DNA of 38,915 nucleotides, from contig CP070697.1 in the NCBI GenBank assembly GCA_020353555.1, positions 5,104,194-5,143,108 of the forward strand, written 5' to 3'. A program made the position numbers and the translations under genes. The notes below the pieces were generated by a model. It worked only from the letters and a program-made list of their open reading frames with translations, made no database searches and had not been told where the DNA came from. The number at the start of each line of letters is the position of its first letter. Within the stretch, counting starts at the first letter, position 1. Positions 1 through 38,915 of this stretch are shown piece by piece. Source of the stretch: Desulfobacterales bacterium (GTDB taxonomy: Bacteria > Desulfobacterota > Desulfobacteria > Desulfobacterales > G020353555).

Positions 1-2
1 CC

Positions 3-422
3 GGCGGTATTAATTGCTCGTGCTATTTCATCTTCGGTTTTCCAGGTGGGACGCAGGAAACTGCCCGCCGCACGCGCGAATTCATTTTTCCGCATGAATC
101 CAACACGCGGGAAGCTAGTTTTTCCTGGTGGATTTTTCCCTTTCTGCTCAGTCCACGCAGTCCGATCTACGCGCCGCATATGCACACCCGCTATGGGTTA
201 GGGGGCTATTTACATAAATGGCGCCACCGCACCCTGGATTCCGATCAGGCTCAAGATGAGGTTAGGGTACCGGAGGAAGGGCGTCTGGGAATTACCAATG
301 GGCGCGGCCCTGTCTGGCGTTCCGTATTAAGACGCCACCGGCACTGGCCGGAATATATTTCCTTTAGGAATTCGATCGGACCCAACAGGAAGTCGAAAAT
401 CAGTCTTCCCATTCCGCCTTGA
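3..422 (+). pseudogene. 3' remnant of a B12-type radical SAM protein (partial)
   Basis: The frame is open from the window edge, so the 5' part lies outside. Its first ~85 codons read like the C-terminal part of cobalamin-binding radical SAM proteins: FGFPGGTQETARRT (a GxPGET-like strand), a Pro-rich SPRSPIYAP stretch, RYGLGGY and a HRTLDSDQA segment. After about position 265 the reading no longer resembles that family and runs antisense to the hydrolase gene on the other strand until a stop. I infer a gene truncated at its 3' end, perhaps at a rearrangement junction. The family is recalled by eye from short motifs; no CxxxCxxC cluster motif is visible because the N-terminal part is absent. 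An intact gene with a short divergent C-terminus is the alternative. Confidence 0.45.
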
Positions 423-1189
423 TCCATACACTGCCGGAATGAATGCCCACACGCCGGTAGCACCTGAAAATGAAAGGGTGTGTTCAGGTGATGTTTTTGA
501 GCGGCCGCCGCCATGGCCTGGATCCAATTTCGGCCCCTTTCAAGGCGATCGGCGCCCTGTTGGCGCTCCAGCCGGCGCGACCTTCCGGGAGTGACGCTCC
601 GATCGACATCCGTTTCTCCTACCATGACACAAGCCGGCACACTCAAGAAATGTTGCGGGTTGTACGGTATGGGCGGCGGATAGGGGACCGCTTTGAGGCC
701 GAAGGGAAATTTGACCGAGGGATCAGGAAAAGTATACCACGCGGCCGCTGCCGCTGCCAGTCGCACGACACGCTGGGGATAAGCCAGGGCATACCGGTGT
801 GCAAACTCTCCGCCGCCTGAATAGCCGAAAAGGTAGATTTTATCCGTTTTAGCACCGGTCAGAAATCCAACCTCGGCCATAATCCTATCGAGCGCAAGAT
901 CGGCCCGTTCCCCCTTGCCCATATATCCCAGGCACTGATAATCGGCGAAACGGTGTCGGGGAAACAGGGGTGCGACCAGGACCATGCCGTAACGCTCAGC
1001 CAACGGCGCGAAGGAGAGGGCCTGCTCTTGAGCATGGCGGGCGAGGCCGTGGACGGTAACAAAGACGGGGGCGCCGACACCCGCGTTGTGAGGTATATAA
1101 AGGAGATACGACTGATCTGGATCTCCATCCAGCCAGCGGGAGATGACTCTTCCCGCCAGAGGGTTGGCGATTGCCGCAGCGGCCTGCAT
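251..1189 (-). CDS. alpha/beta hydrolase (esterase/depolymerase-like)
   Basis: A 312-residue protein with the alpha/beta-hydrolase layout. There is an oxyanion-side VHGLA at residues 46-50, the nucleophile elbow FGYSGGG with Ser124, an acidic residue near ETDVD (194-196), and a C-terminal GHS with His249. The pattern suits carboxylesterases or poly-hydroxyalkanoate depolymerase-like enzymes; the substrate is unknown. No signal peptide is obvious, so it is probably cytoplasmic. The ATG is preceded by GAGG eight bases upstream. The last ~35 residues look unlike a hydrolase and overlap the radical SAM remnant on the opposite strand, so the natural C-terminus may have been replaced by read-through across a junction. 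Confidence 0.75.
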   Translation of the reverse strand: MQAAAAIANPLAGRVISRWLDGDPDQSYLLYIPHNAGVGAPVFVTVHGLARHAQEQALSFAPLAERYGMVLVAPLFPRHRFADYQCLGYMGKGERADLALDRIMAEVGFLTGAKTDKIYLFGYSGGGEFAHRYALAYPQRVVRLAAAAAAWYTFPDPSVKFPFGLKAVPYPPPIPYNPQHFLSVPACVMVGETDVDRSVTPGRSRRLERQQGADRLERGRNWIQAMAAAAQKHHLNTPFHFQVLPACGHSFRQCMDQGGMGRLIFDFLLGPIEFLKEIYSGQCRWRLNTERQTGPRPLVIPRRPSSGTLTSS

Positions 1190-1612
1190 GTTTCAATCCT
1201 CATAGAGCCCGGTTTGAGGGAAAGTGGGATGCGATTTATTCTAATAACGTTTGGAGGCAGGGTTTTTTTCCCGGAATGTCCGCTTTTTTTATCGCTTGCC
1301 AGCAAAGTGGGGCGAGGATCTGGCCGGCGGCCGCCCGTTTCGGACGATCGGCGTTGCTTTTCAATCATTCAGAATTAGGTTAAGAATGGTTTTGGGCGGA
1401 TGCCTACGCGACGCCCTGGTTGGCTCCTGTCTACCCGAATTCTTGGGGATCACCGCTTAGGTTCGAGCCGTTCCGAGGGGGTCCTGGCCCGGTCTTAAAT
1501 GGCTCCGACCGCCAAAACGCATTGGGACCCCCAAGAATCATTTTGTGGAAAAAAAATGGGTCGGGAGCCGTTATTAGGGTAAACCGCAACCAAAACGACA
1601 GTAAGAGAATTT

Positions 1613-1735
1613 GTAACAGTTTAGCCCTTTGAAAACCATGGATAGGCCGACCGCTCATCGGCTTTTGGCATCAGAAAAAACTCGCAAATAAGGGTTCGTA
1701 AAAAAGGGTTCGTATAAATTGATACGAAAATTTTA
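1613..1735 (+). repeat. dispersed intergenic repeat, copy A (divergent, interrupted)
   Basis: The left end (GTAACAGTTTAGCCCTTTGAAAA then CATGGATAGGCCGA) matches copies near 18.3 kb (inverted) and 27.4 kb. The right end keeps the TAAATTGATACGA motif that also ends the 18.3 kb copy. Between them this copy has its own sequence, including an 11-base direct repeat (AAGGGTTCGTA, at 1689 and 1704). Confidence 0.6.
1709..1728. promoter_or_regulatory. 20-bp dyad upstream of the sigma-factor operon
   Basis: TTCGTAT and ATACGAA form a perfect 7-bp inverted repeat with a 6-base spacer, ending 19 bases before the GTG start of the Asp/Gly-repeat gene. It could be an operator, or a short hairpin in the leader. 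No regulator for it is identified. Confidence 0.4.
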
Positions 1736-1747
1736 AGGGGTGAAACG

Positions 1748-2332
<585 letters not shown>

Positions 2333-2428
2333 ACCCGCGCTAAGATCAATTCACGGGATATTTGATTCCTGGTCGGGCATCGGGGGCGGAGACGACGACC
2401 AACGGACGGTGCCGGAGTTTGCTGGTTG

Positions 2429-2989
2429 ATGGATAATTCGACGTCGCAAGTGAGATCGTTGCAGGATCAGATGGTCGGGCTCCTCCCACGCCTGCGGCGG
2501 TTTGCCCGGAGCCTGGCCAAAGATCCCGATGCCGCGGATGATCTCGTCCAATCGGCCTGTGAACGGGCTTTGAACCGATTGGAACAGGTCCGCGCGGGGA
2601 CGCGATTCGACAGTTGGCTTTACCGCATCATTTATACCCAGTGGATTGACAGGCTGCGGCGGGTGCGGTCACGGACGGCCCACCTCCGGATCTTGGCCAT
2701 GGAAACCCGCGCCGCGGCACAGGCGGCCGGGTCCGCGGCCCGCATCCAGAATCGCATGGATTTGCAGAAGGCTTTGTCTGCTCTGCCTGAAGAGCATCGG
2801 GCCGCGATCATCCTGGTCTGCGTGGAAGGCTATTCCTATGCCGAGGCGGCGGGCGTTCTGAGCCTGCCTCCGGGTACGATTGCCAGCCGCGTGGCACGGG
2901 GACGGGCCATGCTCGCCGGGATGTTGTCCGACGAAAAGCCGGCGTTGGTAGCGCTGACCGCACACCGTCGGAGGGAGGGGGAAAAATGA
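2429..2989 (+). CDS. ECF-family RNA polymerase sigma factor
   Basis: 186 residues, the usual length for an extracytoplasmic-function sigma factor. Region 2 is visible around residues 30-75 (DPDAADDLVQSACERAL, then a FDSWLYRI helix and WIDRLRR). Region 4 lies around 115-165 (LPEEHRAAIILV, then YAEAAGVLSLPPGTIASRV, the DNA-binding helix-turn-helix). It would direct RNA polymerase to stress- or surface-related promoters. The ATG is preferred over an adjacent upstream TTG. Its TGA overlaps the ATG of the next gene by four bases (ATGA), which implies translational coupling to the anti-sigma factor. Its target promoters cannot be named from this window. Confidence 0.92.
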   Translation: MDNSTSQVRSLQDQMVGLLPRLRRFARSLAKDPDAADDLVQSACERALNRLEQVRAGTRFDSWLYRIIYTQWIDRLRRVRSRTAHLRILAMETRAAAQAAGSAARIQNRMDLQKALSALPEEHRAAIILVCVEGYSYAEAAGVLSLPPGTIASRVARGRAMLAGMLSDEKPALVALTAHRRREGEK

Positions 2990-3606
2990 CACGGCGATTC
3001 GACGAAACCACGTTGTCGGCATTCATGGACGGTGAGCTCGATGAGATCACCCTGGATGAGGTCGATACATTTTTGAAAGGGGATGAAAACGCGAAGGCGT
3101 ATATTGTCAACGCCGTTCGAAGCTCCGCCTACTTGAAGGCCGCCATGAACCGCACGCTGCATGAGCGTGTTCCGGAACACCTGATCGACACTATCCGTCG
3201 CCCCCAGAGGGAAGCGGAGCGAGGCCATCGCCTAATCCGGCCGCTGCTTCGGCTGGCCGCCGTCGTTTTGTTGGCTTTGGTCGGTTTCTGGGCGGGGATG
3301 TTGCGTGACGGCCGCGATGAGACGCCTTCGGAAACTACGATGGTTCCCGTACTGGAACGTTACGGCAATGTCGTTGATGCCGCACTGGAGTACAATCTTA
3401 GCGGCGCCCCGCGGGAATGGCGGGCACCCCAGCGGTCGCTCGTGATAAAGGTGACCCCGGTCCGAACGTATCGTGACCGCAACCGCCTTTACTACCGCGA
3501 GTTCCGGCTGGAAGTGATGACGGATGCCGCGCGCCGGCAGGTCAACGGTCTGGCATATCGCGCGGGCGATGGCAAATGGATAACGAAGGCCTTGTTCTTT
3601 CAGTAA
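2986..3606 (+). CDS. transmembrane anti-sigma factor
   Basis: 206 residues. The N-terminal cytoplasmic part begins with an anti-sigma-like segment (LSAFMDGELDE at residues 10-20), followed by a linker, one transmembrane helix at about 88-105 and an extracytoplasmic domain of about 100 residues. It has no cysteines, so it is not a zinc-binding (HxxxCxxC) redox-sensing anti-sigma factor; release of the sigma factor more likely needs proteolysis or ligand sensing. The call rests on the FMDGELDE motif, topology and the 4-base overlap with the sigma gene. The outer domain is not recognised. Confidence 0.8.
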   Translation: MTRRFDETTLSAFMDGELDEITLDEVDTFLKGDENAKAYIVNAVRSSAYLKAAMNRTLHERVPEHLIDTIRRPQREAERGHRLIRPLLRLAAVVLLALVGFWAGMLRDGRDETPSETTMVPVLERYGNVVDAALEYNLSGAPREWRAPQRSLVIKVTPVRTYRDRNRLYYREFRLEVMTDAARRQVNGLAYRAGDGKWITKALFFQ

Positions 3607-3630
3607 ACCAACGCGTTTGAGGTGTCAACA

Positions 3631-4149
3631 ATGCCGAGGAACTCATACCGCCGGTTCCCGCTCTTGTATGTGGTTGCCATTTCGGTCACCGTGCTCCTGA
3701 CGGCCTTTGGCCCCACGACGGCCCGCAGTTCCTCACCGACAGGTTCCACCGCCGTTGCCCTTCCCGCCTACCGGGTCGGAACCACCTTCGTCTATTCCAA
3801 CGGTACCTGGGAAACCGTTACGGATGTGGGATCCGACCGGGTGACCTGGAAAGATCATCGCGGCTATATCTCCAGCGGTTCGCCGGATTTCACCCATCGT
3901 CGGTCAATTTGGAAAGCGGGTCGCGCCGGGGGTATGCAACGCTTGGCAAATCCAGCGCACGCGTTACGGTATTTCCAGCAACAAAAGAGTGTCTCTTGCA
4001 CGGGAAATAAAAACGTGGCACTGCGCGCCCAACGTCAGACATTTCGTGTTAACCACCGCCCGGCACACCCGCGGCAAACCTGCGCTCCGGCCGACTGCCG
4101 GCGCAAAGAGCCTGGGAGTCTCACAGTTTCAAAGCGATCCACAGGATGA
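3631..4149 (+). pseudogene. secreted protein of the sigma operon, broken
   Basis: The N-terminus has a basic start and a hydrophobic signal-like helix (about residues 10-30), then a YRVGTTFVYSNGTWETV beta-rich domain. After about 3930 the frame loses sense. In the next frame (from about 3935) one reads an SNKRVSLAREIKTWHC segment and then APNVRHFVLTTA, which looks like the C-terminal part of the same kind of protein. About 90 expected residues seem missing between the two parts, so I infer an internal deletion plus frameshift. ATG start with GAGGTG six bases upstream. Function unknown; position suggests a cell-surface target or sensor of the sigma/anti-sigma pair. A sequencing error cannot be excluded. 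Confidence 0.6.
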
Positions 4150-5620
4150 GTCCGATGAAAAACGACGCGGCCATCCCCAGGGGGATCGTCCGGCGCAGAA
4201 TGGCGCCTTCTTGGCCCAGGGCGCCGCACATGGGGGTGGCAATGGCGATTTTAAAGGGAGAGGAAATGGAGCCAATGGAGGCGCCCACGGCCAGACCGGC
4301 GGACAGCCAGGTGGCGGAGGTGCCCAGAAGCTCCGCGGCCTGGACCTGGAGTTGGCCGAAAAGCATCAGCGCGGCCGTGCCATACCCCGTCAGGAAGGTC
4401 CCCACCCAGCCCAGGAAGGGCACAAAAACGGGATATAAAGTCCCCGTGTAGGTTTTCAGGCCGTGAGATAGGATCCACGGAATATTGTGGACCTGATCCA
4501 GATGGGTAAAGTCCGGAGCATAACCCGAGAAGGCGATCATCTGGCCCATGGCCCCGAAAAGCCCCATGGCGACCGAAGGACGCCATCCTTTGCGGATACC
4601 GGCACCAATGACGTCCCGCACTTGGGCGCGGGCGATGGGCAACAGGATGACCGCCAGTGCGAAGGCCAGGAAAAGATAGAGATAAGCCGAAAAAAAGGGG
4701 CGGTACGTGATGGTGTGAAACGGAACAATATGAACGGCCAGGGTCAACCGGCGAAAGGCAACTTCTTTAAGAAACGGTACCGTGTTGACGACGAGCAGGG
4801 CGGCAATCATCAAAAGAAACGGTGCCAGGTCGCACACAATAGGGCGACTCAAGGTCAATCGGCGGGATCCTAACATGATCAGACCGAAAATCAGCACCAG
4901 ACCGGCGAACATGCCGGCGATGGCTACCCCCAAATAGGTTGCCGCGGCCAGAGCGACCACGCCCAAAAAAAGGCCGCAGGCCAGGATCAACGCCCAGCGA
5001 CGGAAACCGGGCGCGGACTCGGGCAGAAAGATCGGCACGCCCGCCGCCATGGCCAAAGTAGCCGGTATGGAAAGCCAGGCGGAAGCCAGGCCGAGTTCCC
5101 GTATCGGCAGCCCGGTTACCAGGGAGAGGATCGTAACGATGATGCCGGCCATCTCCAGGGTCATCAGACCGGCATAGCCGATAATGGCGAGGGCCGCCGA
5201 TCCCAGGGGCGAAACACCGGCGGCCCGCAGCATTGGGGCCACCACCGGTTCGGCGATCACGCTGGCACCCTCCATGAAGTTGGCCACACCCAGCGTTATC
5301 AGAAGATTGCGGTGAAAGGCATCCCGCACGGCGCCCATGAACCAGTTGACAATACGTGTCAAGGATCCGGTGGCCATCAGCAGACTGGATAGAAGAATGC
5401 CGGCAAAAATCACCAGCACCAGGGGCAGCGTCGTCAAGAGCCCGTCTAAAACGGAAAAAAGCGCCACCGGCCAGGGGGTGTCAAAGGCAAAGAGCACCAG
5501 GGCGAAGGTAAAAACGCAGCCGCAGATTGAAAGATCCAGGGCGGGACGGCGAAAAAATGCCGCCAGAAGCGTGAGAAGCAGTACGGGGGTCCAGCAGAGG
5601 AGAAAGAGACCGGATTGCAT
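4121..5620 (-). CDS. LctP-family lactate/carboxylate permease
   Basis: A very hydrophobic protein of 499 residues with a dozen or more membrane helices, resembling L-lactate permease (LctP, TC 2.A.14). Family landmarks are the NFMEGASVIAEPVVAP segment, equivalent to the EGAAGFGAPVA loop, and the C-terminal FLGWVGTFLTG plus GQEGAILRRT, equivalent to GREGSILRKT of the E. coli protein. It would import lactate, glycolate or another short carboxylate with protons; substrate uncertain. It lies 47 bases behind the IclR regulator gene, on the same strand, so the two are probably co-transcribed. The start chosen is the ATG giving MQSGLF; an in-frame ATG 24 bases upstream is also possible, and neither has a strong ribosome-binding site. 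Confidence 0.82.
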   Translation of the reverse strand: MQSGLFLLCWTPVLLLTLLAAFFRRPALDLSICGCVFTFALVLFAFDTPWPVALFSVLDGLLTTLPLVLVIFAGILLSSLLMATGSLTRIVNWFMGAVRDAFHRNLLITLGVANFMEGASVIAEPVVAPMLRAAGVSPLGSAALAIIGYAGLMTLEMAGIIVTILSLVTGLPIRELGLASAWLSIPATLAMAAGVPIFLPESAPGFRRWALILACGLFLGVVALAAATYLGVAIAGMFAGLVLIFGLIMLGSRRLTLSRPIVCDLAPFLLMIAALLVVNTVPFLKEVAFRRLTLAVHIVPFHTITYRPFFSAYLYLFLAFALAVILLPIARAQVRDVIGAGIRKGWRPSVAMGLFGAMGQMIAFSGYAPDFTHLDQVHNIPWILSHGLKTYTGTLYPVFVPFLGWVGTFLTGYGTAALMLFGQLQVQAAELLGTSATWLSAGLAVGASIGSISSPFKIAIATPMCGALGQEGAILRRTIPLGMAASFFIGLILWIALKL

Positions 5621-5667
5621 GGTGCTTCCCGCAACTCTAGGCATCTTCAATTTGAGGCGTTTCAGGT

Positions 5668-6450
5668 TTAGGAGCCATTCTCCAGGCCAACTTGCAGTTT
5701 TCGGGCTGTATCCAGCGTGGCCCGGACGACCCCCGGCAGGAGCCTGTCGTTCATGGAATCCGCAAAGCCGACCACCCACACGGCCAGGGGAAGGCCGCGG
5801 TGATTTCCCAAGGCCACGGCCACCGCTCTGACCCCCGGCAAGTACTCTTCTTTATCCAGGGCATAGCCTTGCTGGCGCACGCGCTCCAGTTCGGCCAGGT
5901 AGTCCTCGGACGTCACAATCGAATGGTCGGTAAATCGCGGCAAGCCGTGGTCGTCCAGCAGTTGGACGATCTGTTGGTTTTCCTGTTGGGCCAAGAAGAC
6001 CTTGCCGACGGCGCCGGCAAGCAAAGGAATCGTGGTGCCGGGTGGGGAGGAAATTTTCAGCGGTTTGGTGGCCTCGGCCGTGGCCATGATCAGGCCGCGC
6101 GAACGGCTCAAGGCGCCCAGAAAGACGGTTTCGCCGATTTGATCCCGCAATTCATCCAGGAGGGGCTGGGCATGTTCCACCACCCGCAGGTAGTTCCAAC
6201 TGCGAAAGGCCAGTTCGACGACGGCCGGACCGAGGAAAAATCTCTTGCGTTGCGGATTTTGGTCGAGCGCGCCGATGTCCAGCAAGGCCTGAATCAGGCC
6301 GTGGGTCGTACTCTTGCTGAATCCCAGACTCTTGGCGATAGCGCTCAATCCGAGTTCCTGCCGCGACTCCGCCACGATGCGCAACAGTTCAAACGCTTTC
6401 TGAACGGCCGGGGCCCGGTAGTTTGACGGTTTTTCTTTCTTGGGTACCAT
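5668..6450 (-). CDS. IclR-family transcriptional regulator
   Basis: 260 residues, the normal IclR length. The N-terminal winged helix-turn-helix spans about residues 12-75 (VQKAFELLRIVA, then LGLSAIAKSLGFSKSTTHGL and the wing). The C-terminal effector domain begins near 90 and contains GKVFLAQ and the LPGVRAVAVAL strand typical of the ligand pocket. IclR proteins of this kind usually sense small organic or aromatic acids. It heads a two-gene unit with the LctP-type permease and is divergent from the AOR operon. A GTTCA-N6-TGAAC dyad over its -10 box suggests autoregulation. Confidence 0.92.
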   Translation of the reverse strand: MVPKKEKPSNYRAPAVQKAFELLRIVAESRQELGLSAIAKSLGFSKSTTHGLIQALLDIGALDQNPQRKRFFLGPAVVELAFRSWNYLRVVEHAQPLLDELRDQIGETVFLGALSRSRGLIMATAEATKPLKISSPPGTTIPLLAGAVGKVFLAQQENQQIVQLLDDHGLPRFTDHSIVTSEDYLAELERVRQQGYALDKEEYLPGVRAVAVALGNHRGLPLAVWVVGFADSMNDRLLPGVVRATLDTARKLQVGLENGS

Positions 6451-6513
6451 GGAAATTCAAGGTCGCTCCCCCCGACGCATACGATGTTTGGTCGGGGCGC
6501 CATTCACGATATC

Positions 6514-6529
6514 GTTCATTATAGTGAAC
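6514..6529. promoter_or_regulatory. candidate IclR operator overlapping the leftward promoter
   Basis: GTTCA-TTATAG-TGAAC is a 5-bp inverted repeat with a 6-base spacer, the spacing seen in operators of PobR/PcaU-like IclR members. Read on the minus strand it contains TATAAT, a perfect -10 hexamer for the IclR gene, so a bound protein would block that promoter. The -35 is poor. Confidence 0.55.
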
Positions 6530-6656
6530 TTAATGCTGCCTTTTACACCCGACCATTGGGTCTTGTCAAGTTGAAAGTGGATGGGGGCGGAATTCCTCCA
6601 CAACCGAATTGAATTTATTATGTCGGATGAAAAACTTGCACGACCCTGAAAATTCC

Positions 6657-6684
6657 TTGACAAAAACTTTCTCGGTGCTAAGAT
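6657..6684 (+). promoter_or_regulatory. sigma-70-like promoter toward the AOR side
   Basis: TTGACA at 6657-6662 and TAAGAT at 6679-6684 are separated by 16 bases. It would give a leader of about 155 bases before the zinc-ribbon gene. The rest of the divergent region (6451-6848) holds no gene I can support. Confidence 0.55.
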
Positions 6685-6690
6685 GCGTTC

Positions 6691-6707
6691 TTGAACAGCT
6701 TGTTCAA
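6691..6707. promoter_or_regulatory. 17-bp dyad at the predicted transcription start
   Basis: TTGAACA-GCT-TGTTCAA is a perfect 7-bp inverted repeat with a 3-base centre, lying just after the -10 box of the rightward promoter, where a repressor would block initiation. Its half-site order (GAAC then GTTC) differs from that of the upstream dyad, so the two may serve different proteins. Confidence 0.45.
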
Positions 6708-6848
6708 CCAGCTGAACATCGATGGGCAACCCCGAACAATCTTCCGGCCGGCAATACTTTCGAAAACGGCGGCGGCCGGCGTTGGCCGTGGCCAGTTTCC
6801 GCAATACCATCCGCGGTTGGCAACTGGCATGCAGAAGGAGGCTGCAAA

Positions 6849-7061
6849 ATGAAGATCAACAAAATTATGGAAGGCCCTCGGGACGGAGAGGTTCGGTGCC
6901 TGACCTGTTTTGCGCGTTTCAGACCGGCCGTGGGGGCGCAACGCGCCAAATGCCCCAAGTGCGGCATTGAATGGCGACTCTCCTGGCCTTATCCCAAAAC
7001 CGCTAAAATCAGAGGACCGGTTTGGGAAACCTATCCCCTGGGAATCGACGAAAAGATATGA
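6849..7061 (+). CDS. zinc-ribbon mini-protein upstream of AOR
   Basis: 70 residues. Two CxxC pairs (Cys17/Cys20 and Cys35/Cys38) form a rubredoxin-like or zinc-ribbon knuckle, followed by a conserved-looking basic and aromatic tail (WRLSWPYPK). The ATG has a strong AGGAGG seven bases upstream. It lies between the rightward promoter and the AOR gene, so it is probably the first gene of the AOR operon. The role is not known. It could bind zinc structurally, or bind iron and act as an electron carrier or assembly factor. No homologue name is claimed. Confidence 0.7.
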   Translation: MKINKIMEGPRDGEVRCLTCFARFRPAVGAQRAKCPKCGIEWRLSWPYPKTAKIRGPVWETYPLGIDEKI

Positions 7062-7140
7062 GAAGCTCGAGGCTGGAAGGAGAAAGCGCAAAGGTGAAAG
7101 GTGAAAGCGCAAAGCTCAAGGCGGGAAGCGGGAAGGGCCG
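7057..7140 (+). repeat. degenerate 7-bp purine-rich tandem repeat
   Basis: The stretch reads as about twelve heptamers ending in AAG or AGG (for example CGCAAAG, GTGAAAG, CTCAAGG, CGGGAAG). GAAAGCGCAAAG occurs twice, exactly 21 bases apart. It lies in the roughly 300-bp gap before AOR, which otherwise holds only short dyads (GGCCTTAAGGCC at 7252-7263, CACGC-N3-GCGTG at 7326-7338) and no gene. Confidence 0.6.
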
Positions 7141-7362
7141 GAGTGGGCCGGATCAATTTAGATATTGGAAAATGGCCCCGGATTCGCCCCCGAGGAATCG
7201 ACCCCGTGTCCCTTCGGGCATACGCCGATCGGCCACCGCCCATAGAATTTGGGCCTTAAGGCCTCGCGGGTTTTCGAGGGCACCGTGTTCATCCGAGGTG
7301 TTTCAGATCATAATGATACGAATAACACGCAGCGCGTGCATTGAATTCGGAAAGGAGCAGCC

Positions 7363-9270
7363 GTGGCATTAAATCGCAAAATCGCCTATATCGATCTGGA
7401 TAAAGATGAGATCAAGGTGGAGCCCATCCCTCGGGAGTGGCGACGGAAATTTCTCGGAGGGCGCGGGCTCGACGCTTATCTGCTTTACAAACACACGCCC
7501 CGAGGCTGTGATCCCCTGGGTCCGGATAACGTGGCGATTATCAGTGCGGGCTTGCTGGTCGGCACATTGGCCTCGGCTTCGGCCCGGACCCACGTAATGG
7601 CCAAATCGCCGCTGACGAATTTGACGGGTTCGGCCAACATGGGGGGCTTTTTTGCCCCTGAGATGCGCTGGGCCGGTTTCGACCATTTGGTGATCCGGGG
7701 ACGCGCGAAGCGTCCGGTGTATCTCTATGTCCACGACGGGGAAATCGAGATCCGGGATGCGGCTAAACTGTGGGGGGTCGGCATTTACGACACCCAGGAT
7801 ATCATTCGCAAAGAGCTGGGCGACGAAGAAACCCAGATCCTTTGTATCGGCCCGGCGGGTGAAAACCTGGTGCGATTTGCCAACGTGATGACGGGCCGCA
7901 AAAACGCCGCGGGCCGGACCGGCATGGGGGCGGTGCTGGGCTCCAAGAATCTGAAGGCCGTCGCTTGCCGCGGAACCATGGACATCGAGCTCAAATATCC
8001 CCTGGAGGCGCTGGAATACAATAAGGAAGTCATCGATCAGGTCATTTCCACCAAGGTTTCCCAGATCATGCAGCGTTGGGGTACCGGCTTTATTTACAGC
8101 GTCACCAACACCACCGGATTGGTGCGCACGCGCAACTTTCAGTACAACCAGTTGCCCCATAGCGAAGACATCGAGTGTGAAAATTTGGACAAATACTCCA
8201 TCGGGTTGGATGGCTGCTTCGGCTGCCAGGTTCACTGCCGCCACCGTTATGTGATCAAAGAAGGCCCTTATGCCGGTACCTACGCCCAGGGGCCCGAGTA
8301 CACCAGCCAGGGCGCTTTTGGCGCCGAGGTGGGCTGCCGCAGCATGAATACCGTCCTGGTGGGCAACCATCTGGTCAACGACTACGGTTTGGACACCCTG
8401 GAAGTCGGCAGTATGATCGGCTGGGCCATGGAACTTTATGAGAAAGGGATTCTGACCGACAAGGATACGAACGGCTTGAAACTGGAGTGGGGCAATGACG
8501 AAGCGGTCCTGGAGATGGTGCGACAGATGACTTTCCGGGAGGGACTCGGTGATATCCTGGCCGAAGGTCCCCTGCGGGCGGCCGCAAAAATCGGTCCGGA
8601 AAGCCTGCCCTATTTGATCCACGTGAAAGGGATGAGCAATCTGCATTCCGACGAGCGTCCGACGCCTTCCCTGGCGTTGAATATTGCGGTGGCCAGCCGG
8701 GGCGCCGACCATCTGCGCGGGCGTCCGGCGATCGATCTATACAACCTGCCGATGAAGGTCTACGAAAAGGTCTACCGCAGCCCGGACGGCTATGAGGGAC
8801 CCCTCACCAACAGTTATTCCGAATACGAAGGCAAGCCGCGCATGGTCTTGTGGCAGGAAATGGTCTACATGGCCGTGGACTGTCTCGGGGTCTGCAAATA
8901 CCATACGGTGTTCTTGAGCCCCAATCATCCGGCCTTCAAGGAGTTCACCCAACTCATTCGCCTGAATACCGGTCTGGAGTTCAGTGAAATGGACTTGTGG
9001 AATATCGCCAACCGGTGCTACACCATCGAGCGGTTATTCAATTTGCGCGAAGGGATGGTTCGCCAAGACGACTGGCTGCCGGACCGCTATTTCGACGAAC
9101 CCACCAAGCTGGGCCTGCCGGTGGCCCGGGGCAAGAGCATTGACCGCGAGAAGTTCAAGGCCATGCTGGATGAATATTATCGGCTGCATGAGTGGGACGA
9201 AGAGGGAATTCCCACCCGCGAACTCCTGGAACGGCTTGAAATCAGCGACCTTTGGCCGGCTCAGAATTGA
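7363..9270 (+). CDS. tungsten-containing aldehyde:ferredoxin oxidoreductase, catalytic subunit
   Basis: 635 residues, full length for the AOR family. Cluster ligands are visible as Cys285, Cys288 and Cys292 (GCFGCQVHC) and Cys511 in the DCLGVC motif, matching the CxxCxxxC plus distant Cys of archaeal AOR. N-terminal GGRGLDAYLL, AKSPLTNLTGSANMGG and GRTGMGAVLGSKNLKA bind the bis-pyranopterin tungsten cofactor in the family. It oxidises aldehydes to acids, or runs in reverse on activated acids. Its partners downstream (ferredoxin subunits, MoaD-like protein, FAD subunit) make it like the NAD-coupled AOR of Aromatoleum rather than the single-subunit archaeal type. BamB of class II benzoyl-CoA reductase is a relative, but the usual Bam partners are absent. 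GTG start with AAGGAG five bases upstream. The aldehyde substrate is not shown by sequence; an aryl-acetaldehyde would fit the aromatic genes elsewhere in the window. Confidence 0.9.
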   Translation: MALNRKIAYIDLDKDEIKVEPIPREWRRKFLGGRGLDAYLLYKHTPRGCDPLGPDNVAIISAGLLVGTLASASARTHVMAKSPLTNLTGSANMGGFFAPEMRWAGFDHLVIRGRAKRPVYLYVHDGEIEIRDAAKLWGVGIYDTQDIIRKELGDEETQILCIGPAGENLVRFANVMTGRKNAAGRTGMGAVLGSKNLKAVACRGTMDIELKYPLEALEYNKEVIDQVISTKVSQIMQRWGTGFIYSVTNTTGLVRTRNFQYNQLPHSEDIECENLDKYSIGLDGCFGCQVHCRHRYVIKEGPYAGTYAQGPEYTSQGAFGAEVGCRSMNTVLVGNHLVNDYGLDTLEVGSMIGWAMELYEKGILTDKDTNGLKLEWGNDEAVLEMVRQMTFREGLGDILAEGPLRAAAKIGPESLPYLIHVKGMSNLHSDERPTPSLALNIAVASRGADHLRGRPAIDLYNLPMKVYEKVYRSPDGYEGPLTNSYSEYEGKPRMVLWQEMVYMAVDCLGVCKYHTVFLSPNHPAFKEFTQLIRLNTGLEFSEMDLWNIANRCYTIERLFNLREGMVRQDDWLPDRYFDEPTKLGLPVARGKSIDREKFKAMLDEYYRLHEWDEEGIPTRELLERLEISDLWPAQN

Positions 9271-9285
9271 GAGGAGACTTTGACC

Positions 9286-9771
9286 ATGCCTAAGAAAATG
9301 ATGATTGTGGATCCGGAAAGATGCACCGGTTGCCGACTCTGTGAACAAGTCTGTTCCGTCAAACACAACGGGGTCAGCAACCCTTCCCTGGCCCGCATTC
9401 ACGTTGTCAAATGGGATAATGAAGGGTTTTATCTGCCCATGCGCTGCCAGCATTGCAGGGATGCGCCCTGCATGCGTTCCTGTCCCGTGAATGCGCTTTA
9501 TCGCGACGAAGAACTGGACAGTGTCAGGATCAACCATGATATCTGCATCGGGTGCAAAATGTGTGTTTCCGCCTGTCCCTTTGGGGCCATGGGATGGAAT
9601 CCGAAACAGGGGCGGGTCTTCAAATGTGATCTTTGTCACGGAGATCCCCAGTGTGTCCGGTTTTGCGATATGAAGGCCGTCGATTACGTTGAAACCAGCA
9701 AAATGCAGGCTTCCCGGATGCGGGAGGCGGCGGAGAATTATGCGGAGCTGATGCGCAAGCATGGGAGGTAA
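9286..9771 (+). CDS. four-cluster ferredoxin subunit of AOR (HycB/AorA-like)
   Basis: 161 residues with 16 cluster cysteines in four groups: CxxCxxCxxxC near residue 14, CxxCxxxxCxxxC near 50, CxxCxxCxxxC near 86 and CxxCxxxxxCxxxC near 112. That gives four [4Fe-4S] clusters, as in HycB/DmsB-type electron-transfer subunits and the small subunit of AOR from Aromatoleum. It should carry electrons from the tungsten subunit to the flavoprotein. It begins 15 bases after AOR. The ATG is chosen because GAGGAG sits nine bases upstream; a TTG two codons earlier is too close to that site. Confidence 0.88.
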   Translation: MPKKMMIVDPERCTGCRLCEQVCSVKHNGVSNPSLARIHVVKWDNEGFYLPMRCQHCRDAPCMRSCPVNALYRDEELDSVRINHDICIGCKMCVSACPFGAMGWNPKQGRVFKCDLCHGDPQCVRFCDMKAVDYVETSKMQASRMREAAENYAELMRKHGR

Positions 9772-9929
9772 TTAAGCTCAAAGGTCCCCGGCGGAGATGA
9801 AGTTGCTAGGCGTTTGAGTTGTCCCCGTGGATGCGGAGCGCACGCGGGGCGTAGGGCAAGAACGTTGGCGGTTAGCGGTGGGAAGAGGCGAGCCTTCCGC
9901 GAAACGATCCTTATTTCGAGGGGTGAACT

Positions 9930-10217
9930 TTGAAGATTCAAGTGGAGTGTCTCGGCCTGCCGAGCCTGACGAGCGTCATGGGAAAGAAAACCGAAGTCGA
10001 AATGGCCGCCGGGACGGTGTCGGACCTTATTACCCAGCTGACCCGACGCTACGGTCAACAAGTGAGGCGATTTCTGCTGGATCAGAAAGGGGAGCTGGAT
10101 CTGTCCATCCAGGTGATGATCAACGATGAGGGCTTTTTGGCGCGCGCCGAACTCCCCCGGCGGACCCTGAAGGAAGGTGATCAAGTACGCTTTCTTCTTC
10201 TGGCGGGAGGAGGCTAG
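9930..10217 (+). CDS. MoaD/ThiS-family sulfur carrier protein
   Basis: 95 residues with the ubiquitin-like beta-grasp pattern: MKIQVECLG at the N-terminus, a TVSDLITQLTRRYG helix, INDEGF, and a C-terminal LLLAGGG. The terminal Gly-Gly would be adenylated and thiocarboxylated to donate sulfur to the pterin. Inside an AOR operon it most likely serves tungsten-pterin cofactor synthesis. TTG start with GAGGGG six bases upstream. The 158-bp gap before it holds no gene. Confidence 0.85.
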   Translation: MKIQVECLGLPSLTSVMGKKTEVEMAAGTVSDLITQLTRRYGQQVRRFLLDQKGELDLSIQVMINDEGFLARAELPRRTLKEGDQVRFLLLAGGG

Positions 10218-10340
10218 CTTTTTCATGGATGCCGCTGGGCGCGTGCGGCGGCTTGGACCTTGGACGACGGCCTCGCCGAACTTGTCCCTCAACTTGTTTC
10301 GCGGGCTGCAAACGGCTTGGATAACAATCAGGAGAAACGG

Positions 10341-10850
10341 TTGTCTTCCAAAGATCAAAAAATATTCGTGGTGGATGAGCGTAAATGCGATGGATGCCGG
10401 GAATGCGAGAAGGCCTGTTCGCACAAACATTTTGGCGTGTGCAGTCCGCGACACTCACGGATTCGCATTGAAGCGTTTGGGGACGGAGACCTTTTTGTTC
10501 CGGTCTTCTGCCAGGCCTGTGGAGATCCGCTCTGTATAAAAGTCTGCCCGATGAATGCCCGGATCGAGCTAGCCAACGGCGCCGTCGTCACGGACGAAGA
10601 CCGCTGCATCGGATGCCGGACCTGTGTTTATATCTGTCCGGTGGGCGCGCCGGTCGAGAATCCTGTTTCGGGGAAGTTAATGACCTGCGACCGTTGTGCG
10701 GAAGATGAGGAGCTACCCCTATGTGTCCAGGCTTGTTCCAAACAGCAAGCCTTGCGCTTCGTTGATGCCCGCGTCGTCGCCCGCACGACGGCCCGCGAGT
10801 GCGCCGCCCGTTTGAAAGCGGCGTATAAACCGCCCAAGGTCCCGGAGTGA
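10341..10850 (+). CDS. second four-cluster ferredoxin subunit (HycB/AorA-like)
   Basis: 169 residues, again with 16 cysteines in four [4Fe-4S] groups (CDGCRECEKAC; CQACGDPLCIKVC; CIGCRTCVYIC; CDRC followed eight residues later by CVQAC). It is similar in plan to the first ferredoxin of the operon but clearly divergent, so it is not a recent duplicate. It could be a second wire to a different acceptor, or alternate with the first in a larger assembly. The start is the TTG with AGGAG six bases upstream; the reading frame is open for 27 more codons upstream, but these look non-coding. Confidence 0.85.
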   Translation: MSSKDQKIFVVDERKCDGCRECEKACSHKHFGVCSPRHSRIRIEAFGDGDLFVPVFCQACGDPLCIKVCPMNARIELANGAVVTDEDRCIGCRTCVYICPVGAPVENPVSGKLMTCDRCAEDEELPLCVQACSKQQALRFVDARVVARTTARECAARLKAAYKPPKVPE

Positions 10851-10923
10851 ATATATTGATTTCATCCCGCCGAATAAAATACTTCGCGGAGTCGGAGTTA
10901 TTTGCAGACCAAGGATGCTGGTC

Positions 10924-12231
10924 ATGAAGATTGTGATTGTCGGCAATGGAATCGCCGGTAACGAAGTCGCATTTTCGTTGCGGGAAAGAACCCCGGAGCA
11001 TGAGATCAAGATTCTTTCGGCCGAGAAGTTTCCGGAATATGACCCTTGTTCTTTACCCTATTATATCGGCGGCGACGTGCCGCGGGAGGTCGTCTTCCGC
11101 CGATCGCTGGATGACTACCAAAATAAAAACATCACCCTCGTGCTCGACAGTCCGGTGGTGTCCATTGATCCCCACGCCGGAGCGGTAGTCACCGCCAAGG
11201 GAGAGAAGCATTTCTATAATAAATTGGTGCTGGCTCATGGGGGCCGTCTCTTTATTCCGCCGATCGAAGGCGTCGACCGCCAAGGGGTTTTGAGCTGCAA
11301 ACTGCTGGGCGAGGCCGACAAGCTGTCGGAACACGGGGGAAGCACGGCGGTGGTCATCGGATCGGGAGCCATCGGCGTGGAAGCCGCAGAGGCCCTGAAG
11401 AAGAAGGGGTATGTCGTCTACATCATTGAACTGCTCGATTGGATCCTGCCCGCGCTGTTTGATGAAGCCACGGCCCGACGACTGGAAGCGGCTCTGCGGA
11501 CCTACGGCATCCAGGTGTTGACCGCTGAAAAAGTGTTGCGAATCGACGGCGACACGGCGGTGACCGGGGTGGTGACGGATAAGCGGGAAATCCCGTGCGA
11601 TACGGTGGTCATCGCGACCGGCGTGGTTCCCGGAACCGCGCTGGCGCAAACCGCCGGTATTGAGGTGGAGCGGGGAATCAAGGTCAACAGCAGGATGGAA
11701 ACCAGCGTTGAAGGCATTTACGCCTGCGGCGATTGTGTCGAGACGATTGATGCCTGCACCGGCGAAGACGTGATGTTCCAGCTAAAACACAATGCCACGG
11801 AACAAGCGCGCATCGTGGCCCGGAATATCCTGGGGATGAACGCGACTTATACGGGGGCGTATGCCTTTGCCCGGGCGCACTTCTTCGACACCCATGCGGT
11901 GACGTTCGGCAAGACTTCACGCAGCACCGCCTGCCTGCTGGGGGACACCGAAGTCATTGAACGCGAAAACGGCAAGGATTACTTGCGGCTGATTCTCCTG
12001 GACGGCAAGGTGGCGGGCGGACAAGCCATCGGAACCTACGCCGATTCCATCGGATTGTTCATGGGGGCCATGTGGCGCCAAGATGATATCAAAACCCTCC
12101 GCAAGAACTGGGTGAATATTGTGCGGGCAGGCTCGCCCTATCCCTGGATTTACCGCAAAATGGGTTGGTTGATCGGTCTGAGCGCGACCGATGTTTCTTC
12201 CGATGCGGCTGCCGTCTGCCAAAGCTTTTGA
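10924..12231 (+). CDS. FAD-dependent NAD(P)H oxidoreductase, AOR electron-output subunit
   Basis: 435 residues of the pyridine nucleotide-disulfide oxidoreductase class. The N-terminal FAD-binding VIVGNGIAGNE starts at residue 3, a second Rossmann motif (VVIGSGAIGVEAAEAL) binds NAD(P)H near residue 145, and the second FAD contact is GIYACGDCVE near 268. DPCSLPY near residue 43 resembles the active-site region of CoA-disulfide reductase/NADH oxidase-like proteins. In this operon it most likely passes electrons from the ferredoxin subunits to NAD, the role of AorC in Aromatoleum. ATG chosen with AAGGAT nine bases upstream; an ATG three codons earlier is possible. No clear terminator follows. 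Confidence 0.88.
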   Translation: MKIVIVGNGIAGNEVAFSLRERTPEHEIKILSAEKFPEYDPCSLPYYIGGDVPREVVFRRSLDDYQNKNITLVLDSPVVSIDPHAGAVVTAKGEKHFYNKLVLAHGGRLFIPPIEGVDRQGVLSCKLLGEADKLSEHGGSTAVVIGSGAIGVEAAEALKKKGYVVYIIELLDWILPALFDEATARRLEAALRTYGIQVLTAEKVLRIDGDTAVTGVVTDKREIPCDTVVIATGVVPGTALAQTAGIEVERGIKVNSRMETSVEGIYACGDCVETIDACTGEDVMFQLKHNATEQARIVARNILGMNATYTGAYAFARAHFFDTHAVTFGKTSRSTACLLGDTEVIERENGKDYLRLILLDGKVAGGQAIGTYADSIGLFMGAMWRQDDIKTLRKNWVNIVRAGSPYPWIYRKMGWLIGLSATDVSSDAAAVCQSF

Positions 12232-12390
12232 TTGGGCGTTTTCGGCATGCTTTGGTTGCGCCTTGGACGCCCCCCTTGAAGCACGTCCTGCCATCGCGAC
12301 GGGTGTTGCTACAGCAAAAACCACGCCGCTACTAGACCAAGAGGCAGCCCAATTCTTTGCACGTGTATTTTTTCACGGATGAATGCTAAA

Positions 12391-12433
12391 AAGGCAGCCG
12401 CTCAGCCGGATAAAAATTTACGGGGGCTGCCTT
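12391..12433 (-). terminator. Rho-independent terminator of the HU gene
   Basis: AAGGCAGCC and GGCTGCCTT form a perfect 9-bp stem with a 25-base loop. Read leftward the stem is followed by a T run, so it acts on the minus strand just behind the HU gene. Confidence 0.7.
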
Positions 12434-12455
12434 ACGATGGTGGGGGAGATAAAAA

Positions 12456-12728
12456 TTAGACCGCTTCTTTGAGTTTTTTGCCGGGTTTGAACTTGACGAC
12501 GTTGGCGGCCTTGATCTTGATCTGTTCGCCCGTTTGCGGATTGCGCCCCTTACGCGCCTTCCGACGAGTTTTGGAGAAAGTCCCGAACCCGACCAGGGAG
12601 ACTTTGCCATCCTTCTTCTTCAGCGCTGCCGTGATGCCTGCGATGAACGAATCCAAGGCCGCGCCGGCCGCCGCTTTGGTAATACCCGCGTCCTTTGCCA
12701 TGTTTTCGATTAATTCTGCTTTTGTCAT
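12456..12728 (-). CDS. HU-family histone-like DNA-binding protein
   Basis: 90 residues, the standard HU length. The N-terminal helix is MTKAELIENMAKDAG; the GFGTFSKTRRKARKGRNPQTG segment (residues ~46-66) is the HU/IHF signature and DNA-binding arm, and the chain ends in VKFKPGKKLKEAV. It would be a nucleoid-compacting homodimer or heterodimer. Start chosen at MTKAEL, which has GGAGGAGG just upstream. It is a single gene with its own promoter and terminator. Confidence 0.95.
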   Translation of the reverse strand: MTKAELIENMAKDAGITKAAAGAALDSFIAGITAALKKKDGKVSLVGFGTFSKTRRKARKGRNPQTGEQIKIKAANVVKFKPGKKLKEAV

Positions 12729-12782
12729 TCCGTCCTCCTCCATTTTGATTTACAGATACGGATTTCAGCCAATCAAATAGCC

Positions 12783-12809
12783 TTTATAAGAGGTTTTCCC
12801 AGTTGTCAA
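12783..12809 (-). promoter_or_regulatory. sigma-70-like promoter of the HU gene
   Basis: On the minus strand TTGACA (12804-12809) is followed after 14-16 bases by TTATAAAG, a good -10, about 55 bases before the start codon. Between this and the UbiX gene I see only GC-rich non-coding sequence. Confidence 0.6.
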
Positions 12810-12904
12810 TAAATTAAATGCTTGTAGGATAAGGTTTTGGGCGAGGAGGACCTCAGCGCCGGACTGACGCTGCTTGGGGAGGGCCGGCAGCCCAGCCCGG
12901 CAGT

Positions 12905-13519
12905 TCACTTGGCCTTTAGCGCTTGAAACTGAGCTTCGGGTTTTTCGGAGTCTAACGCTTGTTCTCCCCAGCGCATGAAGAGATGATGCTCGATGTTTAG
13001 AAAATCAAATATCTTTCCGATCGTCTGATTGATAATGTCGTCGATGCTCTGCGGTCGGTGGTAGAAGGAGGGTACCGGAGGAAGAATGTGGGCCCCCAGG
13101 TCGGCCGCCAGGGTCATGAGCCGCAGATGCCCCTTATGCAGGGGGGTTTCGCGGACGACCAGCACCAGCTTGCGTTTTTCTTTGAGCGTGACGTCGGCGG
13201 CGCGGGTCAGCAGATTTTCCGTGTAGGAGTTGGCAATTCCGGATAGGGTCTTGATCGTACAGGGAACGACCACCATCCCCTCGGTTACGTATGAGCCGCT
13301 GGCGATAGCGGCGGCCAAATCCTGATGGTCATAGACATAATCGGCCATGGCCTGCACGTCACAAACCCTGTAATGGGTCTCGATTTCGATGTTGAGCTTG
13401 CCGGCGGCGGATATAATCAGGTGGGTTTCGAATTCTGTATCTTGAAGCAGACTGAGCATTCTGACCCCATAGATCACTCCGCTGGCACCGGATATCCCCA
13501 CAATGAGTCGTTTAGCCAT
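12905..13519 (-). CDS. ubiX: UbiX/Pad1-like flavin prenyltransferase
   Basis: 204 residues, the normal UbiX length. It begins RLIVGISGASGVIYGVRML, the FMN-binding loop; a MVVVPCTIKTLSGIANSYTENLLTRAADV segment lies near residues 82-110, and KRKLVLVVRETPLHKGHL near 115-132. UbiX attaches dimethylallyl to FMN, making the prenylated cofactor of UbiD-type (de)carboxylases. It lies 23 bases behind the LpdD-like gene on the same strand. No UbiD gene is in the window, so the client decarboxylase or carboxylase is elsewhere. In an aromatic degrader it could be a phenyl-phosphate or aryl carboxylase. Confidence 0.92.
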   Translation of the reverse strand: MAKRLIVGISGASGVIYGVRMLSLLQDTEFETHLIISAAGKLNIEIETHYRVCDVQAMADYVYDHQDLAAAIASGSYVTEGMVVVPCTIKTLSGIANSYTENLLTRAADVTLKEKRKLVLVVRETPLHKGHLRLMTLAADLGAHILPPVPSFYHRPQSIDDIINQTIGKIFDFLNIEHHLFMRWGEQALDSEKPEAQFQALKAK

Positions 13520-13542
13520 GGTTAACCTTTCTAGCTAGGGGG

Positions 13543-13944
13543 TTACGGGAGACGGGCGAACACCGGCGCAAGTCGATCCAGAATCATTTCAACCAGAATT
13601 TCACTGTTGCGAATAACGCTGCGGATTCCCTCGGCGGCAATGTTGTCCCAGTGGATACCGGCCGTGACAACCACGCGGGTGTTCAAGGTGGCGGCTAGTA
13701 CCTCCGCCGTCGCCTTGGCCAGTTCGTCTTCCTTGTGACCGATGATACAGATGACCGAAGCGCTGGCGCTGGTGATTTCGGGGTTTTTCAGGCTGGGGCG
13801 CGGCTGGGCCACCGCGACGGCCCCGATGTGCGGTTTTTCCCCGCCCCAGATGGCCACCAAAAGATCCCGGCCGATCAACCGGGCGCTGGCAGACAAATCG
13901 TAGGCGCCGGCATGGGTATTAACGCTGAACTCGGTGACGGGCAT
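13543..13944 (-). CDS. LpdD-like prenylated-flavin chaperone / UbiD accessory protein
   Basis: 133 residues from the start chosen at MPVTEFSV, with GAGGAG close upstream; the open frame extends 22 further codons that look non-coding. It resembles the small D subunit family of gallate/vanillate-type decarboxylases (LpdD), with landmarks GRDLLVAIWGG, IGAVAVAQPRPS, GHKEDELA and VVTAGIHWDNI. The family is thought to help deliver or mature prenylated FMN for UbiD. Pairing with the UbiX gene supports this. The assignment is from remembered motifs. Confidence 0.7.
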   Translation of the reverse strand: MPVTEFSVNTHAGAYDLSASARLIGRDLLVAIWGGEKPHIGAVAVAQPRPSLKNPEITSASASVICIIGHKEDELAKATAEVLAATLNTRVVVTAGIHWDNIAAEGIRSVIRNSEILVEMILDRLAPVFARLP

Positions 13945-14269
13945 GTCTCCTCGACCCATTCTACAATCTGATCCCCTTTTTCGTTGGAACACGGAAGCCA
14001 GCAAGAACATGCGGGCCTTGGCCCTGCGATGATTGCCTCCGCATGAATTTTATATCCTTGCATAACTTGTGCGAACAGAATAAAACTCTTCACGTTTCGG
14101 ACACGTTCCGCGCCGATTCGGGTTTGTTCAAGGGATAGGGACGGCGAGCAAGGCAGACAGATCGTCAATAACCAATGAGACGCCTATCAGGCGCTTGAGT
14201 ATAGTAGAAGAGCGGGCTTGGGATGTCAAGGAAGAAAAGGTTCAGGGTGCAACGCGGGGGGGGGACCCG

Positions 14270-14935
14270 ATGAAACGGTGGATCAAAATTGAAAGGATCC
14301 CCGGTCCCCTGGCTTCGGTCTATGAGAAAGCCACCCGGTTGGTCATCGAAAGCTACTATCGCCGGATAGCGGCCGAGATCGGCGCCAGTCTCGCCGCGGG
14401 CCGCATTCTGGATCTGGGTACCGGACCGGGATGTCTGCCGATTGAGATTGTAAAAGCATTTCCATTGATCCGCGTGGTGGGCGTTGACTTAAGCCCCAAG
14501 CTGATTCGGATGGCGCAGCGGAGCGCTGCCCAAGCGGGTGTGGCCGACCGGTTGAGCTTCCAGGTTGGCAATGCCGCCCGATTGCGATTTGCGGATGCGT
14601 GCTTTGATATGGTCATCAGCACCGGCATGCTGCATGCTTTACGGGATCCGGTAAAGGTCCTGAATGAAATTTACCGGGTGCTGAAGCGCGGGGGCGAAGC
14701 CTGGATATATGATCCGGCCCAGGTGGCCTCCCAGATCGATCAGGATCGATGGAAAGCTTTGCTTACGTATCGCGAACGGTTTTTTTTATGGCTATTTACC
14801 CTCGCAAAGCTGCATAAACCTCTCCAAACCTATACCCCCCGCCAGGTTGTCGCAATCATCGAAGCGACCCATTTTAAAGCCTACCGCATTGACGAAGGGA
14901 AGCATGAGATCAGAATCAAACTGAGCAAACAATAG
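14270..14935 (+). CDS. class I SAM-dependent methyltransferase
   Basis: 221 residues. Motif I (ILDLGTGPGCLPIEI) near residue 44 and the acidic GVDLSP loop near 69 bind S-adenosylmethionine; FDMVISTGMLHALRDP near 113 is motif IV-like, and LKRGGEAWIYDP near 140 is the usual post-motif strand. The substrate is unknown; the family (UbiE/Methyltransf_11-like) acts on small molecules. ATG start chosen behind a G-rich stretch; the frame is open for 25 more codons upstream. It stands alone on the plus strand. Confidence 0.85.
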   Translation: MKRWIKIERIPGPLASVYEKATRLVIESYYRRIAAEIGASLAAGRILDLGTGPGCLPIEIVKAFPLIRVVGVDLSPKLIRMAQRSAAQAGVADRLSFQVGNAARLRFADACFDMVISTGMLHALRDPVKVLNEIYRVLKRGGEAWIYDPAQVASQIDQDRWKALLTYRERFFLWLFTLAKLHKPLQTYTPRQVVAIIEATHFKAYRIDEGKHEIRIKLSKQ

Positions 14936-15164
14936 AATAGCCCAGTGAGGGCGATCGCCTAGCGCCGGATCGCAATGCACCGAGGGGATGCCCGTCAGCT
15001 TCGATCCGGCAGTGCCGCGTCAACCGTCCTCTCGGGTGGGCTTTGGCGTGCATTCGTAAGAAACGCCGTGAGATCTAAATACATGATTATCCGAAAATCA
15101 CCGCTGATGCGCGCAATGGGAAGCCGGCCGCCGGAAAGAAACGACCGTATCCAGTTTGACGGTA

Positions 15165-16997
15165 TTAGAAGAGATTGGAGGCGAAGGCCACACTTGTGGC
15201 GGCGATCATATGAAACAGATAGGCCGGCAGAAAGCTTTGGGATCGCTCCCGGACCATTCCGGCGGCCAGACCGAATACGAGAGCACCGAATATCTCTCCG
15301 AAGGCCCAGCCGGAAAGAATTGGCTCCCAGGAGCCGGCCGTCTCAATCAGCCAATAGTTGCAGAAACCGGCATTCAGCAGGGCTGCCCCCATGACCGGCC
15401 AGGAAAGAAACCAGCGGCTGTTACAATGCTGAATGCGGGCGCCTTGCGCGAGAACGCCATGCACCAGGCTGCGGAAAAGCAGTTCAAAGGCCAGAGGAAT
15501 CATGATGATCGCGAAGAGAATGATCTCATAGGAACTCAGTTTGGAAAGCGAATCCGTCGGCAGCCAGACCCCGCCGGCAAACCCGGCCAACACCACCACC
15601 GGTAAAGCAAACCACCAGTCGTTTCCAGTCGGCAACGTGAGTCCATATTGCCATGGTCGGCGGTTTGCCAGGAAGGCCAGCACGATGAAGGTGGTCAGCA
15701 GGCCAACGATGCCGAAGCTCAAATGAAAATCTTGGATAAGTCGGCTCCAATGACTCCCTCCGAACCATTTCTCCGGCTGCCAGTTGGCGGCGCAGATCTC
15801 CGCTGCGGCCACCACGGCCGCCACCAGTGCGGCGGCGATGAGGAAACGATAAATCTGCTGGAGAAGGCTGGGCTTTTGCATGGCCTCGCGGCAGGCCTGG
15901 GCGATTTCCTGTGGGGTCAATTGGCTGCCGGTCGCGCGCGGGGAACCGCCGATATCGGCCGAACCGCCCCACTTGTTGTTCTGGGTCCGGCATTTAACCG
16001 CCGGGTCAATGAAGTTCAGTTTTTCATAAACGTCATCCAGATTGCGCGGCATAAAAGGATCCATCTGGCGCAGGGTGTACGTATTGTGGCCTTTCCGGAG
16101 GATAACCAGACCGAGGCGGTTTCCATAAAGTTTGTTCAAATGAGGTTCTAATTCATAAATTCCCAGGTCGGCCTCAACGACCGCGGCGATCCGATTATCG
16201 GTCAGTTCGACGCGCGCGACCTCCTCGATTCCTCTGAAATCGATGAAATCGCTCGATTTGTAGATGATCTGATCAATTTTATGTAAAACCGATGCGGTGT
16301 AATCAAGGTAATCGATTTCTTCCCACAGCCCCTCTTTCTTGTAATTAACCTCTTCATTGCGAAGATAGTCGATAATCCGCTGAATTTTGCCTAAAAGGTC
16401 GGGTGGAAGAGCGCTCAACTCTTTCAGTTCCAGGCCCTGGGCGTCGATGATGCCTTCCAGCCGGACTAAAGCAAACAGCACTCGGCGGTGGATGGGTTCT
16501 TTACGGCTGATCCGCAAGTGATTGAAGATGATCCAAATCGCCAATATCGTGTCCAGATCCGGTTCGTTGGCAAATATCTTCCAATCGCGATTCTGCAAAT
16601 CCAAACCTTTCATGATCATCAACAAAGCCTGTTCACAGGTGGAAAGGGTAAAAGTGCGCACACATCCCTCGTGATGATCGAGATTATAAACCTGCTTTTC
16701 ATGATCCATGAAGGGTTCACACTGGGCCACGCCGTCCAGATAGATCGTTCCGGGAGGGGATTTGCGAGCGGCCGAGGCTGAAATCGTCAAGCCGGCCTTA
16801 ATGCGGACAGTCAGATTGGGAGCTTCCAGGCAGGTGAGTACGCTTTCTTCACCGTTATCCTTGACCACATAACGCTCAGGCAGGTCACTGGCGACCAAAG
16901 GCTTGCTGTTCGTTCGCGGCGGGCTATTCATCGCAAACTCAGCATCGGAATTGTTCGCTGGATCTGGAGACATATTATGCGGCTTAGAGTTTTTCAT
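15165..16997 (-). CDS. DHH-like domain fused to a CPBP/CAAX-protease-like membrane domain
   Basis: About 610 residues. The soluble N-terminal half has NLDHHEGCVRTF near residues 105-116, NEPDLDTILAIW near 144-155 and a GIIDAQG element near 182; these resemble the metal-binding motifs of DHH-type phosphoesterases. After a linker rich in Gly, Ser and Thr (about 370-400) come six or seven membrane helices resembling the CPBP (Rce1/ABI) fold. There the usual EExxxR motif reads FELLFR, with the first Glu replaced, and the later His motif reads HMIAA without Asn, so protease activity is doubtful. Function unknown: the protein could hydrolyse a phosphodiester at the membrane or be a sensor. The start is uncertain; ATGs at 16973 and 16931 are alternatives and none has a clear ribosome-binding site. 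Confidence 0.65.
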   Translation of the reverse strand: MKNSKPHNMSPDPANNSDAEFAMNSPPRTNSKPLVASDLPERYVVKDNGEESVLTCLEAPNLTVRIKAGLTISASAARKSPPGTIYLDGVAQCEPFMDHEKQVYNLDHHEGCVRTFTLSTCEQALLMIMKGLDLQNRDWKIFANEPDLDTILAIWIIFNHLRISRKEPIHRRVLFALVRLEGIIDAQGLELKELSALPPDLLGKIQRIIDYLRNEEVNYKKEGLWEEIDYLDYTASVLHKIDQIIYKSSDFIDFRGIEEVARVELTDNRIAAVVEADLGIYELEPHLNKLYGNRLGLVILRKGHNTYTLRQMDPFMPRNLDDVYEKLNFIDPAVKCRTQNNKWGGSADIGGSPRATGSQLTPQEIAQACREAMQKPSLLQQIYRFLIAAALVAAVVAAAEICAANWQPEKWFGGSHWSRLIQDFHLSFGIVGLLTTFIVLAFLANRRPWQYGLTLPTGNDWWFALPVVVLAGFAGGVWLPTDSLSKLSSYEIILFAIIMIPLAFELLFRSLVHGVLAQGARIQHCNSRWFLSWPVMGAALLNAGFCNYWLIETAGSWEPILSGWAFGEIFGALVFGLAAGMVRERSQSFLPAYLFHMIAATSVAFASNLF

Positions 16998-18004
16998 AGC
17001 CGGATATCCATGTTCACGCGGAGATGGTTGACCGCAAACGGCAATTGCGCGCTTGCGCATCGGTCCGCAAAATACGGCCTTGATGTACCACCCGACTCGC
17101 CACCATTTGCGAAGAACCTGAAGAGCGGGAGTGCCAATGCCCAAAGGGTTTTCGCCGAGGAAAAGGCATTTCTCCGCTGAAATACGCTCCGGCTTTCATC
17201 CGGCAAACATCGCTCCGCGCCGCCGCCTGTTCCGTGAGGGCTAGTTTCCAATTTTACCGGCGCGAAGTTGGCGCGCTATGCGGCATATGCACCGTAGCTA
17301 GATATAGCCCGGGATCCATCTCGCCGCAATGGCGAAATCGCCTTCATTAAGACTTCCGGCCCCGCGAGCGCGGTTACCAAAACAATTTAGAGTAACAATC
17401 CTTTAATTTGGGGTCAAGCGTTTAAATAATTTCAATATCCTTCCTCTGTGCTTGGCGCTGCATGCCAAGCCCCCATGGTTGGATATGCCTCTTAAACCGC
17501 CGAGTGGCCGCTTTAGTCGTCGTTGTGCGATTTAACAACCTGAATTGAATAAATATTTGAAATTTGAGCCGCCCCCTCAGAGACCGCTTATGACTCGACG
17601 GCTATTGATAATCCAATCGTACCGTCGTGTCAATAAATGTTCGCGTCCCGGCCGGGGGGGGCAAATTTATTTTATAAAACAATTACAGGTGGTTATTAAA
17701 AACCATGCCTCAGGTTAGGCGAAATGCGTTTCCCAGGACCGATCCTTGGGCCGGGGACGGTCTTCGAAATAAATGACCCGTTTCGCACCGACACCCTGAT
17801 GAATGCTGTGAAACGGGATGCGGTCGGCGGGATACTGGCGGCTCCCTGCAGATGGGACCTAAATTGAAACCCAGGTGCCGGCGTTAAGAAATTAGTTGGT
17901 GTTCGTTCTAAAGTTTTTTTGTAACTTACCGATAATAATATTGTTATTTCCAGCGTGTTACGCGCCGCGGGTTAATATCAGCTTGTTTTCGAGAGATTGG
18001 GGGT
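16998..18004. other. about 1 kb AT-richer intergenic region
   Basis: No convincing gene on either strand. The right part (about 17380-18000) is clearly richer in A and T than the coding sequence around it. A 7-bp hairpin GCTTGGC-N7-GCCAAGC lies at 17450-17470 without a T run. I recognise no riboswitch or tRNA. Confidence 0.5.
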
Positions 18005-18226
18005 ATGATTCGATTGATTTGTAATGATTGCTATCATCGGATAGGTTGTCAAAGAAAACTGAGGGAAGACGGGCGGTGTGAATTTTACGTGAAGAATAGT
18101 GAGGTCGAAATCGATGATGAGATCGAAGTTGATCCTATGGACACCTTTACCTTCGATTACGATGATATCAAAAAGCTTTTTAAGGATGGTGATCGTGCCG
18201 ATAAGAAAGAAGGCGGGCCGAGCTGA
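18005..18226 (+). CDS. small Cys-containing protein of unknown function
   Basis: 73 residues. The N-terminus carries Cys6, Cys9, Cys15 and Cys25 (CxxC-x5-C-x9-C) with His11 between, a plausible metal site. The rest is strongly acidic (DDEIEVDPMD, then FDYDDIKKLF) and ends in a charged tail. I do not recognise it. ATG start behind a purine-rich GAGAGATTGGGGGT. It stands alone between an AT-rich gap and a copy of the dispersed repeat. Confidence 0.55.
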   Translation: MIRLICNDCYHRIGCQRKLREDGRCEFYVKNSEVEIDDEIEVDPMDTFTFDYDDIKKLFKDGDRADKKEGGPS

Positions 18227-18275
18227 ATACCGATCGATTCCCCTGCCGATCAGAAGATCAATCTATCCAAAAACC

Positions 18276-18350
18276 CTCGTATCAATTTAGCTCTATGAAA
18301 AATATCCCGGTCAGCCGATCCATCGTTTTTCAAAGGGCTAAACTATTACA
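18276..18350 (-). repeat. dispersed intergenic repeat, copy C (inverted)
   Basis: Read on the minus strand it gives GTAATAGTTTAGCCCTTTGAAAA, ATGGATCGGCTGACC, GGGATATTTTTCATAG and TAAATTGATACGA in that order. The first blocks match copies A and B, and the GACCGGGATATTTTTCAT block matches copy B exactly. It sits between two convergent genes. Confidence 0.7.
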
Positions 18351-18402
18351 ACCCCTCAAGGATTAACGTCAGACCCCCACTGAACAGGCGGATCGGAATT
18401 TT

Positions 18403-19902
18403 TCAGGCCCGGGAGGAATTTCCATTAAAGACACAGCACTGATTTCTGCCTCGTGCCTTGGCCTGGTACAAGACACAATCGGCTCTTTGAATGAGTTCCT
18501 CTCCTGAGAGCTGCCCATCAGGCGGCAAGGAGGCTACGCCGAAGCTCATCGTCAGCGCAATGGGGCTATTTTCGAAAACGATTTCCAAGGAATTCATGGT
18601 CTCCTTGATTCGTTCCGCGACTCTAATCGCATTGGGCAGGGTTGTTTCCGGCAAGATGATGGCAAATTCTTCACCTCCGTACCGCGCCACGTGATCGGAC
18701 TCCCGCAGGACTTTCTTCAGACCGTTCGCCACGGCCTTGATGGCATAGTCACCGGCTAAATGGCCCAGATTGTCATTAATGGCTTTGAAGTAGTCGATGT
18801 CAGTGAGAATGAGGGCCAGAGGAGTTTTATACCTGCTCGCGCGGTAAATTTCCTGGCGCAACAGCTCATGAAACCGTTGATAGTTATGTAACTGGGTCAT
18901 GCTGTCGCGGGTAACCTGTTCCCTGAGCGTTTCGATCTCGTGCTTTTGGTCGATCAGCTTATTTACGAAATCGGCTGAAAGGTCAATTAATTCTTGTCGC
19001 GCGGCTTCGAGCATGGCGCTGTAATCTTTTTCTTCCCTGAGATCGATTTCAAAAAGAGGAAAAATGTGCTGGGTCTGGGCATTGATTTGCAGCCCGATTT
19101 CATCGATATTCAATTTATCGGCCAAATCATAAGTCTGGGCATATCGTTCAAACAGACCTAAACGCAAGCTTTGATCCGGATGATTAAAATGATCGATATA
19201 AAGGGCGGCCAGATGAAGAATATTTGATAATGTTTCCACATAGGGGTGATCCGTGTCCAATTTCTCAGGATCGTGGTGGCAGCCAATGGGCATATAAAAG
19301 GTTTCCGGCAGGCCCCAGGACTTGACCAGATATTCGCCGACCGCCATATGGTTGAAACCCAGGATTTGGGTTTCGGTTTCATGGTAGGCGTGACCTGTCT
19401 TTTCCATTTCTCTGATCACGAGACTGTACTGTTTGGGCATGCATCGGCTCAGGGTAAGGATTCCGATGTCGTGAAGCAGGCCCATAAAAAAGGCGTCTTC
19501 GGCGAGTTGGGGCTGTATTTTCTCAGACAGTAACCTGGCTGAAACCGCACCAATCAGCGAATTCTTCCAGAAGAGCGTATAGTTGAGTCCCGTGGTTTCA
19601 TCGGTGCGATAGCTTTTGATCAGCGAAAAACTGAGGGCCAAGTTTTTCACCGTGCCGATTCCCAGCAATTTGACCGCATGGAAAACCGACGTGATCTTGG
19701 TGGGCAGGCTGTACAATGATGAATTGATGATTTTCAGAACTTCGGCGCTAAGGGGTGGATCGGTGGATAGAATCTCGGCGATTTCTTCTAAATCCGGTTC
19801 CTCTTTTTGGACCGCCTGCAATATTCGCATGGCAATGCCAGGAAGGGTGGGTAATCGATCCTTGCGGTGCAGGATACCCGCCAGTGTCATTTCGTTTTCC
19901 AT
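18403..19902 (-). CDS. HDOD-GGDEF signalling protein, probable diguanylate cyclase
   Basis: 499 residues. The N-terminal HDOD domain (about 10-210) has LPTLPGIAMRIL and FFMGLLHDIGIL-type helices with an intact HD pair. A predicted coiled helix (about 290-330, DLSADFVNKLIDQKHEIETLREQV) links to a C-terminal GGDEF domain (about 340-495). Its signature is YGGEEF, an active form, and an RxxD inhibitory site (RESD) lies five residues before it, so product inhibition by c-di-GMP is expected. ATG chosen with GGAG eight bases upstream. It is a single gene whose input signal is unknown. The 247-bp gap upstream holds the terminator of the next operon and no gene. Confidence 0.93.
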   Translation of the reverse strand: MENEMTLAGILHRKDRLPTLPGIAMRILQAVQKEEPDLEEIAEILSTDPPLSAEVLKIINSSLYSLPTKITSVFHAVKLLGIGTVKNLALSFSLIKSYRTDETTGLNYTLFWKNSLIGAVSARLLSEKIQPQLAEDAFFMGLLHDIGILTLSRCMPKQYSLVIREMEKTGHAYHETETQILGFNHMAVGEYLVKSWGLPETFYMPIGCHHDPEKLDTDHPYVETLSNILHLAALYIDHFNHPDQSLRLGLFERYAQTYDLADKLNIDEIGLQINAQTQHIFPLFEIDLREEKDYSAMLEAARQELIDLSADFVNKLIDQKHEIETLREQVTRDSMTQLHNYQRFHELLRQEIYRASRYKTPLALILTDIDYFKAINDNLGHLAGDYAIKAVANGLKKVLRESDHVARYGGEEFAIILPETTLPNAIRVAERIKETMNSLEIVFENSPIALTMSFGVASLPPDGQLSGEELIQRADCVLYQAKARGRNQCCVFNGNSSRA

Positions 19903-20116
19903 TCCAGTTTCTCCAACTCGATCTGGCCGAGCAGGGTCTCGCGCAATCAAAATCTGTTTTTACACCGTCCCGTTTTTTTGCATCCTTGTGCTTAAGAGAT
20001 CATCGGCCAATGCAGGTAAAAGCTTTAACGAATTGTGCGCATCGCACCAAAGGAATGCGGCGTTGGGCGGGCCGTATCATCCGCCTGCGACCGGCAGCGC
20101 GGAACTTGCCGCCCCC

Positions 20117-20140
20117 AAAAACACCGCGACGGCGCGGTGT
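20117..20140 (-). terminator. Rho-independent terminator of the long leftward operon
   Basis: On the minus strand ACACCGCG and CGCGGTGT form a perfect 8-bp stem with a CCGT loop, followed by a T run. It starts about ten bases behind the AMP-forming ligase gene and is the only clear terminator I see from 36.6 kb down to here. Confidence 0.75.
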
Positions 20141-20149
20141 CTTTAGCGA

Positions 20150-21706
20150 TTACTTGCAATATTTTTCTCGCAGTTTGCGGTGTAGGATCTTGCCCGTGGG
20201 CGTGCGGGGCATTTCTTCGGGCGCAATAAAAATGACCTCCTTGGGGCGCTTGTAGCCGGCCAGCTTCGAGCGGCAGCAGTCCATGATGGTCTTCGCATCG
20301 ATGGTTGCTTTATCCACGCCCGGCTTGGGAATTACGACCGCCGCGACTTTTTCGCCCCACTTGTCATCCGGCAGAGCGATTACCGCACAATCAAAGACGC
20401 ATTCGTGGCTGCCGATGACTTCTTCCACTTCGCTGGGATAGACATGCTCGCCGCCGGTGATGATCATGTTGTCTTTGCGGTCCACGATCTGGTAAAATCC
20501 GTCCGCGTCGCGTTTGGCCATGTCGCCGGCCGAAAACCATTCTCCGCGGAATGCGTCGGCGGTCTTTTCCGGCAGCTTGTAATACTCGTCAAAAAGCATG
20601 GGCCCCCGGGAGTAAAGTTCACCGACCTCGCCCATCGGGACTTCCTCGCCGTTCGCAGCCAGAATTTTGACAAAATCGGTGCCCAGAGACTCAAAGCCGA
20701 TGGAGCCCAGCTTTTGCATCTGGTACTCCGGTTTCAGGACCGTCACGATTCCGGCTTCCGAAGAACCATAGGCTTCATAAAGCTCCACGCCGGGGAAGAA
20801 ATCCATGATCGCCAGTTTCATGCTTTTGCGGACCGGCGCCGAAGAGCAAAGCAGTTTGCGGATCGAGCTGACGTCACGTTGGCGGGCTTCGGCGGATACG
20901 TTGAGGATCAGATTGTAGTGGGTCGGGATGAGCGAGATGAAGGTAATCTTTTGGCGTTCGACAATTTCCAGTATTTCTTCCGCCCGGAAAGATCGCGCCG
21001 GATGGATATAAACGCTGCCGCCGATATAAGTAAAGGTGAAGGTGAAAAAAGTGGAGTTGATATGGCACAAAGGCATGACGTTCATACAGACGTCGTGCTC
21101 GTTGAAGCCGAAATCAATGGCATTGATCAGATAAAAAGCGATGTGGGATTCATGGGAACGCACAACTCCCTTGGGTCTTCCGGTGGTCCCCGAAGTATAG
21201 ATCAGAATCCAGGTGTCGCCGGGCGCCACCTTCGCTGCGGGCTCGTCGGTCGATGAGCCCCGGATGAATTCCTCATATTCCAGGTATCCGTCCCGGGGCT
21301 GACCGACGACGATGTATCTATCCGGGGCGATGTTGTTGAGGTTGGCGCGGATGGGATCCACGGTCGAAGTAAACTCGTCGTGGACGACAAACGCGTGCGC
21401 ATCGGAGTTGCCGACGATATATTCGACTTCCGGGCTTACCAGCCGGAAGTTTATCGGAACGATCACCAGGCCGGTTTTGGCCGTCGCCAGATAAACCTCC
21501 ATGATTTCGATGCTGTTTTCCAGCAGTACCGCGACTTTGTCGCCTTTGGACAAGCCCAGGGAGAGCAGGCTGTGGGCGAGTTGATTGACCCGGGTGTTCA
21601 ACTGCGGATACGTGTAGCTTCGGGCACATTCTTTGACGGCGATCTTGTCGGGAAATTTCTTGGCGTTGACTTTTAAGATCTGACCCAGATTCAACCAGCA
21701 GGCCAT
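20150..21706 (-). CDS. AMP-forming acyl-CoA ligase
   Basis: 518 residues of the class I adenylate-forming family. Core motifs: YTSGTTGRPKGV near 170 (ATP loop), YGSSEAG near 315, GEWFSAGD plus DRKDNMIITGGEHVYPSEVE near 400-425 (hinge and A8 motif), and the catalytic lysine in PRTPTGKILHRK near 505. It activates a carboxylic acid to its CoA thioester through an acyl-adenylate; the acid is unknown. Strong AAGGAGG upstream of the ATG. It is the last gene of the leftward series, behind the ADP-forming synthetase. It has the conserved lysine that Pat/AcuA-type acetyltransferases commonly modify in this family. Confidence 0.92.
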   Translation of the reverse strand: MACWLNLGQILKVNAKKFPDKIAVKECARSYTYPQLNTRVNQLAHSLLSLGLSKGDKVAVLLENSIEIMEVYLATAKTGLVIVPINFRLVSPEVEYIVGNSDAHAFVVHDEFTSTVDPIRANLNNIAPDRYIVVGQPRDGYLEYEEFIRGSSTDEPAAKVAPGDTWILIYTSGTTGRPKGVVRSHESHIAFYLINAIDFGFNEHDVCMNVMPLCHINSTFFTFTFTYIGGSVYIHPARSFRAEEILEIVERQKITFISLIPTHYNLILNVSAEARQRDVSSIRKLLCSSAPVRKSMKLAIMDFFPGVELYEAYGSSEAGIVTVLKPEYQMQKLGSIGFESLGTDFVKILAANGEEVPMGEVGELYSRGPMLFDEYYKLPEKTADAFRGEWFSAGDMAKRDADGFYQIVDRKDNMIITGGEHVYPSEVEEVIGSHECVFDCAVIALPDDKWGEKVAAVVIPKPGVDKATIDAKTIMDCCRSKLAGYKRPKEVIFIAPEEMPRTPTGKILHRKLREKYCK

Positions 21707-21813
21707 GCAAACCTCCTTACCATCGGCGGGATGCAGGTTGCGCGTTCCGCGATCGGAAAAATACGCGTTTGCGTTCCCGGGATAACCTGCAACGCGTCAC
21801 CCGAACCCCGAAT

Positions 21814-23892
21814 TCATAGACTGATGCGTGCGTCCACGACAAATACCCGATCTTCATAGGCGATGATTGGATTTAGATCCATTTCCCGGATCGCCGGCAG
21901 ATCCGTGACGAGTTGGGAGAGCCGTTGGATGAGCTCTCGCAGGCGGGCCTGCTCGACGCCCTTTTGTCCTCGAACCCCCCGCAGGAGCGGGGCCCCTTTA
22001 ATCGCCGAAAGCATTTCCTGAGCCTCGGTGGAAGTGACCGGGGTGAGATTGAAACTCACATCTTGCATGATTTCGACATAAATACCGCCCAGGCCGAACA
22101 TGACGGTGTGACCGAGCCCTTCTTCGGCCTTGGCGCCCATGATCAATTCCAGGCCTCCCGGCAGGTATTGCTGGATGAAAAACCGCAGATCCGCGGCGGC
22201 TAGATTTTTTTCCATCTGCGCCACGGCTTCCCGCACGGCGGGGCCGTCGGGCAGGTCGACGACCACGCCGCCTATATCGCTTTTATGCACAATCGACGGG
22301 GCATCGGCCTTGACGACCACCGGATAGCCGATTGCGGCCGCCGCTTTTTCCGCTTCAGCGGCATTGGCGGCCAAACGCCAGTCGGCCACGGGAATGTTAT
22401 AGGCGGACAGGATCTCATAGACTTCGGCCGCGGTCAGATTCCGGCGGCCGGTCGCCCGCGCCCGGCCGATGATTTCTTCCCCTTGCGCGGGGTCCGTATC
22501 GGCGAAGTTGGGCAATTCACCGATCTCGCGGCTGCGGATTTTATGATAGCGCACCAGGGCCGTCATCGCCCGAGCCGCCGCGCCGGGCAAGCTGTAGCAG
22601 GGCACGCCGCCCTCCTGCAGGATTCTGACGACCTCGGTCCACTGGCGTTTGTCGGTCATTAAGTTGCAGACGATCGGTTTTTTCTGCTGTTGGCTGACCG
22701 CCACCATCTCCCGCGCAATACTTTCATTGTCCACAAAAAACGGGGTGACGAAATTGATGAAGATGCCGTCGAACTGCTCATCGGCCATCATGGCGTCCAT
22801 ACAGGCCCGGTAATGCTCCGCCGTCCCGGTGGCCAGAACGTCCACGGGGTTACTCACGGAAGCCTCGAGGTACAGTTTTTCTGTTAAGAGGGCCTTGGTT
22901 TTGGCGGAAAGCGGGGGTATCTCCAGTCCGGCGGCGACCAGCACATCCGTGGCAATCACCGCCGGCCCGCCGGTGTTGGTGATGATCCCCACCCGATTGC
23001 CGCGGGGGATGGGCTGCGAGGCGAAGGCGGCGGCGGCCTGGATCAGCTCGCCCTCGTCCATGAAGGTCAAGACGCCGGCTTTTTTGAAGATGAGATCGGT
23101 GGCGATATCTTCCCGGGCCAAACCGCCGGTGTGGGAAGCCGCCGCTTGGGCGCCTTCCTGGGTGCGGCCGGCTTTCATGGCCAGAACCGGTTTGCGGGCG
23201 GCCACCTCCTGGGCCACCTCCATGAAGGTGGCCGGGTCCCGCAGGCCTTCGACATAGGTTACGATCACCCGAGTGCCGTCATCATCTCCCAGGTACCGGA
23301 TGATTTCGGGGATAGTTACATCGCAGGCATTGCCGTTGGAGGCATAAATGCGCGTGCCGACGCCCATTTCGGAAAAGCCCTGATGAATCAGCTCGGCGAC
23401 CCCACCGCTGAGAGCGACAATGGAAATAAAACCCGGATCCGGTTTGGTAAAGGTAAAATTGCAGTAGGCCCTGATCGCCGGATCGGAGTTAATAATTCCC
23501 TGGCAGTTGGGGCCGAACATGCGGATCCCGTACTTTTGCGCCTGGGCCAGAAAATCCTTTTCAATGGCTTCGCCTTCGGGGCCGGTTTCCGAGAACCCTC
23601 CGGAGTTGATGATGATATGCTTGACGCCCTTTTTCCCGCAATCTCCCACCGCCTGGGGGACGAATTGGGCCGGGATGACCATATGTACCACGTCGATATT
23701 CTCCGGACAATCGAGAATGGACTTATAGGCCTTGAGCCCGCGGATTTCATCCGCCTTGGGGTTGATCGGATAAATAGCGCCCTTAAATCCGAAATCGATC
23801 AGATTTTTGATAATCCGGTTACCGATGGAAAGTTCCTTGCTGGAGGCCCCGATGACGGCCACGGATTTGGGCCTGAATAAAGTGTCTAACAT
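21814..23892 (-). CDS. ADP-forming acyl-CoA synthetase (fused alpha and beta domains)
   Basis: 692 residues. The CoA-binding domain starts at residue 1 (FRPKSVAVIGASSKELSIGNRI), the ligase CoA domain carries the phosphorylatable histidine in QAAASHTGGLA near 255, and the C-terminal ATP-grasp domain (from about 475) shows GYPVVVKADAPSIVHKSDIGGV. This is the NDP-forming acetate/acyl-CoA ligase architecture (Acd). It interconverts acyl-CoA plus ADP and phosphate with acid plus ATP, so in fermentative or aromatic catabolism it usually conserves energy from the final acyl-CoA. GGAG nine bases before the chosen ATG. It lies between the HgdB-like gene and the AMP-forming ligase. Confidence 0.92.
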   Translation of the reverse strand: MLDTLFRPKSVAVIGASSKELSIGNRIIKNLIDFGFKGAIYPINPKADEIRGLKAYKSILDCPENIDVVHMVIPAQFVPQAVGDCGKKGVKHIIINSGGFSETGPEGEAIEKDFLAQAQKYGIRMFGPNCQGIINSDPAIRAYCNFTFTKPDPGFISIVALSGGVAELIHQGFSEMGVGTRIYASNGNACDVTIPEIIRYLGDDDGTRVIVTYVEGLRDPATFMEVAQEVAARKPVLAMKAGRTQEGAQAAASHTGGLAREDIATDLIFKKAGVLTFMDEGELIQAAAAFASQPIPRGNRVGIITNTGGPAVIATDVLVAAGLEIPPLSAKTKALLTEKLYLEASVSNPVDVLATGTAEHYRACMDAMMADEQFDGIFINFVTPFFVDNESIAREMVAVSQQQKKPIVCNLMTDKRQWTEVVRILQEGGVPCYSLPGAAARAMTALVRYHKIRSREIGELPNFADTDPAQGEEIIGRARATGRRNLTAAEVYEILSAYNIPVADWRLAANAAEAEKAAAAIGYPVVVKADAPSIVHKSDIGGVVVDLPDGPAVREAVAQMEKNLAAADLRFFIQQYLPGGLELIMGAKAEEGLGHTVMFGLGGIYVEIMQDVSFNLTPVTSTEAQEMLSAIKGAPLLRGVRGQKGVEQARLRELIQRLSQLVTDLPAIREMDLNPIIAYEDRVFVVDARISL

Positions 23893-23952
23893 TTTACCAC
23901 GCTCCTTTTTTATGATAAATTCCGAACCTCTCCCCATTCCAGACAGCCCGGT

Positions 23953-25197
23953 TTACCTGTTTTCTTCCAACTGCTCGATGAACGCCTCCACGTTGGTCTT
24001 GGTCTGTTCATCGGAGAGCAGGCGGAGGTCGTTCAGATCGCCGGGGATGGTCAGACTGGGAATGCCGGTTTCCTTTTCGAGGCGTTGCGGCATACCGTAG
24101 CGGCAATTGGAGTTGTTGGGGCAGGTCTTGGCATCATGGTAGATGATCCCGTCCACCTTGAAGAAGTCCAGCATATCTTTGATGTACTTTTCCTTGGCTT
24201 CGTCGGAACGGACGATAAACAATTCCGTGTAGGCGCGCGCCATGCTGGTAAAGGGATCCTCGGGGTCCAAGGCCGAGAATATCCAGCTGTTGCAGTAGGT
24301 CGAAGCCAGCACATTGGCGTGCAGACCGGCAAATAGCTTGGAGTGCGCACTGAGCCTCCCCCAGACCGGCATCCCTTCCCAGTAAATCCGGTAGCGTTCG
24401 TCTTCCACGGCCCCTTCACCGTTTCTGATCCGCTCTTCCAGTTCGGCCAGCAGAATCTTGTAAACGTCCAACGCCTTCTGGGTTCCGCGACCCACCACGG
24501 CGGGCCCCATGAGAGTGGTGCCGTCAAAAAAAGTCAAGGGAGCCGGAGCCGCCGCCGCGGTATCCAGTATTTTTTTCCAAATATCCGAACAGGCACGGGA
24601 CAGTTCGACCACGCGTTTGAGCTCGTTCAGGTCGAATTGGGCGCCGGACACCTGCTCCAGGGGTTCAATCAAGGCCTGCATCTGTTTGGCGATGGAATCC
24701 ACATGGGACTCGGTCACCTTCTGAACACCGCGGTGGGTGTGAATCCCGATGACGGGGGCCTTGAATCTTGCGCCGTACCAGGAAAACCAGTCCTGCACGT
24801 CGCGGCACTGGTTGGTGTTAAAGACCAGTACATCCGGCTTCGGAATGCGGTCGATATTGAAGGCCTTGGCCAGGGGGGTAACCCCGCGCAAAAAGGCGCC
24901 GATATCGGCGGTGAGATAGGAGCAGATATCCGGTGAGTACCCCAAGGCGTTGGCCTCCGGGATCAGATCCGTTGCCATGCGTGTGGCGCCCAGCATCGCC
25001 GAGTGGGTCTCTGGAAAGTAAACCAGAAATCCCATGGCGCGGAGTATTTCCGCCGGGCCGACGCTGGTGCACCAGGCGATTTTCGGTTCGCCGGCCTTGG
25101 CAGCCTTGTCGAGTTCAAGGTAATACTCCGCCATGAACTTGGCGACTTCCGCCGCGGCGGCTATCTTTTTCCTGACAACTTGCTTTTCTTCGGGCAT
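23953..25197 (-). CDS. 2-hydroxyacyl-CoA dehydratase / benzoyl-CoA reductase (HgdB-type) subunit
   Basis: 414 residues, close to the usual length of HgdB, BcrB/BcrC and double-cubane proteins. Conserved-position cysteines are Cys43 (AWCTSVGPAE), Cys92 (DICSYLTADIG), Cys131 (NTNQCRDVQ) and Cys359/Cys365 (TCPNNSNC), suitable ligands for an iron-sulfur cluster. In known two-subunit enzymes two such proteins form the catalytic heterodimer, driven by an ATPase activator. Here only one is present, with the activator gene next upstream. It may be a homodimeric dehydratase, a double-cubane cluster protein like the YjiM/YjiL pair of E. coli, or one half of a reductase whose partner lies elsewhere. Strong AGGAGG before the ATG. 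Confidence 0.82.
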   Translation of the reverse strand: MPEEKQVVRKKIAAAAEVAKFMAEYYLELDKAAKAGEPKIAWCTSVGPAEILRAMGFLVYFPETHSAMLGATRMATDLIPEANALGYSPDICSYLTADIGAFLRGVTPLAKAFNIDRIPKPDVLVFNTNQCRDVQDWFSWYGARFKAPVIGIHTHRGVQKVTESHVDSIAKQMQALIEPLEQVSGAQFDLNELKRVVELSRACSDIWKKILDTAAAAPAPLTFFDGTTLMGPAVVGRGTQKALDVYKILLAELEERIRNGEGAVEDERYRIYWEGMPVWGRLSAHSKLFAGLHANVLASTYCNSWIFSALDPEDPFTSMARAYTELFIVRSDEAKEKYIKDMLDFFKVDGIIYHDAKTCPNNSNCRYGMPQRLEKETGIPSLTIPGDLNDLRLLSDEQTKTNVEAFIEQLEENR

Positions 25198-25482
25198 AAT
25201 ATATCCTCCTGTTGGTTATTTATTTCTTTGCGGATATCTTAAGCGGCCAGCCCATGGATACCCGTAAACTGTGACGACGTTCCGAAGCAAGACACCCGGC
25301 GACCGAAGACGGCAAAACAGAAGCCCGGCTTCCGTTCGAGGCGCCTGAATCCTCGCAAAACGATCCGCCCCGGACCCTGTCGTCCCGTCTTGGACTTTGC
25401 GTCTGGGATCCGCGGCCGCGGGCTCCCGGCGCGATGTTCCGGCTGCATCCGGCCTTGGAGCGTCGAACTTTGCGCTGGGACC

Positions 25483-26265
25483 TTATTGGTCACGGTTCAT
25501 CGCATACAAGGCGGCGCCGATAGCTCCGGTGAACTGCGGGTGCTCGGGGACCAGAATGCGCCGGCCAATCATTTCTTCAGTCATTTTAACCAGATAGGGA
25601 TTGTGGGCCACGACGCCGCCCGTCATGACAACATGGGCGGTCAGCGAATCCATTTCCAGGACGCGCTTGATCACCGAAAAGAAAACCCCCTTGACAATAT
25701 CTTCGATTTTTTGGCCATGCCGGATATTTTCCAATACCTCGGTGGCCGAAAAAACGGTGCAAAAGCTTCCCAGTTTCACCATGTTTGCGGACTGACGGGC
25801 CAGTCCGTCCATGTTTTCCAGGGGGATGTCCAGGCGGGCCGACATTTCTTCCAAAAAGGCCCCGGTGCCGGCCGCGCATTTGCGGTTCATCTTGAAACTC
25901 GTGCGCCGACCCGCCTCATCGAGTTTGATGATTTTATTGTCCTGTCCGCCGATATCGATGATGGTGATGGGCTGGGGAAAATACAGATAACAGCCGCTGG
26001 CATGGCAGCTTATTTCCGTTCGGCTATCGCGCGCAAAGGCGACATTTTTGCGCCCATATCCGGTCGAAATCGCGTTGACGATGTCGCCTTCCGCGGCCCG
26101 GGCCATCCTTAACGAAGCCGCCAGACATTCGGCGGCGGTGGCCGTGAAATCGGTGCCCGACTTGCGCACGGCCCGGCCGATCAAGTTTTTATCGCCGTCG
26201 AGAATGGCCACTTTGGTGCGTGAAGCTCCCACGTCAGCACCCACGTAGATTGGTTTAGATGTCAT
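25483..26265 (-). CDS. BadF/BcrA/HgdC-type ATPase activator
   Basis: 260 residues, like HgdC. Actin/Hsp70-fold ATP-binding motifs are DVGASRTKVAIL at 11-22, IIDIGGQDNK at 102-111 and MTGGVVAHN near 214-222. Cys130 (KCAAGTGAF) and Cys169 (GSFCTVF) match the two cysteines that bridge one [4Fe-4S] cluster between subunits of the homodimer. It uses ATP hydrolysis to inject a low-potential electron into the HgdB-type protein encoded next to it. The 285-bp gap between the two genes holds no gene I can support. MTSKPIY is taken as start; the ribosome-binding site is weak. Confidence 0.92.
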   Translation of the reverse strand: MTSKPIYVGADVGASRTKVAILDGDKNLIGRAVRKSGTDFTATAAECLAASLRMARAAEGDIVNAISTGYGRKNVAFARDSRTEISCHASGCYLYFPQPITIIDIGGQDNKIIKLDEAGRRTSFKMNRKCAAGTGAFLEEMSARLDIPLENMDGLARQSANMVKLGSFCTVFSATEVLENIRHGQKIEDIVKGVFFSVIKRVLEMDSLTAHVVMTGGVVAHNPYLVKMTEEMIGRRILVPEHPQFTGAIGAALYAMNRDQ

Positions 26266-26407
26266 ATCCGTCCGCAATTCCAGAAGGGGCGCTGCGCCGA
26301 TGACCCATCGCTAGGGCCGGGTTCGACACCCGGCGGTCCCCAGGGCGGCCCGCAGCCCCTGATTCCAATAACTTACAACCCATGACGAAACGTCACGCCG
26401 CATGTTG

Positions 26408-27352
26408 TTATTTCGATTCCAATCCCTTGACGAGGGCCCGGAGCGTTTTGTTGTAAGGCGTATCCATCCCTGTCCGATCTCCGTATTCCACGAATTTGCC
26501 ATTGATGAAATCAATCTCGGTGCGGCGGTGGGCTTCAATATCTATCAGCATCGAAGGTTTATGGTCCCCGGCGCTGCCCATGTAATCCATGGCGTAGGTG
26601 TAATAGTCCCAGCCCAGGCTGATTTCGTTGGCGCGGGCCACTTGGATGCATTCTTTGACCAGGGCATCCACGATTTGATAAATGATAGGGTCGTTCATCG
26701 CCCGTGCCATCGTCAGTCCGGTCACGGCACACACCGGATTCATCGAAGCATTCATCACGGTTTTACGCCAAACCATCGATATTATTTGATCGGTGTGCAC
26801 AGTGGCCAAGCCGCAGCGGGTGAGCGTCGCGGCGACCGCCCGGGCCGCGTGGCGGGATCCCGGATCGAGTTCCTGAACGTGGTGGGGCGGATGATGAAAC
26901 GGCATGCGGACATGGGCCGGTCCCGCCAGCCCGCAGCCATAATTGACGACGGCGCGCATCACAGGCTTGCGGCCCAGTACTTTGGCGATTTCCAATTCGG
27001 TATCGATCCCGTTTTGCCAACTGACGATGTGAATGCCTTCCCGGTAAAATCCTTCGAGGGCGGATGCAATCAAGGGCAAGGCATTCGCTTTCACGGTGAT
27101 GAAGATCACATCCGGATGGTAGGCGGCCAACTCATCGATATTCGTGCATGTGTGGGAGATCGGTTGTTGGAGGTTTTCGGCGCCTTCGATCATAATTCCG
27201 CGGTCGAGGGCCGGCGCCAAAAGATCAGGAATAACATCGCAGAGGGTTACCGTGTAACCGCCCCGGGCGAGGAAGGCGGCGACGATACAACCGACCGGCC
27301 CGGCGCCGACAACGGCAAATGACTGGGGATTAAAATTGGGCGTAGCGTTCAT
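26408..27352 (-). CDS. ketopantoate reductase (PanE/ApbA)-family NADPH oxidoreductase
   Basis: 314 residues. The Rossmann loop AVVGAGPVGC is at 14-23, the family catalytic lysine lies in VWRKTVMNASMNPV near 200, and the catalytic glutamate in HRRTEIDFING near 280. Both active-site residues are thus present. PanE reduces 2-dehydropantoate to pantoate for CoA synthesis, but relatives reduce other 2-oxo acids. In this operon a 2-keto acid reductase feeding a 2-hydroxyacyl-CoA dehydratase would make sense; that is inference. GGGAGG seven bases before the ATG. Confidence 0.85.
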   Translation of the reverse strand: MNATPNFNPQSFAVVGAGPVGCIVAAFLARGGYTVTLCDVIPDLLAPALDRGIMIEGAENLQQPISHTCTNIDELAAYHPDVIFITVKANALPLIASALEGFYREGIHIVSWQNGIDTELEIAKVLGRKPVMRAVVNYGCGLAGPAHVRMPFHHPPHHVQELDPGSRHAARAVAATLTRCGLATVHTDQIISMVWRKTVMNASMNPVCAVTGLTMARAMNDPIIYQIVDALVKECIQVARANEISLGWDYYTYAMDYMGSAGDHKPSMLIDIEAHRRTEIDFINGKFVEYGDRTGMDTPYNKTLRALVKGLESK

Positions 27353-27379
27353 ACTCGACCTCCCGCTAGGTTACCCGCA

Positions 27380-27465
27380 GTAACAGTTGAGCCCTTTGAA
27401 AGATCATGGACAGGCCGATCAGCTGGCGACCGGGATATTTTTCATACCGCCAAATTGATAGTAGC
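27380..27465 (+). repeat. dispersed intergenic repeat, copy B
   Basis: It shows the blocks GTAACAGTTGAGCCCTTTGAAA, CATGGACAGGCCGA, CGACCGGGATATTTTTCATA and AAATTGATAG, in the same order as copy C. It lies in the 254-bp gap between the PanE-like gene and PaaK. The rest of that gap holds nothing recognisable. Confidence 0.7.
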
Positions 27466-27606
27466 CGCATAACTTCAAAAAAAGTCCCCGATTAAAAATG
27501 CCGCAGACGAAAGATTGTATTCGCTTCGATGATTCCTGGCCACGGACGCCGGCGGGGACCGCAGGATGCCGTCTCCGGACGGACACGATTTAATCCTCGG
27601 GCGGGT

Positions 27607-28914
27607 TTATCGCAACTGTTTGGGTCTTTCATCGACGACTCTTAGAGCCTTGCCTTCGCTGCGGGCAATGAACTTGGGCTCCACCAGCTCGACTTCGACC
27701 CCGATGCCCATCATGCCCTTAATATGGCCGCTTATCTTGGCCTCGACTTCGTACTTTTTCTCGCGGCTGGCCTCGTAGACCTCTTTCTTGCCCTCCACCT
27801 GGACGACCAGCTGATCGAGGTATCCTTTTTTGCGGACGATGAGCCGGTACTGGGGCTCAACTTCTCCGATTTCCAGCAGCAGGGCTTCAATTTGGGAGGG
27901 AAAGACATTTACGCCGCTGATGATCAGCATGTCGTCGGACCGCCCGTAGATTTTATCCATTTTGACCAGCGTCCGGCCGCAGGCACAGGTTTCCCGGCGC
28001 AGCCGGGTGATGTCTTTCGTGCGATAGCGAATCATAGGCATGGCCCGGCGCTGAAGCGAGGTGAAGACTAACTCCCCCTTTTCTCCCTCCGGTACCGGTT
28101 CCAGTGTGGCCGGATCAACGACTTCCGCCAGATAATGGTCTTCGTTGATATGCAGTCCGTCCTGAACTTCGCAGTCAAAGGCCACTCCCGGGCCGCCCAG
28201 CTCGGTGAGGCCGTAGGCTTCCATGGCCTTGATCCCCATACGCTCCTCGATTTCCTGACGCATGCCCACCGTCCAGGGTTCCGCGCCGAAGACGCCGACG
28301 CGCAGAGGCAGGGATTTGAGGTCCACTCTCATTTCCTCGGCCCGCTCGGCGATGGTCAGCGCATAGGAAGGGGTGCAAAACAGGGCCGTGGTGCCAAAAT
28401 CTTTCATGAGCGTGATCTGGCGTTCGGTCATTCCGGAGCTGGTGGGTATCACCGTGCACCCCAGAAGGGATGCGCCCTGATGAAAACCCAGTCCGCCGGT
28501 GAACAGGCCGTAACCATAGGAATTTTGAACAATATCCCCCTGGCGTATGCCCGCGGCCCAAAGATTGCGGGCCATGCATTCGCTCCACTGCGCCAGGTCA
28601 TCCGCCGAGTAAGGTCCGGTGATGGGTTTGCCGGTCGTCCCGGAGGAGGCGTGCACCCGGACCACGTCTTTCAGGGGGACGGCGCACAGCTCGAAGGGAT
28701 AATTATCTCTGAGATCATTCTTAACGGTAAAGGGGAGCTTGCCCAGGTCTGCCAGGCTCTTGAGATCCGCTGCCGTGAGGCCTGCTTCCTTTAATTTCCT
28801 TTTGTAGAAAGGAATCTTCTTGGCGCTCCAGTCGACGGTTTCCTTCAGCTTTTCCAGTTGGAATTTCTGGAGTTTCTCCACCGGCATACATTCAGACTTT
28901 TTGTTCCAGGCCAT
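27607..28914 (-). CDS. paaK: phenylacetate-CoA ligase (PaaK-like)
   Basis: 435 residues, the PaaK length. Motifs: VHASSGTTGKPITGPY near 90 (ATP loop), YGLTELGGPG near 235, EGEKGELVFTSL near 285, and IYGRSDDMLIISGVNVFPSQIE near 330. It converts phenylacetate or a related aryl acid to its CoA ester with ATP. AGGAGG seven bases before the chosen ATG decides the start over an upstream one. IorAB genes immediately upstream are its classic neighbours in anaerobic aromatic amino acid breakdown: IorAB makes arylacetyl-CoA from arylpyruvates and PaaK rescues the free acid. The exact aryl acid is not shown. Confidence 0.93.
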   Translation of the reverse strand: MAWNKKSECMPVEKLQKFQLEKLKETVDWSAKKIPFYKRKLKEAGLTAADLKSLADLGKLPFTVKNDLRDNYPFELCAVPLKDVVRVHASSGTTGKPITGPYSADDLAQWSECMARNLWAAGIRQGDIVQNSYGYGLFTGGLGFHQGASLLGCTVIPTSSGMTERQITLMKDFGTTALFCTPSYALTIAERAEEMRVDLKSLPLRVGVFGAEPWTVGMRQEIEERMGIKAMEAYGLTELGGPGVAFDCEVQDGLHINEDHYLAEVVDPATLEPVPEGEKGELVFTSLQRRAMPMIRYRTKDITRLRRETCACGRTLVKMDKIYGRSDDMLIISGVNVFPSQIEALLLEIGEVEPQYRLIVRKKGYLDQLVVQVEGKKEVYEASREKKYEVEAKISGHIKGMMGIGVEVELVEPKFIARSEGKALRVVDERPKQLR

Positions 28915-29125
28915 GCTGATCCTCCTTTTTGCACGCAACGATCGCCGCGCTGTTCGCCCGCAGCGGATATCCAATCAAAATGACAAACGAGTGCAAAGTC
29001 GTCTTTTCTTTCTCGGTTTAACGCGCTGTGTCGTTTTTCCGTTTAAGAACATTTTAGGATAATAAACCATTTCTGCCAAAGAATTTTTTCAGTTCGCTGA
29101 TCTAGCCTTGGAAATTGAGGTGGGC

Positions 29126-29722
29126 TCAGACGGCCTGTCCGGCGGCCGCAAAGCCGAGTTCAAATGCCTTTAAGTTCGAATCCAAAAAGTCCTTTTTGGT
29201 CTTACGTTGCATGGCCTCTTTGACATGATCCACCGTCAGGGGGAGCACGCCGGTTTGTATCAGGGCGCCCAGCAGGACCATATTGACCGCCAAAACGTTG
29301 CCCGCCTCTTGGGCCAGGGCGGCGGCGTTGAAAGCAATCAGCTTGGCGGTTTTTTTCCGAATCAGCTTCTGCAGGTGATCCAGGTCGGGATAAACTCCCT
29401 GCCCGATGTTCACGGTAAACGGCATCAACGGTGCGAGATTGGTGATAACGACGGTGTGGGCGTTGCATTTATTTAAGGCCCGCAGCGTCTCGGCGGGTTC
29501 AAATCCCACCAGCACATCGGCTTCGCCGTCGGAGATGATGGTGCTATGGGCTTCACCAAAAACAAGCGCCGATTCCACCACCCCGCCCCTTTGGGCCATG
29601 CCGTGAATTTCACTCATGCGAATGGGAACACCGGCCAGAAGCGCTGCCTCTCCCAAGACGCTGGATGCCAAAAGGTTGCCTTGTCCTCCTACTGCTACAA
29701 TGATCAGTCTTTTTGTCTCCAT
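29126..29722 (-). CDS. iorB: indolepyruvate:ferredoxin oxidoreductase, beta subunit
   Basis: 198 residues, as expected for IorB. It starts KRLIIVAVGGQGNLLASSVLGEAAL, the gamma-type 2-oxoacid oxidoreductase signature, then SEIHGMAQRGGVVESAL near 38-54 and a domain ending in DFLDSNLKAFELG. With IorA it oxidatively decarboxylates aryl-pyruvates to aryl-acetyl-CoA and reduces ferredoxin. The start is fixed by AGGAAG six bases upstream; a longer open frame runs upstream but overlaps non-coding sequence and the IorA end. A 128-bp gap separates it from iorA. Confidence 0.93.
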   Translation of the reverse strand: METKRLIIVAVGGQGNLLASSVLGEAALLAGVPIRMSEIHGMAQRGGVVESALVFGEAHSTIISDGEADVLVGFEPAETLRALNKCNAHTVVITNLAPLMPFTVNIGQGVYPDLDHLQKLIRKKTAKLIAFNAAALAQEAGNVLAVNMVLLGALIQTGVLPLTVDHVKEAMQRKTKKDFLDSNLKAFELGFAAAGQAV

Positions 29723-29850
29723 GTTTGTCTTCCTATCAATTGAGCTCAAGGCCCGAAAATTGAATCGGTAAATAGTTTCGCCGCAGGCCCCGGACGGGTG
29801 GTTCCCGTGACGGTGAGGCCGATCCGCGAGGGTCGCGATCAAGCCCTCCG

Positions 29851-31719
29851 CTAGGCCGGAACACTCTTCTTGGATTTGACCGGCAGGATTGCGTTTTCCG
29901 GACAGATCTGGGCACACACCGCGCAACCGGTGCACAGATTGGGATCGATTTTGACGCGGTCCTCCCAGGTATAAAAGGCCGGACAGGCGAGCGTGTCGAT
30001 GCACTCCCGGTGATCTTTGCACTTGGCGCTGACATGAAACGCCTTGCGCTGGGGGAGTTTGAGACCTTTAGCGTACAGGGTGCATGTTTCCTGGGATATG
30101 ATCACCGAAACGCCCTTGAATTGAAGCGCCTCTTTAATCGCCGCGATACTCTTCTGCACTTTGTAAGGTTTGACGACGGTGATATGGGGAACGCCGATGG
30201 CCCTGACGATCGCTTCAATCGAAACCTGACCGTAGCCGTCAAGGTTCAACTGCTGCATGTCGACCCCCGGATGAGGCTGGTGTCCGGTCATGGCCGTCGT
30301 TCCGTTATCCAGAATGACCAGGGTGAACTCGTGATTATTAAAGACCCCATTGATCAAACCGGGAATGCCGGAGTGAAAGAAAGTCGAGTCGCCGATGAAG
30401 GCAATCACTTTTTTGTTCGTCACCTTGGAAAAGCCGCCGGAGGTGCCGACCGATGAACCCATGCAAATGAGGAAATCGGCCGCGGAAAGCGGCGGCAGCA
30501 GGCCTAGGGTGTAACACCCGATGTCGGTTGGGAAAATCGTTTCCATACCTTCGGCGGCCCGCCGGACTTCATAAAAAGTGGCCCGGTGGGAACAGCCGGC
30601 GCACAGGGTCGGGGGGCGCTGCGGAACTTGCGGCACGTCCGTCAAATCCGGCAGCGTCGCCGGTGTGTAGGCCAATCCAAAATAGCGCGCGATCGTCTGC
30701 CGAACCTGGGCGGGATTGTACTCGTAGAGACGACTGAAGAGCCCTTCGCCCTTGCCCTTGATCGGCAGAGTTAATCCTTCCTCCTGCGCCAGAGCCTTGA
30801 CCGCTTCCTCCATATAGGGTTCGCCTTCTTCGACCATGAGCACCTTTTCGGATCCTTGCAGGAAGTCTTTGATCAGCGCGGCCGGTAGGGGGTGCGAAAA
30901 TCCAATCCGCAGGACTCTGACCTGATCTTCGATCTGCAGATCCTGGATGGCATCCGCCACGTAATTATAGCTGACGCCGTTGCAGATGATCCCCCACGGC
31001 CCTTTACCGGTCGTGAAATTATATTCGGATTTTTCGGCCAGCCCCCGGGCCGTGTCGTAATTCTTGAGCAGCCGGACGTGTAATTTGCGCGCCACGGCCG
31101 GAACCGGTACTAGATTGAGGGGATCATTCTTAAAATCACCCCGGGTGATGCGTTCGCGGATCGGACCCAAGGTCACCGTACCGGTGGAATGATTGATGCG
31201 CGTGGTGGTGCGAAACAGCACCGGCTCCTGGAGCTTTTCCGAAAGATCAAAGGCGTAGGGCACCAGGTTTTTGGCTTCTTCCACCGAGGACGGCTCAACC
31301 ATGGGGAGCCCGGACAGCTTGGCGTAAAAGCGGTTGTCCTGTTCGTTCTGGCTGGAAAACATCAAGGGGTCATCGGCGGTCAACACCACCAGGCCGCCTT
31401 TAACGCCGACATAGGCCAGGGTCATCAGAGCATCGGCGGCAACGTTCAGCCCCACATGCTTCATCACGCACATGGTGCGAACGCCGGAATTCGCTGCTGC
31501 GGCCGCCACTTCGAGGGCCACCTTTTCGTTGGTACTGTATTCGAAGTACAGGTCGCTTTCACGGGCTATTTGGAAAAAGTTTAAAGATATTTCCGAGGAG
31601 GGAGTGCCGGGATAGGTGCTCGCAAAGGCCACGCCGGCCTCAATCGCTCCGCGGGCAATGGCTTCATTGCCTAAAAGGAGAACTTTCTGACCTGGATTGT
31701 CGGTAAGTAGTTTGTGCAT
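29851..31719 (-). CDS. iorA: indolepyruvate:ferredoxin oxidoreductase, alpha subunit
   Basis: 622 residues, full length. The N-terminal pyrimidine-binding domain shows GNEAIARGAIEAGVAFASTYPGTPSSE; the diphosphate-binding TPP domain has GDSTFFHSGIPGLINGVFNN and TTAMTGHQPHPG (about 425-470). The C-terminus carries ferredoxin-type cysteines including CTGCAVCAQICPE. It is TPP- and iron-sulfur-dependent and cytoplasmic. ATG chosen, with AAGGAAG six bases upstream; a GTG two codons earlier is possible. It follows the CxxC mini-protein gene by 60 bases. Confidence 0.95.
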   Translation of the reverse strand: MHKLLTDNPGQKVLLLGNEAIARGAIEAGVAFASTYPGTPSSEISLNFFQIARESDLYFEYSTNEKVALEVAAAAANSGVRTMCVMKHVGLNVAADALMTLAYVGVKGGLVVLTADDPLMFSSQNEQDNRFYAKLSGLPMVEPSSVEEAKNLVPYAFDLSEKLQEPVLFRTTTRINHSTGTVTLGPIRERITRGDFKNDPLNLVPVPAVARKLHVRLLKNYDTARGLAEKSEYNFTTGKGPWGIICNGVSYNYVADAIQDLQIEDQVRVLRIGFSHPLPAALIKDFLQGSEKVLMVEEGEPYMEEAVKALAQEEGLTLPIKGKGEGLFSRLYEYNPAQVRQTIARYFGLAYTPATLPDLTDVPQVPQRPPTLCAGCSHRATFYEVRRAAEGMETIFPTDIGCYTLGLLPPLSAADFLICMGSSVGTSGGFSKVTNKKVIAFIGDSTFFHSGIPGLINGVFNNHEFTLVILDNGTTAMTGHQPHPGVDMQQLNLDGYGQVSIEAIVRAIGVPHITVVKPYKVQKSIAAIKEALQFKGVSVIISQETCTLYAKGLKLPQRKAFHVSAKCKDHRECIDTLACPAFYTWEDRVKIDPNLCTGCAVCAQICPENAILPVKSKKSVPA

Positions 31720-31779
31720 CGTCACTTCCTTCGCAAAGATTTTTTATTCACCCCAGAGATTACGGCAGGGCCGAACCCC

Positions 31780-32001
31780 TCAATCTGTTTCCGATTTTTT
31801 GCGCGTAAAAATTCTCCGATAGTTCTCCGGCGCCAATTGCATACACCCGGTACACCCCGGTTCCTCATCTGGATTAAAAGGCTCCAGGTGAACTTCAAAT
31901 CCGATCTGCCGATATAGCGCGACCATTTCGGTCAGCCTTGGTTCGTCGTAGATGGCTTGTTTTTGCCAACCCTGGCGGACCAATTCTTCTTCGCGTGTCA
32001 T
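31780..32001 (-). CDS. small conserved CxxC protein
   Basis: 73 residues, starting MTREEELVRQGW, with a central VALYRQIGFEVHLEP stretch, a CTGCM pair (CxxC) near residue 52 and a basic YRRIFTRKK end. GGGAG lies about ten bases before the ATG. Mini-proteins of this look occur in many anaerobe genomes; the function is unknown to me. It lies within the leftward series between the crotonase and iorA, so co-expression is likely. Confidence 0.65.
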   Translation of the reverse strand: MTREEELVRQGWQKQAIYDEPRLTEMVALYRQIGFEVHLEPFNPDEEPGCTGCMQLAPENYRRIFTRKKSETD

Positions 32002-32089
32002 CGATCGTGTACTCCCTGAATTCCGGCTGTCCGGCGGCCAACGGCGGCAGGGCCTTCCCGGGCATGGGCGGCCCGCACGTTGGCCTCGA

Positions 32090-32860
32090 TCACCTGTTTT
32101 TCCACACCGGCTGGCGCTTTTCTTCAAAGCTTCGAATCCCTTCCAGCGTGTCTTCCGTTTGCATCAGGGTCTTGAGAAAAAGGTCGCTGACCCCCCGCAA
32201 GGCCTGGGGGAACCCCATCCCGAGGTGGTGTTTGACGGCGCGTTTGTTGAGCCGGATAATCAGCGGGCTGCCGGCTTGAATTTCTTTGACCAGCCCCGAG
32301 ACCGCTTCGTCGAGTTGCTGGTCGTCGACCGCCTGGCTGATAAGGCCCATGGCCTGAGCTTCGGCGGCCGTGTAGCGTTTGCCGGTGGTGCAGATCTCGA
32401 TGGCCTTGGCGGGGCCGACGAGTTGGGGCAGGCGTATCGCGGCATAAGGAGGAAAAAAGCCCAATTTGATCTCCGGTTGGCCGAAAAGCGCCCTTTGAGC
32501 CGCCACGATGATATCACAGGCAATGGCCACCTCCAGGCCGCCCCCAAGGCAGGCTCCGTGGACCGCCGCCAGGGTCGGTACCTCAATCCGGTCGATCAGT
32601 TCGAAGATGCGGTTGAAAGTTGCAATCATCTCATCCACCAGGGCGGGTTTGTGATCAGCGACCTCCACCCCGGCACACCAGCTGGGCCCTTCGCCGGCGA
32701 TCACCAGGCACTTCAGATCCTGATCCGCAGAGAGGGTTTCGAGCTCGGCGTTGAACTCATTCATCATGTCGATATTGAGCACATTGTGCTTGGGGCGGGC
32801 GAAGGTGATGCGTGCGACGCCGTCGGCTTTTTGGATTTTGTGATACTTGAGTTCGGACAT
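32090..32860 (-). CDS. crotonase-family hydratase, probable cyclohexa-1,5-diene-1-carbonyl-CoA hydratase
   Basis: 256 residues, the usual crotonase size. Oxyanion-hole segments are SWCAGVEVADH near 61-71 and HGACLGGGLEVA near 100-111. The GVEVADHKPALVDEMI stretch and FGQPEIKLGFFPP (in place of the standard PEINLGLIPG) recall dienoyl-CoA hydratases (Dch/BamR) of the anaerobic benzoyl-CoA pathway, which add water to the reduced ring. That subfamily call is from memory of motifs; a general enoyl-CoA hydratase is the alternative. The BamA gene at the head of the same series supports the specific call. AAGGAAAA lies upstream of the chosen ATG. Confidence 0.75.
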   Translation of the reverse strand: MSELKYHKIQKADGVARITFARPKHNVLNIDMMNEFNAELETLSADQDLKCLVIAGEGPSWCAGVEVADHKPALVDEMIATFNRIFELIDRIEVPTLAAVHGACLGGGLEVAIACDIIVAAQRALFGQPEIKLGFFPPYAAIRLPQLVGPAKAIEICTTGKRYTAAEAQAMGLISQAVDDQQLDEAVSGLVKEIQAGSPLIIRLNKRAVKHHLGMGFPQALRGVSDLFLKTLMQTEDTLEGIRSFEEKRQPVWKNR

Positions 32861-33044
32861 GGCAGGTTTTCCTTTTATGCTTGGTATTAGAAAGAATACA
32901 GCGTTTCTGCAAAAAAATCGATCGTTCGCGGCCAAGCCGCGCGCGTGGGGGATTTCCGTTCGATGCCCGCCGCGGGTCAATCCGTGACGATCTTTGCTGC
33001 TTGTTATTTGCTGTGTTCTGGGCGCGCGCCGGGGGCGATGGGTC

Positions 33045-33479
33045 TTAAGCCTTTTGGAAAACGTAGTTGAACTGTTCGTTGGCCACCCGGTTGACCACGG
33101 TCTTCACCTCCATTCCGATTTGGATGTCCCCCTCGGGCACATCACCGGCAATCCGGCCGAAGACCTTGTAGTCGCCGTAGTCCACCAGGGCGATGCAGTA
33201 GGGCACATCTTCCTGAAATCCCACAGGCGCAAATTCGAGTTTGCTGTAAGTGACCAGCTGACCGCGACCCGCAACTTCAAACCATTCCATGTTGCTGGCC
33301 AGGCACTGGTAGCAATCCGCCCGGGGCGGGAAAAAAACCAGGCCACAGACTTTGCAGCGGGTGCCCATGACCTGACCGTTTTCCAAATAGTCAATGAAAT
33401 CATTGATTTTTGTGGTAGAAGTAAAGCTAACCGTGCCAAATTTCTTAAAGCGGTCATCCATTTCCTTGATGCTTCCCAT
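33045..33479 (-). CDS. DUF35 zinc-ribbon/OB-fold protein, thiolase partner
   Basis: 144 residues. A zinc ribbon (Cys42, Cys45, Cys56, Cys59 in CKVCG and CYQC) precedes an OB-fold that starts at GRGQLVTYSKLEFAP near 71. This is the ChsH2/BbsA-like pattern. Such proteins bind SCPx-type thiolases and are needed for their activity. Its ATG overlaps the thiolase stop (TAATG), so translation is coupled. The longer open frame upstream lies inside the thiolase gene in another phase and is not used. Confidence 0.9.
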   Translation of the reverse strand: MGSIKEMDDRFKKFGTVSFTSTTKINDFIDYLENGQVMGTRCKVCGLVFFPPRADCYQCLASNMEWFEVAGRGQLVTYSKLEFAPVGFQEDVPYCIALVDYGDYKVFGRIAGDVPEGDIQIGMEVKTVVNRVANEQFNYVFQKA

Positions 33480-34648
33480 TAGGCCCTCCCTAGAATGCTG
33501 ACATTGCCGTAAAGACCCACCCCGCCGATGTTGTGGACCAAACCGATCTCTGGGCTTGGCACCTGCATGGCGTCCGCTTCCTCGCGCAGCTGCAGCACGA
33601 TGGTCCGGATTTGCGAACCTCCGGTGGCCCCAATCGGGTGTCCTTTGGATAAAAGGCCGCCGTCCACGTTGACCGGTATGGAGCCCTCCCGGTAAGTCGC
33701 TTGGCTTCGAATGAGCTCTTTGCCTCCCCCCGGTTCGGCAAAGCCCAAGTCTTCGTAAGCCATCATCTCGGCGATGGTGAAACAATCGTGCACTTCCGCG
33801 ACATCGATATCCGGGGGGCCGACCCCCGCCATTTGGTAGGCCTGACGGCTGGCTTGCCGGGCGACGGTCAAACCGGTGAACAGATCCCGGCCGGCCAGGT
33901 TCACACTGGCGCTGGCGGCCCCTAGTCCCAGGATCCACACCGGTTTTGGACTCAAAGCTTTGGCCATTTCCTCGTTGGCCACGATGAGACAGGAGCTGCC
34001 GTCGGCATTGGCGCAGCAATCTCCCACCCGCAGCGGGCTTGCCACCGGGCCGGACATGCGATTTTCCGGGTCGACGAACATCTCCAGGCCGACCGGTTTG
34101 CGGTAGACGGCCCGGTCGTTGATCTGTCCGTAAGTGGCTGCCTTGACGCGGATGCGGGCCAGGTCCTCCGGCGTGGTCCCGTATTTTTGCATGTGCGCGC
34201 GGGCATACATGGCATAATAGGCCGGCATCATGGTTCCAAACGGGCTTTCCCATTGGATGTCCGCCCCCCGACCCATTCTTTCCTGGGATTCGGAGGAAGA
34301 AATTTCGGACATTTTCTGAAAACCGATCACCGCTACGATTTTGTGCAGCCCGGATTTGATCAGAGCATAGGCCTGTCTCAAGCCCATGCTGCTCGAGGAG
34401 CATAAACTTTCCACATAGAAAGTCGGCTGGGGGTTTAAGCCGAGGTATTCGGCAAAGACGCCTGCCGGGGAACGCTGTTTGTCGTATTCCGGTGCGGAAC
34501 AGATGATGGAGGCATCAATTTCCCTGGTCGTTATTTGGGCATCCTGAATGGCCTCGCGGAATCCTTCGAAGGCCAGCTCCCGAATCGAACCCGGATAACT
34601 GCGAACGAAGGCGCTTTGTCCCACACCGATGATGGCTACTTTTCCCAT
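33479..34648 (-). CDS. SCPx-type thiolase
   Basis: 389 residues. The N-terminus is VAIIGVGQSAFVRSYPGS, the acyl-accepting cysteine lies in ESLCSSSSMGLRQA near 86, and C-terminal active-site parts are VHDCFTIAEMMAYEDLG near 285, GHPIGATG near 338 and VHNIGG near 370. The last has His where classical thiolases have the second Cys, which is typical of the SCPx group that works with a DUF35 partner. It would cleave a 3-oxoacyl-CoA, such as 3-oxopimelyl-CoA in benzoyl-CoA breakdown, or an aryl 3-oxoacyl-CoA as BbsAB does in toluene breakdown. AGGAG before the ATG. Confidence 0.88.
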   Translation of the reverse strand: MGKVAIIGVGQSAFVRSYPGSIRELAFEGFREAIQDAQITTREIDASIICSAPEYDKQRSPAGVFAEYLGLNPQPTFYVESLCSSSSMGLRQAYALIKSGLHKIVAVIGFQKMSEISSSESQERMGRGADIQWESPFGTMMPAYYAMYARAHMQKYGTTPEDLARIRVKAATYGQINDRAVYRKPVGLEMFVDPENRMSGPVASPLRVGDCCANADGSSCLIVANEEMAKALSPKPVWILGLGAASASVNLAGRDLFTGLTVARQASRQAYQMAGVGPPDIDVAEVHDCFTIAEMMAYEDLGFAEPGGGKELIRSQATYREGSIPVNVDGGLLSKGHPIGATGGSQIRTIVLQLREEADAMQVPSPEIGLVHNIGGVGLYGNVSILGRA

Positions 34649-34733
34649 CGACGATCTCCTTGATCCGGACCGGCCGGAATCTGCCAAAGTGCTTGAAATT
34701 GAGGTTCAAAACCCATTGCGGATCGCACGCATT

Positions 34734-35483
34734 TCAAATGTACTGCCCGCCATCCACCTTGATCACTTCGCCGGTGACATGACGGGCCTTGTCGGAGGCC
34801 AGAAAAGCGACAACATATCCCAGATCTTCCGGCTGGCCGACGCGCTTGAGAACGATTTCGGCCAGGGCCAGCTCAATAATTTTGTCGCGGGCTTCGGATT
34901 CCCGGAGCATGGCGGTTTCAATCAGTCCGGGTGCCACCGCGTTCACGTTGACGCCGAAGCCGCCGAGTTCTTTGGCGAGAGCCTTGGTAAACCCGATGAT
35001 GCCGGCCTTGGAGGCGGAATAGTTGGTCTGTCCGAACTTGCCGCGCAGGCCGTTGATCGAGGTGATATTAATGATTTTACCGTATTTCTGATCTTTGAAA
35101 AGGGGGGCCACGTGGCGGCTGAAATTAAAATAACCTTTCAAATTGACTTCCAACACCCGATCCCATTGCTCTTCGGTCATCTTCCAGGAGACGCTGTCCC
35201 AATTCATGCCCGCGTTGTTGACCAGGATATCCAGCCGGCCGAATTCCGTGAGGGCCGCTTTGACCACCCCTTCGGTCTCGGCGAACGAGGCGCTGTCACA
35301 CTGAACGGCCAGGGCCTTGCGGCCGATGGCCCGTATTTGATCGGCATACTTCTGAGCTTCATCCGCATGTCTGCGGTAAGTCAGACAGACGTTGGCCCCT
35401 TCGCGTGCCAGTTCCAGCGAAATCGCGGCTCCGATTCCCTGGGAACCGCCTGTCACGAGAGCGTTTTTTCCCTCCAACAACAT
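34734..35483 (-). CDS. short-chain dehydrogenase/reductase (FabG-like)
   Basis: 249 residues. The nucleotide-binding TGGSQGIG is at 11-18, NNAG near 89, and the catalytic Ser-Tyr-Lys in ITSINGLRGKFGQTNYSASK near 140-160. It would oxidise a 3-hydroxyacyl-CoA with NAD(P). Lying nine bases after bamA, with AGGAGG just before its ATG, and before the thiolase, it most likely oxidises 3-hydroxypimelyl-CoA, the product of BamA. It might instead replace BamQ, the ring alcohol dehydrogenase, which is missing here. The family itself is certain. Confidence 0.88.
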   Translation of the reverse strand: MLLEGKNALVTGGSQGIGAAISLELAREGANVCLTYRRHADEAQKYADQIRAIGRKALAVQCDSASFAETEGVVKAALTEFGRLDILVNNAGMNWDSVSWKMTEEQWDRVLEVNLKGYFNFSRHVAPLFKDQKYGKIINITSINGLRGKFGQTNYSASKAGIIGFTKALAKELGGFGVNVNAVAPGLIETAMLRESEARDKIIELALAEIVLKRVGQPEDLGYVVAFLASDKARHVTGEVIKVDGGQYI

Positions 35484-35492
35484 ATTGTCCTC

Positions 35493-36626
35493 CTACGCCT
35501 GCGGCTTCCCCAGTACCGCCGCCATGAATTCCATGTCAAAAGCCTCGCCCTGGGCCTGGCGCCGGCGGTATTCGATGAAGTCGATGGTGTCCTGGCCGGT
35601 AATTTTTCTGGTGTTGAAAGCATTGAATCCGAGAAAAGCCTCGGAATTCATGTTCACAGCCAGCCAGTGACGGTTGATGACCTTGGCCTGATCCCAGAAA
35701 AATTTCTTCTTCAGACGGATACCATCCACACTTTTGATCAGGCAGCCGGGAAAGAGGTTGGTATAGGCCCAGAGAATTTTGTTGACGGCTGCATCCAGCA
35801 GGGCAAAATCGGTTTGGGCGGCTTTGACGTAATCCCGCGCCTTTTGAGCTTCTTTGCCGGTCTTGAATTCCCCGTACACGATCTCGCCGTCATCCACATA
35901 GCGGTCCGTGATGACGGCGGGGTTGCGGACCCACCGGCCGTTATCCTGAATCACCGGCACGCATTTGGAAATGAGGCCCAGGTGTTTCATTCTGTAGGCG
36001 CTCCACATTTCGCAGGAGATACAGTTCCACATGGCGAGCTCCATGGGAAGCATCCAGGGCAGAAAGTCGGAGCTGCCGCCGTCCGGGGCCGAACCGTGGC
36101 GCGGGCCGGCCTGGCCGAATATGGCCAGATCGCTGGAAACCGTGATGTCACAGGTCATCCCGATTTCCTGGCCGCCCGCCACCCGCATACCGTTGACGCG
36201 GCAGATGGTGGGTTTTTTGCAATTCAGAATGCTATCGACCATCCCGTTGAAAAGGTCCATGTAGACGCCGTATTCCGTGGGACGACCGGCGTAGTACTCC
36301 GCGTATTCTTTGGTGTTGCCGCCGGTACAAAACGCCTTGTCGCCGACGGCGGTGAAAACGGAGGCCACGACGGAGCTGTCGGCGGAAGCGCGCTGAAAAC
36401 CGGCAATGACACCTTTGACCATTTCGGTCGTGTAGGAGTTGTACTGTTGCGGATTGTTGAGGGTGATCCAGGCGGAGTAGAGGCCTTCGACCGGATTTCC
36501 GGTGGGGTCGAGGATGGGTTTTTTTGCAAACATGACACCCGGAGCTTGATCGGAAAAGTGTTCATCACCCCAGAGAAAATGGTCCTTGAGTCCTGACTCG
36601 CGCGGCAACCAGCTAAGATCGGCCAT
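35493..36626 (-). CDS. bamA: 6-oxocyclohex-1-ene-1-carbonyl-CoA hydrolase
   Basis: 377 residues, the BamA/Oah length and well above ordinary crotonases. Landmarks: ITLNNPQQYNSYTTEM near 50-65 (QYNSYTT is a region I recall as a bamA primer target), FCTGGNTKEYAEYYAGRP near 98-115, NGMRVAGGQEIGMTCD near 145-160 and AGPRHGSAPDGGSSDFLPW after it. The enzyme hydrolytically opens the dearomatised ring to 3-hydroxypimelyl-CoA, the committed step shared by all known anaerobic benzoyl-CoA routes. AAGGAG eight bases before the chosen ATG. It is the first gene behind a strong promoter and heads the leftward series. Confidence 0.93.
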   Translation of the reverse strand: MADLSWLPRESGLKDHFLWGDEHFSDQAPGVMFAKKPILDPTGNPVEGLYSAWITLNNPQQYNSYTTEMVKGVIAGFQRASADSSVVASVFTAVGDKAFCTGGNTKEYAEYYAGRPTEYGVYMDLFNGMVDSILNCKKPTICRVNGMRVAGGQEIGMTCDITVSSDLAIFGQAGPRHGSAPDGGSSDFLPWMLPMELAMWNCISCEMWSAYRMKHLGLISKCVPVIQDNGRWVRNPAVITDRYVDDGEIVYGEFKTGKEAQKARDYVKAAQTDFALLDAAVNKILWAYTNLFPGCLIKSVDGIRLKKKFFWDQAKVINRHWLAVNMNSEAFLGFNAFNTRKITGQDTIDFIEYRRRQAQGEAFDMEFMAAVLGKPQA

Positions 36627-36724
36627 GGATAATCTCCTTTGTTTGGTGAAGAATTCTAATGGGTTTGACAAGGCGTTTTCAACTACATCCCTTTTCTTGG
36701 TCGAAATTCAGCCTATTTACTTTA

Positions 36725-36741
36725 TAGCTATATATTAGCTA
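36725..36741. promoter_or_regulatory. 17-bp palindromic operator candidate at the bamA promoter
   Basis: TAGCTA-TATAT-TAGCTA is symmetric over its arms and overlaps the predicted -10 region of the leftward promoter. A TetR-, GntR- or MarR-type repressor is plausible, but no regulator gene lies next to it. Confidence 0.5.
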
Positions 36742-36758
36742 CAATATTGCTTAGTCAA
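36730..36758 (-). promoter_or_regulatory. sigma-70-like promoter of the bamA operon
   Basis: On the minus strand TTGACT (36753-36758) is followed after 17 bases by ATATAT (36730-36735), or after 18 by TATATA, about 100 bases before the bamA start. The region up to 37014 holds no other gene I can support. Confidence 0.6.
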
Positions 36759-37014
36759 GAAAAAAATGCTAATGTCAATTTCTCATAGTCCGTGTTCCGC
36801 TGCAAAAACGGCATCAAGCAATTCTGGTATATTCGATGGGTTGCGACGTCGATCAGTCCGGCGGCGGCAAGAATTCGTGCCTGGGAGGCAACCCCCGGCC
36901 GGCCATGGCCCAACAAGAATCCGCGGAGGCCCGTTCAAAAGAGGCTCGTTCGGCGGCGATTGCTTTGATCGGCTGCCGTATCAGTGGCCGACCCGTCAGA
37001 GGAGGTTCATTCCG

Positions 37015-37569
37015 GTGAGATACCCTAAAGAAGTTGTGCTGAAGGATTGTCAGGAGGCGGTTATCCGTCCGCTGGAAAAGGCGGACGAGCTTCGGCTGCG
37101 TCAGTTTTATGCGGCCGTCCCGGAGGATGACCGGTGGTATATGCGCTATGATGTGTTGGATCCGGCGGTCATCCGCAAGTGGATTGATGGCATCGGCGGG
37201 GGAACCGTGTATTCAATTGTCGCACTTTGCCGGGACGACATCGTGGCCCATGCCAGTCTGCACATGCGCGGCTACGGTTGCACCAGCCATGTGGGGCGAC
37301 TGCGGATCATGGTCCTGCCCGATTTTCGGCACAAACGTCTGGGGACCTGGATGCTGCTGGATCTCATTCAACTGGCGATGGAAAAGGGGCTGAGGGATTT
37401 GCGCGCCGATTTCGTGGTGGGCGTTGAAGATGCGGCCATCGAATCCGCCTACAAACTCGATTTTTTCAAAAAAGCGGTCCTTGAGGGTTACGTCAAGGAT
37501 CCCCGGGGGAAGCGTTACGATATGATGATCATGACCAAGCGTCTGCACAAAGACTGGGGCGATTTTTAG
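37015..37569 (+). CDS. GNAT-family acetyltransferase (Pat-like)
   Basis: 184 residues. It begins RYPKEVVLKDCQEAVIRPLEKAD, then PEDDRWYMRYDVLDPAVIRKW, and the acetyl-CoA site is VLPDFRHKRLGTWMLLDLI near 103-121, where the RxxGxG/A loop reads RHKRLGT. Proteins of this single-domain type are related to protein lysine acetyltransferases. The GTG start is chosen because AGGAGG lies nine bases upstream; an open frame runs 83 codons further upstream but looks non-coding. It is divergent from the bamA operon and eleven bases before the AcuA-like gene. Confidence 0.85.
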   Translation: MRYPKEVVLKDCQEAVIRPLEKADELRLRQFYAAVPEDDRWYMRYDVLDPAVIRKWIDGIGGGTVYSIVALCRDDIVAHASLHMRGYGCTSHVGRLRIMVLPDFRHKRLGTWMLLDLIQLAMEKGLRDLRADFVVGVEDAAIESAYKLDFFKKAVLEGYVKDPRGKRYDMMIMTKRLHKDWGDF

Positions 37570-37579
37570 CAACTTGTCC

Positions 37580-38215
37580 ATGAGCGCAAACCCGGCGAAT
37601 GAAATCGTTTGGCCCTCGCGCAAGGGCGACGTGCGAATTCGGTCGTTCTGCACGCCGGAAGAAATCCGCCGCTGCAGTTTTGACCGCCAGTTCGGCACCC
37701 ACGCCCATTACAAATCGCTGTATACCCGGAGGGAAAGTCTGGAAGAAAACGCCGCTCAACCGGATGCGAATGTGGTAGTCGCCCTGGCGGAGGGGCACCA
37801 CATCATCGGTTTCGGGGTGTTGGCCTTTCCCGATCCGGGGGAGCGCTGGTCCGAATTGGGGCCGGGAGTGATGCTCGAAGTGAAGGCCATCGAGATTTGC
37901 CGTGGTTGGCGCGCGGCCAAGATCGCCCCTGGTGTCATCCAAATGATGCTCACCCATCCGCAAATTGAAGCTAAGATTGCTTATCTGGTCGGCTATTCCT
38001 GGACCTGGGATCTGGACGGAACCCAGTTGTCCGCCCAGGCGTATCGTCAGATCCTAATCAAGCTTTTTGAGCCGTTTGGTTTTCGTGAATACCAAACCAA
38101 CGAACCCAACATCTGTTTGAAACCGGAAAATATCTTCATGGGCCGGATCGGTCAAAACGTTCCCCCAGAGCTGCAAAACCGTTTTAAGTGGTTACGATTC
38201 GGTGTTTCTCCCTAG
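37580..38215 (+). CDS. AcuA-like GNAT protein acetyltransferase
   Basis: 211 residues. It aligns by eye with Bacillus AcuA through most of its length: a GERWSELG element (AcuA has RERWSEA), LEVKAIEICRGWRA, a YSWTWDLDGTQL block (AcuA has YYWHWDLKRSGL) and NEPNICLKPENIFMGRIGQNV near the end. AcuA acetylates the catalytic lysine of acetyl-CoA synthetase and switches it off. Three CoA ligases or synthetases encoded nearby are natural candidate targets. The ATG lies ten bases after the previous stop, with no strong ribosome-binding site, so coupling is likely. The symbol is withheld because the sequence is distant. Confidence 0.8.
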   Translation: MSANPANEIVWPSRKGDVRIRSFCTPEEIRRCSFDRQFGTHAHYKSLYTRRESLEENAAQPDANVVVALAEGHHIIGFGVLAFPDPGERWSELGPGVMLEVKAIEICRGWRAAKIAPGVIQMMLTHPQIEAKIAYLVGYSWTWDLDGTQLSAQAYRQILIKLFEPFGFREYQTNEPNICLKPENIFMGRIGQNVPPELQNRFKWLRFGVSP

Positions 38216-38285
38216 CACATCCATCGGCCGTGGCGGTGGCTGATTTTGCCGTTTGCCAATCGTGTTTGATCCCGCGCACGCAAAG

Positions 38286-38319
38286 CAAAAGGCAGTATCC
38301 CGCAGGACGCTGCCTTTTT
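38286..38319 (+). terminator. Rho-independent terminator of the GNAT pair
   Basis: AAAAGGCAG and CTGCCTTTTT form the stem with a 14-base loop and a T run on the plus strand, about 70 bases after the AcuA-like stop. Between it and about 38670 I see no gene. Confidence 0.75.
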
Positions 38320-38673
38320 CCCCTGCGGTTGTCCGCAACCGGCCGATTTGCGTGGACATTCGAATTATCCCGGCCACGCACCGCAATCTGGCCGCACGGG
38401 TATCCCCAGGACGCTTCGGCCAGGACCTGTTTTAGCGGATTAACGTCTTTCCGATCTGTCTTCCCCCCTTACGGGCCAGAAAAGATGATATCGCCTTGCG
38501 GGTCAATGCGTTTGTCCACGATTTGCGGACGACGACTCCGAAAAGGATCACCGGCATGATCCCGGAGGTGATGGATATTTGCATGCACGGTGATTGGCCC
38601 GGCAAGGCTTCTTTCCCGCGGAGCGCTTCGGGGATGGGTTGGCGATCCTAACAAATCGAAGGGCGAAGAACGC

Positions 38674-38913
38674 TTAGGGTACCCCTTTGAACTTCACGTC
38701 CGGGTTCGCGGCGCGGATGATGGGCAGCGTTCTCCCCAGAGCCTTATCCTTGATCACGCAGAAGAGGTAAGCCTTTTCACGCTCCAGTCGAAAGCGCAGG
38801 AACCCCACCGGCAAGCGAGGGCCCTCAACGAGGCCAACCTAGTTGGCATCCGCCTCGATGGTCCTTCTGAAGCTTGTCAACTGAAAGCAGCCGTCATCCC
38901 TCACCTCGATCTT
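38674..38913 (-). pseudogene. partial reading frame with in-frame amber codon at the right edge
   Basis: A leftward frame enters from outside the window and reads about 24 codons (ending RRTIEADAN), then a TAG at 38839-38841, then 54 more sensible codons (VGLVEGPRLPVGFLRF and on to NPDVKFKGVP) before TAA. The amino acid mix on both sides looks protein-like, so it may be the 3' end of one gene interrupted by a stop, or a short gene followed by a remnant. I do not recognise the family. Confidence 0.35.
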
Positions 38914-38915
38914 AT

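Follow-up and report, generated by a model that had tools for sequence, protein, structure and literature searches.

A single HGD-D protein encoded with its own activase and associated with aromatic ring cleavage genes, a candidate one-subunit aryl-2-hydroxyacyl-CoA dehydratase

Gene organization of the locus

The window, i.e., the whole stretch of 38,915 nucleotides that was analyzed, comes from a Desulfobacterales genome of 6.84 Mb contained in one contig. The genes for an HGD-D protein and an ATP-dependent activase are found here in one operon on the minus strand, from which a second HGD-D gene is absent. Upstream of the activase the same strand carries genes from BamA through IorA, IorB, a PaaK-like ligase and a ketopantoate-reductase-family (KPR) protein, and downstream of the HGD-D gene follow an ADP-forming (ACD) and an AMP-forming (ACS) acyl-CoA synthetase:

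20150..21706, minus strand: AMP-forming acyl-CoA synthetase, ACS (PF00501)
21814..23937, minus strand: ADP-forming acyl-CoA synthetase, ACD (15 bp downstream of the HGD-D gene)
23953..25197, minus strand: single HGD-D subunit, alpha/HadB-type, 414 aa (PF06050, 221 bits, cut-off 28)
25198..25482, no strand: intergenic gap of 285 bp between activase and HGD-D genes (unique in the genome)
25483..26265, minus strand: ATP-dependent activase, ASKHA, HgdC/HadI/BcrAD type, 260 aa (TIGR00241, 204 bits, cut-off 125)
26408..27352, minus strand: KPR, 2-keto-acid reductase/2-hydroxyacid dehydrogenase (TIGR00745, 198 bits, above cut-off)
27607..28914, minus strand: phenylacetate-CoA ligase-like protein, PaaK (TIGR02155, 543 bits, below the cut-off of 646)
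29126..29722, minus strand: IorB, indolepyruvate (arylpyruvate):ferredoxin oxidoreductase subunit beta (NF005323, 207 bits, and TIGR03334, 201 bits, both slightly below cut-off)
29851..31725, minus strand: IorA, indolepyruvate (arylpyruvate):ferredoxin oxidoreductase subunit alpha (TIGR03336, 761 bits, above the cut-off of 651)
31780..32001, minus strand: small conserved CxxC protein (no Pfam match; homologs in 7 of 80 loci)
32090..32980, minus strand: enoyl-CoA hydratase family, dienoyl-CoA hydratase-like (TIGR03189, 151 bits, below the cut-off of 292)
33045..33482, minus strand: DUF35/OB-fold protein, pairs with the thiolase (sequence and gene order; no NCBIfam match)
33479..34687, minus strand: thiolase, BbsB-related (PF22691; BbsB model 175 bits, below cut-off)
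34734..35483, minus strand: short-chain dehydrogenase (PF13561)
35493..36671, minus strand: BamA/Oah, 6-oxocyclohex-1-ene-1-carbonyl-CoA hydrolase (TIGR03200, 560 bits, above the cut-off of 464)

The activase has both Cys motifs of the activator cluster, RKCAAGTG and GSFCTVF, and these align to 4eht, its closest PDB entry, and to 1hux. The catalytic Lys and Glu motifs of the KPR align with those of solved KPRs, and its closest solved family members include 2ew2 and 3wfi. D-mandelate dehydrogenases of the KPR family accept bulky 2-keto acids including benzoylformate (PMC4230899).

The gap between the activase and HGD-D genes was found to hold no ORF with a recognizable homolog, and it has no second copy in the genome. 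A small partner hidden in this gap was considered and rejected, since no homologous ORF was found and the corresponding genes of Desulfococcus multivorans overlap.

Tree, fold and active site of the HGD-D protein

A maximum-likelihood tree was made from 63 sequences. The clade of the window protein had a support of 100/100 and was located in the half that holds HadB, BcrB, BzdO and MbdO, while DCCP, HadC, BcrC and BzdN formed the other half, split from the catalytic half at 100/100. The clade is separate from the BcrB, BcrC and BzdO groups; tree placement had been suggested as a check in the original prediction, and the protein was found inside neither BcrB nor BcrC. The AlphaFold2 (AF2) model (pLDDT 90.8) had its best PDB fold match in HadB (3o3m_A, TM 0.89, 30% identity). 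HadB was also the best curated family match, with 228 bits against an equivalog cut-off of 750, and the scores against the class I benzoyl-CoA reductase models were 159 against 487 for TIGR02260 and 83 against 449 for TIGR03191. The HGD-D protein is thus of the alpha type and groups with HadB and BzdO among the catalytic subunits of the family.

In BzdO the cluster is bound by Cys95, Cys128 and Cys380, with Glu65 and His131 as further active-site residues, and the double cubane of BzdN is bound by Cys36, Cys73, Cys100, Cys263, Cys293 and Cys327 (PMC11971306). Cys92, Cys131 and Cys359 of the window protein align with the three BzdO ligands and its catalytic Glu63 with Glu65. The three Cys are invariant in all 58 clade sequences and match the ligand columns of HadB and BzdO. 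Val134 occupies the column of BzdO His131, as Val does in all HadB-type sequences. Four of the six double-cubane ligand columns hold Cys; the remaining two, 44 and 329, are occupied by Thr and Val, respectively. One of the four, Cys302, is invariant across the clade and aligns with BzdN Cys263. This column is Cys in all seven DCCPs, in six of seven BcrC/BzdN and in six of nine HadC-type sequences; the other tabulated catalytic-type sequences all lack it. Cys302 may be the leftover of a lost sub-cluster or a fourth ligand; a [4Fe-4S] cluster held by three Cys would have an open site, which Cys302 might fill. Cys43 was rejected as a double-cubane ligand, because it is offset from the ligand column by one residue and two of the 58 sequences have Val instead.

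Absence of a second subunit

To our knowledge, all biochemically known 2-hydroxyacyl-CoA dehydratases and class I benzoyl-CoA reductases are heterodimers of a catalytic and an electron-relay subunit. No second HGD-D gene was found within the window. Of 81 loci searched with four HMM profiles, 79 contained a single HGD-D gene, the two exceptions being L153, with a BzdNO pair, and L140, with a short fragment. The original prediction of one HGD-D subunit with its own ATPase activator therefore holds for the window, where both genes were confirmed, as well as for its relatives. Relatives of 33-37% identity that were examined adjoin a HadC-type gene, whereas members of the clade do not.

At the genome level, three PF06050 genes were found besides that of the module in the window genome. 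Two of them, one BcrB-like and one BcrC-like, form a pair at 4.42 Mb with two ATPase genes behind it, and the third, at 6.31 Mb, is an isolated paralog of BcrB. In five other module-carrying genomes (G092, G131, G166, G038, and G053), which are 93-97% complete, PF06050 is represented by the clade protein alone. The closed chromosome of Desulfonema magnum encodes only the clade protein and one DCCP, the latter 48% identical to 6eno. A beta subunit encoded at a distance was rejected on the basis of the genomes in which PF06050 is limited to the clade protein. A second, non-adjacent subunit that co-purifies was what the original prediction had named as evidence against it; other HGD-D proteins are present in the window genome, and none in these five. 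Altogether, the lack of a partner subunit together with a catalytic-type active site is well supported.

Distribution and conserved neighborhood

Of the 389 genomes searched from the class, 87 encode a full-length ortholog (52-83% identity) at a threshold of at least 52% identity, and the next-best matches end at 37%. A scan of GTDB genome contigs gave at least 566 matching contigs. The one-subunit module is therefore not a chance arrangement.

The best 80 of these at least 566 relatives came from Desulfobacterota, Anaerolineae, Thermoplasmatota, Lokiarchaeota, Ignavibacteria, Aminicenantes, Spirochaetes and others. Within these best 80 loci the activase was found in 72, KPR in 62, the ADP-forming synthetase in 54, the AMP-forming synthetase in 53, and IorA and PaaK in 24 each. 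The neighborhood of CoA synthetases and a 2-keto-acid reductase, which had been taken as a hint of 2-hydroxyacyl-CoA chemistry from the window alone, thus recurs with the orthologs across many phyla. Loci of archaea and Chloroflexi have another gene order and retain a KPR that is only 35-40% identical to that of the window, which indicates that the association is more than inherited synteny.

Association with aromatic ring cleavage

The bamA gene (TIGR03200) was found in 71 of the 87 genomes with the module and in 51 of the 302 others, counts that ignore phylogeny. It is absent from 16 of the 87, among them G092, which is 97% complete. BamA scored above its cut-off in eight of nine genomes of named loci that were tested, and the match in the Lokiarchaeon was weak and incomplete.

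The Anaerolineae have the module in one continuous cluster with BamA and the 6-hydroxycyclohex-1-ene-1-carbonyl-CoA dehydrogenase Had (TIGR03201, above cut-off). On an Ignavibacterium chromosome it adjoins Had, BamA and genes resembling 4-hydroxybenzoyl-CoA reductase. On a Thermoplasmatales chromosome the module at 1.218 Mb, BzdNO-like genes at 1.239-1.241 Mb and BamA at 1.247 Mb lie within about 30 kb. Besides this Thermoplasmatales genome, those of L153 and of Lokiarchaeota combine the module with BzdNO-like genes. Neither the link to aromatic ring cleavage nor the published expression of the orthologous locus described below had been noticed in the original prediction.

The orthologous locus of Desulfococcus multivorans

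Two gene clusters at 2.77 Mb in D. multivorans are formed specifically on phenylacetate and phenylpyruvate (PMC5109826). The substrate-specific proteins are a TRAP transporter, a CoA ligase, Hbd5, a hydratase and a thiolase, together with IorA3B3 on phenylpyruvate; an HGD-D protein is not named as detected in the main text of that study (PMC5109826). This locus (Dmul_C247xx-C248xx, PMC5109826) was found to hold an ortholog of the window module. It consists of ACS, HGD-D, activase, KPR, an ACT-domain protein, IorB and IorA (G005:C1:2789484-2797244). AMP-forming synthetases are present at this module at 2.79 Mb, with a TRAP transporter downstream of it, and 12 kb away is a thiolase belonging to the family that was found at the other loci. 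A protein closely similar to the enoyl-CoA hydratase of the window (32090..32980) is encoded directly upstream of BamA in D. multivorans.

PadB and PadEFGHI are absent from D. multivorans, and its route from phenylacetyl-CoA to benzoyl-CoA was left unsolved, with no role proposed for a dehydratase (PMC5109826). Dmul_C24850-70 were proposed to convert phenyllactate, on which the organism grows, to phenylpyruvate (PMC5109826). By gene counting, these tags include the activase and KPR genes; whether they reach the HGD-D gene depends on how one small ORF is counted. For a marine sulfate reducer, a paper of July 2026 on anaerobic benzene degradation independently required a phenyllactyl-CoA dehydratase and described a singular gene, 30% identical to FldB (PMC13416013).

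The module was not found in genome G050 (5,197,905 bp), which we take to be that of Desulfobacula toluolica Tol2. Strain Tol2 uses phenylacetate and must therefore reach benzoyl-CoA by a different route.

Proposed function and alternatives

With moderate confidence we propose that the module encodes a single-subunit aryl-2-hydroxyacyl-CoA dehydratase that is HadB-like, lacks the beta (HadC-type) subunit, and acts as a homodimer with the adjoining activase to make cinnamoyl-type CoA esters on the way to benzoyl-CoA. The substrate of the HGD-D protein is likely aromatic; its exact identity, the homodimeric state and the direction of flux are inferred. The homodimeric activase would take an electron from reduced ferredoxin and, with hydrolysis of ATP, pass it straight into the [4Fe-4S] cluster on Cys92/131/359. 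The reduced cluster would then dehydrate an aromatic (R)-2-hydroxyacyl-CoA, such as phenyllactyl-CoA or a hydroxylated analog, via a ketyl radical to cinnamoyl-CoA. Several observations speak against this proposal: the 16 module genomes in which bamA is missing, the lack of the module in G050, Cys302 as a possible occupant of the open cluster site, and an HGD-D protein not being listed among the substrate-specific proteins of D. multivorans.

We hypothesize the full pathway as follows. The KPR-family enzyme would reduce an arylpyruvate to the 2-hydroxyacid (aryllactate), which ACS or ACD could convert to its CoA thioester, and the HGD-D protein with its activase would turn aryllactyl-CoA into arylacryloyl-CoA. 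The hydratase, dehydrogenase and thiolase could carry this by beta-oxidation to acetyl-CoA and benzoyl-CoA or 4-hydroxybenzoyl-CoA, and benzoyl-CoA would proceed to benzoyl-CoA reductase and BamA. Phenylpyruvate and amino acids would enter directly. Entry of phenylacetate would require IorAB to work as a reductive carboxylase, the most speculative step; carboxylation of aryl acids by IorAB is known in methanogens. A doubtful but possible extension is that sulfate reducers, Anaerolineae and archaea share an unrecognized pathway for phenylacetate and phenylpyruvate that replaces the Pad route. Here IorAB would convert phenylacetyl-CoA to phenylpyruvate, KPR would reduce it to phenyllactate, and ACS/ACD and the dehydratase would yield cinnamoyl-CoA and from this benzoyl-CoA and acetyl-CoA. 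If true, this would explain why D. multivorans, which lacks PadB and PadEFGHI, responds to phenylacetate by forming a hydratase, a dehydrogenase and a thiolase. In the literature searched, no paper was found that joins reductive carboxylation, phenylacetyl-CoA and phenylpyruvate.

It is unlikely, on balance, that the single subunit instead dehydrates aliphatic 2-hydroxyacyl-CoAs (e.g., branched-chain or lactyl-type) and has the aromatic genes as mere neighbors. The best curated match, HadB, is an (R)-2-hydroxyisocaproyl-CoA dehydratase, its 228 bits being below cut-off; KPR-type enzymes favor C3-branched 2-keto acids (PMC4230899), and 16 of the 87 carriers have no bamA. However, IorAB and PaaK are enzymes of arylpyruvates and arylacetates, the co-occurrence with bamA is strong, and the D. 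multivorans locus is specific for phenylacetate and phenylpyruvate.

We give still less weight to a one-subunit ATP-dependent aryl-CoA ring reductase, i.e., a simplified class I benzoyl-CoA reductase feeding the co-encoded hydratase, dehydrogenase and BamA. This would fit the ring-cleavage genes in the same cluster in the window and in Anaerolineae, and the cluster ligands and the Glu are the same as in BzdO, but Val replaces the BzdO proton donor His131, the protein falls outside BcrB and BzdO in the tree, and the repeated KPR is left unexplained. Several carriers also have a reductase already, BcrBCAD-like in the window genome, BzdNO-like in L153, Thermoplasmatales and Lokiarchaeota, and class II BamB in D. 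multivorans (PMC5109826). Moreover, the D. multivorans locus responds specifically to phenylacetate and phenylpyruvate, while a benzoyl-CoA reductase would be required on benzoate as well.

Kinship to DCCP had been raised in the original prediction, but it is very improbable that the protein is a DCCP/YjiM-like homodimer with a double cubane and serves to reduce a small molecule. The gene economy of one HGD-D and one activator is the same, and four of the six double-cubane columns are Cys, including the Cys302 that is missing from other catalytic subunits. Against this, columns 44 and 329 are Thr and Val, the DCCP model NF040772 gave 67 bits with a cut-off of 350, the tree split from DCCP is 100/100, and the fold matches DCCP with a TM of 0.74-0.76 compared to 0.89 for HadB. 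Separate true DCCPs are found in D. magnum and D. multivorans. Neither the DCCP kinship nor reduction of a small molecule by the HGD-D protein is supported by this analysis. Equally remote is one half of a heterodimer with its partner encoded elsewhere, e.g., the BcrC-like protein at 4.42 Mb, which would agree with the known dehydratases and class I benzoyl-CoA reductases all being heterodimers but not with the 79 of 81 loci without another HGD-D gene, nor with the five 93-97% complete genomes and the closed D. magnum chromosome without a beta-type subunit.

The module provides a specific candidate gene for a missing step in the oxidation of phenylacetate and aromatic amino acids such as phenylalanine by marine sulfate reducers. 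A widespread catalytic-type subunit without a partner makes the need for the relay subunit directly testable, and it bears on how an activase feeds the catalytic cluster directly. When genes of this type are met in archaea or Chloroflexi, they should not be annotated as subunits of benzoyl-CoA reductase.

Comparison with known systems

The module resembles a 2-hydroxyacyl-CoA dehydratase in its working, yet lacks one defining feature of the family, the second subunit. With HadBC and its activator HadI (also FldBC, HgdAB, and LcdAB) it shares the HadB fold, the three cluster Cys, the catalytic Glu, a dedicated ASKHA activator, and nearby genes for a 2-keto-acid reductase and CoA activation. It differs in having no HadC-type subunit, in the extra invariant Cys302, and in adjoining acyl-CoA synthetases, with no CoA-transferase seen. 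It is also tied to oxidative benzoyl-CoA metabolism and not to Stickland fermentation.

The class I benzoyl-CoA reductases (BcrABCD, BzdNOPQ, and MbdONQP) belong to the same family, have the same ligands in the catalytic subunit, and frequently share a genome or a gene cluster with the module. In contrast to these, the module has one subunit and one activase, without an [8Fe-9S] partner of the BcrC/BzdN type or a second ATPase, has Val in place of BzdO His131, and takes a tree position outside BcrB/BzdO. The DCCP and DCCP-R pair (6eno and 7yyl; E. coli YjiM/YjiL type) is alike in consisting of one HGD-D subunit and one activator, whereas the module protein misses two of the six double-cubane ligands, retains the alpha-type Glu, and is distant from DCCP in both tree and fold.

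Cys302 of the HGD-D Protein

24292-24294, codon of Cys302, within the HGD-D gene (23953-25197)

Cys302 was found to be invariant in the one-subunit clade formed by the orthologs of the window HGD-D protein, and among catalytic-type proteins it was confined to that clade. In the alignment, its column is that of a distal double-cubane ligand of BzdN and DCCP.

Other HGD-D and Activase Genes in the Genome

Locus L014 (at 4.42 Mb in the genome), 9056-13392, complete BcrBCAD-like class I cluster
Locus L015 (at 6.31 Mb in the genome), 9113-10465, lone BcrB-like paralog
Locus L017 (at 6.25 Mb in the genome), 9748-14175, 1475-aa protein with two PF01869 activase domains

The ATP-independent class II reductases are the type expected in Desulfobacterales, yet this genome carries a full class I BcrBCAD-like cluster, both HGD-D subunits of which were divergent with long branches in the tree. 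The BcrB-like paralog had no adjoining ATPase gene, and a thiamine-diphosphate-type enzyme, thiolases and a molybdopterin oxidoreductase were found nearby. The 1475-aa protein joins both activase domains in a single chain and has no adjoining HGD-D gene.

Genes Surrounding the Module

7363-12231, plus strand, putative tungsten aldehyde:ferredoxin oxidoreductase, Fe-S protein and FAD oxidoreductase
15165-17144, minus strand, 659-aa ORF (judged by eye)
31780-32001, conserved small CxxC-motif protein, encoded between the genes for the hydratase and IorA

The CxxC protein matched no Pfam family and had homologs in 7 of the 80 module loci. A tandem ACT-domain protein is encoded immediately upstream of KPR in locus L100 (7524-7970) and about 20 other loci, which suggests amino acid sensing. 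The assignment of the oxidoreductase trio at 7363-12231 was made from sequence and is probable; in several loci of Thermoplasmatota (L112, L117, L123, L124, L154, and L155), homologs of these three genes adjoin the module. The 659-aa product appears to join a soluble domain at its N-terminus to a membrane part at its C-terminus, which would be an unusual fusion.

Between the activase and HGD-D genes lies a non-coding sequence (25198-25482) that occurs once in the genome. Whereas the two genes overlap in D. multivorans, they are separated here by this 285-bp gap.
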